Assembly: GCA_028277605.1 (NCBI GenBank) | Contig: JANQFZ010000049.1 | Span: forward strand, 1 to 64,000 | Direction of reading: 5' to 3' | Origin: Vallitaleaceae bacterium | GTDB taxonomy: Bacteria > Bacillota > Clostridia > Lachnospirales > Vallitaleaceae | Length of the DNA stretch: 64,000 nucleotides | The notes under the pieces: generated by a model | What the model was told of the DNA's origin: nothing | Database searches by the model: none | Seen by the model: only the letters and a program-made list of their open reading frames with translations | Program-made: the position numbers and the translations under genes | Shown here: piece by piece, positions 1-64,000 of the stretch | Layout of the letters: each line of letters opens with the position of its first letter | Position numbering within the stretch: the stretch's first letter is position 1

Positions 1-468
1 AAATAATTTAGATTTATTATCTAAATAACAAATAATATAATATAATTATAGGTTTTTCATTGCTAATTATCATATAATGACTTTATCTGATATTATGCAT
101 ACACCTGTTTTTACTTTTTTTTAAAAGAATATGAAACATAAGGAATATAGCTTGTACTAGTAACATATATATTATTAATGGTCTATTTATGTAGTACCAA
201 TCGTATTACAAATTGTGCTATAAAAAACAGCTTAAAGTGTTATAATTATGCAAACTATTTATGACTGTTTTTTTAATTGTATGAAGAATACACGGGGTGT
301 GATCCTATTCTTATATCAAAGCACTTCTTAAAAAACTTATAGCATTTAATCTAAAATCCTTCCTAATAGGTTTTTATTAACCTATATACCTAATAAAAAC
401 GAGGATATGGATACAATCAAGGCTTACTTGGCTTAACTTAAGAATAAAGAAGGGAGAGATCAAAAAAA
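1..468. other. Non-coding AT-rich stretch before the first gene
   Basis: I see no convincing gene here. The stretch is very AT-rich with stops in all frames. A 10-base inverted repeat (GTTTTTATTA at 370-379 and its complement at 391-400) overlaps a second possible hairpin (ATAGGTT/AACCTAT). This may be a transcription terminator or leader structure ahead of the next gene. An AGGGAG ribosome binding site sits at 451-456. No promoter is clear enough to name. Confidence 0.5.
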
Positions 469-1302
469 GTGAATATTAAGACTTATTATAAGGCCAAAGC
501 CTTGGAGGAAGCGTATAAGTTATTAACAGAAACAAAGAATGCGTCTATTGTTGCTGGTGGTGCATGGTTAAAAAGATTGCCATCAGATATGGATATGGTA
601 ATAGATTTATCCTTGTTAGAATTAGATGAAATAATAGAGACGAAGGATGCCTTTTTAGTGGGATGCATGACAACTCTTAAACAGCTTGAAGAGAACGTAT
701 CCATTCAAAACTATTATGATGGTATTCTTTCAAAAAGTATAGGACATATCAAAGGTATACCCATACGAAATATAGCAACTATTGGTGGAACTGTTGCTGG
801 CAGGTTTGGTTTTTCTAACATATTAACCCCTTTATTGGTTTTAGATACCGATTTGATCTTTTATCACAAAGGACAGATACCACTACATGACTATCTAAAA
901 TCTGATAAAAAGGATAAAGATATTCTCATTAATTTACTAATTCATAAAAAAGCTGGCAAGGCGTACTTTGAAACGATGAAAAAGAGTAAAACAGATTTTC
1001 CAACACTTAACGTAGCTATTTCTCAAACAGATAGAAGAATTAAAATAGCGGTTGGAGCAAGACCTAGTAAAGCTAAGTTGGCAGATAGTGCTATGATTTA
1101 TCTAGAAAGACAAAGCTTCATGACTGAAACTGTTATACGTAAAGCGGCTAATATAGCCTCTCAAGAAATGAACTTTGGTTCTAATAGGACGGGGTCAAAA
1201 ACGTATAGAACAGAGTTATGCAAGGTGCTTGTACAACGAGGGTTGAAGGAAATCAGCAATTCTTTAGGGGCATTAAGGAGAGATTATTATAGTAGTCATT
1301 AA
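469..1302 (+). CDS. Molybdenum hydroxylase FAD-binding subunit (xanthine/CO dehydrogenase medium-subunit family), first of a pair
   Basis: The 277-residue protein resembles the FAD-binding medium subunit of xanthine dehydrogenase/CO dehydrogenase enzymes, which passes electrons between the Fe-S centres and FAD. Residues 29-33 (AGGAW) and 101-112 (NIATIGGTVAGR) match the two FAD-phosphate loops of the family. Residues from about 175 onward look like the C-terminal CO_deh_flav_C domain. The start is GTG with AGGGAG 12 bases upstream. A second FAD-subunit gene follows 29 bases later, so the two are probably co-transcribed. No Mo-binding large subunit or 2Fe-2S small subunit lies in the window, and 468 non-coding bases precede it, so the partner is either distant or absent. 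The substrate cannot be told. Confidence 0.8.
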   Translation: MNIKTYYKAKALEEAYKLLTETKNASIVAGGAWLKRLPSDMDMVIDLSLLELDEIIETKDAFLVGCMTTLKQLEENVSIQNYYDGILSKSIGHIKGIPIRNIATIGGTVAGRFGFSNILTPLLVLDTDLIFYHKGQIPLHDYLKSDKKDKDILINLLIHKKAGKAYFETMKKSKTDFPTLNVAISQTDRRIKIAVGARPSKAKLADSAMIYLERQSFMTETVIRKAANIASQEMNFGSNRTGSKTYRTELCKVLVQRGLKEISNSLGALRRDYYSSH

Positions 1303-1331
1303 AAATAGATATAGAAAGAGGGAATGGATTT

Positions 1332-2105
1332 ATGGCAGATGGAATTATACCACGATTTTACGAGGAAGCTGTAAGCTTATTAGATAATAAAGAATTAACG
1401 ATTATTACAGACCAAGCAGATTTAATGATTAAAAACCCACTAAATATTATTAAAAGAAAGAAAAATGCTGTACATATAGGGGCTACTGCTACTTTAGAAG
1501 CTGTTAAGACTTGTCCCCATGTTCCTGAGATATTGAGAAAAGCTATAGCATCTTTGGGTTCTCCTAAAGTAAGACATACGAGGACAATAGGTGACAGCAT
1601 ATGTTATGCTTCACCAGCTGGAGAGACTTTGCCACCCCTTTATCTCTTAGAAGCTGAGGTTGTTTGTCAGAAAGTTGATAACGAAAGAAGGATGCCCATA
1701 GAGGCATTTATTAAAGGACCGGGAGAAACCGTTTTAGAAGAAAATGAGAGTTTAAGAGAGATTATCATTAAAAAGCAAGCATTAACAACTTTTTATTATA
1801 AAAAAGTTGGTGGAAGAAAAGCTGATGTATCTAAAATTTCATTTACAGGAGCAGCCTTAGTAAAAAATCAAAAGATAAAAGACATTAGAGTAGTTTTTGG
1901 TGGTGTAGCACCATGTGTTATAAAAAAACCAGAGATTGAAAAGCAGCTGATTGGATTATCACGATATGAAATTAAATTTAAAAGGGAATGGATAAAACAT
2001 CTTTATGAGTCGTATATTAAACCATTGGATAATCAAGAATCGAGTATTGAATATAAGAAGGATCGTTCATTAAAGTTATTAGATGATTTTATACTAAATC
2101 TATAA
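1332..2105 (+). CDS. Second FAD-binding subunit-like protein of a molybdenum hydroxylase
   Basis: The 257-residue protein belongs to the same family as the preceding gene. The second FAD loop is seen around residues 77-105 as RHTRTIGDSICYASPAGET, close to the usual pattern in which the conserved TIGG and SPAGDTLP motifs contact FAD. The first loop, normally AGGTDL, is degenerate here (ITDQADL), so FAD binding may be weakened or shared. The C-terminal flavoprotein domain spans about residues 150-250. The start is ATG with a weak GAGGGAA-type site upstream. The gene probably forms a heteromer with the product of the upstream gene. The pair may be a divided or duplicated electron-transfer subunit. 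Confidence 0.72.
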   Translation: MADGIIPRFYEEAVSLLDNKELTIITDQADLMIKNPLNIIKRKKNAVHIGATATLEAVKTCPHVPEILRKAIASLGSPKVRHTRTIGDSICYASPAGETLPPLYLLEAEVVCQKVDNERRMPIEAFIKGPGETVLEENESLREIIIKKQALTTFYYKKVGGRKADVSKISFTGAALVKNQKIKDIRVVFGGVAPCVIKKPEIEKQLIGLSRYEIKFKREWIKHLYESYIKPLDNQESSIEYKKDRSLKLLDDFILNL

Positions 2106-2196
2106 AAAATACCGATATACTATTTAGTTAAGACATGTGTAACCCATTTACTATTAGTAAATAAAGACAGTGAAAATCTAATATTTAGCTTATCCC

Positions 2197-2238
2197 AATG
2201 ATGTTGATGCAGCTATTGTTTCTGCTATCAACATCATT
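2197..2238 (+). terminator. Strong hairpin after the FAD-subunit pair
   Basis: Perfect 12-base arms (AATGATGTTGAT and its complement at 2227-2238) with an extra GCAG/CTGC pairing inside the loop. No T run follows, so termination efficiency is uncertain. It lies between the FAD genes and the next promoter. Confidence 0.55.
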
Positions 2239-2259
2239 ATTAATAACTGAAATCATCAT

Positions 2260-2316
2260 TTGACTTTTGTTAATAAAATAATATTATTTTTTATAGACAT
2301 GTGATATAATGTCTAT
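2260..2316 (+). promoter_or_regulatory. Promoter region of the yitT-like gene with a palindrome
   Basis: A -35 TTGACT (2260-2265) and -10 TATTAT (2282-2287) are spaced by 16 bases. Just downstream, an 8-base inverted repeat ATAGACAT (2293-2300) / ATGTCTAT (2309-2316) encloses a second -10-like TATAAT at 2305-2310. This is a plausible operator over the transcription start. The cognate regulator is unknown. Confidence 0.45.
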
Positions 2317-2357
2317 TGGTAAATAAACATCATGTAACTAAAAAGGGGATAAGCATA

Positions 2358-3188
2358 ATGAAAAATAATATAAAACGAATAGTAATTATATTCATTGGTC
2401 AGTTCATTGCGGCAACAGCATTTACTCAAATATTAATACCTAACCAGCTGGTAGCTGTAGGTATTGGAGGGATGGCAACCGTTATTCATAATTTAGCGGG
2501 ATTTAATATACAGTTGATATTACTGTTACTAAGCTTACCCATTATTTTATGGGCATTTTTTAAGTATGAAAAAAAACAAGTTTTGTATGTAGTTTTCTGC
2601 TTTGGTCTGTTTACACTTTACACAGGATTTACTGGACAGATTATGCCTGAGTTTAATACCGACCCCATTATAGCAGCTATTACAGGTGGCTTATTGTTTG
2701 GTATTGGTAGTGGTATTGTTCTTAAAGAAAAGGTTTCTAATAGTCCTGAAGCAATTGTTGGTTTATATTTAAAGGAAACAAGAGATATAAAGTTAGGTCA
2801 TTTTTTTTTGGTTCTAAATACAGTTGTTATATTTTCATCTATTCTTTATGCTGATTTCACAATGATTATTTATTCTTTGATCAGTACTTATGTTGCTAGT
2901 AAAGTGACAGATTATGTAGTTGTGGGAACACAGCGAAATTATGTTGTTGATATAATGTCAGATAGTTATTTGGATATAACTGATTTTATTCAGAAAAAAC
3001 TAAAACGTGGCGTTACCTTTACCCAGAGCTTAGATACTAGTGATGTTAGAAAAAAAATGATGATAAAAACAGTCGTAACAAATACTGAGCTTGTAGATCT
3101 AAAGAATTACATTAAAAGCTTAGATGATGATAGTTTTGTTTATGTTACAGAGTCGGTAGGTATTATTGGTGGTGGATTTTCAAGTTAG
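2358..3188 (+). CDS. YitT family integral membrane protein (DUF161/DUF2179)
   Basis: The 276-residue protein has five to six hydrophobic segments over the first 190 residues, followed by a cytoplasmic DUF2179 domain (about 195-276) with the family ending VGIIGGGF. YitT proteins are widespread Firmicutes membrane proteins of uncertain transport function. I chose the ATG at 2358 because AAGGGGAT stands directly upstream. An in-frame start at 2316 lacks a good site and would overlap the operator palindrome. The Nudix gene follows 25 bases after the stop, so the two are probably one transcript. Confidence 0.85.
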   Translation: MKNNIKRIVIIFIGQFIAATAFTQILIPNQLVAVGIGGMATVIHNLAGFNIQLILLLLSLPIILWAFFKYEKKQVLYVVFCFGLFTLYTGFTGQIMPEFNTDPIIAAITGGLLFGIGSGIVLKEKVSNSPEAIVGLYLKETRDIKLGHFFLVLNTVVIFSSILYADFTMIIYSLISTYVASKVTDYVVVGTQRNYVVDIMSDSYLDITDFIQKKLKRGVTFTQSLDTSDVRKKMMIKTVVTNTELVDLKNYIKSLDDDSFVYVTESVGIIGGGFSS

Positions 3189-3213
3189 ACATATTCCACA
3201 TAGGAGGTATAGC

Positions 3214-3684
3214 ATGTTTATAAGAAAATCAGCCAGAGCACTATTAATCAATAGTGAAAATAAAATATTGTTGTTTAAATTTAGATTTCCTCAAATTCAC
3301 GAGAAGGTTTTATGGGTAACTCCTGGTGGTGGGGTTGAAGAAGGTGGAAATTTTGAACAAGCATTAAAAAGAGAATTATTTGAAGAAACAGGCTTAATAT
3401 TCAATTCGATAGGGCCTTGGGTATGGACAAAAGAAGTAGTCTTTAATGGTAAAAAAGGAGATTTTGTTAGTTACGAAAGGTATTATCTTATTAAATCAGA
3501 CAATACAGATATTTCTGTTGAAAACATGACACTTGATGACGTAAGAACTCTAAATGGCTATAAATGGTGGAGTATAGATGAATTATTATCATCAAGTGAA
3601 GAGTTCTTCACACCACAAATTGGAAATCTTCTTTTAGAAGTTATTACAGGTAATATACCCAATAGACCAATAAATATTAATTAA
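3214..3684 (+). CDS. Nudix hydrolase family protein
   Basis: The 156-residue protein has the Nudix fold. The Nudix box runs from G39 to L61 and ends in RELFEETGL, which keeps the REuxEE metal-binding core. The first conserved Glu of the motif is replaced by Gly (GG at 44-45), a mild departure. Such enzymes hydrolyse nucleoside diphosphates linked to another moiety. The substrate is not predictable. The start is ATG with TAGGAGGT upstream. It sits just after the yitT-like gene in the same direction. Confidence 0.85.
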   Translation: MFIRKSARALLINSENKILLFKFRFPQIHEKVLWVTPGGGVEEGGNFEQALKRELFEETGLIFNSIGPWVWTKEVVFNGKKGDFVSYERYYLIKSDNTDISVENMTLDDVRTLNGYKWWSIDELLSSSEEFFTPQIGNLLLEVITGNIPNRPININ

Positions 3685-3840
3685 GTAAAAATACGACATA
3701 ATGGAACCTTAATATTTACGTTTCATTATAAAACTGGGTTAACGTTGATTGTTTCTTTTGCTGTCTTCGTTATTATAGCATACTAGTTTTGTAATTAGTT
3801 TTTCATGATACTAGCAATTAAATATTGCGTAGTATATGAG

Positions 3841-4762
3841 TTAATAGCTGATTTCATAAATTTTATATGTGTTATCTGTACTTGATTTTGTAATTAATTT
3901 ATCTATAGACATATCCACATACTCTTCTTCTGGTGGGATATCTAGTTCTATAAGGTAATTGTTAGATATGTCAAGTAATACTAATTGTTTTTTTTCATTG
4001 TAGAAAGGAATCAAAGTAATGTCTCTATACCAATATCCATAATTAATTGGAAGTGAAACTAAACAATTATCCAGTTTTATATACTCTTTGTTTCTAAGAT
4101 TTATGAGTCCTAAAGCATAACCATCATACCATCCTTCTTCTGCTAATAGATTGCTGTTTATCCATTGGAAACTGGTATCATGATAATAGTATTAGGTAGT
4201 TTAGTTAACATCTGATTTTCTGAGTTATATAGTATATCTCCATAAGTCCATTCATATCCTTGCAAAGTAAAAATAAGCAAGTTATTATCTAAAGAGAATC
4301 TAGGATCTCTTGGCATTGAACCATTTAGTGTATCATCTGGATCCATAAAACATTTCATTATTAACTTTGGATGTTTTAGCTGAATATCTGATACAATTAA
4401 ATGACTACTATCACTAATAAAAGCTATATATTGATGAAATCGTGGGATGTAATATCAATAGATTGTGTTATAGAGTAATCATCTATAATTTCCAATAAAT
4501 GGTTAGAATGTGAAATATCTATCTGTTGTGAAAATGATGAATCTCCTTCATCCTGTTTTTCTTGATTATAAAACAGTGGAACATTACTCTGATTATCAAT
4601 TAGGGATTGTTCTGTATTATCTTCTGTTTGGCTTTCCGTAATGTATGATTGCTTTTGAAGTTTGGATGCTGTGTTAGTAGGAACGTTATTCATATCCGTA
4701 CATCCAATCAACAACCCACTTAAAATACATATGATAGAGAATAAGTACAGTTTTTCACTCAT
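3841..4762 (-). pseudogene. Lipoprotein with beta-propeller-like C-terminal part, broken by two frameshifts
   Basis: Reading leftward from ATG 4762 (AAGGAG upstream) gives a lipoprotein signal peptide with lipobox LLIGC (Cys21), then a Ser/Thr/Gln-rich linker. The frame stops at 4424. The continuation lies in another frame (about 4440 to 4158; contains DPRFSLDNNLLIFTLQGYEW) and then in the third frame (about 4180 to 3841; contains GWYDGYALGLINLRNKEYI). Rejoined, the protein would be about 307 residues and looks like a WD40/TolB-like propeller lipoprotein. Each break is explained by loss of one base next to a CC/CCC run. It lies downstream of the two-component system on the same strand. It is either a true decayed gene or contains two sequencing errors. 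Confidence 0.7.
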
Positions 4763-4879
4763 CTTAAGCACTCCTTATCTATAATAATAGATTCAATTAT
4801 AACATTGAAATATATTATATGTGTTACATAAGTATTAAAATTGCCTCTGTTAATTTTTAGAGTTGTTATACTCATATTA

Positions 4880-4904
4880 AGAGGGACACGTGATGTGTCC
4901 CTTA
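4880..4904 (-). terminator. Hairpin after the response regulator gene
   Basis: An 8-base perfect stem AGGGACAC/GTGTCCCT with a 5-base loop lies just downstream of the response regulator stop and before the broken lipoprotein gene. Only a short T-rich tail is present, so it may be a partial terminator within a longer transcript. Confidence 0.5.
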
Positions 4905-4957
4905 TTAATGCGTAGTACATGAAAAGTTGAATTTTAAAAATAATGAGTAATATAATT

Positions 4958-5740
4958 TTATTGATCAGAATGTGTTTTTGTGCTATTGGTATGTGAACCA
5001 AATATATTGATAAATTCGCTTGGAGAATAACCTAAGTATTTTTTAAAAACTCTTATAAAATGCTTGTAATCATAGAAGCCAACCGTCTTTGCAATGGAAT
5101 ATATTTTAATATCTGTAGTAAGCATTAACTTGGTTGCGTTTTTTACTCTGACCCTATTTAAATAATCAACGAAGGTATGACCTGTATAGCTTTTAAATTG
5201 CTTAGCTATAAAAGTGGAGCCCATCCCTGTTAAATTCTTAAGATCTTGTAAGGTAATTTTATGCCTATAGTTTTCGCGAATATATTCTAATATTTTTTTC
5301 ATATGACTATTGGCTTTGGAGCTACTCAATGGTTGAAGATCAATAGTAGGTATAGGTATTTTTTTTGACTTAGACTTCTTTTTTTTAATTATTTTCTTCA
5401 GAGATTCGGATAATTGTTTTGGGTCAAGTGGTTTGAGTAAGTAATCAACAACTTCTAAATTGATGGCTTTTTTTGCGTAATTGAATTCATCAAACACAGA
5501 GAGGATGATTGAACGATAGGCATACTCTTGTGTATCCTGTAGCATTTCCAAACCATCTTTAATTGGCATACCTACATCTGTTATCACAATATCTGGATTT
5601 ATTGTTTTAATTAATTCTATGCCTTCTATTCCATTGGCAGCCTCACCCACAATGATACAATTGTGGGACTCCCAATCAAATGTATAGATTAATCCCTGCC
5701 TAATTAATGGTTCATCTTCAACGATAATGACTTTATACAT
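4958..5740 (-). CDS. Response regulator, REC plus AraC-type DNA-binding domain (YesN type)
   Basis: The 260-residue protein has an N-terminal receiver domain (residues 1-120) with acidic pocket residues EDE (8-10), phospho-acceptor D55 in TDVGMP and the LLKPLD lysine. The C-terminal AraC/XylS double helix-turn-helix (about 155-250) ends in the family pattern VGFYDYKHFIRVFKKYLGYSPSEF (split motif, residues about 222-245). It overlaps the upstream kinase gene by 8 bases, so the two are translationally coupled. Regulators of this YesMN type normally activate adjacent carbohydrate ABC transporters. The divergent transporter at 7590 is therefore the likely target. Confidence 0.92.
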   Translation of the reverse strand: MYKVIIVEDEPLIRQGLIYTFDWESHNCIIVGEAANGIEGIELIKTINPDIVITDVGMPIKDGLEMLQDTQEYAYRSIILSVFDEFNYAKKAINLEVVDYLLKPLDPKQLSESLKKIIKKKKSKSKKIPIPTIDLQPLSSSKANSHMKKILEYIRENYRHKITLQDLKNLTGMGSTFIAKQFKSYTGHTFVDYLNRVRVKNATKLMLTTDIKIYSIAKTVGFYDYKHFIRVFKKYLGYSPSEFINIFGSHTNSTKTHSDQ

Positions 5741-7436
5741 TTTCTTTTCCCTCTTCTCGAATGATGGGTAACTTCACTGTAGAAGTTAAACCATTTTCAT
5801 TATTTGACATTTCTAGTCCATACTCATTGCCATATAAATAGGTTATTCTTTTATTAATATTGTAAAGACCAAATCCAATTAAATCATTATGATACTCTAA
5901 TGAGTTAGCAGAATTGATTTTATCTAATTTTGATTGTTTAATTCCGCCTGCATTGTCCTTAATTGTTATGAATAAAGCATTATCCTTTATAGCAAATGAA
6001 AGATCTATTCTAATGCATTTCTTTTTTTTGAATCCGTATTTAATTGAGTTTTCAACTATAGGTTGAATCATCAATTTGGGGATCGTTAAGTTCGCCAGAT
6101 CATGAGATAAATTAATATTGAACTGTAGATTTTCTTTAAAACGATATTTATGTAGCTTCAAGTAGTCTAATATATAAGAACTATCTTTTTCTAATGTTAC
6201 AAAGTCTTGAGTTTTGTCAAGGTTAAATCTGAGTATACTAGATAACGTAAGAATAATATTTTGAGCTTCTTGGGTATCTGTTATAATGGTGTATTTCAAT
6301 GTTTCAAGAACATTAAAAATTAAATGTGGGTTAAATTGAGATTGTAATTGCTTTATCTCAGCCATTTTTTGTAACTCAGATAATTCTTGATTTAAGGCAA
6401 TTAAATGATTAATTCTGGTAAGCATAGAATTAAACTGATCACCAAGAAGCTTAAACTCATCATCAGATTTAATATCAACATAGCAATTTAAATTGCCATA
6501 TTCAAATTCTTTCATAGCCTTAAGCAAGTTATCAATGGGTGATGTTATCTTATCTGTAAAAGATTTTGTTATTATTTTAGATAGTAAAACAAATAATAAA
6601 ATGATTAATAAACCAAAAATAAAAAACCAAAAACTATAAATAAAGGGTGTATACAAGGTGGTAAGAGAAAATATGTTCAGATTACTATTAGGTAATTCCA
6701 CTGTTTTAATAAAAAATTCTGTGTCATTATAGGTGCAAGTATTATAAGAGGTATATTTGGGTATAAATTTACCAATGTAATCTAAAATTATATCATTCGA
6801 AGTAGCAATAACATTGTTGAACTCATCCGTAATTAATGTTAACGTAGAATATTTGTTAAAACAAATTTTCTCCAAATCTTTTTTGCTTAATACTAGGATT
6901 AAGTAACCGATATTTCCTTTATCCGTTGTTATCTTTCTTCCATACAAATAAATATAATTATATTGACCTTTAGATTTAACGTTTTCGACTTCCCTTATTA
7001 GTTGATTATCTTTTAAATCTATTCTTTTAAGTAGCCGCTCAATATTATGATGACTTTGAAAATCGGATTCATCATCACCTATGTAATACGCAATGGTTCC
7101 ATCCCCTTTTATAAGAAACAGGGTACTAGAAATAGTTTGCTGACTATTAAAATTGATGTAGAGTTCATCCAAATAAGGTGTTTCAATAGTTGAATCAATG
7201 TAATCAAGAATGACTGAATTCTTTTGAAGATAAGAGGTATACTCAATATAGTTGTTGTTGGTTTTATAAAGTAATTTTTGTATGTCCTGAACGGTATCCT
7301 TGTTAAGCTTGGTTAATACAACATAATTAAGAATTGAATTTGCCAAGACAAACAGAGTTAATAGAACAATCAAAGGTATGGTAAGGTTAAATAAAAAATA
7401 TTTTTGTATAATATTTTTGAATTTATCTTTTGCCAT
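5733..7436 (-). CDS. Sensor histidine kinase, YesM type
   Basis: The 567-residue membrane kinase has a first membrane span at about residues 17-38, a large extracellular sensing domain (cache-like, about 40-265), a second span at about 268-292, a HAMP linker, and the His_kinase domain with phospho-acceptor H371 in SQFNPHLIFN. The HATPase region has N and G boxes (VENSIKYGF, DNAGGI). It partners the overlapping response regulator. The start is ATG with ACAGGAGGTG upstream. An extended -10 (TGGTATAAT, TATAAT complement at 7455-7460) lies upstream. The ligand is unknown; by context it could be a phosphorylated or free galactoside outside the cell. Confidence 0.92.
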   Translation of the reverse strand: MAKDKFKNIIQKYFLFNLTIPLIVLLTLFVLANSILNYVVLTKLNKDTVQDIQKLLYKTNNNYIEYTSYLQKNSVILDYIDSTIETPYLDELYINFNSQQTISSTLFLIKGDGTIAYYIGDDESDFQSHHNIERLLKRIDLKDNQLIREVENVKSKGQYNYIYLYGRKITTDKGNIGYLILVLSKKDLEKICFNKYSTLTLITDEFNNVIATSNDIILDYIGKFIPKYTSYNTCTYNDTEFFIKTVELPNSNLNIFSLTTLYTPFIYSFWFFIFGLLIILLFVLLSKIITKSFTDKITSPIDNLLKAMKEFEYGNLNCYVDIKSDDEFKLLGDQFNSMLTRINHLIALNQELSELQKMAEIKQLQSQFNPHLIFNVLETLKYTIITDTQEAQNIILTLSSILRFNLDKTQDFVTLEKDSSYILDYLKLHKYRFKENLQFNINLSHDLANLTIPKLMIQPIVENSIKYGFKKKKCIRIDLSFAIKDNALFITIKDNAGGIKQSKLDKINSANSLEYHNDLIGFGLYNINKRITYLYGNEYGLEMSNNENGLTSTVKLPIIREEGKENV

Positions 7437-7454
7437 GATACACCTCCTGTAAAT

Positions 7455-7460
7455 ATTATA
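7455..7460 (-). promoter_or_regulatory. Extended -10 element for the two-component operon
   Basis: On the minus strand TGGTATAAT lies 24 to 32 bases upstream of the kinase ATG. It matches an extended -10. No good -35 is visible at 17 bases, which suits an activator-dependent or weak promoter. Confidence 0.45.
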
Positions 7461-7498
7461 CCATAAAACTAATATATATCAGTGATTATTGTTGAAAA

Positions 7499-7525
7499 CG
7501 TAAGATAGTCAACCCGTAAGTAGGA
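7499..7525 (+). promoter_or_regulatory. Direct repeats, candidate response-regulator site
   Basis: CGTAAG occurs at 7499-7504 and again at 7515-7520, each followed by a similar TAG-containing flank, in the gap between the divergent kinase and transporter genes. Tandem repeats at helical-scale spacing are typical of AraC-type response regulator sites. The assignment to this regulator is inference. Confidence 0.3.
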
Positions 7526-7589
7526 TTATGGTATTGTAACCTTTTTTACTAGTTAGTATACTGAACATATCAAAAGAAAGGAGAATAAC

Positions 7590-8606
7590 ATGAAAAAATT
7601 ACTAGCGGGATTACTAAGTATTATGATGGTAATGTTAATTTTTACAGCTTGTGGTGAGAAGAAGAATGATAAAGTGCTTACAATTTATACACCAAATTCT
7701 GAGGACTTAGTCAATGCAATTATTCCTATGTTCGAAGAAGAGACAGGTATTACGGTTGAAGTCATAGCTGCTGGAACTGGTGATTGCTTCAAGCGTATTG
7801 AATCTGAGCAAAACAATCCCATTGCTGACTTAATGTGGGGTGGATCTGCTGCTAAGCATTCATCTAACTTAGAATTATTTCAAGACTATGTTTCTGAAAA
7901 TGATAAATATGTTGTAGAGGGATATAAAAATTCTAATGGTAAATCTACCTATTATGTCTTAGATGGAACTGTTTTTATTGTCAATAATGACTTAGCTGAG
8001 GCAGCAGGAATTGAAATTAAAGGGTATCAAGACTTATTACAACCTGAGTTAAAAGGCAAAATTGCTCATAACGACGCTGCTGCTTCCAGTTCTGCTTTTG
8101 CACATTTAACCACAGCTTTACTAGCAATAGGCGGCAGTTATGAAGAGCAAGCAGGCTGGGACTATATGAAAGCTTTATTAGAAAATATTGGTGGTATTAC
8201 CACTAGTGGTTCAGGAGACACACATGCAAGTGTTGCCAATGGCGAATATATAGTTGGTTTAACATGGGAAGATCCTGTAATTACTTATATTCGAGAAGGT
8301 GTTAACGTAAGTGTCGTACTTCCAGAAGAAGGAACGACTTATAACGGGTCAGCGGTTGCTATAGTAAAAGACGCTAAAAACTTTAAAAACGCTAAATTAT
8401 TTGTTGATTTCTTATTGTCAAAAGAAGTTCAAGAATATATAGGTAAAAATTTGAATAATCGACCAGTAAGAGAAGCCGTAGCAACAGCAGATTATTTAGT
8501 ACCTTTTGAAGATATAAAATTAGTATTTGAAGATATTGGTTATGTAAGAGAAAACACGACAACTCTAAAAGAGAAATATACGGATATTATAACGACTATT
8601 AAGTAA
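7590..8606 (+). CDS. ABC transporter substrate-binding lipoprotein, AfuA/FbpA-like (candidate sugar-phosphate binding)
   Basis: The 338-residue lipoprotein has lipobox FTAC (Cys21). The mature part belongs to the iron/putrescine/phosphonate-type binding protein cluster (PF13343/PF13416 type). Features include LTIYTPNSEDLVNA at the start, ADLMWGG, and NRPVRE near the end. This cluster contains classical Fe(III)-binding FbpA and the hexose-phosphate binder AfuA, as well as phosphonate binders. The gene is first in an operon with an ATPase, a fused permease and lacA-lacB-lacG-aldolase genes, so a phosphorylated sugar is a more likely ligand than iron. No Fur box lies upstream. RBS AAAGGAGAA precedes the ATG. 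Ligand assignment is inference; the family call is strong. Confidence 0.85.
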   Translation: MKKLLAGLLSIMMVMLIFTACGEKKNDKVLTIYTPNSEDLVNAIIPMFEEETGITVEVIAAGTGDCFKRIESEQNNPIADLMWGGSAAKHSSNLELFQDYVSENDKYVVEGYKNSNGKSTYYVLDGTVFIVNNDLAEAAGIEIKGYQDLLQPELKGKIAHNDAAASSSAFAHLTTALLAIGGSYEEQAGWDYMKALLENIGGITTSGSGDTHASVANGEYIVGLTWEDPVITYIREGVNVSVVLPEEGTTYNGSAVAIVKDAKNFKNAKLFVDFLLSKEVQEYIGKNLNNRPVREAVATADYLVPFEDIKLVFEDIGYVRENTTTLKEKYTDIITTIK

Positions 8607-8705
8607 GAAATGAAACTCGTAGGTGATGATAGATGAATATCTATCATCTCTACACTACTTGATTAAATATTAAAATAGCTAGAGTTGGAAAGCTGAGGAC
8701 TAGAT

Positions 8706-9848
8706 ATGAGTATTAATATAAAATTTAATAATATTGTGAAACGTTATAAAGATTTAACAGTCATTCCTGGATTATCATTTAGTATTAATAAAGCAGAGTT
8801 TTTCACCTTATTAGGTCCATCAGGGTGCGGTAAAACGACTTTGTTGAGAATGGTTGCAGGATTTAATTCAATAGAAGAGGGTGAAATATACTTTGATGAT
8901 GTGATAGTCAATCGTATGCCACCAAGCAAAAGAAACATTGGGATGGTTTTTCAAAATTATGCAATTTTCCCCCATCTATCTGTGAACAAAAATATTAGCT
9001 TTGGTTTAGAAAATAGAAAAGTACCAAAAGACCAAATAAAAACAAAAGTAGATGAGATATTAAATGTTGTGCAGATGAATCAATACAAAAATAGGATGCC
9101 CAGTACGCTATCTGGTGGACAACAACAAAGAATAGCTTTAGCTAGAGCAACTGTGATCAATCCAGCACTACTACTGATGGATGAACCACTCTCTAACTTA
9201 GATGCAAAACTGAGAGTAGAATTGAGAAGTTCCATCAAAAATATTCAAAAGAAATTAGGAATAACGACCATATATGTAACACACGATCAAGCAGAAGCAA
9301 TGGCTGTTTCAGATAGAATTGGTGTTATGAAGGATGGGTTAATTCATCATATAGGAACACCGCAGAACATTTATCACCGTCCTGCTTCCTTATTTGTATC
9401 CACATTTATTGGTCATAGCAACATCATGGAAAGCAAAATAAGGGTTAATCATGGGAAATATGAGTTGGTTTTGTCTGAGGACTATAAAGTTGAAATGGAT
9501 AACATAGATACTCATTTAGTTAAAAAAGATGAAGATGTAAAAGTGTCCATTAGACCTGAAGAGTTTATCATTGATCATAAAGCCAAGGTTGGATTGAATG
9601 GGATGGTTAAGTCTAATGTTTTTTTAGGCGTAACTATCAATTACATAATAGAGCTTGATAATGGTCAATGTGTTGAAGTACTCCAAGAATCCTCATTAAA
9701 ATCACAAATAATGGAAGGAGAACGCGTCAAACTTGTCATTAAAAAAGAAAAAATTAATGTCTTTAGAAAAGATGGCTTTGTTAACTATACATTAGGCGTT
9801 ATTAATGATATAGATATCAATCAATATAATTTAGAAGGAGATAATTAA
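8706..9848 (+). CDS. ABC transporter ATP-binding protein (FbpC/AfuC-like)
   Basis: The 380-residue ATPase has Walker A GPSGCGKTT (37-45), Q-loop in VFQNYAIFPH, signature LSGGQQQ (about 136), Walker B LLLMDEP, D-loop SNLDAKLR and H-loop THDQAEA. The remaining 130 residues form a C-terminal OB/TOBE-type regulatory domain, as in FbpC, PotA and MalK. It energises the fused permease encoded one base downstream. A 99-base gap separates it from the binding protein gene and contains no clear terminator. Same-strand packing and spacing indicate one operon. Confidence 0.92.
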   Translation: MSINIKFNNIVKRYKDLTVIPGLSFSINKAEFFTLLGPSGCGKTTLLRMVAGFNSIEEGEIYFDDVIVNRMPPSKRNIGMVFQNYAIFPHLSVNKNISFGLENRKVPKDQIKTKVDEILNVVQMNQYKNRMPSTLSGGQQQRIALARATVINPALLLMDEPLSNLDAKLRVELRSSIKNIQKKLGITTIYVTHDQAEAMAVSDRIGVMKDGLIHHIGTPQNIYHRPASLFVSTFIGHSNIMESKIRVNHGKYELVLSEDYKVEMDNIDTHLVKKDEDVKVSIRPEEFIIDHKAKVGLNGMVKSNVFLGVTINYIIELDNGQCVEVLQESSLKSQIMEGERVKLVIKKEKINVFRKDGFVNYTLGVINDIDINQYNLEGDN

Positions 9849-9849
9849 A

Positions 9850-11493
9850 ATGAATAAGAGAAAGGACATATGGTCTTATTTGACTGTATTGACGTTTGTG
9901 TTGTATGCAATCTTATTGATATTTCCTTTGATTATGTTGCTAAAATCAAGTGTACAATACGGAGACAATAGTTTTTCATTGCATTACTTTCAAAAATTTT
10001 TTGGTAAACAATATTATATGGACGCATTGTGGAACAGTGTAAAAGTCACAGTTGCTGTAACTTTCTTTTCAGTAATTATTGCTGTACCATTGGCATATTT
10101 TTTAACCACTTTGAAGATGAAAGGAAAGAATTTAATTCAGATTCTTATAGTTGTATCGTCTGTCTCACCTCCATTTATTGGCGCTTATTCATGGATACTG
10201 TTATTAGGTAGAAATGGGGCTATAACCAACTTTATTAAGAATACATTTGGGCTATTAACACCTGATATCTATGGATTTGGTGGCATTGTATTGGTCATGT
10301 CTTTACAACTATTTCCATTAATTTTCATATACTCAATGGGTGTATTTAAGAATATTGATAATTCACTCATTGAAGCAGCTGAGAGCATGGGATGCACTGG
10401 CTTAAAGAAAATGTTTAAAGTGATTATGCCTTTAATTACACCAACCATACTTGCGGGTTCATTATTAGTATTTATGAGAACTCTATCAGACTTTGGTACA
10501 CCAATGTTAATTGGAAAAGGATATAGAACCATTCCCGTATTAATATATAATGAGTTCATAAGCGAAGTAGGCGGTGAAGCAGGATTTGCAGCGGCTATTA
10601 GTATATTAGTGGTTATTGTAACCACACTTATTTTTATGGCTCAGCAATATATCCAAAAGAAAAAAAGCTTCACAATGAATACATTGCATCCTATTCAAGT
10701 AAAAGATGTTCAATTTCGTAAGAAGATATTTCCAGTGAGTTACATTTATTTCATTTTATTTTTGGCTTTGATACCCCGTATATATGTTATTTACACATCG
10801 TTTTTAGCAACAAAAGGGCAGATTTTTACCAATCAATTTTCATTAGAGAGTTATAGTATGGCATTTAAAAAACTTGGTTCTAGCATACAAACAACATTTT
10901 ACTTAGCCATTGTATCCATGGTGGTAATTATACTGTTTTCCATTATCATAGCATACATAACAGTCAGAAGATCGAATAAGATAACCAAAATCATTGATAT
11001 CGTTAGCATGTTTCCGCTGCTGGTTCCTGGATCAGTTCTTGGTATTGCTATGGCGACATCATTTAATAACAAACCATTGCTTCTTAGTGGTACAGCCTTA
11101 ATTCTAATTATTTCTTTTTCTATTAGGCGGATGCCCTATACCATTAGATCTAGCTCTGCGGCACTTGAGCAATCCAGTGTGAGTGTTGAAGAAGCAGCCA
11201 TAAGTCTAGGTGCTTCCAAAATAAAAACTTTTGCTAAAGTAGTACTGCCAATGATGATTAGTGGTGTTATATCTGGTGCTATACTGAGCTGGATTAATAT
11301 TTTTAGTGAGTTGTCCACGTCCATTATTTTATACACGGCACGTACCAAAACAATCAGTGTTGCAATATACACTGAAGTAATGAGAGGTAACTTCGGGGTA
11401 GCTGCTGCGCTTTCAACTATTTTGACCATAATAATGATTGTTTCATTATTAATATTCTTTAAAGTAACAGGTAACAAAGAATTATCTATGTAA
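9850..11493 (+). CDS. ABC transporter permease, fused two-domain (FbpB/AfuB-like)
   Basis: The 547-residue protein contains two BinD-type permease halves in tandem, each with about six membrane helices. Each half has an EAA loop for ATPase docking: EAAESMGCTGLKKMFKVI near residue 178 and EAAISLGASKIKTF near 448. Fused permeases are characteristic of the Fe(III)/sugar-phosphate/thiamine branch of ABC importers and differ from the LplB/LplC split pair found later in this window. RBS AGAAGGAGA stands before the ATG. It is followed 10 bases after its stop by lacA. Confidence 0.9.
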   Translation: MNKRKDIWSYLTVLTFVLYAILLIFPLIMLLKSSVQYGDNSFSLHYFQKFFGKQYYMDALWNSVKVTVAVTFFSVIIAVPLAYFLTTLKMKGKNLIQILIVVSSVSPPFIGAYSWILLLGRNGAITNFIKNTFGLLTPDIYGFGGIVLVMSLQLFPLIFIYSMGVFKNIDNSLIEAAESMGCTGLKKMFKVIMPLITPTILAGSLLVFMRTLSDFGTPMLIGKGYRTIPVLIYNEFISEVGGEAGFAAAISILVVIVTTLIFMAQQYIQKKKSFTMNTLHPIQVKDVQFRKKIFPVSYIYFILFLALIPRIYVIYTSFLATKGQIFTNQFSLESYSMAFKKLGSSIQTTFYLAIVSMVVIILFSIIIAYITVRRSNKITKIIDIVSMFPLLVPGSVLGIAMATSFNNKPLLLSGTALILIISFSIRRMPYTIRSSSAALEQSSVSVEEAAISLGASKIKTFAKVVLPMMISGVISGAILSWINIFSELSTSIILYTARTKTISVAIYTEVMRGNFGVAAALSTILTIIMIVSLLIFFKVTGNKELSM

Positions 11494-11503
11494 GGAGAGA
11501 ACC

Positions 11504-11935
11504 ATGACAAAAAAAATATTTATAGGATCAGATGTTGATGGACTTGAGTTTAAAAATCATATAAAAGCTTTTCTGTATCAAAAAGGTTATTCAGTAAATG
11601 ATTTAACGGAAAATATCAAGGCTGACTTTGTAACATCATCCAATCTTGTAGCAAAGGCTGTTTTAAAACATGGTGGTCAAGGTATCTTAATTGATGAGTA
11701 TGGAATGGGATCATTTATGGTTGCTAATAGACATAAGGGCATCATTTGTGCTGCTTTATCAGATGAGCATTCAGCAAGAATGACACGTGAACACAATAAT
11801 ACCTCGATTATTACACTTGGTTCAGGAGTTGTTGGCAAAAGAATTGCAGAGCAGATAGTTATGCGTTTTGTTACCTCTGACTATGCGGGTGGTAGACACC
11901 AAATTAGAATAGATATGCTAAATAAACTATGCTAG
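11504..11935 (+). CDS. lacA: Galactose-6-phosphate isomerase subunit LacA
   Basis: The 143-residue RpiB/LacAB-fold protein matches LacA of the tagatose-6-phosphate pathway in length and in its distinctive segments: IDEYGMGSFMVANR, the DEHSARMTREHNN block, and the C-terminal end GGRHQIRIDMLNKLC. LacA lacks the RpiB active-site Cys and works only with LacB, converting D-galactose 6-phosphate to D-tagatose 6-phosphate in the cytoplasm. RBS AAGGAGAG precedes the ATG. lacB follows 10 bases downstream. Its presence behind an ABC transporter, without a PTS, is unusual. Confidence 0.9.
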   Translation: MTKKIFIGSDVDGLEFKNHIKAFLYQKGYSVNDLTENIKADFVTSSNLVAKAVLKHGGQGILIDEYGMGSFMVANRHKGIICAALSDEHSARMTREHNNTSIITLGSGVVGKRIAEQIVMRFVTSDYAGGRHQIRIDMLNKLC

Positions 11936-11945
11936 GAGAATTAAG

Positions 11946-12464
11946 ATGATAATTTCAATAGGATGTGATCATATTGTTACTGAAATTAAGGATCACGTTA
12001 AGCAATATTTAATAGATCTTGGGCATTCAGTTATTGATGTGGGCACTTATGACAAAATACGGACACATTACCCTATTTATGGGAAATTAGCTGCTGAAAG
12101 AGTTGCTACAAAAGAAGCAGATGTCGGAATTATATTTTGTGGAACTGCCATTGGTATAACGGTTGCTGCTTCAAAGATTAAGGGCGTACGGGCAGCAGTA
12201 GTTAAAGATGTTCAAACAGCCAAATATGCTAAAAAAACGCTAAATGCTAATGTTATTGGTATGGGTGGTAGAGTCTGTGGTATTGGACTAATTGAACATA
12301 TTATTGATGAGTTTCTCAATGCACACTATCAAGAGACTGAAGAAAACAAAAAACTCATTCAGCAAATTGATGAGATGGTGAAAGAGGATTATTCTCAGGA
12401 TAAAGGATTTTTCGATGAGTATTTAGCTCGTTGGGAACAAGGAGACTATAAAGATGAATCATAA
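11946..12464 (+). CDS. lacB: Galactose-6-phosphate isomerase subunit LacB
   Basis: The 172-residue protein is the catalytic partner of LacA. It has GCDHIVTEIKDHV at the N-terminus, DVGTYDKIRTHYPIYG (the RTHYPI segment is typical of LacB), and the active-site FCGTAIGI loop with Cys and Thr of the RpiB/LacB fold. The C-terminus has the family pattern TEENKKLI and FFDEYLARWEQGDYKDE. Its reaction is isomerisation of galactose 6-phosphate to tagatose 6-phosphate. The stop overlaps the lacG start by 11 bases, so translation is coupled. Confidence 0.92.
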   Translation: MIISIGCDHIVTEIKDHVKQYLIDLGHSVIDVGTYDKIRTHYPIYGKLAAERVATKEADVGIIFCGTAIGITVAASKIKGVRAAVVKDVQTAKYAKKTLNANVIGMGGRVCGIGLIEHIIDEFLNAHYQETEENKKLIQQIDEMVKEDYSQDKGFFDEYLARWEQGDYKDES

Positions 12465-13875
12465 ATTTCAATTGGATAAAGACTTTATACTAGGAGCCGC
12501 TCTTTCTGCCTACCAAGCAGAAGGGTCACCTAATACAGATGGTAGAGGACCCTGTTATTGGGATGCTTATTTATCAAAAGAAAACACGGGATTTGATGGA
12601 TCTGTTGCCAGTGACTTCTATAAAAGGTATCCTCAGGATGTTAAATTGTGTTCAGATTTTGGAGTCAATGCACTAAGGATTTCTATATCATGGAGCAGAA
12701 TACTTCCCGATGGAACAGGCAAAATTAACCAAGCAGGAATCAACTATTATCATCAACTAATTGATGCATGCTTGGAAAACAATGTGGAACCTTTTGTAAC
12801 ATTACATCATTTTGATACACCGCTAACGCTTCATAAACAAGGAGATTGGTTAAATAGAGACACGATTGATTACTTTGTTCGGTTTGCTAAAGTTTGTTTT
12901 ACTGAGTATGGAACGAAAGTAAAGAAATGGATTACTATCAATGAACCATGGTCGGTTGCAGCTGGACAATATATAATAGGTCATTTTCCACCAAATATAA
13001 AATATGATATTCCAAAGGCTATTGATGCTTTACATAATATGATGTGTGCACATGCTAAAGTTGTCCTTTTATATCGCTCACTTAATTTAATTGGGGAAAT
13101 TGGAATTGTTCACATATTAGAAAGCAAATATCCAATAGTAGATAGTGAGAAAAATAGAATAGCAGTTCAAAATGAAGATGTTTTAGCCAATCAATTTTTG
13201 CTTGAGGCGACATTTAATGGTTTTTATTCAAAGAAAACTTTAAATGTGATTAATAAAATATTAGATGCCTATGATAGAACTTTTGTTTTTGATGAACATG
13301 ATATTAGAGATCTATCTAAAGCAGCAAAAGAACTTGACTTTTTAGGACTTAATTATTATGCCAGCCATTTTATAAAAGCATATGATGGAGATAATGAAAT
13401 TAATCATAATGGAACAGGAAAGAAGAATTCATCACAATATCGATTGAAAGGAATAGGGGAACGCGTTATCAATAAAAATATTCCTTCAACAGATTGGGAT
13501 TGGCCGATCTATCCCATTGGATTAAAAGATATGATTGAACGTATTAATAATGACTTTCGAAATTCAAAAACAATATATGTAACTGAAAATGGACTGGGTA
13601 GTCCAGATAAACTGATAAAGGGCGTTGTTGATGATCAGCAGCGGATAGATTATATTGAGCAGCATTTAGCTGTGATTGATCAATGTATGAAACAGGGAAT
13701 TAACATAAGAGGATACTTTGTATGGTCTTTGTTCGATGTACTGTCTTGGACGAATGGGTATAATAAACGCTATGGCTTATTCTATGTGGACTTTAAAAAT
13801 CAAACAAGATATCCAAAAAAATCAGCGTACTGGTGGAAAAAAATGTCTCTCTCAAGATTGAATCATAATGGTTAA
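12454..13875 (+). CDS. lacG: 6-phospho-beta-galactosidase (GH1)
   Basis: The 473-residue GH1 enzyme has acid/base E164 in INEPW and nucleophile E378 in YVTENGLG. Near the C-terminus SWTNGYNKRY carries S431, K438 and Y440, the 6-phosphate binding triad of LacG-type enzymes. W432 matches the Trp reported in LacG proteins at the position linked to galacto- over gluco-substrates. Segments such as EPFVTLHHFDTP, HFPPNIKYD and TDWDWPIYPIGL also fit LacG. It hydrolyses 6-phospho-beta-galactosides to galactose 6-phosphate in the cytoplasm. A phosphorylated substrate must therefore reach the cell, yet no PTS EII is encoded nearby. 6-phospho-beta-glucosidase is the main alternative. Confidence 0.9.
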   Translation: MNHKFQLDKDFILGAALSAYQAEGSPNTDGRGPCYWDAYLSKENTGFDGSVASDFYKRYPQDVKLCSDFGVNALRISISWSRILPDGTGKINQAGINYYHQLIDACLENNVEPFVTLHHFDTPLTLHKQGDWLNRDTIDYFVRFAKVCFTEYGTKVKKWITINEPWSVAAGQYIIGHFPPNIKYDIPKAIDALHNMMCAHAKVVLLYRSLNLIGEIGIVHILESKYPIVDSEKNRIAVQNEDVLANQFLLEATFNGFYSKKTLNVINKILDAYDRTFVFDEHDIRDLSKAAKELDFLGLNYYASHFIKAYDGDNEINHNGTGKKNSSQYRLKGIGERVINKNIPSTDWDWPIYPIGLKDMIERINNDFRNSKTIYVTENGLGSPDKLIKGVVDDQQRIDYIEQHLAVIDQCMKQGINIRGYFVWSLFDVLSWTNGYNKRYGLFYVDFKNQTRYPKKSAYWWKKMSLSRLNHNG

Positions 13876-13911
13876 CTGATAGGGTTTCAGTGAAAGCAAT
13901 GATAAAGAGGG

Positions 13912-13940
13912 TTGACTGTGTGACATTAATTACTTAAATA
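13912..13940 (+). promoter_or_regulatory. Possible internal promoter before the aldolase gene
   Basis: TTGACT (13912-13917) and TAAATA (13935-13940) are spaced by 17 bases in the 103-base gap between lacG and the aldolase gene. The -10 is imperfect. It could give separate expression of the aldolase. Confidence 0.35.
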
Positions 13941-13978
13941 TAAACGATAATGATCAAGCGAATTAGGGAGGAATTACG

Positions 13979-14827
13979 GTGTTTACAACCTCAAGACAAT
14001 TACTATTAAATGCACAAAAAAAAGGCTATGCAGTTCCTGCATTTAATGTAGAGAATATGGAAATGGCAATGGCAGTTATCAAGATTGCTAATGAGATGAA
14101 ATCTCCAGTTATTATTCAAACAACACCATCAACATTAAATTATGCTTCACCCAAAACCTATCAATCCATAGTTAAGGCTATTGCGGAAGAAGTAGATATC
14201 CCAGTTGCTCTGCACTTGGATCATGGATCTAGCTTTGAGCTTGCTGTGAAAACGATAAAAGAAGGCTATACATCGGTTATGATTGATGGTTCTCATTATA
14301 GCTTTGAAGAGAACGTAAGACTAACCAAAAGAGTTGTAGATGTAGGAAAAGCGTGTAACATTCCTATTGAAGCTGAATTAGGGAAAGTTGGTGGAAAAGA
14401 AGATGACCTAGATGGTGGTGATGGTAATAAAAATACGGATCCACTTGAAGCATTAGAATTTGTTAAACGTACGGATGTAGACTTTTTAGCCATAGCAATT
14501 GGTACTTCACATGGCTTATATAAAGGAACACCTAATATTGACATTAAAAGGTTAAAAGAAATTCGTAAAACGGTAGATGTTCCACTAGTATTACATGGTA
14601 CATCAGGAGTGGATGGAGAGATTGTTCAGCAATGTGTTAAAGCTGGTATGTGTAAAGTTAATTATGCTACAGAGTTAAGAGTCGCTTATAGTAATGGTGT
14701 AAAAGAAGTTTTCGCAGATAATCAAGACGTGTATGATCCTAAAGTATATGGACGTGTAGCCATGGAAAAAGTAGAAAATGTAGTCCGCAAAAATATAAGC
14801 TATTGCTTTAGTGAAAATAAAGCTTAA
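13979..14827 (+). CDS. Class II tagatose/fructose-bisphosphate aldolase (GatY/KbaY/FbaA family)
   Basis: The 282-residue class II aldolase has catalytic/metal residues D81 and H82 in LHLDHGSS, the EAELG loop, a Zn-ligand His in IGTSHG and another in LHGTSG, and the ATELR motif. It cleaves ketose 1,6-bisphosphates to dihydroxyacetone phosphate and glyceraldehyde 3-phosphate. Next to lacA, lacB and lacG, the expected substrate is tagatose 1,6-bisphosphate, although sequence alone cannot exclude fructose bisphosphate. The usual streptococcal LacD is a class I enzyme, so this operon uses a different aldolase family. The start is GTG with AGGGAGGAAT upstream. No tagatose-6-phosphate kinase (LacC) is encoded here. 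Confidence 0.85.
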   Translation: MFTTSRQLLLNAQKKGYAVPAFNVENMEMAMAVIKIANEMKSPVIIQTTPSTLNYASPKTYQSIVKAIAEEVDIPVALHLDHGSSFELAVKTIKEGYTSVMIDGSHYSFEENVRLTKRVVDVGKACNIPIEAELGKVGGKEDDLDGGDGNKNTDPLEALEFVKRTDVDFLAIAIGTSHGLYKGTPNIDIKRLKEIRKTVDVPLVLHGTSGVDGEIVQQCVKAGMCKVNYATELRVAYSNGVKEVFADNQDVYDPKVYGRVAMEKVENVVRKNISYCFSENKA

Positions 14828-14869
14828 GGAATAATCTTATTATCTTTATCATAAAAGTGTCTATTATTA

Positions 14870-14908
14870 ACAGGAGCAGAACCTTTTTTCGGTGATGCTT
14901 CTGTTTTA
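14870..14908 (+). terminator. Terminator of the lac/tagatose operon
   Basis: A 14-base imperfect stem (ACAGGAGCAGAACC at 14870-14883 against 14891-14904, two mismatches and one G-T pair) with a T-rich loop is followed by TTTATATATTT. It closes the operon before the lacI-type gene. Confidence 0.65.
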
Positions 14909-15045
14909 TATATTTGTCACAAAGCTTATTCAAGTTAAATCAAGTCATAAGCTTAAGAATAAAATAAGTTTTTAAGAGAGATAATTATAAGTCGCAAAAG
15001 AAAAGAAGTTTACAAATGATGAGATATAAGTGCTAGAATCCTTTC

Positions 15046-15091
15046 TTGCAGTGTCCTATTAAAATATGTTATGATATTAGAAACGTTTCTA
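15046..15091 (+). promoter_or_regulatory. lacI-family gene promoter with operator palindrome TAGAAACGTTTCTA
   Basis: -35 TTGCAG (15046-15051) and -10 TATGAT (15070-15075) are spaced by 18 bases. The perfect 14-base palindrome TAGAAACGTTTCTA (15078-15091), with the central CG typical of LacI-family operators, covers the predicted transcription start. This implies autorepression. The same 14-mer recurs at 20393-20406. Confidence 0.75.
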
Positions 15092-15156
15092 TTACCTCTA
15101 AGTAATCAATGAGATAATGAGGGGTACAGAGTAGATAATTAAAGGATGGATGAGCT

Positions 15157-16164
15157 ATGAAAAAAGTAACGATAAAAGACGTAGCTAAAGCAGCTGGGGT
15201 TGCTATTTCCACTACTTCTAATGCTTTAAATGGATCAAGTTTAGTCAATGAAGAAACAAGAAAAAAAATACTTGCAGTTGCCAAAGAGTTGAACTATGTT
15301 CCTAATCTTAATGGGAGGTACCTTAAGACTGGGAAAACAAAAATGCTCTGCTTTATAACATCTAATGTCAGAGGACCTTACTTTTATATGCTGGTTGAAT
15401 CCATGTGCCATGAATGTGAAAGACTAGGGTATGGTATGAATCTAATTGTCACAAAGGATAAAAATGTCATTATGAATCATATGGTTGGACAAGGATTTGA
15501 TGGTGTATTTATTTATGAAGGGGAACGTATACAAGAACAAGAGCTGAAGATTATTGACCAAAGCCGTGTAAAGACTATTTTATTAGATAGAAGCTATTCT
15601 AGCGAGTTTATTAGCAGTCTTGTGTTTGATTCTTATCAGGCAGGTTTTTATGTAACGAGATATTTGATTAACCTTGGACATCAAAGGATATGTTTTATAG
15701 AAGGCGCAGATGATGTATACGATAGTATTGAACGTAAAAGAGGCTATATCGATGCGCTAAAAGCCTATGATATTCCTTATGACGAAGATTTGATTATTCG
15801 TGGATACTTCGAAGAAACCTACACCTACAATTCGGTTACAACAATGCTCAGAATAGAGAATGTTGCCTTGCCAGATGCTTTTATTGCAGGAAATGACTTG
15901 AGTGCTATAGGATGTATGAAAGCATTAAAGGCGCTGGGGTACGAAATTCCTAAGGATGTTAGTGTTGTAGGTTTTGATGATATAGAGGTTGCTGAATATT
16001 TATCACCTTCACTAACAACCATACGTAATCCAATCGATCGTCAAGGTGTTCAAGCTATTGAATTAATGATGCGTATGATTCATCATAATGAAAAAGGACG
16101 TGTTGAGCAGTTAAAAGGGGAATTAATACCAAGAAAATCGACAGGTATATGTCTTAGAAAATGA
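15157..16164 (+). CDS. LacI-family transcriptional regulator
   Basis: The 335-residue regulator has an N-terminal helix-turn-helix (VTIKDVAKAAGVAISTTSNA, residues 3-22), a hinge around residues 45-60, and a periplasmic-binding-like sensor domain to the end (FDDIEVAEYLSPSLTTI is the usual C-terminal motif). It probably binds TAGAAACGTTTCTA in its own promoter and upstream of the transporter-GH30 operon, releasing on a sugar derived from the GH30 substrate. No such site is seen ahead of the lac/tagatose operon, so that operon is probably under the two-component system instead. A tight terminator starts inside the stop codon. Confidence 0.92.
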   Translation: MKKVTIKDVAKAAGVAISTTSNALNGSSLVNEETRKKILAVAKELNYVPNLNGRYLKTGKTKMLCFITSNVRGPYFYMLVESMCHECERLGYGMNLIVTKDKNVIMNHMVGQGFDGVFIYEGERIQEQELKIIDQSRVKTILLDRSYSSEFISSLVFDSYQAGFYVTRYLINLGHQRICFIEGADDVYDSIERKRGYIDALKAYDIPYDEDLIIRGYFEETYTYNSVTTMLRIENVALPDAFIAGNDLSAIGCMKALKALGYEIPKDVSVVGFDDIEVAEYLSPSLTTIRNPIDRQGVQAIELMMRMIHHNEKGRVEQLKGELIPRKSTGICLRK

Positions 16165-16183
16165 AGCGAAAGCTTCTTTTTTT
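16143..16183 (+). repeat. Direct repeat copy 1 (lacI end plus terminator)
   Basis: The stretch AGGTATATgTCTTAGAAAAT, then the GAAGC hairpin and T run, matches 18643-18685 with one substitution and one inserted A. Copy 1 encodes the last residues of the LacI-type regulator. The two copies flank the Fur-regulated lipoprotein/methyltransferase pair. Confidence 0.75.
16162..16183 (+). terminator. Terminator of the lacI-family gene
   Basis: Stem GAAGC/GCTTC with a GAAA tetraloop and seven T residues begins within the TGA stop. Almost the same sequence, with flank, recurs at 18643-18685. Confidence 0.85.
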
Positions 16184-16257
16184 ATTCACTTATTCAGCAA
16201 ACAATGTATCTGGGAATACAGGTAAAAACACAGAATACATGCTATACTATTTTTTGA

Positions 16258-16286
16258 ATGATAATGATAATAGATATCATTATCAT
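16258..16286 (+). promoter_or_regulatory. Fur-box palindrome
   Basis: Two perfect 12-base arms (ATGATAATGATA and its complement) separated by five bases reproduce the hexameric GATAAT array of classical Fur boxes. It lies 31 bases upstream of the lipoprotein ATG and just downstream of a possible -10 TATACT (16243-16248). Iron-dependent repression is expected. Confidence 0.85.
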
Positions 16287-16316
16287 AAACATTATATTAA
16301 AGGACGGATATTACTT

Positions 16317-17519
16317 ATGAAAAATTTACAAAAGATTTTAGTAGCTTTAACTATTGTTTTAAGTATTGTAGGTTGTACAGGTGAGAATGAAAAGAATAAT
16401 GTTAACGAAGTAGCTTCAAATGAAGCAAAACAGAAAGATTCAATAAATAAAACAACTGAGTCTGACGATGATTCAACAAGATTAGATAATCATTTAGATA
16501 ATAATAATGAGAAAACCATTCAAATAACTGACTGTGCAGGTAGAAAAGTTGAAATAGAAGGTACAGCAGAAAGAATTGTTGATCTAACAATGATAGAGGG
16601 AGTTCGTACTTTAATACAATTGGGAGCACAGGATCGTTTGGTTGGGATGAGTCAATATGATCATCAGGCTTTTAATCCAGATGGATTGTTTAAGAAAACT
16701 TATTTTATTGTATCTAGATTTAAATCTGAGATGGAGAAAATTACTAATGTAGGGAGTCATACAGAACCCAATATAGAAATGGTATTATCATTAGAGCCTG
16801 ATGTCGTTTTCGTAGAATATAACAGAAAAGAATATGCGGATGTACTTCAAAAGCAAATTGATATTCCAGTTGTTTGTGTTGGAGGATATGGAAGTTTTAA
16901 TTATGAAGTATTTAGTATAGTGGGGGAAATTGTAGGAAAGGAAGAAAGAGCTAAAGAGTTAATTGCTTTTGCTAAGGAAAAAATAAAATTAGTAACTGAT
17001 ATTACTGATAAGATAAAAGAAGAAGATAAGAAAAGCATATACTACTGGGTTCGTCCACTCATTGATGATCCAAGAACAGATGCATATTATGAAGCATTCG
17101 AGCTTGCAGGTGCAATAAACGTTGCATCAAATGCAGAAAATATTTCTGAAAGCATGTTTAAAGTTACAAAAGAGCAAATATTGGCATGGGATGCAGATTA
17201 TATATTTATGCACTCTTCATTTACAGAAGAAAATGTTAAAGGATGGCATACAATTGATAGTATTAAGCAGGATAGTATAGTTAAAGGAACAAAAGCGGTT
17301 ATTGATAATCATGTATATCCCCTAAGAGGACCTATGAGAGGTTGGGATATTGCTACTCAAGCCGCAGAAGTATTATATATTGCAAAGCTATTATATCCTG
17401 ATAAATTTATTGATTTAGATGTTGAACAGAATGGCAATGAAATTTTAGAAAAATTCTATAATATAAATGGGCTATATACAGATATGAGTCAAAAAGTCAA
17501 TCTTTATGAATGGAAATAA
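16317..17519 (+). CDS. Iron-siderophore/cobalamin-type ABC transporter binding lipoprotein
   Basis: The 400-residue lipoprotein has lipobox SIVGC (Cys20), an Asn/Glu/Lys/Asp-rich linker to about residue 65, and a Peripla_BP_2 (TroA/FepB-like) domain with DCAGRKVEIEGTAERIV, the LEPDVVFVEYN segment and a C-terminal RGWDIATQAAEVLYIAKLLYPD. Such proteins deliver ferric siderophores, heme or cobalamin to a FecCD-type permease. No permease or ATPase is nearby, so it must share a transporter encoded elsewhere. The start is ATG 16317, after the Fur box and AAAGGACGG; an earlier in-frame ATG at 16161 overlaps the terminator and is rejected. It is probably co-transcribed with the next methyltransferase gene. 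Confidence 0.88.
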   Translation: MKNLQKILVALTIVLSIVGCTGENEKNNVNEVASNEAKQKDSINKTTESDDDSTRLDNHLDNNNEKTIQITDCAGRKVEIEGTAERIVDLTMIEGVRTLIQLGAQDRLVGMSQYDHQAFNPDGLFKKTYFIVSRFKSEMEKITNVGSHTEPNIEMVLSLEPDVVFVEYNRKEYADVLQKQIDIPVVCVGGYGSFNYEVFSIVGEIVGKEERAKELIAFAKEKIKLVTDITDKIKEEDKKSIYYWVRPLIDDPRTDAYYEAFELAGAINVASNAENISESMFKVTKEQILAWDADYIFMHSSFTEENVKGWHTIDSIKQDSIVKGTKAVIDNHVYPLRGPMRGWDIATQAAEVLYIAKLLYPDKFIDLDVEQNGNEILEKFYNINGLYTDMSQKVNLYEWK

Positions 17520-17613
17520 TTAAGCATTAAAAATATCAATAACATTATATTACTGGCTAGTAATTGAAAACGAACTATATATTAACTACTGTAGTGAACA
17601 AGGAGGATTACTT

Positions 17614-18606
17614 ATGAAAAGTATGCTAGATTACTATAAAAAAATACAGGATTACCGGGAAGTAGAAATACTAATGGCTGCCATACGTTTAAAGGTATTT
17701 TCGTCTTTAAGTAATTTTAAAACTCATAAAGAACTTGCCAACGAACTTGGATATAATGAAACAAATCTAGGTGTATTTTTAAATAGTTTGGCAGCAATAG
17801 GGCTATTAGAGTATAAGGATGGTTTTTACAGGAACACAGAGTCAACTGATAAATTACTAAATTCAAATAATGTTAATTATATTGGAGAATCTCTTTTATT
17901 TAAAATGGAAATGGTATCATTTGATGACTTAGAAGAGCGTGTTAAGAATGGTCCACTCCCTAATTTTTCAGAAAAAAAGGATGGCTCTAAATTATATGAT
18001 TTTTATAGATTAGCAGAGGTTTCAAGGAAAGAGATGTATTTAGGAAGAGTACAAAACATATTAGAGCTAACTGCCTCTCTTTTTAGTAAAGACGATTCAT
18101 TTAGGGTATTAGATCTAGGAGGAGGCTCAGGAACTTTAGCTTTTGAGATAGCAAAAGCTTATCCAAATTCTGAAGTTGTGGTATTTGAGCATCCGAAAGT
18201 ATCAGGATTACCTAAAAGTTTGATAAAAGAAGAAGGATTAGAAGGACGTGCAAGTGTCATTGAAGGTGATTTCAATAAAGATTCAATAGGAAATCAATAT
18301 GATTTAGTCATAGCAGCAGGTGTGCTAGATTTTGCTCAAAACTATATAGATAAAGTCTCTACGAAGCTATATAATAGTATAAATAATGGAGGGTATTTAT
18401 TTGTAATTACTCACGGTGTATCCGAAGATTATTTATCACCAAAGGAATCTATTGTTGCATGGTTGTCAGGTCGATTGAATGATGCTGAAATTCTAAAAGA
18501 TGAAAAATCAATTGTAAATAGTTTGGTTACTAAAGGTTTTAATAAGCTAAAAAGATCCGATAGATTATTCGTTAAAAAGCTGAAGTCACATTTGTTTAGA
18601 AAATAA
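17614..18606 (+). CDS. SAM-dependent O-methyltransferase (COMT/AOMT-like, with winged-helix dimerisation domain)
   Basis: The 330-residue protein has an N-terminal winged-helix-like domain (about 10-90; HKELANELGYNETNLGVFLNSLAAIGLL) as in plant-type and polyketide O-methyltransferases. A class I SAM-binding domain follows, with motif I VLDLGGGSGTLAFEIA at about 166-181 and an acidic motif II (VVVFEHP). The substrate is unknown. Its position 94 bases after an iron-regulated binding protein suggests a role in modifying or processing an imported metallophore, which is inference. RBS AAGGAGGATT precedes the ATG. The gene ends just before the second copy of the lacI-type terminator. Confidence 0.82.
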   Translation: MKSMLDYYKKIQDYREVEILMAAIRLKVFSSLSNFKTHKELANELGYNETNLGVFLNSLAAIGLLEYKDGFYRNTESTDKLLNSNNVNYIGESLLFKMEMVSFDDLEERVKNGPLPNFSEKKDGSKLYDFYRLAEVSRKEMYLGRVQNILELTASLFSKDDSFRVLDLGGGSGTLAFEIAKAYPNSEVVVFEHPKVSGLPKSLIKEEGLEGRASVIEGDFNKDSIGNQYDLVIAAGVLDFAQNYIDKVSTKLYNSINNGGYLFVITHGVSEDYLSPKESIVAWLSGRLNDAEILKDEKSIVNSLVTKGFNKLKRSDRLFVKKLKSHLFRK

Positions 18607-18642
18607 AAATAGAGTTATTAATTATGCTCAATCAATATAGTG

Positions 18643-18685
18643 AGGTATATATCTTAGAAAATAGAAGCGAAAGCTTCTTTTTTTT
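18643..18685 (+). repeat. Direct repeat copy 2, acting as terminator of the methyltransferase gene
   Basis: This near-copy of 16143-16183 includes the GAAGC-GAAA-GCTTC hairpin with eight T residues. It follows the methyltransferase stop and should terminate it. The retained lacI coding tail (AGGTATATaTCTTAGAAAAT) has no coding role here, which marks it as the derived copy. Confidence 0.75.
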
Positions 18686-18808
18686 AAGAACTATTTAGGG
18701 GATTAGCATGGATAGATTTTTTATATAATATAATGATAGAAAGATTTATATTTACATAGGATAAAAGATATTTTTAGACATTAATATAGATAAGTTTTAC
18801 TTTTGAAC

Positions 18809-18837
18809 TTGATTTTTTTACTTATCTATGCTAAAAT
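18809..18837 (+). promoter_or_regulatory. asd promoter
   Basis: TTGATT (18809-18814) and TAAAAT (18832-18837) with a 17-base spacer lie 111 bases before the asd start. The leader is too short for a lysine riboswitch and shows only a short stem (GTATCTC/GAGATAT). Confidence 0.6.
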
Positions 18838-18948
18838 ACGTCTAACAAAGACAAATGTACATTATATGAGGACATATATGAAGTAAGAGTATCTCTATAG
18901 TGTTATTTGAGATATATTTAACTATAACATAATAGTGAGGTAAGAAAT

Positions 18949-20037
18949 ATGGAAAAATTACGTGTAGGCATCATCGGTGGAACTGGTATGGTAGGACAAA
19001 AGTTCGTGACGCTGCTTCATGACCATCCTTGGTTTGAGATAGTCTGTATTGCAGCAAGTCCACGTTCTGCTGGTAAAACTTATTATAAGGCTGTAGAAGG
19101 TCGATGGTCACAGAATATTGTGATTCCAGAAAGTGTTGGCAATCTCATTGTAGAGAGTGCCGTAGAAGTAAAAAAAATCAGTCAACAAGTAGATTTTATC
19201 TTTTGTGCGGTTGATATGAATAAACAAGCCATTAGAGAGTTAGAAGAAGCATATGCAAAAGCTGAGGTACCTGTTGTTTCTAATAATTCTGCACATAGAT
19301 GGACGCAGGATGTTCCAATGGTCATACCAGAAATTAATGATAATCACCTAGACATCATTGAAGCGCAAAAGACCAGATTAGGTACTGAACGAGGCTTTAT
19401 TGCAGTTAAGCCAAATTGTTCTATTCAAAGCTATGTGCCTGCCTTACATCCTTTAATGCAATTTGAACCTAAGCAGGTATCTGTGTGTACTTATCAAGCT
19501 ATATCGGGAGCTGGCAAGACTTTTGACAGTTGGCCTGAAATGGTGGATAATATTATACCATTTATAGGTGGAGAAGAAGAAAAAAGTGAAAAAGAGCCTC
19601 TTAAAATATGGGGAAGCATAGAAAAGGAACAGATTGTCATAGCTGACGAACCCACTATATCAGCACAATGTATAAGAGTGCCTGCATCAGATGGGCATAT
19701 GGCAGCAGTATCAGTAAAGTTTAAAAATCCACCATCTAAAGAAGAGATGATAAAGCAATGGAATCAATTTATGGGAAAACCTCAAACCCTGCAATTACCA
19801 AATGCACCGAAGCAGTTCTTAAAATATATGGAAGAGGATAACAGACCTCAAACTAAATTGGATAGAGATTATGAAAATGGTATGGGTGTTACGATCGGAA
19901 GATTAAGAAAAGATACACTTTATGATTACAAGTTTGTGTGTCTATCACATAATACATTAAGGGGTGCTGCTGGTGGTGCTGTACTTATAGCTGAATTATT
20001 AAAAGCTAAGGGGTATCTCAGTCAAAGAGATATTTAA
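18949..20037 (+). CDS. asd: Aspartate-semialdehyde dehydrogenase
   Basis: The 362-residue enzyme has the NADP-binding GxxGMVGQKF motif (residues 10-20), catalytic C157 in KPNCSIQ, and the SNNSAHRW segment that is characteristic of the archaeal/fungal-type ASADH branch. It reduces aspartyl phosphate to aspartate semialdehyde for lysine, diaminopimelate, threonine and methionine synthesis. It stands alone with its own promoter and terminator, a housekeeping gene set between two carbohydrate loci. GTGAGGT serves as the ribosome binding site. Confidence 0.95.
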   Translation: MEKLRVGIIGGTGMVGQKFVTLLHDHPWFEIVCIAASPRSAGKTYYKAVEGRWSQNIVIPESVGNLIVESAVEVKKISQQVDFIFCAVDMNKQAIRELEEAYAKAEVPVVSNNSAHRWTQDVPMVIPEINDNHLDIIEAQKTRLGTERGFIAVKPNCSIQSYVPALHPLMQFEPKQVSVCTYQAISGAGKTFDSWPEMVDNIIPFIGGEEEKSEKEPLKIWGSIEKEQIVIADEPTISAQCIRVPASDGHMAAVSVKFKNPPSKEEMIKQWNQFMGKPQTLQLPNAPKQFLKYMEEDNRPQTKLDRDYENGMGVTIGRLRKDTLYDYKFVCLSHNTLRGAAGGAVLIAELLKAKGYLSQRDI

Positions 20038-20150
20038 GATAACTTCTCACATTTAAACTAATAAAGCAAATCAATTATGTTATTCGTTAAGCGGTAAAGG
20101 GTAAAACATATATTTTTAACTAGTGTAGATAAACTGTATATTGTATTTTG

Positions 20151-20184
20151 AAAAGAGATAGCATCTAGCATGTTATCTCTTTTT
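20151..20184 (+). terminator. asd terminator
   Basis: A hairpin with arms AAAAGAGATAGC and GTTATCTCTTTT (one internal mismatch) is followed by T residues. Confidence 0.85.
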
Positions 20185-20284
20185 ATCGGTTTTAAATTAA
20201 TCCTCATGGTTAAGAAGGTAACACAGAATAAAGAGTACTTATTGGTGTTATAGATGATTGGTAATTGATTAATACAACAGCCTC

Positions 20285-20298
20285 TAGAATCGTTTCTA
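20285..20298 (+). promoter_or_regulatory. Second, imperfect LacI-type operator
   Basis: TAGAATCGTTTCTA differs by one base from the TAGAAACGTTTCTA palindrome found 108 bases downstream and at the lacI promoter. Placed upstream of the -35, it could support repression by looping or cooperative binding. Confidence 0.55.
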
Positions 20299-20351
20299 AT
20301 TATAACGCAAGCAAAACTGTGTAAAATGTCTAAAATTGTTATAAACCACTC

Positions 20352-20406
20352 TTGATTATTGGGTCAAATAGTGATATTATATATGTAAATAATAGAAACG
20401 TTTCTA
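20352..20406 (+). promoter_or_regulatory. Promoter and LacI-type operator of the transporter-GH30 operon
   Basis: -35 TTGATT (20352-20357), 17-base spacer, -10 TATTAT (20375-20380), followed by the 14-base palindrome TAGAAACGTTTCTA at 20393-20406 just downstream of the expected start. It is identical to the site over the lacI-family promoter. CcpA could also recognise such a site. Confidence 0.75.
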
Positions 20407-20428
20407 TAAGAATGTGGAGGTATGAAAC

Positions 20429-21385
20429 ATGCTTGTACAAGAAAGGGTGTTGGATAAAAAATCTATAACACAAAGGATTAAGCAATGGGGAAGCGAGTTT
20501 AAAAAGCAGCTTGCGCTGCAAAGTATGGTCTTACCTGGTATTGTATTTTTGATTATATTTAGCTACATACCGCTATATGGCTTATCCATTGCCTTCAAAA
20601 ACTATTCAATCGTTAGTACGCTGAGTAGTGCTGATTGGATAGGCTTAGAGAATTTCAAAATCATTCTTAATGATCAATATTTTTGGGATTCTGTTGTTAA
20701 TACACTTGGAATTAGTCTTTTAAAACTCGCTTTTGGTTTCATTACACCGATTATACTTGCAGTAATGATCTATGAGGTGAAAGAAGGACCTTTTAAGCGA
20801 ATTGTACAAACGATATCCTATCTGCCACATTTCTTATCATGGATTGTATTAGGCGGTATGTTGATCAGTTGGATGTCAACCAGTGGCATGTTTAACCAAA
20901 TTTTGATAACACTTGGCGTGATTAATGAAGGTAAAAATATACTGCTTGATGCCGATAAGTACTGGTGGATTGCATCTCTATCGGATATTTGGAAGGAAGC
21001 GGGATGGGGTACTATCTTATACTTAGCAACAATGGCTGGTATTGATCCAACATTTTATGAGGCTGCTCGTATAGATGGAGCTGGACGGATCCGCCAAATA
21101 TGGAGTATTACCTTACCCCTTATTAAACCAATTATTACGTTGAACTTTATTTTAACTATAAGTGGCTTGTTAGGATCAAACCTAGATCAAACCATGGTAT
21201 TAATGAACTCTCAAAACCAGCCAAAAGCAGAGGTCATTAACTCTTATGTATATCGTATGGGGCTTCAGCAAGGAGATTTTTCTTACGCCACGGCAGCTGA
21301 TCTAGGGGTATCAATTGTCTCTGTTATTTTACTTATCTTAGCTCACCAGCTGACAAAAAAGCTAAACGACCAATCTGTATTATAG
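20429..21385 (+). CDS. Oligosaccharide ABC transporter permease, LplB/YteP type
   Basis: The 318-residue membrane protein has six predicted helices after a 30-residue charged N-terminus. The permease EAA loop is YEAARIDGAGRIRQIWSITLP. The FSYIPLYGLSIAFKNY segment is typical of the LplB family. It pairs with the next gene's permease to form a CUT1-type importer with no dedicated ATPase in the operon; a shared MsmX-like ATPase is usual for this family. RBS GTGGAGGT stands before the ATG. Confidence 0.92.
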   Translation: MLVQERVLDKKSITQRIKQWGSEFKKQLALQSMVLPGIVFLIIFSYIPLYGLSIAFKNYSIVSTLSSADWIGLENFKIILNDQYFWDSVVNTLGISLLKLAFGFITPIILAVMIYEVKEGPFKRIVQTISYLPHFLSWIVLGGMLISWMSTSGMFNQILITLGVINEGKNILLDADKYWWIASLSDIWKEAGWGTILYLATMAGIDPTFYEAARIDGAGRIRQIWSITLPLIKPIITLNFILTISGLLGSNLDQTMVLMNSQNQPKAEVINSYVYRMGLQQGDFSYATAADLGVSIVSVILLILAHQLTKKLNDQSVL

Positions 21386-21395
21386 GAGGAGAAGT

Positions 21396-22289
21396 ATGAA
21401 ACCGTTATATTCAACTACGAAAAAAAGGCTATGCAGTGGAAAGTTATTTAATGCTGTTATTGTAGTTCTTTTAATTGTACTTTCGATTATTATAATTTTT
21501 CCTATATGGAATGTCATTGTTAACTCATTAAGTGGTGCTCAAGCTTCAGCAAGTGGTATAAATATTTTTTGGACATCGGAGTTCTCTCTTGAAAATTATA
21601 AAGCTGTATTTAGAGATACCTCTATTTGGCGTGCTTTTATTGTCTCTGTATTGAAAACAGTACTTGGTGTCATCTGTCATGTCTTTTTTTGTGCTATGGT
21701 TGCTTATGGTATGAGTAAAAAAACGTTAAAGGGACGTAAGCTGTATACAACTATAGGAGTCATTACCATGTTTTTCTCAGGCGGTATTATACCCACCTAT
21801 TTATTAATCAAGTCATTAGGACTATTGAATTCATTTTGGGTTTATATCTTTCCAGCTTTATTTAGCTATTATGATATGATTATTCTTATGAATTTCTTTA
21901 GGCAGGTACCAGAGTCATTAGAAGAATCAGCTCGAATAGATGGAGCGGGGGTGTGGAGAACGTTTTTATCGGTTATTTTACCATTGTCAAAGCCTGTACT
22001 AGCTACAATTGCTTTATTTCATGGTGTTTACCAATGGAATGATTTTATGACAACAAAGCTTTACATAACAAAAGAAGCGTTATATCCATTACAAATGAAA
22101 TTGTATGAAATTATTGTGCAGCAGCAAGTCACAAGTATGGTAAATCCAACCAGTGTTGCCATCACAACAACTTCAAAAGGCATTCAATTAGCGACTATTG
22201 TAGTAACCACTTTACCTATTATTATCATCTATCCAGTTCTACAGAAGCATTTTGTAACTGGCATGATGTTAGGGTCAGTTAAAGGGTAA
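21396..22289 (+). CDS. Oligosaccharide ABC transporter permease, LplC/YtcP type
   Basis: The 297-residue protein has six membrane helices. The EAA loop is EESARIDGAGVWRTFLSVILP, and the FFSGGIIPTYLLIKSLGL and C-terminal KHFVTGMMLGSVKG segments are characteristic of LplC. It is the second permease half, encoded 10 bases after the first with AGGAGGAG as ribosome binding site. The transported sugar is not identifiable from the permease. Confidence 0.92.
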   Translation: MKPLYSTTKKRLCSGKLFNAVIVVLLIVLSIIIIFPIWNVIVNSLSGAQASASGINIFWTSEFSLENYKAVFRDTSIWRAFIVSVLKTVLGVICHVFFCAMVAYGMSKKTLKGRKLYTTIGVITMFFSGGIIPTYLLIKSLGLLNSFWVYIFPALFSYYDMIILMNFFRQVPESLEESARIDGAGVWRTFLSVILPLSKPVLATIALFHGVYQWNDFMTTKLYITKEALYPLQMKLYEIIVQQQVTSMVNPTSVAITTTSKGIQLATIVVTTLPIIIIYPVLQKHFVTGMMLGSVKG

Positions 22290-22379
22290 GTCGCTTGCCT
22301 TTATAATTAAATATATAAGGTACTAGAAAATTTTTCGCTTTTTATTTGTTTTTACATATAAATGTTAGGAGGATTAACA

Positions 22380-24017
22380 ATGAAACAACTTAAAACAAGG
22401 GTTACAAAAGTAGGAATAATTTGGTTATGTTTTACAGCGCTTATGCTAGTGGGATGCGGTCAATCCAATTCCAGTTCTAAAACTGGCGTCCTTCAGCCAC
22501 TTGATGGTCGTTATGAGGTGAATCGTAATACGCCTGCATGGCAGTTGGACAGCAAGGAAGAAACCACCTTAACTTGGTATGTGAATGCAGACTGGTGGAA
22601 TACGGATTGGGGCAATGATGTTGTAACTAAAAAAATTAAGCAGGATTTAAAACTTGATGTTAAATTCATTACTGGAGATGATACGAAGCTTAATACTTAT
22701 TTTGCTGGAGAAGATTTGCCAGATATTATTACGATATTTAACTCAAGCTCCCAAGTAGCACAATCTGCAAATCAGTGGGCGTATGCTCTAAGCGATTTAG
22801 CTGATCAGTATGATCCATATTTTTATCAGACTGCCAAAAAGGATACATTGGATTGGTTTCAATTATCTGATGGGAAAACCTATGGATATCCCGACTTTTC
22901 CAATAGCCAAGAGGATTATGATAAAGGTTATATTGATGCAGCGACTGCTTTTGTGATACGGAAAGACATCTATGAAGCGCTTGCTCGTCCATCTATGGGA
23001 ACTCAAGAAGAATTTTTATCCGTACTTAGTGCAATAAAAGATAAATACTCAGATATAATTCCCTTTGGTTTTAATGAAATGAGCAATAGTGTTGGTTCTT
23101 TAGGGGAAGATTTTCAGAATTTTATCGGTGTACCTATTGTGAATGAGGATAGTACTTGGTATGATAGGAATATGGATGAGGACTATTTGTCATGGATAAA
23201 AACCTTTAACAATGCTTATCAACAAGGTTTAATCAGTGATGATAGTTTTTCAGATGATGGGACAGCTTACGAAGAGAAAATAAAAACTGGACAATTTGCG
23301 ACCATTATGTTGGGGGGGACGCCTCAACGTTCAGGAGCTTTGCAAATATGGATGAATTCCCATCCTGACTCTGCTTATATTGCCATTGATGGACCACAGA
23401 GCACGAAAGGTCATGCTCCTACTCTAGCACAGTCTGGATTATCTGGATGGGCAGTTAACTACGTGACTCGTGATTGTAAAGACCCTGTTAAAGCTATACA
23501 GCTCTTTACTTATTTGCTTTCTGATGAGGCGGGTATCCTAACGAACTTTGGTGTTGAGGGAGAAACCTATAAATTTAATGAAGAAGGTAAGATTGAACTA
23601 TTGCCTGAAATACGCACGCTTAAAGAAACGGATAATGATCGTTTTAAAAAAGAAATCCGTCTTGGTGAATTCTGCTTATTTGGTCATGATCGCTACCATA
23701 GATTAGGTTCAGAATCTATTCCCTCTACGGAACAGTTAAAAGAGTGGGGAAGAGGTAAGCTTAAGACACAATTTATTATTGAGAACATTGAACCAGACCA
23801 AGGGACTGCAGAAGCTAGAAGCTTAAGTGCTGTCAATACTAACTGGGTAACTACGTTGGTAGCAATGATTCGTTCACAAGACGATAATACATTTAAACAG
23901 TTGCTTAAGGATTATCAAACCTTTAGAGAAAAAAACCATTGGAAGGCTATTGTCAATATAAGAAATGAAAAAATGAATAGAAATCGTGAAAAGCTTGATT
24001 CGACTATAGAGCAATAA
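22380..24017 (+). CDS. Extracellular sugar-binding lipoprotein (LplA-like)
   Basis: The 545-residue lipoprotein has lipobox LVGC (Cys26) and a type 1 extracellular solute-binding domain rich in aromatic residues (TWYVNADWWNTDWG), as in LplA/YtcQ binding proteins for oligosaccharides. I chose ATG 22380 because TTAGGAGGATT stands just upstream; an in-frame ATG at 22362 lies before that site. It delivers substrate to the two permeases encoded upstream, for hydrolysis by the downstream GH30 enzyme. Confidence 0.9.
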   Translation: MKQLKTRVTKVGIIWLCFTALMLVGCGQSNSSSKTGVLQPLDGRYEVNRNTPAWQLDSKEETTLTWYVNADWWNTDWGNDVVTKKIKQDLKLDVKFITGDDTKLNTYFAGEDLPDIITIFNSSSQVAQSANQWAYALSDLADQYDPYFYQTAKKDTLDWFQLSDGKTYGYPDFSNSQEDYDKGYIDAATAFVIRKDIYEALARPSMGTQEEFLSVLSAIKDKYSDIIPFGFNEMSNSVGSLGEDFQNFIGVPIVNEDSTWYDRNMDEDYLSWIKTFNNAYQQGLISDDSFSDDGTAYEEKIKTGQFATIMLGGTPQRSGALQIWMNSHPDSAYIAIDGPQSTKGHAPTLAQSGLSGWAVNYVTRDCKDPVKAIQLFTYLLSDEAGILTNFGVEGETYKFNEEGKIELLPEIRTLKETDNDRFKKEIRLGEFCLFGHDRYHRLGSESIPSTEQLKEWGRGKLKTQFIIENIEPDQGTAEARSLSAVNTNWVTTLVAMIRSQDDNTFKQLLKDYQTFREKNHWKAIVNIRNEKMNRNREKLDSTIEQ

Positions 24018-24033
24018 GAATGGAGAATGCGAT

Positions 24034-25347
24034 ATGAAAGTTTTTATGACGAATAATAATCATCAATTTAAGCAATGGGAAATAGATTTAGAGGATCGTT
24101 CTAAAGCTGAGATGCAAGTCATTAAAGTGTATGAGGATGAATTGAGGCAAAAAATCGTTGGTTTTGGAGGTGCGCTAACAGAAGCATCAGCTTATGTATG
24201 GCATCAGATGAGTGCCACCAATCAAAAGGAGATCATGAGGCTGTATTTTGGAGAGGGTGGTAATCAATATAATTTTTGCCGAACACATATACAGAGCTGT
24301 GATTTTTCGTTGGGTAACCGTGCTTATGTGGAGGAAAATGATGATACGTGTGTTACCTTTAGTATAGAAGGGGATAGGGAATACCAAGTCCCTTTCATTA
24401 AAGAAGCGCTTTCATGGAATCCTTCTATTGAGTTTTTAGCTTCCCCCTGGAGTCCGCCAGCATTTATGAAAAGCAATAAAAAAATGAATCAAGGTGGGCG
24501 TTTGTTAGAGAAATACTATGATGTGTGGGCGGATATTATGACAAACTATGTTTTGGCATATCAAATGGAAGGGATTAAGATTGGGAGATTATCAGTACAA
24601 AATGAACCTGCTGCTGTTCAAACATGGGATTCTTGTGTTTATACAGCTAAAGAAGAAAAAGAATTTGCATGTATATTGAGAAAAAAATTAGATGAAGCTA
24701 AGCTGGAAGATGTTAAAATATATGTTTGGGATCACAATAAAGATTTAATTGTAGAGAGAACGAAGGGGATATTTACAGACGAACAAGCAAAAGCTTCCAT
24801 TCATGGTGTAGCATTTCACTGGTACTCTGGGGATCATTTTGAGGCTTTAGAATGTGTGCATCAAGCATATCCAGATAAGGAACTGATTTTTACGGAAGGC
24901 TGTGTAGAGTATTCCAGATTCTCTGATACCGACCAAACTCAGAAAGCTATGATGTATGCACATGATATGATTGGAAATTTTAAAGCTGGTATGAATGGGT
25001 TCATGGATTGGAATGTTATACTAGATGAAACGGGAGGACCTAATCATGTGAATAATTATTGTGATGCACCTATTATGTGTCATACAAAGGATGATGTGAT
25101 TGATATTCATTTATCCTATTACTACATTGGTCATTTTAGCAGATTCATACAGCCTCAGGCTCGTAGAATGCTGACTTCTAGTTATTCAAGTCATTTAGAA
25201 ACAGTTGGTTTTATGAATCCAAATGGAGAAAAAGTGGTTATTGTTCTCAATACATCGGATCAGACCTTGCCTTTTGAAATTGTGGATCAAGGGAAAGGAA
25301 ATCAATTAGAAATAGAACCTAAATCTATTATGACTCTATGCTGGTAA
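24034..25347 (+). CDS. Glycoside hydrolase family 30 enzyme, cytoplasmic
   Basis: The 437-residue enzyme has the GH30 signature: GFGGALTEASA near the N-terminus, SPWSPPAFMK, acid/base E191 in SVQNEP and nucleophile E288 in FTEGC. A small C-terminal beta domain follows (about 360-437). No signal peptide is visible, so it acts on imported oligosaccharides. Known GH30 activities include beta-glucosidase/glucosylceramidase, beta-xylosidase, beta-fucosidase and beta-1,6-glucanase; the subfamily cannot be chosen here. It is the last gene of the operon controlled by the LacI-type operator. Confidence 0.92.
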   Translation: MKVFMTNNNHQFKQWEIDLEDRSKAEMQVIKVYEDELRQKIVGFGGALTEASAYVWHQMSATNQKEIMRLYFGEGGNQYNFCRTHIQSCDFSLGNRAYVEENDDTCVTFSIEGDREYQVPFIKEALSWNPSIEFLASPWSPPAFMKSNKKMNQGGRLLEKYYDVWADIMTNYVLAYQMEGIKIGRLSVQNEPAAVQTWDSCVYTAKEEKEFACILRKKLDEAKLEDVKIYVWDHNKDLIVERTKGIFTDEQAKASIHGVAFHWYSGDHFEALECVHQAYPDKELIFTEGCVEYSRFSDTDQTQKAMMYAHDMIGNFKAGMNGFMDWNVILDETGGPNHVNNYCDAPIMCHTKDDVIDIHLSYYYIGHFSRFIQPQARRMLTSSYSSHLETVGFMNPNGEKVVIVLNTSDQTLPFEIVDQGKGNQLEIEPKSIMTLCW

Positions 25348-25375
25348 ATAAAGATGGTTCTTAGTATAATTTAGA

Positions 25376-25423
25376 ATAAACACCATTTAAGATATGTTCT
25401 ATCCATTCTTAAATGGTGTTTAT
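25376..25423. terminator. Bidirectional terminator between convergent genes
   Basis: Perfect 16-base arms (ATAAACACCATTTAAG and its complement) with a 16-base loop lie between the convergent GH30 and DUF4914 genes. It can act on both strands, though T runs are short. Confidence 0.75.
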
Positions 25424-25441
25424 AGTATTTCTGCTTGTTAA

Positions 25442-27295
25442 TTAAATGATTGCTTCAAGTTCTTCTAATGACGCGTCATTCATATAAGCATTAATTATTC
25501 TCCTGCCTAGTGGTTTCAAGTCATCAACTAAAAATTGTTGTAGTTCTTTTTTAAAGAAGTTAACTAAAATCTGTGCTCCTTTATCATAAGCTTCGTTACC
25601 TATGCTTGATTGATGATTGGTTTGTAATAACTCTTTTGGAATATCAAATCCTTCAACGTGCAAGTTGCTAAGTGCGTAACCCAATGTTGTACATCTAGCT
25701 TTTGTTAGCTGTTCATTATCAAAGTGAGCACCGCCTTTTCTTGCCAAACATTCTCTGTTAATCCATTCAGCTGTAAAGCCGACCTCATAAGAGCCGATAT
25801 GTTGATTAGGCATTAAAGTATATTTTGTTTCAGGTGTATTAACGATTTGGTCAAGTAATAAGTTGGCTTGAGTGACCATTTTTCCTGTTGCGAATGGCCA
25901 GTATGAGCCTACGCCTTCACTGCTCATTCCTTCTGTATCTAGAATACTTGGATTAGCATGCCCTCTTGGTGACACAAGCCTCCATAGCCAAGCGAGAGCT
26001 GGTGGTAAAATATGTAGCATTCCAGCAATACCATAGGTAGGATTCTCTCTTGAGCATAATGGCATACGAACACCAAAGGAGCGTACATCCACGTTGACAG
26101 GTTCGGCGATAATATTTTTTATAAAATGTCTTGGCATAATAACCCGTGGGTTCGGACAAGGTGTATCGACATCATCCAATGTATGATCCCAAATGAGTAT
26201 CCTTGATCCTGAAACGCCTTGCATATTTAAGAAAATCAGTGGTTCCGGTGGGTGAGTTGTTAATTTTTCGTGCATAGGTGAAGTACCATATTCTGTAATA
26301 TGATTAAACCTTAAAAACCAACCTGCTTCTGCATCTGATATAACAAGCTTATTATCATTTTGATAGGAAGGATGGCATAAAGCCATATCATCTGTTACAG
26401 GATATAATTCACAAGTATCACGCAATTTCATAAATAGCTTCTTATTGCTTGTTTTATCTTCAGCCAGTAGAATTTGTCCATTTGGTTCTCTGTGCATCTC
26501 TTCTATCATTTCGGATTTACCACCGCCGCTAGCACCTTCATGCATGATGATAATGGATTTATTAGATGGTGTTACGACTTTGACAGATGATGCATGAGCG
26601 GTCAGCCAATTTTCCTTTTCGCCTATAGAAAGTAAAACACCATAGATACCTTTTTTTGCACTTGGTCCCGGATAAAGATTAAATGAAAACACTTCGTGTA
26701 ATTCTGGTAATCGATTATGTACAACTACTTGTTCTCCATTGAAATGAGTATGTCTAAACGTTGGGGCTAAGTAAATCACTGCTTTGGGACTAAAGCCTTT
26801 TCTTATCTCATTCTTAGGTATGAATCCTTGTAAGTCTGCTAATCCTCCAACAAAAAATGCTGCATTCTTAGGGGCGATTAGTATGGACTCATAACCTCCG
26901 TGATTCTGATCGCCAGAAATAAATGGCATAACGATCAAGTCTTGTTGCTTTAGCCATTTGAAAGTTTCTTTTCTAACCTCGTCAAAATCACCAAATTTAT
27001 CCTTATACTTAGCTTTGTCAGTTTCTAGATTATCAGCGATATACATGCATTCTGGATCACGTCTTCTCATATGGGGCTCTTTGTAATTAACTGCCAAACC
27101 ATTTTTACATTTGGCTACTGTTACTTCTTCAACCATGCCTTTTCCTTCAATATTATAAACAACACTAAAATGTGGCTGATCGTTAGTAGCAAGTCTTAAG
27201 ATATGTTCTCTACTTTCTGGAATAATAATAGAGGGTGCGTGGAGTAGTATATCTTTCATATCATCATTTAAGTTAAAGTATTCACTTGTGTTCAT
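25442..27295 (-). CDS. DUF4914 family protein with PEPCK-like P-loop
   Basis: The 617-residue cytoplasmic protein matches the DUF4914 family. Its centre has a P-loop GASGGGKSEM (about residues 252-261), resembling the kinase loop of ATP-dependent PEP carboxykinase and HPr kinase. Downstream acidic residues (LLAEDKT, SDAEAG) could bind metal. Flanking segments are rich in conserved-looking Gly/His/Trp motifs such as MRRRDPE and SGDQNHGG. It probably binds and uses a nucleotide, but substrate and pathway are unknown. I chose ATG 27295, preceded by TAGGAGGTTC; an in-frame start at 27331 lies before that site. The MpsC-like gene lies 84 bases upstream on the same strand. Confidence 0.8.
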   Translation of the reverse strand: MNTSEYFNLNDDMKDILLHAPSIIIPESREHILRLATNDQPHFSVVYNIEGKGMVEEVTVAKCKNGLAVNYKEPHMRRRDPECMYIADNLETDKAKYKDKFGDFDEVRKETFKWLKQQDLIVMPFISGDQNHGGYESILIAPKNAAFFVGGLADLQGFIPKNEIRKGFSPKAVIYLAPTFRHTHFNGEQVVVHNRLPELHEVFSFNLYPGPSAKKGIYGVLLSIGEKENWLTAHASSVKVVTPSNKSIIIMHEGASGGGKSEMIEEMHREPNGQILLAEDKTSNKKLFMKLRDTCELYPVTDDMALCHPSYQNDNKLVISDAEAGWFLRFNHITEYGTSPMHEKLTTHPPEPLIFLNMQGVSGSRILIWDHTLDDVDTPCPNPRVIMPRHFIKNIIAEPVNVDVRSFGVRMPLCSRENPTYGIAGMLHILPPALAWLWRLVSPRGHANPSILDTEGMSSEGVGSYWPFATGKMVTQANLLLDQIVNTPETKYTLMPNQHIGSYEVGFTAEWINRECLARKGGAHFDNEQLTKARCTTLGYALSNLHVEGFDIPKELLQTNHQSSIGNEAYDKGAQILVNFFKKELQQFLVDDLKPLGRRIINAYMNDASLEELEAII

Positions 27296-27379
27296 AATGA
27301 ACCTCCTACATAGTTTTATGTAAAAATCCAAAACATAGATTATTACTGTTTTGGATTATGTTTGACTATTTAATGGTGT

Positions 27380-27754
27380 TTATTCATCTTCCGATGGATT
27401 AATTCTTTTTTCAATGTTTTGTTTGAAGGTAATAATAATCATTTTTTCTCCAGTGACCGTACTAACATCAGAATGTACAGACAAGATGTCATAGGGTAGA
27501 ATTTCATTAATTAAATTTTGAAAATGTAATAGGTTTTTTTCAAATAATAGGGTTCTCATTTTTTTTAATAATTCTACTCCGTCATTATTCTCTACAAGTT
27601 TCTGTTCGGCTTGACTTAAAAATCCTAGCAATCGAATGATAACTAGATCTCCTACAATGATTGTTCTTATTCTTTTAGGTCCTCTTCCCATAAACTCAAC
27701 TTCAAATTTGCTTACAATTTCACTAACTTTTGATTCGATTTGACCTTTTGTCAC
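27380..27754 (-). CDS. MpsC/DUF2294 family protein
   Basis: The 124-residue protein fits DUF2294 (Pfam PF10057, now named after MpsC of a membrane-potential-generating system). It has the opening GQIESKVSEIVSKFE, the MGRGPKRIRT motif and VHSDVSTVTGEKMIIITF near the end. The molecular function is poorly known. GTG 27754 is chosen as start because TCAGGAGGTAC precedes it on this strand. An upstream in-frame ATG at 27787 lies before that site. No MpsA/MpsB-like gene is adjacent. Co-transcription with DUF4914 is possible. Confidence 0.78.
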   Translation of the reverse strand: MTKGQIESKVSEIVSKFEVEFMGRGPKRIRTIIVGDLVIIRLLGFLSQAEQKLVENNDGVELLKKMRTLLFEKNLLHFQNLINEILPYDILSVHSDVSTVTGEKMIIITFKQNIEKRINPSEDE

Positions 27755-28140
27755 TTCAAGTACCTCCTGACATAATCTTAGCAGCATGGTCTACTTTAAG
27801 TTTTAGTGTTTTATTGCTTATCGGAAGACAGTTATAATATCTTCATATAATAAGCGTTAAGGGTGTGTATTATTAGAGTTAGTAAAACTAAATATTTGCA
27901 TAAAAGCTCTAAAATATGCATGGATACCCCGATATTAATCCCATCAGCAGTTTAATCTTTTAAATAAGAATTTTTTGTCTGATACAAATATAAGAAAATT
28001 AAAGATTAATTTTACCATATTTTTAATGTTCAAACTTATAAATAAAATCATAACCCGACTTGCATTTCTAGATTGATATGTACCCATATAACACTAATTA
28101 GTTTGTCAATTATGTTTAGTTCTTAACGTTTTTTGCAAAT
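27755..28140. other. Non-coding stretch between the MpsC-like gene and the candidate small RNA
   Basis: AT-rich and without a gene. A weak hairpin (GGGAT/ATCCC around 27927-27947) is visible. No riboswitch consensus was recognised. It may be the leader of the minus-strand MpsC-like gene. Confidence 0.4.
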
Positions 28141-28238
28141 AAAAAAAGCCAACAATCCCCTAACAAAGGAAATGTTGGCTTATGTTAGGCTGGTTACCAT
28201 ACCATCCTTCAATCTTCCAACTATATGATTTCAAATAC
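28141..28238 (-). ncRNA. Candidate small RNA with own promoter and terminator
   Basis: On the minus strand a promoter (-35 TTGGCT at 28268-28273, -10 TATGAT at 28245-28250, 17-base spacer) predicts a start near 28238. About 98 bases later a strong terminator hairpin (AAGCCAACA/TGTTGGCTT) with seven T residues ends it at 28141. The segment CCTAACA can pair with TGTTAGG in the terminator loop, an arrangement mutually exclusive with the terminator stem. No coding frame of useful length is seen. It could be a trans-acting small RNA or an attenuated leader. It matches no family I can name. Confidence 0.5.
28146..28181 (-). terminator. Terminator of the candidate small RNA
   Basis: A 9-base perfect stem AAGCCAACA (28146-28154) / TGTTGGCTT (28173-28181), followed on the minus strand by a T run (A residues at 28141-28147). 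Confidence 0.8.
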
Positions 28239-28244
28239 AATACT

Positions 28245-28273
28245 ATCATAGACAACACAATTTTGCAAGCCAA
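28245..28273 (-). promoter_or_regulatory. Promoter of the candidate small RNA
   Basis: TTGGCT and TATGAT on the minus strand with 17-base spacing, 7 bases before the predicted RNA start. Confidence 0.5.
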
Positions 28274-28336
28274 ATTATATAATCTTGCAAAATTAGTTAT
28301 AAATTTAACTAGGCTTATATTGAATAATCATAGAAA

Positions 28337-28480
28337 ATGAAGGGTTTAGGATCTATAATCGCTTTAAACTTATTAATCATTGCGTTAATCATCATTATAA
28401 AGTATAATTTTTTTAAGTCTATTCATATTAATGATACTCAACAAAAAAGTAGATTAAACTACCTTGCATTGATAGAGTAG
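28337..28480 (+). CDS. Possible 47-residue small membrane protein
   Basis: ATG 28337 opens a 47-codon frame whose first half is a hydrophobic helix rich in Ile/Leu (ALNLLIIALIIII) followed by a Lys/Arg-bearing tail (KYNFFKSIHIN). This pattern is common for bacterial small membrane proteins. There is no clear Shine-Dalgarno site (AGAAA only), which weakens the case. It lies 158 bases before ruvA on the same strand. Confidence 0.3.
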   Translation: MKGLGSIIALNLLIIALIIIIKYNFFKSIHINDTQQKSRLNYLALIE

Positions 28481-28638
28481 AAGCGTTTCAATATAATACA
28501 AAAATAAGATTATAAAAAGGAATTGTATCTCTTAAGTTGAATTTAATAACCATATAAATGGAAATATTACTTATAGGTTAAGGTGTATAGAAAACTATCA
28601 TTTGTGCTCATTAGAATATCAACTGGGTAGGTGAAAAA

Positions 28639-29244
28639 ATGATTACATATATAAAAGGTGTATTGGATTACATTGGTGAGAATTCTATCATTGTAGATGT
28701 TCAAGGGGTAGGATATGAAGTGCTTACGCCCATGTCCGTCCTAGCAAATCTTACACATACTGGAGAAACAATAAAGATACATACCTATCTCTATGTTCGC
28801 GAAGATGCTATGCTTCTGTATGGCTTTTTAACTAGAGATGATTTGTTTGTTTTTAAAAAGCTCATAACTGTCAATGGTATTGGACCAAAAGGAGCCTTAG
28901 GCATTTTATCAACCATATCTCCTGATGATTTAAGAATGGCTATTCTTGCAGAGGATGTTAACACAATATCAAAAGCCCCGGGCATTGGTAAAAAAACAGC
29001 TCAAAAGCTTATATTAGAGCTTAAGGATAAGCTTAAGCTAGCGGTACAGCCATCAACAGTAGAAGCTATCAAGGTTTCTTCTAACCTTGCAGCCAGTCAA
29101 ATAAACGATGCGGTTCAAGCATTAGCGGCTCTTGGATATACTCAAACAGAAGCGTTAAAAGCCGTTCGGTCGGTTTCGCTTAACGAAGAAATGACAATAG
29201 AAGAATTGATAAAGGCTGCACTAAAAAAACTATCGTTAACTTAA
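28639..29244 (+). CDS. ruvA: Holliday junction branch migration protein RuvA
   Basis: The 201-residue protein has the N-terminal OB fold (MITYIKGVLDYIGENSIIVDVQG split across residues 1-23), two helix-hairpin-helix motifs (VNGIGPKGAL, APGIGKKTAQKL) and the C-terminal domain III that contacts RuvB (ALAALGYTQTEA). It binds Holliday junctions as a tetramer and loads RuvB. ruvB follows 46 bases downstream. RuvC is not in the window. Confidence 0.97.
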   Translation: MITYIKGVLDYIGENSIIVDVQGVGYEVLTPMSVLANLTHTGETIKIHTYLYVREDAMLLYGFLTRDDLFVFKKLITVNGIGPKGALGILSTISPDDLRMAILAEDVNTISKAPGIGKKTAQKLILELKDKLKLAVQPSTVEAIKVSSNLAASQINDAVQALAALGYTQTEALKAVRSVSLNEEMTIEELIKAALKKLSLT

Positions 29245-29290
29245 ATGGATGCGTAACTCCTTACGAATAAACAGAATAGGATGAAAAAGA

Positions 29291-30346
29291 ATGGAAAAGC
29301 GGATAATCAATACAGAATTGATGGATGAGGATGCTGCTATAGAACAGAATTTACGTCCCAAGCTATTGAATGACTATATTGGACAAGCAAAAGCAAAAGA
29401 AAACTTAAAGGTTTTTATAGAAGCTGCTAAGCTTAGAAAAGAACCCTTAGACCATGTTTTGCTTTATGGGCCACCTGGGTTAGGTAAAACAACACTATCC
29501 AATATAATAGCTAATGAAATGAACGTCGGAATTAAAGTTACATCTGGACCAGCTATTGAGCGCCCAGGGGATATGGCAGCTATTCTCAATAATTTACAGT
29601 CGGGAGATGTTTTGTTTATTGATGAAATTCATCGGCTTAATCGGCAGATAGAAGAAATTATGTATCCTGCAATGGAGGATTATGTCATTGATATTGTTAT
29701 TGGCAAGGGACCAGCGGCGAGATCGATAAGAATTGAGCTTCCTAAGTTTACTTTAATAGGTGCAACCACAAGAATCGGCCTGTTAACTTCGCCTTTAAGA
29801 GACAGATTTGGCGTTATACATAAGCTGGAGTTCTATACCATTGAGGAGTTGACGGATATCATAAAACGCTCCAGTTCTGTGCTGGATATAACGATTGATG
29901 ATAGAGGAGCAGAAGAAATTGCTAGGCGTTCTAGAGGAACTCCAAGACTGGCTAATCGATTACTTAAAAGAGTAAGAGATTTTGCTCAAGTCAAGTATGA
30001 TGGACATATTACCTTAGAGGTTGCAAACTATGCCCTTAATCTACTTGACGTTGATAAAATGGGCTTGGATAAGAATGATAGAAGGATGCTTCAAGCCATG
30101 ATAGAGAAGTATGAAGGGGGTCCCGTTGGCTTAGATACCTTAGCTGCTACGATTGGGGAAGAATCAGGAACGGTTGAAGAAGTATACGAACCTTACCTTA
30201 TACAGTTAGGCTATATTAATCGAACACCTAGAGGAAGAGTTGTGACACCTCTATGTTATACCCATTTGGGCTATAAAACCTTTGGTAAGACCCATACAAT
30301 GGAACAACTAGACTTAAACTTCAAGGATACGCTTAATCATAAATAA
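29291..30346 (+). CDS. ruvB: Holliday junction branch migration ATPase RuvB
   Basis: The 351-residue AAA+ motor has [11 protein letters not shown] near the N-terminus, Walker [10 protein letters not shown], Walker B FIDEIHRL, the arginine finger segment (SPLRDRFG) and a C-terminal winged helix ([13 protein letters not shown]). It pumps DNA through the RuvA-bound junction. It is co-transcribed with ruvA. Confidence 0.98.
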
Positions 30347-30400
30347 GATTAATCCATAAAGTGTGGAATAACTTATAATAATTAATTAAGTGGTGATAAG

Positions 30401-30931
30401 ATGGATTGGGAGAGAACGTTAGTTATTCTAGAGGAAATACATACCAAGGATAAAGTAACACAAAGACAATTGTCAAAACTGACAGGATTGTCCTTAGGTA
30501 CGATTAATGGTTTAATTCAAGAAATGATAACCATTGGTTTGTTAAGTGCTACGTATCAAAATGCTAGAATGGTTAAGTATGAGGTAACTAAAGCGGGGCA
30601 GATAGAGAAAAGTAAATTGAATTATGAATTTACTATTAAGAGCTTTAAACAATTGGCTAAGATACGAAAACAATTTAAAGAAAAAATTGATAAGGCTATT
30701 CATAGAGGTATTACCAAGTTTTACATTATGGGCAATCATGATGAAATGTTAAAACTCACAAAGATGTGTATCATTGAGGCAAAAAGACAATCCGACATTA
30801 ACTATGATATTATAGGAGAAGACATAAAAACGATTGAAAATGGCGAAGCCTATTTAATATGGGAAAACTGTCATGAAAAAACATTGAAGGATCGTCAGAT
30901 GGACTATGTGAATTTATTGCAAGAAAATTAA
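30401..30931 (+). CDS. Winged-helix DNA-binding protein, MarR-like N-terminus
   Basis: The 176-residue protein opens with a winged helix-turn-helix (residues 1-75; KVTQRQLSKLTGLSLGTING is the recognition unit, followed by a wing before GQIEKSK). It continues with a helical linker and a C-terminal domain with an alpha/beta pattern (ITKFYIMGNHDEMLKLTKMCI) that may bind a ligand. The role is probably transcriptional control. The adjacent nucleotide-sugar epimerase gene is a possible target. A GTGGTGA site lies before the ATG. Confidence 0.7.
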   Translation: MDWERTLVILEEIHTKDKVTQRQLSKLTGLSLGTINGLIQEMITIGLLSATYQNARMVKYEVTKAGQIEKSKLNYEFTIKSFKQLAKIRKQFKEKIDKAIHRGITKFYIMGNHDEMLKLTKMCIIEAKRQSDINYDIIGEDIKTIENGEAYLIWENCHEKTLKDRQMDYVNLLQEN

Positions 30932-30955
30932 CCCCCCATAAATAGCACAATTGAG

Positions 30956-30977
30956 AAAAGTCATACGACTACTTTTT
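30956..30977 (+). terminator. Short hairpin after the winged-helix gene
   Basis: AAAAGTC/GACT(A)CTTTTT stem with a 4-base loop ends in a T run. Confidence 0.55.
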
Positions 30978-31026
30978 ATGTATTTACCATAGAATATAGT
31001 ACAACAATTAATGAAAGGGCTGTACT

Positions 31027-32040
31027 ATGTGTTGTACTATTTTAGTTACTGGTTGTGCAGGATTTATTGGGTATCATGTAACGAAGCAGCTTCTTGAAAG
31101 AAAGTACAGGATTATAGGGATAGATAATCTTAATAGTTACTATGATGTCCAATTAAAGAAAGACCGATTAGAACAACTCAATGGCAATACCCATTTTAAA
31201 TTCTATTTATCTTCTATGGAAGATAAGGAATCCTTTGAACAGGTTTTTGAAGCATATCCTATTACTTATGTCATTCACCTAGCTGCTCAAGCTGGCGTTC
31301 GCTACAGTTTAATTCATCCAGACGCCTATATTCAATCTAATATGATCGGCTTTTTTAATCTATTAGAAGCATGTAAGAAACATTCATGTGAACACCTTAT
31401 CTATGCCTCATCAAGCTCTGTTTATGGAGGCAATAAAGAAGTACCTTTTTCAACCAAAGATAATGTTGATCACCCAATCAGTTTATATGCAGCAACAAAA
31501 AAATCGAATGAGCTTATGGCGCATACTTATAGTCATCTCTATCGTTTGCCTACTACAGGACTACGGTTTTTTACAGTTTATGGTCCTTGGGGACGACCTG
31601 ATATGGCTTATTACCTGTTTTCTAAAAACCTTGTAGAGCATAAGCCGATTCAGTTGTATAACTATGGAGAGATGTTACGAGATTTTACATATGTTGATGA
31701 TGTTGTAGAGAGTGTTATACGAATCATGCCTATAAAACCAAAGCCTTATAAGGATGGCTATACATTAAAAGACTGTAGTAAAAGTACCGCCCCTTATAAG
31801 ATTTATAATATTGGAAGAGGGCATCCAGTGGAAATTGAATTAGTTCTTGCTTTGCTTGAAGAGAAGCTGGGGAAGAAAGCAATAAAAAACTATGAGCCTA
31901 TCCAGCCGGGAGATGTTGTAAAGACTTATGCTGAGGTAGAAGAGTTAAATCATGTCATCCAATATCAGCCGAAAACTTCAATCGAAGAAGGATTAGATGC
32001 GTTTGTTCAATGGTTTATTAAGTACCACCAGATCAATTAA
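31027..32040 (+). CDS. NAD-dependent nucleotide-sugar epimerase, probably UDP-glucuronate 4-epimerase
   Basis: The 337-residue extended SDR enzyme has the NAD-binding motif VTGCAGFIG (residues 7-15), the NLNSYYDVQLK block, catalytic SSS and YAATKK (YxxxK) residues. The sequence TVYGPWGRPDMAYY with GEMLRDFTYVDD is typical of CapI/LpsL-type UDP-glucuronate 4-epimerases. It would supply UDP-galacturonate for surface polysaccharide. The assignment over UDP-glucose 4-epimerase rests on the GRPDMA motif. It lies alone rather than in a polysaccharide cluster. Confidence 0.82.
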   Translation: MCCTILVTGCAGFIGYHVTKQLLERKYRIIGIDNLNSYYDVQLKKDRLEQLNGNTHFKFYLSSMEDKESFEQVFEAYPITYVIHLAAQAGVRYSLIHPDAYIQSNMIGFFNLLEACKKHSCEHLIYASSSSVYGGNKEVPFSTKDNVDHPISLYAATKKSNELMAHTYSHLYRLPTTGLRFFTVYGPWGRPDMAYYLFSKNLVEHKPIQLYNYGEMLRDFTYVDDVVESVIRIMPIKPKPYKDGYTLKDCSKSTAPYKIYNIGRGHPVEIELVLALLEEKLGKKAIKNYEPIQPGDVVKTYAEVEELNHVIQYQPKTSIEEGLDAFVQWFIKYHQIN

Positions 32041-32107
32041 CATAGGTACTATCTGTACACTATATTAACTGTGTCAAAGTAACTATACTCAAAAATGTAT
32101 GATGTAT

Positions 32108-32137
32108 TTGTCAATTATTGTATCTATATGTTATAAT
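32108..32137 (+). promoter_or_regulatory. zapA promoter
   Basis: TTGTCA (32108-32113) and TATAAT (32132-32137) with an 18-base spacer lie 33 bases before the zapA start. Confidence 0.65.
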
Positions 32138-32170
32138 GTTGAAAGATAAATAGGTTGAAGGGGGGCTTCT

Positions 32171-32599
32171 ATGTCACCGAAAAATAATATAAAAGTGCTG
32201 ATAGGTGGTAGTGTTTATAACTTATCTGGTGATGAAAGCGAAGAATACATTCAAAGAGTTGCCTTATACATTAATAATAAGATGGAAAAGCTTGAAGCCA
32301 CTGAAAATGCGAAACAATTGAATACCAAAATGCTATCTGTTCTCCTAGCGATAAACATCGCTGATGATTTGTTCAAGGTTAAAGAAACAATTAAAGAAAT
32401 GGAGAATGAATTAGAAGATAAAGAGGTTCAATTGAAACATGCTAAGCAGACAGTGCTGGACTTACAGGATGATCTTGAAAATGTGAATAAAGAGAAATTA
32501 TCCCTGTTGTCAAAAACTGAATCGTTAGAATATGAATTAGAAAAAATTAAGCAAGAATTGGATGATTACATTAATACTTTTGATGTAGATGATGAGTAG
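32171..32599 (+). CDS. zapA: Cell division protein ZapA
   Basis: The 142-residue protein has the ZapA N-terminal domain (VLIGGSVYNLSGDESEEYIQRVA) and a long C-terminal coiled coil (about residues 65-135), longer than in most ZapA proteins (about 85-110 residues). ZapA bundles FtsZ filaments at the division site. A GAAGGGGGG site precedes the ATG. Confidence 0.9.
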   Translation: MSPKNNIKVLIGGSVYNLSGDESEEYIQRVALYINNKMEKLEATENAKQLNTKMLSVLLAINIADDLFKVKETIKEMENELEDKEVQLKHAKQTVLDLQDDLENVNKEKLSLLSKTESLEYELEKIKQELDDYINTFDVDDE

Positions 32600-32761
32600 T
32601 AATATATGATTACTACTTTTTTCTTATCTTGTAGTTATAGTATGGGAAGTAAGTAGATGAATCTATCATACAAGATAAAAAATGGGGATAGTTTAAGGTG
32701 AATTGGGTATGATTTAAATAATGTATTACACAAAATGATTTAGTTTGGTGGATTGATTGTA

Positions 32762-32942
32762 GGTTACGAAAGACGGTCAAAATTTTGCTATACGGTAAGG
32801 GTCAAGGGTGAATCGTATTAGCTCCATAACCCCCTAAACGTCCGTGTTTAGCAGGGGTTACGCTCCACTCCTGTTACGCTGTGGTGCTATTACGATTCAC
32901 CCTTTCTGTGAGTCTATTAGAAGGAGCAAAATTTTTCGTTAC
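32762..32942. repeat. 181-bp imperfect palindrome with nested hairpins, MITE-like
   Basis: Nested inverted repeats make up the element: AAAATTTTGCT (32779-32789) with its complement (32925-32935); a 19-base arm starting AAGGGTGAATCG (32804-32822) with its complement carrying one mismatch (32886-32904); and a central hairpin TAACCCC+CTAAAC (32827-32839) with GTTTAG...GGGGTTA (32846-32860). It is less AT-rich than its surroundings. It has no coding frame and no T run. It may be a miniature inverted-repeat element or a structured RNA. No second copy is seen in the window. Confidence 0.6.
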
Positions 32943-33082
32943 GAATAATTTACGTAAATATTTATGTGTTCACATATTTTATATAAATAGAATACATAAA
33001 TTATATATTGATATAAAGTACGGAATAGAATGTTGATTAAAGTGGTATGGACATATGTATACCGTTGTGGAAGGGGTTCTTT

Positions 33083-35491
33083 ATGCATAAACCTGAAATA
33101 TTATCGCCGGCTGGTTCGTTTGAGAGTTTAGTTGCAGCTGTTCATGCGGGATGTGATGCTGTCTATCTTGGGGGTAAACATTTTGGTGCAAGAGCCTATG
33201 CATCTAACTTTGATACCGAAGAACTTCTTAGGGCTATAGATTATTGTCATATTCATGATGTGAAGGTTTACTTAACTGTGAATACTGTTATTAAGGAAAT
33301 AGAATTGAATGATTTGCTAAAATTTATTTATCCTTTCTATTGTGAAGGTATTGATGCGGTTATAGTGCAGGATATTGGAGCGGCTGCTTTAATTCGATCG
33401 GCTTATGGATCTCTGCCCATACATGGAAGTACTCAAATGACCATCCATCATGAGAGAGGTGTAGAATTTCTAAAAACTTTAGATTTTGATAGGGTTGTTT
33501 TAAGTAGAGAGTTGAATCTAAAAGAGATAGAAGCTATCATCCAAAATACAGCTATGGAAGTAGAATGCTTTGTCCATGGAGCACTCTGCTTTGCTTATTC
33601 GGGTCAGTGTTTGATGAGCAGTATTCTTGGAGGAAGAAGCGCCAATAGAGGACGGTGTGCAGGTCCTTGTCGGTTACCCTATCATTTTGTTAAAGACGAT
33701 AAGGTTATACATGATAAAAAACGTTATCTGCTTAGTCCAAAGGATATACAAACCTTAAGGCTTTTACCCGATCTTATAGATTCAGGTATTCATTCCTTTA
33801 AAATAGAAGGGCGCATGAAAGGACCAGCCTATGTGGCTGGTGTTACTGCTATTTATAAAAAATATAGAGATGCGTATATCTTAAATAGGGAAAGTTATAA
33901 GGTGGATCCTGAAGATGAAAAAGTACTACTAGAATTGTATAACAGAGGTTCTTTTTCGACAGGTTACTATAAAACTTCTTATGGTAAAAGGATGATGGCA
34001 ATGACTAATCCTAAAAACTGGGGATTAGAAGTAGGACAAGTTATCAATACGGATAAGAAAAGAGGAACTGTTACTATGCAGTTTGACGAGGATATACATA
34101 GTGGAGATTGTATAGAAATACGTCCTAAGAATAAAGAACCTATCAGCTTTATAGTAAAGGAGTATTCTAAAAGCTATAAGCCTGTGACTCTAAAGCTAAA
34201 AAATAACACATTTGTAAGTGGAGAAAAGGTTTATCGGCTAAAAAACCAACGTTTGGTAGAGACAATAAAAAACTCTATCATCCAGAAGGATATGAAGCCT
34301 AATATACAATGTTTTTATTCTGCTAGAGTGTCAGAACCTTTCTTAGTAAAGCTTATATATCATGATATTGAGGTTTTTGAAGTAGGTTCCTGTGTAGAAA
34401 AAGCCAAGAGTCTTGGAATAACAAGAGATCGACTGATTCAGCAGCTGAAAAAAACAGGTAACAGTCCTTTTCATATAGAAAGTACGTATGGTCATATGGA
34501 TACCTCTATTTTTTTGCCGATCAGCGAGATAAATAAAGTTCGTCGAGGAGCAGTTGAAAAACTAACCCAAGCGATATTAGATAAATACAGACGCGAGCCA
34601 CATATAGAATTTAGTTATAAAAAATTTATTAAAGAGTTAGATACACACTCAAATACAGGGTACAGAGAAAATTTAGAATTGAGAATGGATGTAATGGTTC
34701 GTTCAATAGAACAATTTAATGTAGTTAAGGATTTTTTGTGGGTAGATGCTATTCTTATTGAAGGTGAGTTCTTTAATACTCATGAACAAGCCATGATGCT
34801 ACAAGCCTGTAAAAAGCTAAATAAGAAGTTGTATTATGCTCTACCAAGGATTTGCAGGCAAAAAAAGGATGACATCTGCGACTCTATGAGCCATGCATTT
34901 GACGGTTATGTCATAAGAACTTACGGTCAATTACAGAAATTTAAAAACAATGAATTACCTCTTATTATTGACTACAATATGAATTGTTTTAATAACATGA
35001 CGATTAGATCATTAAAACAGCAGGGGTCAGATAGAGTAATGCTATCTCCAGAATTAAATAAAAAGGAACTGAGGCAATTAGAACATTATCATACGGGTGT
35101 TTTATTGTATGGGTACTTACCCTTAATGGTAACTGCACAGTGTATGATAGGGAATGCCTTTAAGCGTTCTTCAACTAGTCAAGAGCAATCCTATGCTTTA
35201 CAGGATAGATATGGTAAACGGTTCAGAGTTGACCAAAGAGACAAGGCGTGTTACAGTATGATTTATAATACCAGTCCTACACTTCTATTGGATGTTATGA
35301 CTCAGCTTCAGACAATGAACGTAACCTGTTATCGGGTTGAATTCACATTTGAACCTATAGAACAAGTTCATAGAGTTATGAAAGCAGTAGACTGCTGTCT
35401 TCAGCAAGGTGAAATAACACAAAAAGAAGTATTGGATCTGCTTTCTATAAAGGATTTCAATAGAGGTCACTTCAATCGAGGCATACAGTAA
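33083..35491 (+). CDS. Peptidase U32 family protein with DUF3656 (RlhA/TrhP-like RNA hydroxylation family)
   Basis: The 802-residue protein opens with KPEILSPAGSFESL of the U32 family. It has the signature VECFVHGALCFAYSGQCLMSS with further cysteines (RGRCAGPC) that probably ligate an Fe-S cluster, then a DUF3656 region in the middle and a C-terminal TIM-barrel-like part. Related E. coli RlhA and TrhP hydroxylate 23S rRNA and tRNA with prephenate dependence; older literature calls them collagenase-like peptidases. ATG 33083 is used since GGAAGGGGTT precedes it. It follows zapA after a 483-base gap that contains the palindromic element. Confidence 0.88.
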   Translation: MHKPEILSPAGSFESLVAAVHAGCDAVYLGGKHFGARAYASNFDTEELLRAIDYCHIHDVKVYLTVNTVIKEIELNDLLKFIYPFYCEGIDAVIVQDIGAAALIRSAYGSLPIHGSTQMTIHHERGVEFLKTLDFDRVVLSRELNLKEIEAIIQNTAMEVECFVHGALCFAYSGQCLMSSILGGRSANRGRCAGPCRLPYHFVKDDKVIHDKKRYLLSPKDIQTLRLLPDLIDSGIHSFKIEGRMKGPAYVAGVTAIYKKYRDAYILNRESYKVDPEDEKVLLELYNRGSFSTGYYKTSYGKRMMAMTNPKNWGLEVGQVINTDKKRGTVTMQFDEDIHSGDCIEIRPKNKEPISFIVKEYSKSYKPVTLKLKNNTFVSGEKVYRLKNQRLVETIKNSIIQKDMKPNIQCFYSARVSEPFLVKLIYHDIEVFEVGSCVEKAKSLGITRDRLIQQLKKTGNSPFHIESTYGHMDTSIFLPISEINKVRRGAVEKLTQAILDKYRREPHIEFSYKKFIKELDTHSNTGYRENLELRMDVMVRSIEQFNVVKDFLWVDAILIEGEFFNTHEQAMMLQACKKLNKKLYYALPRICRQKKDDICDSMSHAFDGYVIRTYGQLQKFKNNELPLIIDYNMNCFNNMTIRSLKQQGSDRVMLSPELNKKELRQLEHYHTGVLLYGYLPLMVTAQCMIGNAFKRSSTSQEQSYALQDRYGKRFRVDQRDKACYSMIYNTSPTLLLDVMTQLQTMNVTCYRVEFTFEPIEQVHRVMKAVDCCLQQGEITQKEVLDLLSIKDFNRGHFNRGIQ

Positions 35492-35547
35492 CCTTTATCT
35501 AAACGGTAGATATAGTAACATCTACGTAAGAAAGGAATGGATGTTTT

Positions 35548-36912
35548 ATGTTGAATGCATTCATTTATATTAGTCAGTTTATCTTCATAATATTAGCTAT
35601 AGCCTTTTTATATTGTTGTTATAAAATGTATGGCTTATCTTATGATGCTCATAATGATACCTTAAAGTTGTTGAATAAATGGCAGAAAATCTTTATACTG
35701 AGTCTGCATTTTTTTGGTTTTGTGATACTTCTAGGTGCGTATGAAAATAAGCTGGATATTATTATTTTATATATTCAAGAAGTCTTGTTTTTCTTATTGG
35801 TATGGTATATATTAGAACGTTTTTATAAAAAAACCCATTTACTCTTATGGAATTTAACGTTTTATTTCATTACTTTAAGCTTCATTATTTTAACACGCAT
35901 CAATTATCAAGTAGGTGAGAGGCAGTTTTATATGGCTGTTTTGGGCTATTTGATTGCTTTAATCCTGCCTAAGCTTATAGAAAAAGCAGCTTTTCTAAAG
36001 CATCTTAGCTGGGTGTATATGGCTATATCGCTTTTACTGCTTATTGCTGTATTTTTTCTTGGAGAAAAAAAGGGCGGCGCTATTAACTGGATCAGTATTT
36101 GGGGTTTCAGCTTTCAGCCCTCAGAAGTGGTTAAAATTACTTTTATCTTTTTCTTAGCTGCTTATTTATATGAAAAGAATCGTTGGATAGATATTATTAT
36201 ATGTGGAATTCCATCGCTTGCTTTAATTATTCTATTGGTCTTACAAAACGATTTAGGAACTGCTTTAATATTTTTTATTATATTTATTACATTGGTTTAC
36301 TTATCAACCAGTCAAGCCATCTATTTTTTTGGAGGGTTAGCTGGAGGTAGTTTAGGTGCTTTTATTGCCTATCGCTTTTTTCCACATGTCAAAAGAAGAG
36401 TTGTAGCATGGCAGAATCCTTGGATGGATATAGACAATACAGGCTATCAAATTGCTCATTCGCTTTTTGCCATTGGAGCAGGAGGTTGGAGTGGATATGG
36501 TTTAACAAAAGGTATGCCAAAGTCTATCCCGGTTGTGACAATGGATTTTATCTTTGCTGCTATTAGTGAAGAGTTTGGTAACATATTCTCAGTTATACTG
36601 ATTATTACCTTAATTGTTTTTTATATCATCATTATTCATATTGCATTAAAGACAGAAAGAAGATTTTATTACCTCATCGCAAGTGGCATTGGATGTACGT
36701 TTGCATTTCAGATTTTTTTAATTATTGGAGGCGTTACTAACTTCATACCTATTACTGGTGTTACTTTACCTTTTATCAGTTATGGCGGCACATCTATATT
36801 GGTGTCTGCTTCTATGGTTGGTATTGTACAAGGTATTTCCAATATGCAAACATCTAAGAAAGAAGGTGAAGAGGATGACGCAAAACATCAACCAAAGAAA
36901 CAAAAAGCTTAA
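35548..36912 (+). CDS. FtsW/RodA/SpoVE family peptidoglycan glycosyltransferase (SEDS)
   Basis: The 454-residue membrane protein has about 10-12 helices and SEDS motifs: FQPSEVVKITFIFFLA, QNDLGTALIFF, and the late segment FIPITGVTLPFISYGGTSILV. SEDS proteins polymerise glycan strands from lipid II together with a class B PBP, which is encoded by the overlapping next gene. The first 120 residues add extra helices beyond the minimal family length. RBS AAAGGAATGG precedes the ATG. Confidence 0.93.
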   Translation: MLNAFIYISQFIFIILAIAFLYCCYKMYGLSYDAHNDTLKLLNKWQKIFILSLHFFGFVILLGAYENKLDIIILYIQEVLFFLLVWYILERFYKKTHLLLWNLTFYFITLSFIILTRINYQVGERQFYMAVLGYLIALILPKLIEKAAFLKHLSWVYMAISLLLLIAVFFLGEKKGGAINWISIWGFSFQPSEVVKITFIFFLAAYLYEKNRWIDIIICGIPSLALIILLVLQNDLGTALIFFIIFITLVYLSTSQAIYFFGGLAGGSLGAFIAYRFFPHVKRRVVAWQNPWMDIDNTGYQIAHSLFAIGAGGWSGYGLTKGMPKSIPVVTMDFIFAAISEEFGNIFSVILIITLIVFYIIIIHIALKTERRFYYLIASGIGCTFAFQIFLIIGGVTNFIPITGVTLPFISYGGTSILVSASMVGIVQGISNMQTSKKEGEEDDAKHQPKKQKA

Positions 36913-38281
36913 AAGGATATCTTATATTTATGTAGGTTTGTTTTTGCTTCTTATCTTTAATCTTATTAAGTATGTTGCGTTGGATAGCAGTAATGTTACC
37001 ATTAATTCATATAATCCTAGATTGGAACAATTAGAAAAGACTATAATTAGAGGTAAAATTTTAGATACCAATGGACAAGTACTAGCACAGACACTAAAAA
37101 GAGAGAATGAATTATATAGAGTCTACCCCTTTAGTAATACTTTTGCTCATGTATTAGGTTATCATGATCATGGAAAAACCGGTTTAGAAGCTGTTGCGAA
37201 TATAGATTTACTTCGTTCGGATATCAGTGTACTGGAAAAACTATCCATATCTGTGTTTCATAAAGATACAATTGGAAACAATGTTGTAACCACCTTGAAT
37301 GCTGAATTGCAAAAAATGGCTCATGATCTATTAGGAGATAGAAAAGGGGCTGTTGTAGCTATAGAGCCATCTACTGGGAAAATTCTTAGTATGGTTTCTA
37401 AGCCTAATTATAACCCTAACTATATTACGCAGGACTGGAAAACGCTTATTCAGAATGAAGAGGAATCACCATTATTAAATAGAGCAACTCAAGGCTTGTA
37501 TCCGCCAGGTTCCACTTTTAAGCTTATCACCTCTTTAGCATTTATGGAAAATAATCCTTGGGAAGACTTTTCTTATACATGTACTGGACAAGATGTATTT
37601 AATGGTAAAATGATTCACTGCTATAAAAATACAGCTCATGGTAAAGTCGATCTTAAGAAGGCATTAGCCGTGTCGTGTAATACCGCTTTTTCACATATTG
37701 GAACAGAAATGGATGTCAATGATTTTATACAGACTGCTAATAGACTTCTGTTTAATCAAACCATTGATTTTGATTTGCCTAGTTCAAAGAGTAGCTTTAC
37801 CTTACAAGAAAACTCTACAATTAACGAAATAGCGGAGACTGCCATTGGACAGGGTAAAACATTAATATCGCCTTTTCACAATGCTTTAATCGTATCTAGT
37901 ATTGCCAATGGTGGATTGTTAATGAAACCGTATCTCATTGATAGAATTGAAACCTACAATGGAAAAACAGTTAAGAAAGTATTACCTGAGCTTTATCAAC
38001 AAGTGATGGATGTCGAGTATTCTACACATCTAAAAACTTTCATGGTAGAGGTCGTAGAAAACGGTACAGGTAAGAAATCAAGTGTAGATGGAATAAAAAT
38101 AGCAGGAAAAACAGGCTCAGCGGAAAATCCTTTTGGTCAGCCTCATGCATGGTATGTGGGGTTTGCGCCAGCTGACAATCCTAAAATTGCTTTATCTATT
38201 ATTGTAGAGACTTCTGGAACTAGCAGTGCCAATGCAGCTCCTATTGCTAAAGAATTATTTGACCTATATTTAAAGCATTAG
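36875..38281 (+). CDS. Class B penicillin-binding protein (transpeptidase)
   Basis: The 468-residue protein has one N-terminal membrane anchor (about residues 15-34), a short pedestal domain with RGKILDTNGQVLA, and a transpeptidase domain with all three motifs: S213-TFK216 (PPGSTFK), S267-C-N269 and K412-T-G414. It crosslinks peptidoglycan with the SEDS partner. I chose ATG 36875; the reading frame overlaps the SEDS gene end by 38 bases, so translation is coupled. Its size resembles the compact PbpA of Clostridia and Actinobacteria. Confidence 0.92.
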   Translation: MTQNINQRNKKLKRISYIYVGLFLLLIFNLIKYVALDSSNVTINSYNPRLEQLEKTIIRGKILDTNGQVLAQTLKRENELYRVYPFSNTFAHVLGYHDHGKTGLEAVANIDLLRSDISVLEKLSISVFHKDTIGNNVVTTLNAELQKMAHDLLGDRKGAVVAIEPSTGKILSMVSKPNYNPNYITQDWKTLIQNEEESPLLNRATQGLYPPGSTFKLITSLAFMENNPWEDFSYTCTGQDVFNGKMIHCYKNTAHGKVDLKKALAVSCNTAFSHIGTEMDVNDFIQTANRLLFNQTIDFDLPSSKSSFTLQENSTINEIAETAIGQGKTLISPFHNALIVSSIANGGLLMKPYLIDRIETYNGKTVKKVLPELYQQVMDVEYSTHLKTFMVEVVENGTGKKSSVDGIKIAGKTGSAENPFGQPHAWYVGFAPADNPKIALSIIVETSGTSSANAAPIAKELFDLYLKH

Positions 38282-38354
38282 AATATACTATTACTTGCAT
38301 GCAATTGAATCATTGGACATATGTTCATAGGATTAAAAAACTAAAGTATGTGAC

Positions 38355-38383
38355 TTGTGTATTGTATAAAAAAAATGTATAGT
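38355..38383 (+). promoter_or_regulatory. Candidate promoter of the second Nudix gene
   Basis: TTGTGT (38355-38360) and TATAGT (38378-38383) are spaced by 17 bases, about 120 bases before the Nudix ATG. Confidence 0.4.
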
Positions 38384-38509
38384 AGTAGATGTGAATTTTA
38401 TAAAATAAAACTGACCAATGATTTAATGTTATAAACTTATTTATAATCTTGATTATGAATTATTTCTTAAATTGTTTTAGTTTAATAAGAGTACCCAGGA
38501 GGCAAAATT

Positions 38510-38962
38510 ATGATTGAAGCTGTTAGTTGTGGCGGTGTGGTCATTCACAAAGGCAAGATACTGCTATTATATAAAAATTATAAACATCGATATGAAGGAT
38601 GGGTACTTCCAAAAGGAACGGTAGAAGATGATGAAGAATACAAAGAAACAGCCATCCGTGAAGTGCGAGAAGAAGCTGGTGTTAAAGCTAATATTATAAA
38701 ATACATCGGTAAAAGTCAATACTCTTTTATGATTGCAAATGACACAGTGATTAAAGATGTTCATTGGTATTTAATGAAATCCTATAATTATTTTAGTCGC
38801 CCTCAAAGGGAGGAATTCTTTGTTGATTCAGGCTACTATAAGTTTCATGAAGCATACCATCTACTGAAGTTTAATAATGAAAAACAAATACTTGAACAAG
38901 CCTATAATGATTACCTTGATTTAAAACGCTGCAATATGTGGGGGAACAGAAAGTATATATAA
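38510..38962 (+). CDS. Nudix hydrolase
   Basis: The 150-residue protein has a perfect Nudix box from G36 to V58 (G-x5-E42-x7-R50-E51-x2-E54-E55-x-G57). The N-terminal VSCGGVVIHKGKILLLYKNY resembles diadenosine polyphosphate (MutT/Ap4A-type) hydrolases. The role is hydrolysis of nucleoside diphosphate derivatives; exact substrate unknown. RBS CCAGGAGGC precedes the ATG. Confidence 0.88.
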   Translation: MIEAVSCGGVVIHKGKILLLYKNYKHRYEGWVLPKGTVEDDEEYKETAIREVREEAGVKANIIKYIGKSQYSFMIANDTVIKDVHWYLMKSYNYFSRPQREEFFVDSGYYKFHEAYHLLKFNNEKQILEQAYNDYLDLKRCNMWGNRKYI

Positions 38963-39106
38963 GAAATCTTAACTTCCAGTACTTCCAGTCGTTTATTGGC
39001 TGAGAGAAATTTATAATGTTATACTCAACAGATTGAATGAACTTTAGCTTTATTAACGTGCGAAAGACTACATTTAGTATTATGAAATTCTCTTAGATAA
39101 ATAAAC

Positions 39107-39136
39107 ATAAAAAAAACACATCCTTAGGATGTGTTT
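39107..39136 (-). terminator. tRNA-Leu terminator
   Basis: A 10-base stem (AAACACATCC/GGATGTGTTT) with a 3-base loop, followed on the minus strand by a long T run, lies directly after the tRNA. Confidence 0.9.
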
Positions 39137-39140
39137 ATCA

Positions 39141-39224
39141 TGCGGATGAAGGGAGTCGAACCCTTACGATGTTACCACCGGCAGATTTTGAGTCTGCTGC
39201 GTCTGCCTATTCCGCCACATCCGC
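39141..39224 (-). tRNA. tRNA-Leu (anticodon CAA)
   Basis: The minus strand folds as an 84-base tRNA. It has acceptor stem GCGGATG/CATCCGC, D arm, anticodon stem GCAGA/TCTGC with loop CTCAAAA (anticodon CAA, reads UUG), a long class II variable arm, and T arm with GGTTCGACTCC. The discriminator is A and CCA is not encoded. The long variable arm and anticodon identify leucine. Confidence 0.95.
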
Positions 39225-39244
39225 TAAGAATCTGACAAGAACTA

Positions 39245-39273
39245 ATATTAACATATAACTTAAGTAAATGCAA
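39245..39273 (-). promoter_or_regulatory. tRNA-Leu promoter
   Basis: On the minus strand TTGCAT (39268-39273) and TAATAT (39245-39250) are spaced by 17 bases, about 20 bases before the tRNA 5' end. Confidence 0.6.
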
Positions 39274-39327
39274 TAGTTTTTTTTAATAAAGATGAACTAT
39301 TTGTAGGAAGGGGTGAATCCGTTAGTT

Positions 39328-39924
39328 ATGGAAGTGAGTAAAAAACTTATAAAACAAGCAATAAAAGGTAACATGAAAGCTTTTGAAACATTGATCCTAC
39401 AATTTGAAAAACCAGTTTACAATTTAGTCTTTCAAATGATGGGGAATGAGCAGGATGCTCTAGATGTTACTCAAGAGGTATTTATTAAACTCTACCGGTC
39501 AATAGGGAAGTTTAGATTTAAATCTAAATTCTCGACATGGGTTTACCGTGTTGCCGTTAATACGTGTATTGATGAGCTAAGAAAACTAAAAAAATATGAA
39601 AAAAAGTTAGATTACATAGATCAAGCCTACGAAAGTGAAGAAAAGAGCTATAAGAAGCAATATGTAGATAAGGGGAAGACACCGGAAGAGGTCGCCATTC
39701 AAAATGAGAATGTGACAGAAATAAGATATTCTATTAATCAATTAAAAGAGGATTATCGAACCATCATTATACTAAGAGATATTAAAAACTTCTCCTATGA
39801 GGAAATTGCAAAAATACTAGATTGCACCTTAGGAACGGTAAAATCGAGGCTTTCTAGAGCGAGGCAGCAATTAAAAAAGGAGATAGTAAAGAAACGGGAA
39901 CAAAGTCAGACATCTTTCGTCTAA
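39328..39924 (+). CDS. ECF-type RNA polymerase sigma factor
   Basis: The 198-residue sigma-70 family protein has region 2 (DALDVTQEVFIKLYRSIGKFRFKSKFSTWVYRVAVN, split motif) and region 4 (YEEIAKILDCTLGTVKSRLSRARQQL), with a charged linker between, as in SigW/RpoE-type factors. Either GTG 39313 or ATG 39328 could be the start. ATG 39328 fits a GGGGTGA site better because the GTG overlaps it. The following gene encodes its probable anti-sigma factor 22 bases downstream. Confidence 0.92.
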   Translation: MEVSKKLIKQAIKGNMKAFETLILQFEKPVYNLVFQMMGNEQDALDVTQEVFIKLYRSIGKFRFKSKFSTWVYRVAVNTCIDELRKLKKYEKKLDYIDQAYESEEKSYKKQYVDKGKTPEEVAIQNENVTEIRYSINQLKEDYRTIIILRDIKNFSYEEIAKILDCTLGTVKSRLSRARQQLKKEIVKKREQSQTSFV

Positions 39925-39946
39925 TTCAATGAAAGGAGGTAGTATC

Positions 39947-40801
39947 ATGAAGTGTAATGACGTAAGAGAATTAATTTCTCTTTATATAGATAATAGAGTA
40001 TCAGAATCGGAGAAACAAGAGATAGAAAATCATTTAAAAGACTGTCAGGAATGTGAACAAGAATTAAAGCTCTTGGAAAATGTCGTTCATAAGTCGCATC
40101 AATTGAATTCAGAAAAAGAACTGCCAAAGGATTTTCATGCTCAATTAATGGCTAGAATTAAAGCAGAAGAGCAGAATACAAGAAAAACTTCTTCATATAA
40201 CCCTTGGTATTCAGTTGTAGCAGCAGCTTTTGTTGTGGTTTTAATTTTTGGAATTATTGGTATATCAAAGCTTGGAACGTATAATAACCCAGAACATAAA
40301 ACTGCTGAAGTAGAGCGGATTAATATGAGCATTAAAACAGATGCATATAATAGTGATACAATTGAAAACACGCAGGAGTTTTCTAAGGAAGCATCAGGCG
40401 TTCAAGGAAAAAAGTCTATAGATAGTAATACGACCAAGGATGATACTAATATGGATGAAAGTCATCGAGAAGTGGATAGAGCTTCAGTCGCATCAGAACC
40501 AAATATTAGCGAACAGCTAAATTCTGAGGATCAAACGGTGTTCTGTGATAGTGATGCTTCTGAAATAGATGAAGGGAATCATGTAAAAGATAAAGAATAT
40601 CATTCAAAAAGCTTAGAAACTAAAAGCTCAGAAAACACCAACGATTCAATTGAAAATTTGGATATGACAATCGGTGAGCAGATAGAAGAAGAAACGGATA
40701 AGGGTGTCCAATTGTATGGGGTATTTATTATTATAGGTAGTGTTATAATTATCTCGTTATTAATTATGATGATTGTCAACAGAAATAGAAAAAGGCAATA
40801 A
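39947..40801 (+). CDS. Zinc-finger anti-sigma factor, membrane bound
   Basis: The 284-residue protein has an N-terminal zf-HC2/ZAS motif (C3, H29, C33, C36) that should clamp the partner sigma factor, a first membrane helix at about 87-107, a long acidic Ser/Asp/Glu/Asn-rich region (about 110-250), and a second membrane helix near the C-terminus (VFIIIGSVIIISLLIMMIV) followed by a basic tail. Two membrane spans place the acidic loop outside the cell, a variation on the single-span anti-sigma. ATG 39947 follows AAAGGAGGT. Release mechanism is unknown. Confidence 0.85.
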   Translation: MKCNDVRELISLYIDNRVSESEKQEIENHLKDCQECEQELKLLENVVHKSHQLNSEKELPKDFHAQLMARIKAEEQNTRKTSSYNPWYSVVAAAFVVVLIFGIIGISKLGTYNNPEHKTAEVERINMSIKTDAYNSDTIENTQEFSKEASGVQGKKSIDSNTTKDDTNMDESHREVDRASVASEPNISEQLNSEDQTVFCDSDASEIDEGNHVKDKEYHSKSLETKSSENTNDSIENLDMTIGEQIEEETDKGVQLYGVFIIIGSVIIISLLIMMIVNRNRKRQ

Positions 40802-40895
40802 TGAAAGAAAAGTAAAAATATTAAATAATGAAGTGAAAGTATTAACCCAATGGACAGCAAGCAAGTTTAGAGAGTTAACTTACTTTATTAGAATA

Positions 40896-40940
40896 AGAGT
40901 GAATGGTATAAGGTGATTTTACCTAATACACATTCACTCT
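40896..40940 (+). terminator. Hairpin after the anti-sigma gene
   Basis: A 10-base stem AGAGTGAATG/CATTCACTCT encloses a second stem AAGGT/ACCT. No T run follows. It lies in the 317-base gap before polA, which otherwise shows only the polA promoter. Confidence 0.55.
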
Positions 40941-41046
40941 ATTAAATTAATCAGGATTTAATACCACATTTATTTTTTGTATTAATGGGTATACTCAAAG
41001 ATGTAGTACCTTAGCCCTTATTATTTCTAAAATCCTTGTCCAGTTA

Positions 41047-41075
41047 TTGTTAATCCTCATAGGTTCTGATATAAT
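41047..41075 (+). promoter_or_regulatory. polA promoter
   Basis: TTGTTA (41047-41052), 17-base spacer, TATAAT (41070-41075), 44 bases before the polA ATG. Confidence 0.65.
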
Positions 41076-41118
41076 GTTTAAGGGTTAACATAATGGTGAT
41101 TAATAAAGGATGAAATAG

Positions 41119-43767
41119 ATGAATAAAAAAGTATTGTTAGTAGATGGACATAGTATTATGAATCGAGCTTTTTATGGTGTTCCTCTGCTTACTAATTCAG
41201 AAGGATTATATACCAATGCAGTTTATGGGTTTTTAACCATATTATTTAAAACGCTTCAAGAGGAAATGGTAGATTACTTAGCGGTTGCTTTTGATCTAAG
41301 TGCACCCACATTCAGACATATAAAGTACACGGACTATAAGGGTAATCGCAAAGGAATGCCTGATGAATTAAGGAGCCAGATACCTTTAATTAAGCAAGTT
41401 TTGGAAGCTATGAATGTTAATATATATGAAGTTGAAGGATATGAAGCGGATGATGTGTTAGGAACTATTGCTAAGAAATGCGAAGAGAAAACATTAGATG
41501 TAACCGTATTATCTGGAGACAGAGACCTTCTACAGCTAGCTACTGAGCGTATAAAAATAAGTATTCCCAAAACAAAAGGCGGCGTAACGGTTACAGAACA
41601 TTACCATTGGGAAGATGTTCTAGAAAAATATGGCGTGAATCCAATAGAATTTATTGATTTAAAAGGATTAATGGGAGATACTTCTGATAATATTCCAGGC
41701 GTTCCAGGTATTGGAGAAAAAACAGCGGGAAAAATTATAAAAGCTTATCAATCTATAGAACGAGCCTATGAACATGTGGATGAACTTAAACCTCCGAGAG
41801 CTGCTAAGAATCTTAAAGAATACTATACACAGGCGTTGTTAAGTAAAGAACTGGCAACGATATGTACAGATTGTGATATTCCATTTACATTAGATAGTAT
41901 GACGATAGAAGATATGTTTACGGAGCAGGCTTACACTCTTTTTAAGCGATTAGAGTTTAAGACTTTAGTAGAAAAATACTTTAATCAAACACAGCCCCCA
42001 AAAATTATTGAAGAGGAGTATCACTTAATATCCAATCAAAAGGATCTTGATAAACTTATTGAACAATTAAAGGTATCTCAAGTATTCTCCTACGCTTTTA
42101 TAGGGGAGCATACGCTATTAGGAATAAGTATTGGACTGCTAGACTATACGGTATTTCTTCCGTTTGGAGACAAGCTTACAGATATTGAGGTTTTTGAGCA
42201 GTTAAAACCAATATTTGAAATGAAGCATCAAGTAATGATTACACAACATTTGAAAAATGATTATACTGTGTTTAAACACTACAATATTGAACCACAGCCG
42301 TCTTTTTTTGATTGTTCTATAGCTGGATATACGATAAACCCAATTAAAGAGTCCTATACAATTGATGATATTGCTAATGAATTTTTAAACCTGCAAATCA
42401 AATCTGAGGAAGAATGGCTAGGAAAAGGTAGAAGTAAAAAATCCTTTGCTAATCTTTCTGATACAGAGCAGCTATTCTTTGCTGGTAATACAGCTTATGT
42501 TCTTTTACATGCTTATAATCCATTACTAGACGCCTTGAAGCGGAATGACTTAGAGAGCTTGTACTATACCATAGAACTTCCTTTGATTCGTGTGTTGTAC
42601 CAGATGGAAGCATCAGGTATTCAAGTTAATGTTGAAGCTTTGAAAGCTTATTCTAAAAAACTAGGTGGAAAAATCCAAACCACTGAAAAAGCTATTTTTG
42701 ATTTAGCAGGGATGTCATTCAATATAAATTCACCTAAACAACTCGGTGTTGTTTTATTTGAGCATTTGGAGCTTCCAGTGATTAAAAAAACCAAAACGGG
42801 TTATTCTACTGCTGTAGATGTCTTAGAAAAGTTGGAAAACAAACATCCTATTATTAGTCATATTATTGACTATCGACATTTAACTAAGCTTAAATCAACG
42901 TATGCCGATGGACTTTTTGACTATATTAAGAACGATACACGGATACATTCAACTTTCAGACAAACCATTACTTCAACAGGCAGAATCAGTAGTACAGAAC
43001 CTAATCTTCAAAATATACCCATAAAAATGGATATAGGCAGGGAGATAAGAAAGGTTTTTATTCCTCAAGAAGATTATGTTTTTATAGATGCTGACTATTC
43101 TCAGATTGAATTAAGGTTGCTTGCACATTTATCTGGAGATGAACAGTTAATTGAGGCATATAATCAGAACGAGGATATTCATAGACTTACAGCTTCACAA
43201 GTTTTTCATGTGCCTTTAGAATCCGTTACCTCTCTACAGAGAAGCAATGCTAAAGCTGTGAATTTTGGTATTGTTTATGGCATAAGTGCTTTTGGGTTAA
43301 GTCAAGATCTCAATATTAGCCGAAAGGAAGCACAAGATTATATACAAAATTATTTCAAGAAGTATCCTAGTGTCAAGATTTATTTAGATAATTGCATTCG
43401 GTTAGCTAAGGAGAGAGGGTTCTCCGAAACCATGCTTGGAAGAAAACGACCGGTTCCTGAGCTTAAATCAAGGAATTTTGTTCAACGTTCATTTGGAGAA
43501 CGTGTTGCAATGAATACACCTATTCAGGGAAGTGCTGCTGATATTATTAAAATTGCTATGATTCGTGTTCAGAACAAAATGGAAAAGCTTGATTTAAAAT
43601 CTAGACTGATCTTACAGGTACATGATGAACTACTTATTGAAGCACATAGTAGTGAAGTTGAAAAAGTTCAAGAACTACTAATTCATGAAATGGAGCAGGC
43701 AGTCCCGTTAGATGTACCTCTAAAAGTGGATGTTCATGTTGGTGAGTCATGGTTTGATGCAAAGTAA
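41119..43767 (+). CDS. polA: DNA polymerase I
   Basis: The 882-residue enzyme has an N-terminal 5'-3' exonuclease domain (LLVDGHSIMNRAFYG; GDTSDNIPGVPGIGEKTA), a central exonuclease-like domain (about 290-480) and a polymerase domain with motifs A (FIDADYSQIELRLLAH), B (RSNAKAVNFGIVYG) and C (LQVHDELLIE). The central domain lacks the usual DxE metal-binding motif at its first strand (VFSYAFIGEH), so proofreading is probably inactive, as in Bacillus-type enzymes. It acts in repair and Okazaki fragment processing. coaE follows. Confidence 0.97.
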   Translation: MNKKVLLVDGHSIMNRAFYGVPLLTNSEGLYTNAVYGFLTILFKTLQEEMVDYLAVAFDLSAPTFRHIKYTDYKGNRKGMPDELRSQIPLIKQVLEAMNVNIYEVEGYEADDVLGTIAKKCEEKTLDVTVLSGDRDLLQLATERIKISIPKTKGGVTVTEHYHWEDVLEKYGVNPIEFIDLKGLMGDTSDNIPGVPGIGEKTAGKIIKAYQSIERAYEHVDELKPPRAAKNLKEYYTQALLSKELATICTDCDIPFTLDSMTIEDMFTEQAYTLFKRLEFKTLVEKYFNQTQPPKIIEEEYHLISNQKDLDKLIEQLKVSQVFSYAFIGEHTLLGISIGLLDYTVFLPFGDKLTDIEVFEQLKPIFEMKHQVMITQHLKNDYTVFKHYNIEPQPSFFDCSIAGYTINPIKESYTIDDIANEFLNLQIKSEEEWLGKGRSKKSFANLSDTEQLFFAGNTAYVLLHAYNPLLDALKRNDLESLYYTIELPLIRVLYQMEASGIQVNVEALKAYSKKLGGKIQTTEKAIFDLAGMSFNINSPKQLGVVLFEHLELPVIKKTKTGYSTAVDVLEKLENKHPIISHIIDYRHLTKLKSTYADGLFDYIKNDTRIHSTFRQTITSTGRISSTEPNLQNIPIKMDIGREIRKVFIPQEDYVFIDADYSQIELRLLAHLSGDEQLIEAYNQNEDIHRLTASQVFHVPLESVTSLQRSNAKAVNFGIVYGISAFGLSQDLNISRKEAQDYIQNYFKKYPSVKIYLDNCIRLAKERGFSETMLGRKRPVPELKSRNFVQRSFGERVAMNTPIQGSAADIIKIAMIRVQNKMEKLDLKSRLILQVHDELLIEAHSSEVEKVQELLIHEMEQAVPLDVPLKVDVHVGESWFDAK

Positions 43768-43780
43768 TGGAGGTCTGGCT

Positions 43781-44374
43781 GTGGTTATTGGTTTAATTGG
43801 TGGCATAGGCAGTGGCAAATCCGTTGTAGCGAAGCTATTAGAAAAGCACTATAAAGCTCATATTATTAATGCGGATGAAATAGGACATCAAGTGATACAA
43901 AAAGGAACTCCGTCCTATAAAAAAATAATTGATTATTTTGGAGCTGAAATACTCAATACAGATGGCACAATTAACAGGAAAAATCTGGGTTATCTTGTGT
44001 TTAATAATAGCCAAAATCTAAAAAAGCTTAATGAGTTTACGCATCCTTTTATGTTTAAAGAGATTGAGTTGATAATTCATCAGCTATGTTCTTTCCAGTT
44101 AATTGTATTAGAAGCTGCTGTTATGATAGAAGCTAAGTTTTATGAGTTAGTGGATGAGTTATGGTTTATCTACAGTAACAAAGATATAAGAATCAAACGA
44201 CTCATTAACCATAGAGGATTTTCTCTAACAGAAGTGCAAAGCAGAATGAAGCAACAATATAGCGATGAAATATTTCAAACTTATGCGGATTATTGTATAG
44301 ATAACAGCGCAACCTTAGAGTATACCTTGAAGCAGATAGAAGAACGGTTATCATTTATTGGATTAGGAAAATAA
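43781..44374 (+). CDS. coaE: Dephospho-CoA kinase
   Basis: The 197-residue protein has P-loop GGIGSGKS (residues 7-14), NADEIGHQV and the LEAAVMIEAKF segment of CoaE. It phosphorylates dephospho-CoA in the last step of CoA synthesis. GTG 43781 is the likely start because TGGAGGT lies 6 bases before it, just after the polA stop. An in-frame upstream start at 43730 would overlap polA. The polA-coaE order is common in Firmicutes. Confidence 0.93.
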   Translation: MVIGLIGGIGSGKSVVAKLLEKHYKAHIINADEIGHQVIQKGTPSYKKIIDYFGAEILNTDGTINRKNLGYLVFNNSQNLKKLNEFTHPFMFKEIELIIHQLCSFQLIVLEAAVMIEAKFYELVDELWFIYSNKDIRIKRLINHRGFSLTEVQSRMKQQYSDEIFQTYADYCIDNSATLEYTLKQIEERLSFIGLGK

Positions 44375-44447
44375 TGTGAGTTGTATAAGTTGCATCAATG
44401 AGATGAAGGTGCTAAATGAATGAGACGAAAGGAATGGGCTATATAGT

Positions 44448-46067
44448 ATGAAACGGTTATTGTTATTTTTACTACTAGTCGTTACGATAAGTATAACGAC
44501 TAGCTGTGTTAAAGTAAATACAGATGAGAATGAAGCAACCAATAACAGTGATAATCAGAATATTGTTGAAAAAGAAGACGTGCAAAAACCAAAGGAAGTA
44601 GTTCCTGCTTTTGGGGGGGAACTTAAAGTAAGCATAAGAAATCCTAATTCCCTTAATCCCCTTATAAATGAGGATAGGACAATAGATGCTTTATTAAAGC
44701 TTGTTTATGATTCACTATTTGAGTTAAACGAAGATCAAAAACCTGTTAAAAGTTTAGTCGATAATTTTGAAATGAATGATACAGGAAGCTATTTAACCCT
44801 TCACTTAAAAAACGATATCGTTTTTCATAATGGAGAACCTCTTTTGGCAGAGGATGTTATCTATTCTATTAATACCATCCTTGAAGCGGAACATTCTATT
44901 TACAAAAGCAATGTAGCAAATATACAAAGAACTTCTGCTATAGATGATAAGACCTGTAGGATTTATTTTAAGCAGCCTTATGCTTTTAGTTTATATGATC
45001 TAACTTTTCCGATTATAAAGAAAGAAATCGATCATAATAAAACGCCCATTGGTACAGGCGCATATGCTTTTGCTTCTTATGATTCAATGAAGCAGATAGA
45101 GTTAAAAGCTAATCCTAACTGGTTTAAAGGAAATCTCTATGTAGAAAATATTAAGGCAGTTATTACTAGAGATCCAGAGGTGGATTTATCGTCATTTGAG
45201 CAAAAGGTTATTGATGTATTAAATCCTAGTAAGTTTGATTGGCAGCATTATGCTCAGAAATCAGATGTAACACTTACCGAATATATTACGTATTATTATG
45301 ATTTTATAGGATTCAATTTTAACCATCCGGTTTTAGCAAATAAAGAAATTAGAAAAATTATTGCTCATGCAATTAATCGAGAAAAACTCATTGATGACTT
45401 TTATATGAATCATGCTGTGCTCACAGAATATCCACTGCATCCTAAGTCATGGCTTTTAGAGGAAAATACCTTGGTTTACCCCTATGATGTGGAACAAGCA
45501 AAGAAGCTGTTAAGTGACAATGGCTGGGCGGACAGCGATCAAGATGGGATACTAGATAAATCCATTAATGGCATTAAAGTTGATCTTAAATTATCGTTAT
45601 TGGTCAATCAGAACAATCCTATAAGAACAAATATAGCAAGTAGTATTAAAACATCCTTAGAAAAAATTGGTTTTGTCATTGAGTTGGAAGCATTAGAGAT
45701 GGAAACTTACAATAATCAATTGCTAAGCAATGATTTTGATATGGTTCTCGCTGGATACAAATTATCTCCAGTGCCTGACTTCACCTTTGCTTTTCATTCA
45801 CAATCTATCAATGATGATATTAATTTTATCCATTATAAAAGTGAAAAAATGGATAAAACTCTAACAGATATTTTTAATGCTATTAATGACGAGAGCTTAA
45901 GTCTAGCTATGGATCAATTTAAAGCGGTTTTTGCTGATGACTTACCCTATCTTAGTCTGTATTTTAGAACATCTGCTATTTTAACTCATGATACAGTTTA
46001 TGGTACTTTTATACCATCCACTTATGATAGCTTTAAGGGTATTGAGACTATATATTTAGACCATTAA
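44448..46067 (+). CDS. Peptide/oligopeptide-type ABC transporter binding lipoprotein (family 5)
   Basis: The 539-residue lipoprotein has lipobox TTSC (Cys20). The solute-binding family 5 domain (DppA/OppA type) shows FGGELKVSIRNPNSLNPL, LHLKNDIVFHNGEPLLAEDVIYSI and DNGWADSDQDGILDK. No permease or ATPase genes are adjacent, so it is an orphan binding protein. It follows coaE after 73 bases and ends at a terminator. Confidence 0.88.
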   Translation: MKRLLLFLLLVVTISITTSCVKVNTDENEATNNSDNQNIVEKEDVQKPKEVVPAFGGELKVSIRNPNSLNPLINEDRTIDALLKLVYDSLFELNEDQKPVKSLVDNFEMNDTGSYLTLHLKNDIVFHNGEPLLAEDVIYSINTILEAEHSIYKSNVANIQRTSAIDDKTCRIYFKQPYAFSLYDLTFPIIKKEIDHNKTPIGTGAYAFASYDSMKQIELKANPNWFKGNLYVENIKAVITRDPEVDLSSFEQKVIDVLNPSKFDWQHYAQKSDVTLTEYITYYYDFIGFNFNHPVLANKEIRKIIAHAINREKLIDDFYMNHAVLTEYPLHPKSWLLEENTLVYPYDVEQAKKLLSDNGWADSDQDGILDKSINGIKVDLKLSLLVNQNNPIRTNIASSIKTSLEKIGFVIELEALEMETYNNQLLSNDFDMVLAGYKLSPVPDFTFAFHSQSINDDINFIHYKSEKMDKTLTDIFNAINDESLSLAMDQFKAVFADDLPYLSLYFRTSAILTHDTVYGTFIPSTYDSFKGIETIYLDH

Positions 46068-46072
46068 AGTGG

Positions 46073-46128
46073 TTGAGCCATAATGGCTAACCAATAAAAG
46101 GTTAACATTTAAGGCTCAATCTCTTTTT
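46073..46128 (+). terminator. Terminator after the peptide-binding lipoprotein gene
   Basis: TTGAGCC/GGCTCAA outer stem with a nested GCTAACC/GGTTAAC stem, ending in TCTCTTTTT. Confidence 0.8.
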
Positions 46129-46515
46129 AGAAAATAAATTATCTGAAATTTGTTTATAATGAAGGATGTTTGTGTTAATCCTGTTGCATGCATAATAATG
46201 GTACTTCACAAAAAGTATTTATTATTGGTTAATCCGTAAAAACCTTATTGATAGTGTTTAAAAAATAAAAAAATTAGAATATGAAACTCAAACAATAAAT
46301 ATATGTCAATTTATGTTAAAATGTGATATGATGTATAGTACTAGGAAAATGCTTAATAATTGTCAGCTATAATGTTGTTATATAGGTTAAATTGTTAAGT
46401 GATATAGAACAAGTCATAGTTTGAATCATTCAGCCTATAAAATCTAGGAGTATATATTGAAATTATAGAGTGAAATATACTAAAACTAAGTTCAATATAT
46501 CTAGGAGAGAATTAT
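46129..46515. other. 387-base gap with an inverted repeat before the FtsA-like gene
   Basis: AT-rich and non-coding. ATATATTGAA (46452-46461) and its complement (46491-46500) flank the last 60 bases, each next to a copy of CTAGGAG (46444-46450 and 46501-46507). The second CTAGGAG is the ribosome binding site of the next gene, so the repeat could control its translation. A -10-like TATGAT lies at 46327-46332 without a good -35. Confidence 0.4.
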
Positions 46516-48522
46516 ATGATTTCTACTAACGTTGTACACTTTAAAGATTATGTATTTGGATTGGATATCGGAACAAGAAGTATTGTTGGAATTGTTGGTT
46601 ATAAAGATAAAGAGAAGTTTCATGTGATAGGGCATGCCATTGAAAAACATGAAACACGAGCGATGATAGATGGACAAATTCATGATATTCAAAAAGTATC
46701 AGAAACCGTTAATAAGGTCAAGGTACGTCTAGAGAAGCAGCTAAATATTCAGCTATCCAAAGTTTGTATTGCGGCTGCTGGTCGAGTTTTAAAAACTTGT
46801 CAGGTACATGTAGAGGAAACCATCCCTGCTACAGATTCAATAAAAAAAGAAATGATTTACGCTCTTGAACTTAAAGGCATAGAAGAAGCACACCGTAGAA
46901 TACAACAGGAAATAGATCAAAATGATAATCTGTATCACTGTGTTGGCTATAGTGTTATTAAATATTTTCTAAATGATTATGCTATGACAAGTCTGGAAGG
47001 TCATAAAGGAAGCAGAATAGGTGCCGATTTAATAGCTACTTTCTTACCTGGAGAGGTGGTTGACAGCTTGTATGCTGTGATTCAAAATGTCGGTTTAGAA
47101 GTTGCTCACTTAACGCTTGAACCGATTGCAGCTATTCAAGTGGCGATACCTGAACAATATAGACTTCTTAATATAGCGTTAGTGGACATTGGAGCTGGTA
47201 CATCAGACATTGCTATTACTAAAGAAGGTAGTATTGTTGCCTATGGTATGATTCCTTTTGCAGGGGATGAAATAACCGAACAGATTGTACATACTCATTT
47301 AGTTGATTTTCAAACAGCTGAGAATATGAAGCTTAAGCTAGGTAAAAACAGAACCATAACCTTTAAAGATATTATGGGAATCAGTCATAAAATAGAGTCT
47401 AAGGTTATTATACAACAGCTTAAACCCACTCTTGAACGACTAGCTGTGGAAATCAGCCATAAGCTTAAGGATTTAAATGGTGGCAAGTCAACCAATGCAG
47501 TTTTTTGTGTTGGTGGCGGTGGCTTAATTAATAATTTCACCACCTTGTTAGCTAAAAATTTATCAATAGCTAATGAACGTGTAGCCTTAAGAGGGATAGA
47601 GGTTTTAGATCATATAGATGTATATGAAAAGAGAATAAAAGGACCAGATATGGTAACACCAATAGGCATCTGTTTAACAGGTCTTGAAGCTCATAGAAAT
47701 GATTTTATTGAAGTATGGGTGAATGGAGAAAAAATAAGAATTTTTGATCATAATCATTTAACTTTAATGGACGTTGCAGCATATAAGGGCTTTAATCATA
47801 AGAATCTTATTGCAAGACGGGGAAAGGATTTAGTTTATAAATTAAACGGAGAGAACAAAAAAGCAAGAGGTTCTGTTGGTACTCCAGCACAAATGCTGAT
47901 TAATGAAGAGCAGATTGGACTAAATCATGTTATAAGACCTAATGATAAAATAACGCTCATTTCTGCACAGCATGGACAGCCGCCTGAATTAACCATAAAA
48001 GAGAGTATAAAAGCGTTAGAGCCTATTACGTATTACATAGATGGAAAAAGAATTGAGTTACCATATAAGATCAGCGTCAATGGAATGCCAAACACGGACG
48101 ATTATAAAATCAACCAAGATGATCAAGTAGAAGCTATGAATAGTTATACAGTAAAAGAAGTGTTAGAGTTATCCGATATACATATTAAGGCAAATGATAT
48201 TTATGTTAATAACAAACAAACAAGTATAGACACCTTACTCTTAATTGGTGATCACATTGAGACTCATTCAATATCTAGTGAGAAAAATAGTTTGTCAGCT
48301 GTTGAGGATCCCAGCTCTAAAAATGAGATCCGTATCAATGTGAATAATGAAGAAGTCTTATTAAAGGATAAGAAGGATTATGTATTTGTAGATATATTTG
48401 ATGCTATAGACTTTAATCTTAATCATCCAAAAGGTCAGATTACTTGTTTACTTAATGGGAATAAAGCTTCCTATCTGGAAAACATTAAAGATGGAGATAT
48501 TATTAAGGTTTTCTGGGCTTAA
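46516..48522 (+). CDS. FtsA-like actin-fold ATPase with long C-terminal extension
   Basis: The 668-residue protein begins with an FtsA/PilM-type ATPase fold: phosphate-1 loop GLDIGTRSIVGIV (about 14-26), the SKVCIAAAGR block typical of the FtsA 1C region, phosphate-2 DIGAGTSDIA (about 223-232) and adenosine loop VGGGGLI. From about residue 396 a 270-residue extension contains several short repeats ending in a GD/ND/DD-x-I/V pattern (RPNDKITLI, NQDDQVEAM, LIGDHIETH, KDGDIIKVF), suggesting beta-grasp-like modules. Typical FtsA has about 410-440 residues and an amphipathic C-terminal helix, which is not seen. It probably has a role in cell division or envelope assembly. Confidence 0.75.
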   Translation: MISTNVVHFKDYVFGLDIGTRSIVGIVGYKDKEKFHVIGHAIEKHETRAMIDGQIHDIQKVSETVNKVKVRLEKQLNIQLSKVCIAAAGRVLKTCQVHVEETIPATDSIKKEMIYALELKGIEEAHRRIQQEIDQNDNLYHCVGYSVIKYFLNDYAMTSLEGHKGSRIGADLIATFLPGEVVDSLYAVIQNVGLEVAHLTLEPIAAIQVAIPEQYRLLNIALVDIGAGTSDIAITKEGSIVAYGMIPFAGDEITEQIVHTHLVDFQTAENMKLKLGKNRTITFKDIMGISHKIESKVIIQQLKPTLERLAVEISHKLKDLNGGKSTNAVFCVGGGGLINNFTTLLAKNLSIANERVALRGIEVLDHIDVYEKRIKGPDMVTPIGICLTGLEAHRNDFIEVWVNGEKIRIFDHNHLTLMDVAAYKGFNHKNLIARRGKDLVYKLNGENKKARGSVGTPAQMLINEEQIGLNHVIRPNDKITLISAQHGQPPELTIKESIKALEPITYYIDGKRIELPYKISVNGMPNTDDYKINQDDQVEAMNSYTVKEVLELSDIHIKANDIYVNNKQTSIDTLLLIGDHIETHSISSEKNSLSAVEDPSSKNEIRINVNNEEVLLKDKKDYVFVDIFDAIDFNLNHPKGQITCLLNGNKASYLENIKDGDIIKVFWA

Positions 48523-48531
48523 GGAAATGGG

Positions 48532-50208
48532 GTGGAAGGCTTGGAAAGATTAATTAGGTATCAGAAGAAATTTATTAAACTTCATCACTTAATGGTTGTG
48601 GTTTGGTTAGCTAATGTTTTGATTTTCTTGAATACTAGAGAGACCAATCTCCTACATGTTCTTCTGATATTATTTGCACATGGATTAAATATATTTTTGT
48701 ATAAGGTACGCTATTTTAATCGCTTATTTATCTATTGCATCGTAAAAGTAGTAGAATTATTTACAGTGACTTTACTTATACTTGCAGTCAATAGATATAC
48801 AAGCTCAGCTGGAGCTATCTTATATCTGCTCTTATGCATTGAGATGTTTATAATTATCGATGTTAGTACCAATCATATGCGTCGTTTGCTTTTGCTTATA
48901 GCTATATCACCTTTATTTATTCATATGCTTGCGCTGTTAAAACACAATTTTTTTACTTGGGCACCTATTTTGCTTATCAGTGAAATCATTGTTATATTAA
49001 TAAGCTCATATGATATTTTTCATATGAATTTAGAAGAATTGAATCAACAACTTTTTGAAAAGACAAGACTCTTAGATGAAAGCAAAGCGACGAATGAAGC
49101 TCTATTAAAAACACAAGAAGATCTTAAGAAAGTGAATCTATTATTGGCTGAACAGAAACTAGAATTACAGCAAGCTTATAATAAAGTTAATAAATTCAGC
49201 TCTGAAATGTATATACAAATCGAACTATTAAAATACATAAGTTCTGTTTTAAATATAGATGAGCTGTTAGAGTTGGTTACGGATTCTATCATTGGCGCAA
49301 TAGGTGTTGACACTTGTTCTTTAGCTATTTACGATATATCCAAAGATAAGTATTTGTTTAAGGTGAAATCAATCTATTCAACAGACTATACCAATGATTT
49401 TAAGACTCTTTTTCGCAAAGGCAAATTAGATAAATTTTTAACCATGAAAACGCCTAAAATAGATAATCATGTTCAGTCTGGAGCCTATGATTTTATTATG
49501 GATAGACATGTAGGTTCCCTAATCATATTTCCTTTAACTCAGGATGATCAGATCCATGGTTTATTGATAGCGGAACATCTTACAAAGGATATGTTTCAAA
49601 GCAATAATATTCAATTCCTGCAGGGTATTGTAGCACAGATAAAAATAGCGGTTAAGAATGCGAGTTTATATGCTAAGCTAGAGGATATGGCTAGAAGAGA
49701 TGGTTTAACGGGTGTATTTAATAAAGCACATCTTGAAAATGTCCTAACGGATTATTATCATCAAATTGAGCAAGGAAAATTAGAACAGTTAGCGGTTGCT
49801 ATATTTGATATTGATTTATTTAAAAAATTTAATGATAATTATGGACATCTGTTTGGGGATGAGGCTATAAAGGCAACAGCTCATATTGGTCATGAGGTAG
49901 CTACAGCCCATGGAGGATTGATTACCCGTTTTGGAGGAGAAGAATTTGTACTTGTTTTTCCAAATAAAACATTAGATATAGCCGTTGAAATTATGACCTT
50001 ATTACATAATAAAATTAAATCTAATACATTGTATTTTAATACTCACGAAGAAGTTTCACTTGATGTTAGTATAGGGTTAACGGTCTACCCAGAGCTATGT
50101 ACTTCGCCAAAAGAGTTGTTAAGAAGAGCAGATAAAGCGATGTATTACTCTAAGCAAAATGGTAGAGGACGGCTGACGATCGATCAACCTAACTCCACTG
50201 CTTCATAG
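48532..50208 (+). CDS. Membrane-associated diguanylate cyclase with GAF and GGDEF domains
   Basis: The 558-residue protein has about five to six membrane helices in the first 175 residues, a coiled coil (about 180-230), a GAF domain (about 235-385) and a GGDEF domain with active-site G468-G-E-E-F472. It should make cyclic di-GMP from GTP. The RxxD inhibitory site is absent (AHGG in its place), so product inhibition is not expected. The start is GTG with AAGGAAAT upstream. It is 9 bases after the FtsA-like gene and may share its transcript. Confidence 0.92.
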   Translation: MEGLERLIRYQKKFIKLHHLMVVVWLANVLIFLNTRETNLLHVLLILFAHGLNIFLYKVRYFNRLFIYCIVKVVELFTVTLLILAVNRYTSSAGAILYLLLCIEMFIIIDVSTNHMRRLLLLIAISPLFIHMLALLKHNFFTWAPILLISEIIVILISSYDIFHMNLEELNQQLFEKTRLLDESKATNEALLKTQEDLKKVNLLLAEQKLELQQAYNKVNKFSSEMYIQIELLKYISSVLNIDELLELVTDSIIGAIGVDTCSLAIYDISKDKYLFKVKSIYSTDYTNDFKTLFRKGKLDKFLTMKTPKIDNHVQSGAYDFIMDRHVGSLIIFPLTQDDQIHGLLIAEHLTKDMFQSNNIQFLQGIVAQIKIAVKNASLYAKLEDMARRDGLTGVFNKAHLENVLTDYYHQIEQGKLEQLAVAIFDIDLFKKFNDNYGHLFGDEAIKATAHIGHEVATAHGGLITRFGGEEFVLVFPNKTLDIAVEIMTLLHNKIKSNTLYFNTHEEVSLDVSIGLTVYPELCTSPKELLRRADKAMYYSKQNGRGRLTIDQPNSTAS

Positions 50209-50217
50209 CGTTTGTTC

Positions 50218-50253
50218 TCGTTTACTTTGCTATTGAAAGTAAACGATTTTTTT
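50218..50253 (+). terminator. Terminator of the diguanylate cyclase gene
   Basis: An 11-base perfect stem TCGTTTACTTT/AAAGTAAACGA with a 7-base loop and seven T residues. It also argues against the next gene starting before 50254. Confidence 0.92.
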
Positions 50254-50301
50254 AGTATACTTACGATAAGTTATTTATCAAATGTAGTAGAGGTGGCAAT
50301 A

Positions 50302-51102
50302 TTGGCAATCAAACTATGCAGTATAGCGAGTGGTAGTAGTGGTAATTGTATCTATGTAGGAACTGAATCTACCCAAATAATCGTAGATATAGGTATTAGT
50401 GGAAAAAAGATGGAACATGGGTTGAGGTCAATTGGTGTTGATCCTAAGTCAATTGATGCCTTATTAATCACCCATGAGCACTCTGATCATATTAAAGGTG
50501 TAGGCGTTCTTGCAAGAAGGTATCGATTACCCATATATGCAACTGAGAAAACATGGAATAAGGTTATCGAGTATAAAACCATTGGTAAAATTCCTGAAGG
50601 GCTCTATCAGAAAATAGAATCTAATCAAGACTTTAAAATAAAGGATCTCACCATTCATGGGTTTTCTACCTATCATGATGCCGTTGATCCCATTAGCTTT
50701 AGATTTCAAAAAGACAATAAAAAAGTAAGCATTGCAACAGATTTAGGCTATTATGATGAACACATAATTAATAACCTTAAAAATTCTAATATTCTTTTTC
50801 TTGAAGCTAATCATGATATTGATATGCTTAAAAAGAGCAGGTATCCTTATTACCTCAAAAAGAGAATATTAAGTGATGTAGGGCATTTATCTAATGATAT
50901 GACGGGCAAGCTTTTATCAGAGCTTTACCATAATAATTTAGCCCATGTCATTCTAGGACATCTAAGCCAGGAAAATAATGTTCCAGAACTGGCTTATGCT
51001 TCTGTTATGGAGGTATTAGCGCAGCACGAACATGTGAAATGTGAAAATTTAAATTTATTGGTTGCTACTAGACATTGTCATTCTGAACTGGTTGTATGTT
51101 AA
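50302..51102 (+). CDS. MBL-fold metallo-hydrolase (YycJ/WalJ-like)
   Basis: The 266-residue metallo-beta-lactamase fold protein has metal ligands H58, H60, D62 and H63 in THEHSDH. Further motifs are LCSIASGSSGNCIYV at the N-terminus, FLEANHD and LGHLSQENN, as in YycJ/WalJ proteins linked to DNA replication-repair exonuclease function. The start is TTG 50302 with AGAGGTGG upstream; an in-frame upstream start would lie in the terminator. Confidence 0.88.
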   Translation: MAIKLCSIASGSSGNCIYVGTESTQIIVDIGISGKKMEHGLRSIGVDPKSIDALLITHEHSDHIKGVGVLARRYRLPIYATEKTWNKVIEYKTIGKIPEGLYQKIESNQDFKIKDLTIHGFSTYHDAVDPISFRFQKDNKKVSIATDLGYYDEHIINNLKNSNILFLEANHDIDMLKKSRYPYYLKKRILSDVGHLSNDMTGKLLSELYHNNLAHVILGHLSQENNVPELAYASVMEVLAQHEHVKCENLNLLVATRHCHSELVVC

Positions 51103-51235
51103 AGCTTAATATTAATATTTTAGCTTTAAGTCATATATAAGCTGTTGGAGCACTAAAGCTTTTGATAGTTTTATTGTTCGGTTTAGCAATAATCGAGTGT
51201 TTATAGGTTTACTAACGAAAGGAATGGTTAAGACC

Positions 51236-51505
51236 ATGAAAAAAGGTATTATTACAGTAGTGGGTCAGGATAGAGTTGGGATTATTGCAAAGGTTTGTAC
51301 GTATCTAGCGGATCATCAGATAAATATTCTAGATATCTCTCAGACCATTGTACAAGGTTTCTTTAATATGATGATGATAGTAGATATTCGTAAAATACAA
51401 AGTTTTGAAGCCGTTGTGGATGATTTAGAAAAATTAGGAAAAGATATTGGTGTTGACATAAAGCTTCAGCATGAGGATATCTTTAATAAGATGCATAGAC
51501 TTTAA
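51236..51505 (+). CDS. ACT domain protein (UPF0237)
   Basis: The 89-residue single ACT domain protein (GIITVVGQDRVGIIAKVCTYL; ILDISQTIVQGFFNMMMIVDI) is of the UPF0237 type. ACT domains bind small molecules, often amino acids. It pairs with the next UPF0210 gene, an arrangement found widely in Firmicutes and archaea. ATG 51236 is chosen after AAAGGAATGG; an in-frame start at 51197 lies before that site. Confidence 0.9.
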   Translation: MKKGIITVVGQDRVGIIAKVCTYLADHQINILDISQTIVQGFFNMMMIVDIRKIQSFEAVVDDLEKLGKDIGVDIKLQHEDIFNKMHRL

Positions 51506-51574
51506 GCAGACAATGTACAAGGTACAGTTTATGACAAACTGTAATTTTACTATTGGGAAGGATTGGCTTGATTT

Positions 51575-52933
51575 ATGATCAATATGTTCGAGGTTACTGA
51601 GACGAATCAGATGATTACAGAGGAAAATCTTGATGTTAGAACCATTACCATGGGTATTAATTTAATGGATTGTGCTGATTCTGATATTAATAAGTTTAAT
51701 CAAAAAATATATGATAAGATTACTTCAAGAGCAGAGCATTTAGTTAAAACAGGGGAAGAGATTGAAAAACAGTATGGTATTCCTATCGTCAATAAAAGAA
51801 TCTCTGTGACTCCTATTGCTTTAGCAGCTTCTGCTTCACATGAGTCTTCTTATCTCTCTGTTGCAGAAGCATTAGATAAAGCGGCTACAGAGGTTGGTGT
51901 CAATTTTATTGGTGGTTTTTCTGCTATTGTTAACAAGGGAATGACAGAGAGTGATAAAGCTTTGATACAATCAATCCCAGCTGCGCTTGCAGGAACTGAA
52001 AAAGTATGCAGTTCTGTTAATGTTGGATCATCTAAAACAGGTATCAATATGGATGCTGTTAGACATATTGGTTCTGTCATAAAACAAACGGCACAGTTGA
52101 CTCAGGATAAAGATTCTCTTGGTTGTGCTAAGTTCGTAGTCTTTTGTAATGCACCAGATGATAATCCTTTTATGGCTGGTGCTTTTCATGGGGTAAGTGA
52201 ATACGATACAGTTATTAATGTAGGTGTTAGCGGGCCGGGTGTTGTAAAAAAAGCCTTAGAATCTTGTAGAGATAGTAACTTTGAAGTCTTATGTGAGACC
52301 ATTAAAAAGACAGCATTTAAAATTACAAGAGTTGGACAACTGGTTGCTAAAGAAGCTTCAAAAAGACTCAAAGTGCCATTTGGTATTATCGACTTATCCT
52401 TAGCTCCCACACCTGCCATCGGTGACAGTATAGCAGATATATTAGTAGAGATAGGTGTAGAATATGCTGGAGCACCTGGGACAACGGCAGCCTTAGCTTT
52501 GTTAAATGATCAGGTGAAAAAGGGCGGCGCCATGGCTTCTTCTTATGTTGGTGGATTAAGTGGTGCCTTTATCCCTGTTAGTGAAGATCAAGGGATGATT
52601 GATGCGGTGACTCAAGGTGCATTGTCCATAGAAAAATTAGAAGCCATGACATGTGTGTGTTCAGTGGGGCTTGATATGGTAGCCATCCCAGGCTCTACAT
52701 CAGAAGCTACCATTTCTGGTATTATAGCGGATGAAATGGCTATTGGTATGATTAATCACAAAACAACAGCAGTTAGAATCATACCTGTTATCGGTAAAGA
52801 GGTTGGAGACACTGCTGAATTCGGTGGCTTATTAGGTTATGCACCGATAATGCCTGTTAATTCATACAGCTGTGAGAGACTGATTAATCGAGGCGGACGG
52901 ATACCAGCACCCATACACAGTTTTAAGAACTAG
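51575..52933 (+). CDS. PFL family protein (UPF0210/DUF711)
   Basis: The 452-residue protein is homologous to the UPF0210 family, which shares a fold with pyruvate formate-lyase but lacks the known glycyl radical function. Conserved blocks include [43 protein letters not shown] and [14 protein letters not shown]. The adjacent ACT protein probably regulates it. Reaction unknown. Confidence 0.93.
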
Positions 52934-53087
52934 TAAGTTGAGTAAGAACTAATAAGAACTAATTTTCTATACAAGAAGTAGTTAACTAGGAAAGCATTAT
53001 CTTATATAGAAAAAGTCATACGAATGTTTTTTGTTATCTATGTCATTAAATTACGCAGGAAAATATCTAGAAAGATGAAAGGAAAGA

Positions 53088-54551
53088 ATGAATATGAGTA
53101 TGATATCCAATTTAGAACCAACAAAGGTTTTTTCTTATTTTGAAAGAATTAGCAAAATACCTCGTTGTTCTGGCGATGAACAAGCCATTAGCGATTATTT
53201 AGTACAATTTGCAAAAGATAGAGAGCTATTTGTTAATCAAGATGAAGCTAACAATGTTATTATAAAGAAACCTGGAACAAAAGGCTATGAGAATGCACCT
53301 ATTGTTATTTTACAAGGACATATGGACATGGTTGGAAGTAAGAATTTTGATTCTAATCATAATTTTGAAACCGACCCAATTGATTTACTTATAGAAGGGG
53401 ATATGTTAACGGCCAATGGGACGACCTTAGGAGCAGATGATGGTATTGCTGTGGCTTATTGCTTAGCAATTTTGGATTCTGACGATATTCCTCATCCACC
53501 ACTTGAGATTATTATAACAACTGATGAAGAGAGAGGACTTGTTGGAGCTGTCAATGCTGATGTGGGTCCATTAGATGGGAAAATTTTTATTAATATTGAT
53601 AACGAAGATGAAAGAGAACTACTCGTTAGCTGTGCTGGTGGTGCTCGCTTTAATATACTGCTACCAATCATATGGGATACGTACGATAAAGCTCTATATG
53701 AAGGTTATAGAGTTCTTATCAAAGGATTAAAAGGTGGTCATTCTGGTGCAGATATCCACCTTAATAGAGCTAATGCACATAAGTTGTTAGGTAGGGTTCT
53801 CTATTCTCTTAACCAAAAAATGGATTGTAAGTTAATTACTGTAGCGGGAGGTATGCAAGATAACGCTATACCCAGAGAAGCTTATGCTGAATTACTGATA
53901 GAAAAAAGTGATATTGCTGATTTTAAGGCAGAATGTGATAGGCTTAGTAAAGAAATTACTCATGAATTTAAGACAAGTGACAGCCAAATAAAAATGGAAG
54001 TGGATGAAATTACTGACCTTAAAGATAAAGCAATGGCTGACGCTACTTTTAAAGCCTTAACTGATTTGATTATGATTCTGCCAAATGGTATTCAGACGAT
54101 GAGTGCTGATATTGAAGGTTTAGTAGAAAGCTCTTTAAGTTGGGGTGTGTTACAGCAAGAAGAGAATCGAATTATACTTTCAGCTGCTGTAAGAAGTTCT
54201 GTAAAATCTTTAAAAGGTCTTATTAATGAACAGCTAAAAATCTTTGCTAACCAATATGGTGCAAGTTATGCCATTAAGGGTGATTATCCTGAGTGGGAAT
54301 ACATGAGAGAATCCAAACTTAGAGATATATGTACAGGTGTCTATGAAAGAGTCTACAACCATGAACCGATTATAAGAGCGCTTCATGCAGGTGTAGAATG
54401 TGGTGTGTTTGCAGAAAAAATACCGGGTATAGATATGATATCTATTGGACCAAATTTATATGATGTTCATTCACCTGATGAAAGATTAAGTATTCCTTCA
54501 GCTAAGAAAACTTGGGATTTCTTATTAGAAGTGTTAAAAGAGATTAAATAA
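53088..54551 (+). CDS. pepD: Aminoacyl-histidine dipeptidase (Xaa-His dipeptidase, M20 family)
   Basis: The 487-residue M20 metallopeptidase has metal ligands H78 and D80 (LQGHMDMV), D117 (TLGADDGI) and E147/E148 (TTDEERG), with the later GGHSGADIH motif of PepD proteins. It hydrolyses Xaa-His and other dipeptides in the cytoplasm. RBS AAAGGAAAG precedes the ATG. Confidence 0.93.
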   Translation: MNMSMISNLEPTKVFSYFERISKIPRCSGDEQAISDYLVQFAKDRELFVNQDEANNVIIKKPGTKGYENAPIVILQGHMDMVGSKNFDSNHNFETDPIDLLIEGDMLTANGTTLGADDGIAVAYCLAILDSDDIPHPPLEIIITTDEERGLVGAVNADVGPLDGKIFINIDNEDERELLVSCAGGARFNILLPIIWDTYDKALYEGYRVLIKGLKGGHSGADIHLNRANAHKLLGRVLYSLNQKMDCKLITVAGGMQDNAIPREAYAELLIEKSDIADFKAECDRLSKEITHEFKTSDSQIKMEVDEITDLKDKAMADATFKALTDLIMILPNGIQTMSADIEGLVESSLSWGVLQQEENRIILSAAVRSSVKSLKGLINEQLKIFANQYGASYAIKGDYPEWEYMRESKLRDICTGVYERVYNHEPIIRALHAGVECGVFAEKIPGIDMISIGPNLYDVHSPDERLSIPSAKKTWDFLLEVLKEIK

Positions 54552-54580
54552 TAGTTGAATAAAACTTGTAATAAAGTTTT

Positions 54581-54619
54581 AGCGGTTTTTCAGTTTTGCT
54601 ATGAAACTGAAAAACCGCT
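54581..54619. terminator. Bidirectional terminator between pepD and tyrS
   Basis: A 16-base perfect stem (AGCGGTTTTTCAGTTT and its complement) with a 7-base loop lies between convergent genes. T-rich tracts flank both sides. Confidence 0.9.
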
Positions 54620-54643
54620 TTTCAATTCTATAGTATAAATATT

Positions 54644-55873
54644 CTATTTAATAACTACACGATGATAAACTTTTTTTCCTTTTTTTATCATGAGTGAGCT
54701 GTCTGTATCAAAATCATCTATAGTGACGGTATGTTCTATGGTGTCAACTTTTTCATCGTTAATCCTAACACCGCCCTGCTGTACTAACCGTCGTCCTTCT
54801 GAACGAGATGGGATAAGAGATGTTTTTTGGAGCAAGGAGATAATATCTATTCCGTCGTTAAAGTCTTCTTGATTTAATTCAGTAGTTGGAATTGATCCGC
54901 TTTTTGCTCCTCCATGAAATAAAGATCTTGCTGCTTCTTTAGCTTTATCTGCTTCCACTTCTCCATGAACGAGTTTGGTTATTTCATAGGCTAATCTTTC
55001 TTTTGCCTGATTAATCTCACTGTCCTTTAATGCGCCTAAGCGTTTGACTTCATCCATTGGCAAAAAGGTCAATAGCGCTAAACATTGCTCAACTTTAGCA
55101 TCTTCAATATTTCTCCAGTATTGGAAAAAATCATAGGGAGTTGTTTTCTGGGGATCTAACCAGACGGCACCTTTTTCGGTTTTACCCATTTTTTTGCCTT
55201 CACTAGTGGTTAATAGAGTAAAGGTCATACCATATGCTGGCTTTCCTTCTTTTCTTCTGATGAGCTCTACGCCTCCAAGTATATTGGACCATTGATCATT
55301 ACCACCTAATTGGAGAACACAATTGTGTGCTCGGTTTAAGGCAAGAAAATCGTAAGACTGCATCAGCATGTAGTTAAATTCTAGGAAAGTTAAACCTTTT
55401 TCCATGCGTGATTTGTAGCATTCAGCGGTTAGCATTCTATTAACTGAAAAATGAACGCCAACTTCTCTTAGAAACTCAACATAATTTAAGTCAAGCAACC
55501 AATCTGCATTATTGATCATAAGTGCTTTATCATCTTCAAAATCAATAAATTTTGAAAGCTGCTGTTTGAATCTATCTGCATTAGCATCTATATCTTCTTT
55601 TGTCAGCATTTTACGCATATCTGACTTGCCAGTCGGATCACCAACCATAGTTGTCCCCCCGCCAATAAGTACAATAGGCTTATGTCCTGCTCTCTGCATA
55701 TGTGCCATAGCCATAACCGTTAAAAAATGTCCAACAGTTAAACTATCAGCAGTTGGATCGTACCCGGTATAAAAGGTGATTTTCTCATTATCTAATAGAT
55801 TTTTTATCTCATCTTCATGAGTACATTGTTCAATAAATCCTCTTTCTTTTAATAGTTCAAATGCACTTTTCAT
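54644..55873 (-). CDS. tyrS: Tyrosyl-tRNA synthetase
   Basis: The 409-residue class I synthetase has the HIGH-like motif in [16 protein letters not shown], the tyrosine pocket ([21 protein letters not shown]), the KMSKS-like [10 protein letters not shown] and a C-terminal S4 RNA-binding domain (about 345-409). It charges tRNA-Tyr. No T-box leader is seen in the 170 bases upstream. RBS CAGGAGGTCTC precedes the ATG. Confidence 0.97.
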
Positions 55874-56045
55874 AGAGACCTCCTGCTTTTGTTAATAAAT
55901 TCTACACATTTATTCTTAATTACTTATTAATAAATCCTAACATAATTACTAGGGACTATCAAGCTATATCAAGCATAAATGGTCTTTTTTTGAATATATA
56001 TTAATAGACCTTTAGCGTTGACTTTAAGTTAGGAGGGAATGCCTT

Positions 56046-57887
56046 TTGTGTGGTATTGCAGGCTGGATTAGTACAGAGCAGAACTTATTAGAACATCGTT
56101 CAATCATACACAAAATGACAGATGCATTAATTCATAGGGGACCTGATGATTATGGCTATTATTATAGAGAGAATGCATTGTTAGGTCATAGGCGTCTTAT
56201 CGTCATTGATCCACAAGGTGGAAAACAGCCAATGACTAAAGTAATTGGAAATAATGAGTATACCATTGTCTACAATGGAGAACTATATAATACAGAGGAG
56301 ATTAAAAATACATTAACACAAAAAGGGCATATATTTTCAACTCATTCAGATACAGAAGTTGTACTTACTGCCTATATAGAGTGGAGAGAAGAAAGTGTTT
56401 TACACTTAAATGGCATTTTTGCTTTTGGTATATGGGAAAACAACTCAAAAACCTTATACTTAGCTAGAGATCGACTGGGTGTTAAGCCTTTATTTTATTC
56501 TAAAATTGGACAGAACTTTATTTTTGGCTCTGAAATAAAAGCATTATTACATTTTCCAGAAGTTGAACCAATAATTGATGAACAGGGATTATTAGAGTTG
56601 TTTAGCTTAGGACCAAGCAGGTGCTTAGGAAGTGCGGTGTTTAAGAATATTTATGAGTTGCAGCCTAGCGAATACCTGATTTTAAAACCAGAGCATATGA
56701 TTAAGAAGCTCTATTGGGAGCCGAGGACAGAGTATCACGTAGAAAGTGTTAGTTCTACAATAGAACATATACAATGGCTTGTAAAGGATGCCATCATAAG
56801 ACAGCTGGTATCGGATGTGCCTATCTGTACCTTTTTATCTGGAGGTTTAGATTCGAGCGGTATATCCTCTATAGCATCTAGTCATTTTAAACAAGAAGAT
56901 AAAATACTTAATACGTATTCAATTGACTATGAAGACAATGAAAAGTATTTTAGAGCAAATGATTTTCAGCCAACAAGTGACAGCATGTGGGTGAATAGAG
57001 TCAGTGACTACATACAATCTAAGCACAATAAAGTGGTTGTAGATACTGAAACCTTAGCTAAAATGTTAGAGGATGCTGTCTTAGCAAAAGATCTACCAGG
57101 GATGGCGGACATTGATTCATCTCTTATGTTTTTTTGTGAGGCGGTAAAAAAGGATCATACAGTTGCCTTATCTGGAGAATGTGCAGATGAAATATTTGGT
57201 GGCTATCCTTGGTATAGAAGAGAGGAAGACGTGTATTATGATGGTTTTCCTTGGAATCGTCATATGGATGTCAGAAAATCATTTTTATCCCAGAATCTAT
57301 CTAGACTTAAGCTAGAAGATTTCTCTAGACACCAGTACCAAGATACCATAAAAAATATTGAATTTCTTGAGCAAGAATCAGAGCATGAAAGAAGAATACG
57401 AATGATGACCTATCTCAATCTAAAGTGGTTTATGCTAACCTTATTGAATAGAAAAGATAGAATGAGTATGTATAAAAGTCTAGAAGTCAGGGTTCCATAT
57501 GCTGATCATAGAATAGTAGAATATGCTTGGAATATTCCGTGGTCGATTAAATATTACAAGGATATTGAAAAGGGGATGCTTCGTCAAGCTTTATCTCAAT
57601 TTTTACCAACGGATGTTGTTTTTAGAAAAAAATCGCCTTACCCTAAAACCTTTAATCCTAAGTACGAAAGCTTAATTAAAAACATGCTCCAAGAAATTAT
57701 TGACAAAAAAGATTCCCCCATTCATTATCTAATCAACACACAAAAAGTCAAAACTATAATAGAAAACAAACAAGATATGTTTCATACACCTTGGTTCGGT
57801 CAACTTATGAAAGGACCGCAGTTTTTAGCATATCTAATTCAATTAAATCTATGGCTAGAACATTATCAAGTTAAAATACAGTTTTAG
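56046..57887 (+). CDS. asnB: Asparagine synthase (glutamine-hydrolysing)
   Basis: The 613-residue enzyme begins with a TTG start immediately followed by Cys2, the class II glutaminase nucleophile (MCGIAGW), then the RGPDDYG motif. The synthase domain holds the PP-loop LSGGLDSSG (about 266-274). It converts aspartate to asparagine with glutamine and ATP. RBS TTAGGAGGGAA precedes the start. The gene is divergent to tyrS with 172 bases between. No T-box is visible. Confidence 0.95.
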   Translation: MCGIAGWISTEQNLLEHRSIIHKMTDALIHRGPDDYGYYYRENALLGHRRLIVIDPQGGKQPMTKVIGNNEYTIVYNGELYNTEEIKNTLTQKGHIFSTHSDTEVVLTAYIEWREESVLHLNGIFAFGIWENNSKTLYLARDRLGVKPLFYSKIGQNFIFGSEIKALLHFPEVEPIIDEQGLLELFSLGPSRCLGSAVFKNIYELQPSEYLILKPEHMIKKLYWEPRTEYHVESVSSTIEHIQWLVKDAIIRQLVSDVPICTFLSGGLDSSGISSIASSHFKQEDKILNTYSIDYEDNEKYFRANDFQPTSDSMWVNRVSDYIQSKHNKVVVDTETLAKMLEDAVLAKDLPGMADIDSSLMFFCEAVKKDHTVALSGECADEIFGGYPWYRREEDVYYDGFPWNRHMDVRKSFLSQNLSRLKLEDFSRHQYQDTIKNIEFLEQESEHERRIRMMTYLNLKWFMLTLLNRKDRMSMYKSLEVRVPYADHRIVEYAWNIPWSIKYYKDIEKGMLRQALSQFLPTDVVFRKKSPYPKTFNPKYESLIKNMLQEIIDKKDSPIHYLINTQKVKTIIENKQDMFHTPWFGQLMKGPQFLAYLIQLNLWLEHYQVKIQF

Positions 57888-57977
57888 AACCGAGCATTTT
57901 TAAGAATTATTTCATAAGCGGCCGACTGATTTACTTTTTGTGTTTTAGTTATACCATAATAATAATTAGGTGATAAA

Positions 57978-58277
57978 ATGAATCGAGCAAATGCAAGAAA
58001 AACCTATAGATATAGAATGAGAAATAAAAGATACCAGACAGAAACTAGTCCCATAGGTATGAAATCTGTAGTATGTTTAATGCTTTTACTTTGTGTATTA
58101 TTTATCAAAAAATACGATTTTTCAATTGGTAATTTTAATATCCATTCTATTTATGATGTTTTATATTATAATGAAAACTTTCGAGAACTGTCCAATAAGG
58201 TTCTTAAAATTAATGATACAGCGTTTAAAGATATATTTAATCTGGATGGTAATCATACCGAAGGTAGCGCACAATAG
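57978..58277 (+). CDS. Hypothetical small membrane protein
   Basis: The 99-residue protein starts with a strongly basic N-terminus (RANARKTYRYRMRNKRYQ), then a single hydrophobic segment (about 29-45; SVVCLMLLLCVLFI), then a soluble tail. The positive-inside rule places the N-terminus in the cytoplasm and the tail outside. No family is recognised. It has an ATTAGGTGA site before the ATG and its own terminator, so it is probably real. Confidence 0.65.
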   Translation: MNRANARKTYRYRMRNKRYQTETSPIGMKSVVCLMLLLCVLFIKKYDFSIGNFNIHSIYDVLYYNENFRELSNKVLKINDTAFKDIFNLDGNHTEGSAQ

Positions 58278-58297
58278 AAACGATTTAATTATATGAG

Positions 58298-58328
58298 TGA
58301 TTTCTGTTAAACAGGGATCATTTTTTTT
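58298..58328 (+). terminator. Terminator of the 99-residue protein gene
   Basis: A 10-base stem TGATTTCTGT/ACAGGGATCA (two G-T pairs), 3-base loop, eight T residues. Confidence 0.8.
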
Positions 58329-58399
58329 GTTTATAAACATTATCCGTTGAAAAAAAGCCAAGTCAATCTATATAATAGTTTGTAGTTTAAAAGACAAAA

Positions 58400-58416
58400 T
58401 GTATCAAAATGATACA
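58400..58416 (+). promoter_or_regulatory. Operator-like palindrome O1
   Basis: TGTATCA-AAA-TGATACA, a perfect 7+3+7 palindrome, lies 63 bases upstream of the -35. Related sites occur at 58517-58550 and 58559-58573. Confidence 0.6.
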
Positions 58417-58478
58417 AATCATAGAGTTGCACCTTCTGATTTGTTATATAAATTACACAAAAAAAGTAGAAGTATATA

Positions 58479-58507
58479 TTGACAGTTGGTTATGTTGGAT
58501 GTATAAT
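58479..58507 (+). promoter_or_regulatory. Consensus sigma-A promoter of the cysteine desulfidase-family gene
   Basis: TTGACA (58479-58484), 17-base spacer, TATAAT (58502-58507): a full consensus match, the strongest promoter in the window. Transcription should start near 58514, giving an 80-base leader with three operator-like sites. Confidence 0.85.
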
Positions 58508-58516
58508 GAAATTGCA

Positions 58517-58573
58517 ATTACAAAATGATACATTAAGTATCAAATTGAGAATAATATATATCAAAATGATACA
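58517..58573 (+). promoter_or_regulatory. Operator-like sites O2a, O2b and O3
   Basis: CAAAATGATACA (58521-58532), GTATCAAATTGA (58537-58548) and TATCAAAATGATACA (58559-58573) repeat elements of O1. They lie between the transcription start and the ribosome binding site. The binding protein is unknown. Confidence 0.55.
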
Positions 58574-58592
58574 ACAACGAGGAGCGTGTGTT

Positions 58593-59873
58593 ATGAGTCT
58601 TGATAGAGATAAGTATGAAGCCTATATTAGTATCCTTAAAGAAGAACTGGTTCCAGCATTAGGTTGTACAGAACCGATCGCCATTGCTTATGCGGCTGCT
58701 AAAACACGAGAAGTATTGGGAAACTTTCCTGATAGTGTCAAGATAAGATGCAGTGGTAACATCATAAAAAATGTAAAGTCTGTTAAGATTCCAAATACAG
58801 GCAACCTTCAAGGTATTAAAGCTAGTGCTCTTATAGGATTTGTCGGGGGTAATGCTTCAAAGGGGATGCAGGTGCTTGAAGATGTTACTCAAGAACATAT
58901 AGATAAGGTTAGACAACTAGCAGATTCTGATTTATGTACCATAGAAATGATAGAAAATGATGCTAACTTACATATTGTTATAAAAGCTGAACATAAGGAA
59001 GACTATGCTCTCGTTGAGCTTATACATACCCATACGAATATATCAAGAATAGAGAAAAATGGAGAAATACTATTTAAGCAAATATGCGATATGGATAATT
59101 TTAACGCTCCCTTGTCAGATAGAAGTATATTAAATGTTGCAGATATACTAACCTTTGCGGATACAGTTGAACTGTCTGAGGTCAAAGAGCTGGTTCAACG
59201 TCAAAAAGAATATAACCTAAAAATAGCAGAAAAGGGACTAAAAGAAAAATTTGGTGCCAATATTGGCAAGACTATTTTAGAGTCCTTTGGCAATAGTGTC
59301 TATGTAAAAATGAGAGCTTATGCAGCGGCGGGATCAGATGCCAGAATGAATGGCTGTAATTATCCTGTTGTGACTAATTCTGGAAGTGGTAATCAAGGAA
59401 TGACAGCATCTTTGCCTGTTATCATCTACGCTATGGAAATGAATGTTGATGAAGAAAAAATGTATAGAGCCTTAGTCTTATCTAATCTAATTACTATACA
59501 TCTTAAAACAGGTATTGGCAGATTATCAGCTTATTGTGGGGTTGTCAGTGCTGCTTGTGGCAGCGGTGCCGCCTTAACGTATCTCAAAAATGGAGGACTC
59601 GATAAAATCGAGAAAACCATCACCAATACCTTAGCTAATGTTTCAGGTATTATCTGTGATGGTGCAAAGTCCTCTTGCGCAGCTAAGATAGCTTCTAGTA
59701 TAGATGCGGCTATTATGGCGGCTATGATGGCAATGAAAGATGTTGCTTTTGAACCTGATACGGGTATTGTTAAGAAAACGGTTGAAAAGACTATCTCAGC
59801 TGTAGGCAGAATAGGACGAGTCGGTATGAAGGAAACCGATGTTGAAATCTTAAATGTAATGATTGAAAAATAA
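58593..59873 (+). CDS. L-cysteine desulfidase family protein (UPF0597/CdsB, serine dehydratase alpha-like)
   Basis: The 426-residue protein has the UPF0597 opening KEELVPALGCTEPIAIAYAAAK. Conserved cysteines probably bind an Fe-S cluster: NGCNYPVVTNSGSGNQG, YCGVVSAACGSGAA and CDGAKSSCAAK. Family members degrade L-cysteine to pyruvate, ammonia and sulfide (CdsB) or have serine dehydratase activity. ATG 58593 is used because ACGAGGAGC lies upstream; an in-frame start at 58479 overlaps the promoter. Repeated operator sites indicate tight regulation. Confidence 0.88.
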   Translation: MSLDRDKYEAYISILKEELVPALGCTEPIAIAYAAAKTREVLGNFPDSVKIRCSGNIIKNVKSVKIPNTGNLQGIKASALIGFVGGNASKGMQVLEDVTQEHIDKVRQLADSDLCTIEMIENDANLHIVIKAEHKEDYALVELIHTHTNISRIEKNGEILFKQICDMDNFNAPLSDRSILNVADILTFADTVELSEVKELVQRQKEYNLKIAEKGLKEKFGANIGKTILESFGNSVYVKMRAYAAAGSDARMNGCNYPVVTNSGSGNQGMTASLPVIIYAMEMNVDEEKMYRALVLSNLITIHLKTGIGRLSAYCGVVSAACGSGAALTYLKNGGLDKIEKTITNTLANVSGIICDGAKSSCAAKIASSIDAAIMAAMMAMKDVAFEPDTGIVKKTVEKTISAVGRIGRVGMKETDVEILNVMIEK

Positions 59874-59877
59874 TAAT

Positions 59878-59964
59878 TAAAATGTCTTTAACGTAATAGC
59901 CAATAGGTTAATCATCAAGTATTGGGGGATGATTTACCCATTATAGACTTATTTGGACATTTTA
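59878..59964 (+). terminator. Nested hairpin before the Liv operon
   Basis: TAAAATGTC (59878-59886) pairs with 59956-59964. Inside, GGTTAATCATC (59906-59916) pairs with 59928-59938 with one mismatch. A T-rich tract follows. It is probably the terminator of the desulfidase-family gene, though the nested form could also be a leader structure. Confidence 0.5.
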
Positions 59965-60069
59965 TTATTATAAATAATCAATTCAACTTTTCCATTGCAA
60001 TAATCTACTCAGTAAAGTATTTCATTCAACTTGGGAAAGTTGAGTAACCAACTAATAAGGAGGTAAAAC

Positions 60070-61188
60070 ATGAAGAAAAGAATGAGTTTTTTGTTAGTGT
60101 TTGTTCTTTTAATCGTATCGTTTTTATCAGCATGTCAAAAAGGATCGGATACAGTTAAGATTGCAGTTGTGGGTCCGCTTACAGGTGATTTTGCAGAGTA
60201 TGGAACAGGTTTTAAAAATGCAGTTGAATTAATGGTAAAAAAATGGAATGACGAAGGCGGCGTTCTAGGAAAGGAAATCAAGGTTGTAGCTTATGATGAC
60301 AAGAATACAGGTGAAGAAGCATCTTCTATTGCGGAGAAAATAGTTTCAGACAAGGGAATTATTGGAGTGGTTGGTCATTTTGCAAGCGGAGTCTGTATGG
60401 CGGCATCACCAACCTACCAAGAGTCGGGGATTGTTGAGATTTCACCCTCTGCATCACATCCTGATTATACAAGTGAAGGAGATTATATCTTTAGGAACAA
60501 TACCGTTATCAATATGGAAGCGAAAGTTGCAGCGGATTTAGCTATAGAGACATTAGGAAAGAAAAAAGTAGGCATCTTATCCGTTAAAACAGACTGGGGA
60601 ACTAAAACAGCAGAAATAACAAAAGATCTAGTTGTTAAAGGTGGAGCATCTGTCGTAGCATGTGAAGAAGTTGTTGATGGTACTCTAGATTTCAGTCCTA
60701 ACATAACAAAGCTTAATGACGCTGGAGCAGAAGTTATTATCGTAGCTGCTATGTATAATATTCTTGCGCCATTTGCTACACAATATAAATCTGTTAATCC
60801 GAATATAGAACTCGTCGGTTTTTCAAATGCTTATAGCCAGCAATTAATTGAACTAGCTAAAGAAAATGCAGAAAATATTCATTTTCCAACTATCTTCTTT
60901 CACGCAAGTGAAAATGAACAAGTACAGCAGTTTGTAAAAGATTATGAAGAAAAATATGGTCAAATGCCAAGTAGTCTTACGGCTCAGGCCTATGACAGTG
61001 CTGGTATGATACTGACTTGTATAAAGAACGCAGATAAAGTAAGCAGAGAAGCTATAAAAGAAGAATTAACCAAACTGGAATATCCTGGGGTCACAGGGGT
61101 AACCAAATATGATGACCTAGGAGATGCTATTAAGAAATTTACGAAAGTAAAAGTTGAAAATGGGCAATTCGTAGAAATAGATAACTAG
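60070..61188 (+). CDS. Branched-chain amino acid ABC transporter binding lipoprotein (LivJ/LivK-like)
   Basis: The 372-residue lipoprotein has lipobox LSAC (Cys22) and a type I periplasmic binding fold (IAVVGPLTGDFAEYGTGFKNAVELM) as in LivJ. It binds leucine/isoleucine/valine or a related amino acid. A 52-base gap leads to the permease gene. RBS AAGGAGGTAA precedes the ATG. CAACTT/AAGTTG just upstream (about 60028-60043) forms a small hairpin. Confidence 0.93.
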   Translation: MKKRMSFLLVFVLLIVSFLSACQKGSDTVKIAVVGPLTGDFAEYGTGFKNAVELMVKKWNDEGGVLGKEIKVVAYDDKNTGEEASSIAEKIVSDKGIIGVVGHFASGVCMAASPTYQESGIVEISPSASHPDYTSEGDYIFRNNTVINMEAKVAADLAIETLGKKKVGILSVKTDWGTKTAEITKDLVVKGGASVVACEEVVDGTLDFSPNITKLNDAGAEVIIVAAMYNILAPFATQYKSVNPNIELVGFSNAYSQQLIELAKENAENIHFPTIFFHASENEQVQQFVKDYEEKYGQMPSSLTAQAYDSAGMILTCIKNADKVSREAIKEELTKLEYPGVTGVTKYDDLGDAIKKFTKVKVENGQFVEIDN

Positions 61189-61261
61189 GTAATAAAGCTT
61201 AAAATTAGAGATTTAAAGAGCTTAATTAAAGCTTAAGTAAATGCTTAAGGAGGAAAAATGG

Positions 61262-62134
61262 GTGATAGAACAATTGTTGAATGGTTTAGCACTGGGAATG
61301 GTTTATGCTCTAATTGCAGTTGGATATTCATTAGTTTTTGGTGTTCTACGACTTGTTAATTTCTCTCATGGATCGGTTTATGCTTTTGGTGCTCATATGG
61401 CGTTGTTTTTTGTGGGATTGCAATTCGGAGTCATACCAGCTATTGTTTTTAGTATTATTTTAACTGGTATCTTAGATATTTTGATTGATAAATTCTCTTT
61501 AGCGCCATTGCGTAAGAAAAAATCCAAAGGTATAGCTGCTTTAATTACAACCATAGGTATAGCCTATATCATCCAAAACTTATTAATGATATTTTTTGGC
61601 AGTCAAACAAAGCCTTTTCCTGCAATATTCGATTATGGTTATGTGACAGTATTAGGAATAAGTATAAAAAGTACACAGCTGTTTATTTTAGTTGTATCCT
61701 TAATCTTATTGGCTATACTGACCTATGTTGTTAAATTTACAAAAATAGGACTTTCTATGAGAGCAGTTGAGCAAAATCAAAAAGCAGCAAGCTTAATGGG
61801 AATCAATGTAAACTCGGTGATTCGATTTACATTTTTCTTGGGTGGAGCTTCTGCTGCCATTGCAGGCTCACTGATTAGCGGTTATTACCAAGTGGTTTAT
61901 CCAAACATGGGATTTTTAGCTGGACTAAAAGCATTTTCAGCTGCTGTTCTAGGTGGTATAGGTGTGTTATATGGTTCCATTGTTGGAGGGTTAGTGGTTG
62001 GTGTTTCTGAAAGCTATGCAGCAGCACTATTGGGTGGCTCATATAGAGATGCGGTAGCGTTTATTATCTTAATTATTGTATTACTCTTTAAACCAACAGG
62101 TTTGTTTGGTAAAAAAGATATAACAAAGGTATAA
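61262..62134 (+). CDS. livH: Branched-chain amino acid ABC transporter permease LivH
   Basis: The 290-residue membrane protein has about eight helices and motifs GLALGMVYALIAVGYSLVFG, LRLVNFSHGSVYAFGA and LGGIGVLYGSIVGG of LivH. GTG 61262 is the start since TTAAGGAGG lies 8 bases before it; an ATG at 61241 lies upstream of that site and is unlikely. LivM follows. Confidence 0.94.
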   Translation: MIEQLLNGLALGMVYALIAVGYSLVFGVLRLVNFSHGSVYAFGAHMALFFVGLQFGVIPAIVFSIILTGILDILIDKFSLAPLRKKKSKGIAALITTIGIAYIIQNLLMIFFGSQTKPFPAIFDYGYVTVLGISIKSTQLFILVVSLILLAILTYVVKFTKIGLSMRAVEQNQKAASLMGINVNSVIRFTFFLGGASAAIAGSLISGYYQVVYPNMGFLAGLKAFSAAVLGGIGVLYGSIVGGLVVGVSESYAAALLGGSYRDAVAFIILIIVLLFKPTGLFGKKDITKV

Positions 62135-62147
62135 GGATGGTGTAAGG

Positions 62148-63230
62148 ATGGCAAAAAAATTAGCTTTAAAAAATAACACAATAGTGGATTGGATATCTAA
62201 ACTTAGAAATTATTATTACGCTCATAAAAAAGTATTTTTTATTGCACTAGCTGTTTTGATAGTATTGACGCCTTATATCAGTCCATCCCAGTACATACTT
62301 AGAATAATTATTATGGTTGGTATCTATACAATTCTAGCTTTAGCATTAGGATTGGTAACTGGCTATACAGGTCAAGTTTCTCTGGGACATGCCTCTTTCT
62401 ATGCTATAGGTGCTTATACATCTGCGTTATTAAGTACCCATTTTGGATTGAATTTCTTTATAACGGTACCTATTTCTGCAATAGTAGCTGCAATAGGAGG
62501 GCTGTTATTGGGATTACCTACCTTACGTCTATCTGGTACTTATTTAGCTATTGCTACATTAGGATTTTGTGAAGTCGTACGGATGATACTATTGAATTGG
62601 CAATCCGTTACCAATGGACCTTTAGGTGTATCTAAAATACCTAGACCCTCTATTTTTGGATATGAATTAACATTAGCGAATAATGGTCTTTATTATTTGA
62701 TGATTGTTCTACTCATACTTACGACTGCGTGTATGATAGCTATTGTTCGATCAAAAATGGGTCGAGCATTAAAAGCGATTAGAGAAGATGAATTGGCGGC
62801 AACCATGATGGGAATAAAAACGACTTATTATAAAGTCTTAGCTTTTGTTATATCTGCTTTCTTTTCTGGCTTAGCTGGTGCCTTCTATGCGCATTTAATA
62901 CGCTATATTGATCCAAATACTTTTGTTTTTGATACATCCATTATGATACTCAGTATTGTTATTTTAGGTGGTATGGGAACCATTAATGGTATGTTTCTGG
63001 GTTCAGCCCTCTTGGTTTCTTTTCCTGAAGTATTACGATTCTTACAAGAATATCGATTTGTCGTCTATGGTATTGTTTTAGTTATGATGATGAGATTTCG
63101 TCCTCAGGGCATTATGGGAGGGCAAAAGAAAAGTAATTACCAGTTTCCGAGTGGTACCATCATGAATAGGAATACCACACAAACTAAATTCTCGTTAAGT
63201 CAAGAAAATAGTGTAGAAGGAGGTGTATGA
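62148..63230 (+). CDS. livM: Branched-chain amino acid ABC transporter permease LivM
   Basis: The 360-residue membrane protein has about nine helices with TGYTGQVSLGHASFYAIGAY and LGGMGTINGMFLGS typical of LivM. It forms the membrane channel with LivH. The stop lies one base before the start of the ATPase gene. Confidence 0.94.
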   Translation: MAKKLALKNNTIVDWISKLRNYYYAHKKVFFIALAVLIVLTPYISPSQYILRIIIMVGIYTILALALGLVTGYTGQVSLGHASFYAIGAYTSALLSTHFGLNFFITVPISAIVAAIGGLLLGLPTLRLSGTYLAIATLGFCEVVRMILLNWQSVTNGPLGVSKIPRPSIFGYELTLANNGLYYLMIVLLILTTACMIAIVRSKMGRALKAIREDELAATMMGIKTTYYKVLAFVISAFFSGLAGAFYAHLIRYIDPNTFVFDTSIMILSIVILGGMGTINGMFLGSALLVSFPEVLRFLQEYRFVVYGIVLVMMMRFRPQGIMGGQKKSNYQFPSGTIMNRNTTQTKFSLSQENSVEGGV

Positions 63231-63231
63231 T

Positions 63232-63993
63232 ATGGCTTTTTTAGAAGTAAAGGGTGTTTCTAAACATTTCGGTGGACTTGCAGCTGTTGATAAGGTTTCT
63301 TTAGAAGTCAACCAAGGAGAAATCATTAGTGTTATAGGACCTAACGGTGCAGGAAAAACAACGCTTTTTAACATGCTGACGGGAGCTCATGCTTTGACTG
63401 AAGGAGAAATTATCTTTGATGGTGAACCTATCCATAATCATACACCTCAAGAAATTGTAGAAAAAGGTTTAGCAAGAACCTTTCAAAACATAAGATTATT
63501 TCCTGAGTTGAGAGTGATTGAAAATGTTTTGATAGGTATGCATATTCACACCCAATACAGCTTCTTAGATATACTCTTTAGAACAAAGAAGTTTAGAAAA
63601 ATAGAAGTAGAAAAACACCAAAGGGCAATTGACATTCTCGACTCTATAGGCTTGAAGCAGCAAGTGCATAATTATGCTGTTAATCTGCCCTATGGGGATC
63701 AACGAAGATTAGAAATAGCACGTGCCATTTCAACCAATGCAAAAATTCTGTTATTGGACGAACCAGCAGCTGGTATGAACCCACAGGAATCTGAGGAGCT
63801 GCTTGAGTTTATTAAGGAACTAAGAGATCAAGGCTATACCATTATACTCATTGAGCATGATATGAATGTTGTCATGAATATATCGGATAGAATTGTCGTT
63901 ATTGATTATGGCAAAAAAATAGCTGAAGGCTTGCCAGAAGATATTGCGACCAATAAGCGAGTGATTGAAGCTTATCTTGGAAGGAGTGAATAA
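63232..63993 (+). CDS. livG: Branched-chain amino acid ABC transporter ATP-binding protein LivG
   Basis: The 253-residue ATPase has Walker A GPNGAGKTT, the LivG-typical LARTFQNIRLFPEL Q-loop, signature LPYGDQRRLEIARA, Walker B LLLDEPAAGMNP and H-loop EHDMNVV. ATG 63232 follows AGAAGGAGGT. The operon continues with a second ATPase start two bases after this stop. Confidence 0.95.
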   Translation: MAFLEVKGVSKHFGGLAAVDKVSLEVNQGEIISVIGPNGAGKTTLFNMLTGAHALTEGEIIFDGEPIHNHTPQEIVEKGLARTFQNIRLFPELRVIENVLIGMHIHTQYSFLDILFRTKKFRKIEVEKHQRAIDILDSIGLKQQVHNYAVNLPYGDQRRLEIARAISTNAKILLLDEPAAGMNPQESEELLEFIKELRDQGYTIILIEHDMNVVMNISDRIVVIDYGKKIAEGLPEDIATNKRVIEAYLGRSE

Positions 63994-63995
63994 CG

Positions 63996-64000
63996 GTGCT
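63996..64000 (+). CDS. Start of a gene cut by the window end, probably livF
   Basis: After GGAAGGAGTGAATAAC a GTG at 63996 could open the second Liv ATPase, which usually follows livG. Only the first codon and two bases are in the window, so the identity comes from operon order alone. Confidence 0.35.

Follow-up and report, generated by a model that had tools for sequence, protein, structure and literature searches.

The window analyzed here is a stretch of 64,000 nucleotides from Vallitaleaceae bacterium (assembly GCA_028277605.1, contig JANQFZ010000049.1, positions 1-64,000, forward strand). At positions 7590-14827 it carries a plus-strand operon encoding, in order, a lipoprotein solute-binding protein (SBP), an ABC ATPase, a fused permease, LacA, LacB, LacG and a class II ketose-bisphosphate aldolase. 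An earlier note, made from the sequence alone, had described these genes as tightly packed on one strand. Family models confirm what the genes encode, and all seven open reading frames (ORFs) are intact. What the note overlooked is a divergent pair beside the operon (4958-7436), comprising a YesM-type histidine kinase (HK) and an AraC-type response regulator (RR).

4958-5740, minus strand: AraC-type RR (Response_reg and HTH_18); belongs to an SBP-ABC-HK-RR cassette in relatives
5733-7436, minus strand: YesM/HptS-like sensor HK with HAMP, divergent from the operon (His_kinase, HATPase_c, HAMP)
7437-7589, no strand assigned: divergent intergenic region, with promoter-like hexamers on both strands and AGGAG before the SBP start
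7590-8606, plus strand: lipoprotein SBP, HptA/AfuA-like, lipobox Cys21 (phmmer, AlphaFold, Foldseek)
8617-8654, plus strand: hairpin in the SBP/ATPase gap, 10-bp GATGATAGAT/ATCTATCATC core (RNA fold)
8706-9848, plus strand: ABC ATPase with TOBE_2 domain (domain models)
9850-11493, plus strand: fused ABC permease with a pair of BPD_transp_1 stretches (closest model PhnU2, under cut-off)
11504-11935, plus strand: LacA, galactose-6-phosphate isomerase subunit (NF006380; pocket residues)
11946-12464, plus strand: LacB, galactose-6-phosphate isomerase catalytic subunit (NF006381; pocket residues)
12454-13875, plus strand: LacG, GH1 6-phospho-beta-galactosidase (1pbg; active-site residues)
13979-14827, plus strand: class II ketose-bisphosphate aldolase, GatY/KbaY-like, GTG start (best PDB match 1gvf; GatY model)
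15157-16164, plus strand: LacI/GalR-family regulator, 329 bp downstream of the aldolase gene (family model)

From SBP through aldolase, the intergenic distances are 99, 1, 10, 10, -11 and 103 bp. Because only 10 bp separate the permease gene from lacA and the lac genes adjoin or overlap one another, the layout suggests that permease and lac genes share one transcript. The hairpin is strong (z -2.7; 3 of 200 shuffles fold equally well) and is possibly an mRNA processing or attenuation element. The promoter-like hexamers in the divergent region are no more frequent than expected by chance, and the downstream LacI/GalR-family regulator is possibly linked to the operon. The arrangement is known from one assembly; since GC content and codon usage of the operon broadly resemble the remainder of the window, which has zero Ns, a chimeric assembly join is unlikely.

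The lac enzymes and the lower pathway

LacG scores above the cut-offs of both of its NCBIfam models (TIGR01233, 599.7 versus 561.2 bits; NF010036, 702.5 versus 610), and its nearest solved structure is 1pbg (E 9e-162). Every one of the 13 active-site positions checked is identical to 1pbg, including E164, E378, S431, W432, K438 and Y440. The protein thus retains the GH1 catalytic Glu pair, the Ser-Lys-Tyr phosphate site and the galactose-selecting Trp; the phosphate site and Trp432 rule out an unphosphorylated beta-glucosidase or a 6-phospho-beta-glucosidase. LacA and LacB score above NF006380 (187.3 versus 164) and NF006381 (239.6 versus 234), respectively, and both lie under the stricter TIGR01118/TIGR01119 cut-offs. 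The LacA pocket residues M93, H97, N98, R131, H132 and R135 correspond to the published M92, H96, N97, R130, H131 and R134 (offset +1), while the LacB pocket retains D8, H9, I10, R39, Y42, C65, T67 and I69, with a single change of T73 to V. The isomerase signature, consisting of LacB Cys65/Asp8/His9/Arg39 and the equivalents of LacA His96/Arg130/Arg134, is therefore present, and LacB (172 aa) has the C-terminal extension. We rejected the reading of LacAB as mere RpiB isomerases: their family models, the arginines of the pocket and the tail of LacB all fit galactose-6-phosphate isomerase, and three further RpiB/LacAB-family genes lie elsewhere in the genome. LacG and LacAB require 6-phosphorylated substrates.

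The aldolase scores above the general ketose-bisphosphate model TIGR00167 and under the cut-offs of both KbaY and GatY; GatY is its top-scoring model, narrowly missed (378.8 bits versus a cut-off of 383). As with the GatYZ/KbaYZ tagatose-bisphosphate aldolases, its best solved relative is 1gvf, the tagatose-bisphosphate aldolase AgaY/KbaY; unlike them, it lacks a GatZ/KbaZ partner encoded in the same operon. It also belongs to a different subgroup from the lac-operon aldolases compared, deviating at 36 of 122 near-invariant columns. The earlier note had read a tagatose pathway here, and LacAB, LacG and an aldolase are indeed encoded, but the operon lacks the tagatose-6-phosphate kinase: it contains no lacC or other PfkB gene. 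It has no lacD either. Nor was a dedicated tagatose-6-phosphate kinase found in the genome, whose PfkB proteins reach at most 146-164 bits against LacC cut-offs of 410-469. A LacD-like aldolase encoded on contig C37 scores above the cut-off of a broad model for tagatose-1,6-bisphosphate aldolases. Its gene lies near DhaK-like genes and has no tie to the operon, and we rejected it as the class I enzyme of the pathway.

The binding protein and its sensor cassette

AfuA homologues are defined by the sugar-contacting residues His205, Asp206 and Glu229 (PMC4546632). For HptA, reported binding is limited to glucose 6-phosphate and galactose 6-phosphate (PMC13419708), and the protein signals to a kinase (PMC8774646). 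Among solved structures, phmmer ranks HptA (6lki/6lkg) first for the window SBP, followed by AfuA (4r72). The AlphaFold model of the SBP (pLDDT 90.6) has AfuA (ranks 1-5), the glucose-6-phosphate-binding VcA0625, P5PA and HptA as its top Foldseek matches, and a profile search likewise places AfuA, VcA0625, P5PA and HptA above the iron binders. The earlier assignment of this protein to an AfuA-like, Fe/sugar-phosphate branch holds in that its nearest solved relatives are sugar-phosphate binders, but the protein is of the HptA type: AfuA H205/D206/E229 align with D228, P229 and Asn. Without that set, the specificity of the SBP cannot be deduced from its residues. Its best reading is an HptA-type, putative sugar-phosphate binder.

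These rankings bear on the usual annotation of the fold family, a ferric-iron (FbpABC) importer. The SBP and FbpA are members of one structural superfamily, and ferric proteins do appear among its lower-ranked matches, by sequence and by fold. However, sugar-phosphate and pyridoxal-phosphate binders stand above every iron binder by both profile and fold, and Asp and Pro occupy the AfuA H205/D206 positions, which we take to be the equivalents of the FbpA iron-tyrosine pair. We regard iron transport as highly improbable.

Two characterized systems resemble parts of the locus. The AfuABC hexose/heptose-phosphate importer of Actinobacillus, Citrobacter and EHEC shares the SBP, ATPase and permease; the predicted fold of the window SBP is nearest AfuA, and the phosphate-contacting AfuA residues Ser37/Thr150 have Thr and Ser as their counterparts here. 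It differs in retaining the H/D/E set, and the window importer is coupled to LacG and LacAB. The HptRSA glucose-6-phosphate-sensing system of Staphylococcus aureus shares the top sequence relative, HptA, and an adjacent kinase and AraC-type regulator. There, HptA has a sensing role in UhpT expression and is no transporter subunit, whereas the window SBP is encoded by the first gene of an ABC importer operon. A profile search with the window kinase returned no HptS chain, so the relationship of the two kinases rests on gene context.

The SBP-ABC-HK-RR cassette is common in the order, in many genomes without lac genes, and homologues of the HK and RR adjoin SBP relatives in 19 of 20 loci. In five genomes of the same family, an HptA-type SBP, HK and RR stand beside a second SBP with the full AfuA H/D/E set; the second SBP from one of these matches AfuA with E 1.6e-63. 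Other neighbors of the relatives' cassettes, assessed by eye (chemoreceptor-, HAD- and PHP-like ORFs), indicate no single ligand. The wide occurrence of the cassette apart from lac genes would fit a ligand other than the lac-block sugars, as would the closest family models of the SBP and permease, 2-aminoethylphosphonate PhnS2/PhnU2, both far under cut-off. Against this stand the spacing that suggests a single transcript and the absence of PTS genes at the very locus that has the importer, and we consider a separate ligand improbable.

Phosphotransferase genes and the source of substrate

The earlier note had suggested a survey of lacAB-lacG neighborhoods and a genome search for a lactose-type EIIBC. 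A lactose/cellobiose-type PTS gene (IIA or EIIC) is present at 67 of 68 other LacG loci, and the window-type SBP or ABC permease at none of the 68. The window LacG falls inside a clade of 37 (support 98%) whose remaining members come from PTS-linked loci, and it is the sole LacG among 392 genomes of the order. The usual clostridial order is lacA-lacB-IIA-EIICB-lacG-aldolase-lacC, and the window matches it minus IIA, EIICB and lacC. Compared with the lacABCD-lacFEG lactose PTS/tagatose-6-phosphate operon, then, the window shares LacA, LacB and LacG orthologues, whose active sites are intact, and the same relative order through the aldolase; it differs in lacking those three genes, in its class II GatY-like aldolase, and in having an ABC importer and two-component system in place of the PTS and of the DeoR-like regulator that several clostridial loci carry upstream. 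We found no description in the literature of LacG/LacAB combined with an ABC importer.

The genome (97.7% complete) yielded no lactose-specific EIICB. Its only lac/cel-type IIA and EIIC lie on contig C84 with a small IIB-like ORF, and other PTSs are also present, so the earlier description of a PTS-free version does not hold for the genome. A lone PF03611 match (contig C71), considered as a galactitol-type source of galactose 6-phosphate, proved to be an ascorbate-type EIIC.

The C84 system, or an undetected PTS, might phosphorylate lactose or another beta-galactoside in trans, with LacG and LacAB acting downstream as usual and the ABC system adding only sugar-phosphate uptake or sensing. PTS and lac genes can separate, since ~4.5 kb lie between the two sets, the PTS genes and lacA-lacB-lacG, in Clostridium sp. 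C8-1-8. However, the C84 PTS adjoins its own 6-phospho-beta-glucosidase gene, its EIIC fits the cellobiose model (245 bits) better than the lactose-specific one (170 bits, cut-off 614), and no lactose-specific EIICB was recovered. We therefore view phosphorylation in trans as an unlikely, if appreciable, alternative.

A predicted route for phosphorylated galactosides

Because lacA, lacB and lacG directly follow an ABC importer and sensor of the sugar-phosphate type where nearly every relative examined has a PTS, the cell probably scavenges externally supplied, already phosphorylated galactose compounds. The core of the earlier proposal, in which the ABC system rather than a lactose PTS supplies phosphorylated galactosides or galactose 6-phosphate, fits the data best: LacG and LacAB need 6-phosphorylated substrates and keep their active sites, the operon lacks PTS genes and the nearest solved relatives of the SBP bind sugar phosphates. 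The SBP ligand remains putative. Outside the cell, the HptA-like lipoprotein would bind galactose 6-phosphate and/or 6-phospho-beta-galactosides. Their presence would be signaled by the kinase/regulator pair, and the permease would bring them in still phosphorylated. LacG would cleave phospho-galactosides to galactose 6-phosphate, which LacAB would convert to tagatose 6-phosphate. Phosphorylation to tagatose 1,6-bisphosphate would fall to a kinase from another locus (1-PFK/PfkB type or PfkA), and the operon's aldolase would split the product to triose phosphates. We think it fairly likely that this is a PTS-independent scavenging operon for galactoside phosphates with the full pathway as proposed.

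Several observations weigh on the other side: the SBP lacks the AfuA sugar-contacting set, HptA is a sensor rather than a transporter subunit, lacC is absent from the operon, the C84 lactose/cellobiose-family PTS could make phospho-galactosides, the environmental source of such compounds is hypothetical and the arrangement is known from one genome only.

As to origin, a resident cassette of HptA/AfuA-type SBP, ABC importer and two-component sensor may have captured a lac block whose PTS genes (IIA, EIICB) and lacC were lost or replaced. We give roughly even chances to a natural lactose/tagatose-6-phosphate operon in which a sensor-coupled ABC importer for galactose 6-phosphate or intact 6-phospho-beta-galactosides has replaced the PTS, letting the cell feed on sugars that other organisms have phosphorylated. 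LacG and galactose-6-phosphate isomerase are currently taken as markers of a lactose PTS, a rule that fails if the operon works in this way. Extracellular phosphorylated galactosides would then be a usable nutrient, and the substrates of ABC sugar-phosphate importers would extend past glucose, fructose, mannose and sedoheptulose phosphates. The "Fe(3+)-type" SBP/two-component cassettes, poorly characterized and common in the order, would gain a testable class of ligand.

Layout of the operon and its lac enzymes

The genes of the putative importer and of the lac/tagatose enzymes lie as the earlier note had described them, closely packed on one strand, and all seven are intact. A sensor pair diverges from them.

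4958-7436, divergent from the operon: YesM-type kinase and AraC-type response regulator
7590-8606, operon strand, first gene: lipoprotein solute-binding protein (SBP)
8706-9848, same strand as SBP: ATPase
9850-11493, same strand: fused permease
11504-11935, same strand: LacA
11946-12464, same strand: LacB
12454-13875, same strand: LacG
13979-14827, same strand: class II ketose-bisphosphate aldolase

The spacing from SBP to aldolase (99, 1, 10, 10, -11 and 103 bp) makes a single transcript likely. A stable hairpin follows the SBP gene within the operon, a feature common where a binding protein is needed in excess. GC content and codon usage are broadly uniform between the operon and the rest of the window. 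Two neighbors were judged by eye: a lipoprotein-like ORF at 16161-17519, directly 3' of a LacI-family gene and resembling iron-siderophore/cobalamin binding proteins, and a GH30-like glycosidase (24034-25347) adjoining an LplB/YtcP-type sugar ABC importer and binding protein (20429-24017), a glycan-use locus separate from the lac operon.

LacG and 1pbg, a 6-phospho-beta-galactosidase of known structure, align over their full lengths (E 9e-162) and are identical at all 13 active-site positions checked. These include the catalytic glutamates, the Ser-Lys-Tyr phosphate site and a Trp, which we take to play their usual family roles, the Trp favoring galactose over glucose. The pocket residues reported for LacAB of Lactobacillus rhamnosus (PMC3755991) recur in LacA and LacB with one exception, Val in place of Thr73 in LacB. 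Given these conserved residues, LacG and LacAB should depend on 6-phosphorylated galactosides and galactose 6-phosphate as substrates.

The binding protein and its sensor relatives

Among solved proteins, HptA of the S. aureus HptRSA sensor is closest in sequence to the SBP, and AfuA of the AfuABC sugar-phosphate importer is second. In a search with a profile of the SBP family, every iron binder falls below AfuA, VcA0625 (which binds glucose 6-phosphate), P5PA (which binds pyridoxal phosphate) and HptA, and the same four proteins make up the top eight Foldseek entries for its AlphaFold model (pLDDT 90.6). The phosphate-contacting Ser37 and Thr150 of AfuA align with Thr and Ser in the SBP, whereas the sugar-contacting His205, Asp206 and Glu229 align with Asp, Pro and Asn. 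Because this set is replaced and HptA likewise has Asn at the Glu229 position, the SBP is, judging from its residues, of HptA type and not a strict AfuA. The proposed AfuABC-like importer thus stands as regards sugar-phosphate binding relatives, but not as regards the AfuA sugar contacts.

Of 146 genomes searched, 34, counting that of the window, have the SBP or a homologue, and kinase and regulator genes adjoin the homologue in 19 of the 20 loci read. The usual order is SBP-ATPase-permease-kinase-regulator; in the window, by contrast, the kinase and regulator are divergent and lac genes follow the permease. Five same-family genomes (loci L117, L123, L124, L127 and L128) carry a cassette in which an AfuA-type SBP, fused permease and ATPase directly precede an HptA-type SBP with its kinase and response regulator. 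The AfuA-type protein of these cassettes keeps the His/Asp/Glu set (E 1.6e-63 for the one searched against AfuA), and the whole resembles an AfuABC importer joined to an HptRSA sensor. This adjacency links the HptA-type branch in the window's family to sugar phosphates. PMC13419708, citing the original work, reports only glucose 6-phosphate and galactose 6-phosphate as HptA ligands, which argues by analogy that galactose 6-phosphate at least would be imported. Known AfuA ligands are the phosphates of glucose, fructose, mannose and sedoheptulose; the panel tested did not include galactose 6-phosphate (PMC4546632).

Substrate supply and the kinase step

We lean toward a model in which galactose 6-phosphate and/or 6-phospho-beta-galactosides would enter via the ABC importer and pass to LacG and LacAB. 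That the operon includes LacG points to uptake of glycosides as well as the monosaccharide phosphate. The likely source of these compounds, we infer, would be the lysis of neighboring cells equipped with a lactose PTS, or else phosphorylated glycans.

The pathway had been proposed to be PTS-free. This holds for the operon, which has no PTS genes, but the genome (97.7% complete, 86 contigs) encodes six EIIC proteins detected with PF02378: one GlcNAc/glucose-type, two mannitol-like, two fructose-type and one lactose/cellobiose-family, the mannitol-like and one fructose-type protein being classed by sequence and context only. The last, on contig C84 with a IIA, a small IIB-like ORF and a 6-phospho-beta-glucosidase, could act promiscuously and supply phosphorylated galactosides in trans. 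We regard this main alternative as unlikely, though worth serious consideration; for the C84 EIIC, the cellobiose model gives 245 bits and the lactose-specific model 170, against a cut-off of 614 for the latter. The single EIIC-GAT-family protein is ascorbate-type. The search suggested by the earlier note thus found no lactose-specific PTS among the PF02378 and EIIC-GAT families of this genome.

The operon has no tagatose-6-phosphate kinase gene, and the genome's nearest PfkB proteins are 1-phosphofructokinase-like, scoring well below LacC cut-offs; tagatose 6-phosphate would therefore presumably be phosphorylated by such a PfkB or a candidate PfkA. Elsewhere in the genome, contig C82 carries mannitol-family-like EIIC paralogues in tandem, 74% identical, together with genes for a PfkB kinase and a dehydrogenase-like protein; this group may form a tagatose or hexitol route and is a candidate to provide the missing kinase. 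On C37, a LacD-like class I tagatose-1,6-bisphosphate-type aldolase has DhaK-like and sugar-isomerase-like neighbors and may belong to a further ketose pathway.

Among solved structures, the tagatose-bisphosphate aldolase AgaY/KbaY is closest to the operon's aldolase. Comparison with lac-operon aldolases shows the operon's enzyme departing from them at 36 of 122 near-invariant columns, which makes recruitment from elsewhere probable. One more class II aldolase gene of this genome lies on C13.

Distribution and origin of the arrangement

A GTDB scan with the window LacG (one genome per species), which used short peptide patterns and can miss divergent relatives, gave 63 loci; five more came from searching the order (392 genomes), the class (391) and the phylum (398), and of these five L142 shares its LacG with L065. 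In 67 of the 68 the locus also holds a lactose/cellobiose-type IIA or EIIC (EIIC itself in 60), the exception, L108, being a partial match. As for the lacAB-lacG neighborhoods that the earlier note had proposed surveying, neither the SBP nor the fused permease occurs at any of the 68.

Clostridial lac operons typically read lacA-lacB-IIA-EIICB-lacG-aldolase-PfkB; the window keeps this order but is without IIA, EIICB and PfkB. Clostridium sp. C8-1-8 has an intermediate arrangement, lacA-lacB-lacG-aldolase-PfkB, with lactose-type PTS genes split off ~4.5 kb upstream. In quick trees with SH-aLRT support only, the window LacG sits on a long branch within a clade of 37 (98% support), and the rest of that clade comes from PTS-linked loci. 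LacA+LacB cluster, with weak support, with Clostridiaceae and Halonatronum. LacG occurs in one of the 392 genomes sampled from the order, the window's own. From these PTS-linked relatives, the kept gene order and this isolated occurrence, the lac block looks acquired or relict, its transporter replaced. We found no published description of LacG/LacAB with an ABC importer in the open-access literature; the arrangement is new, assembled from known parts.
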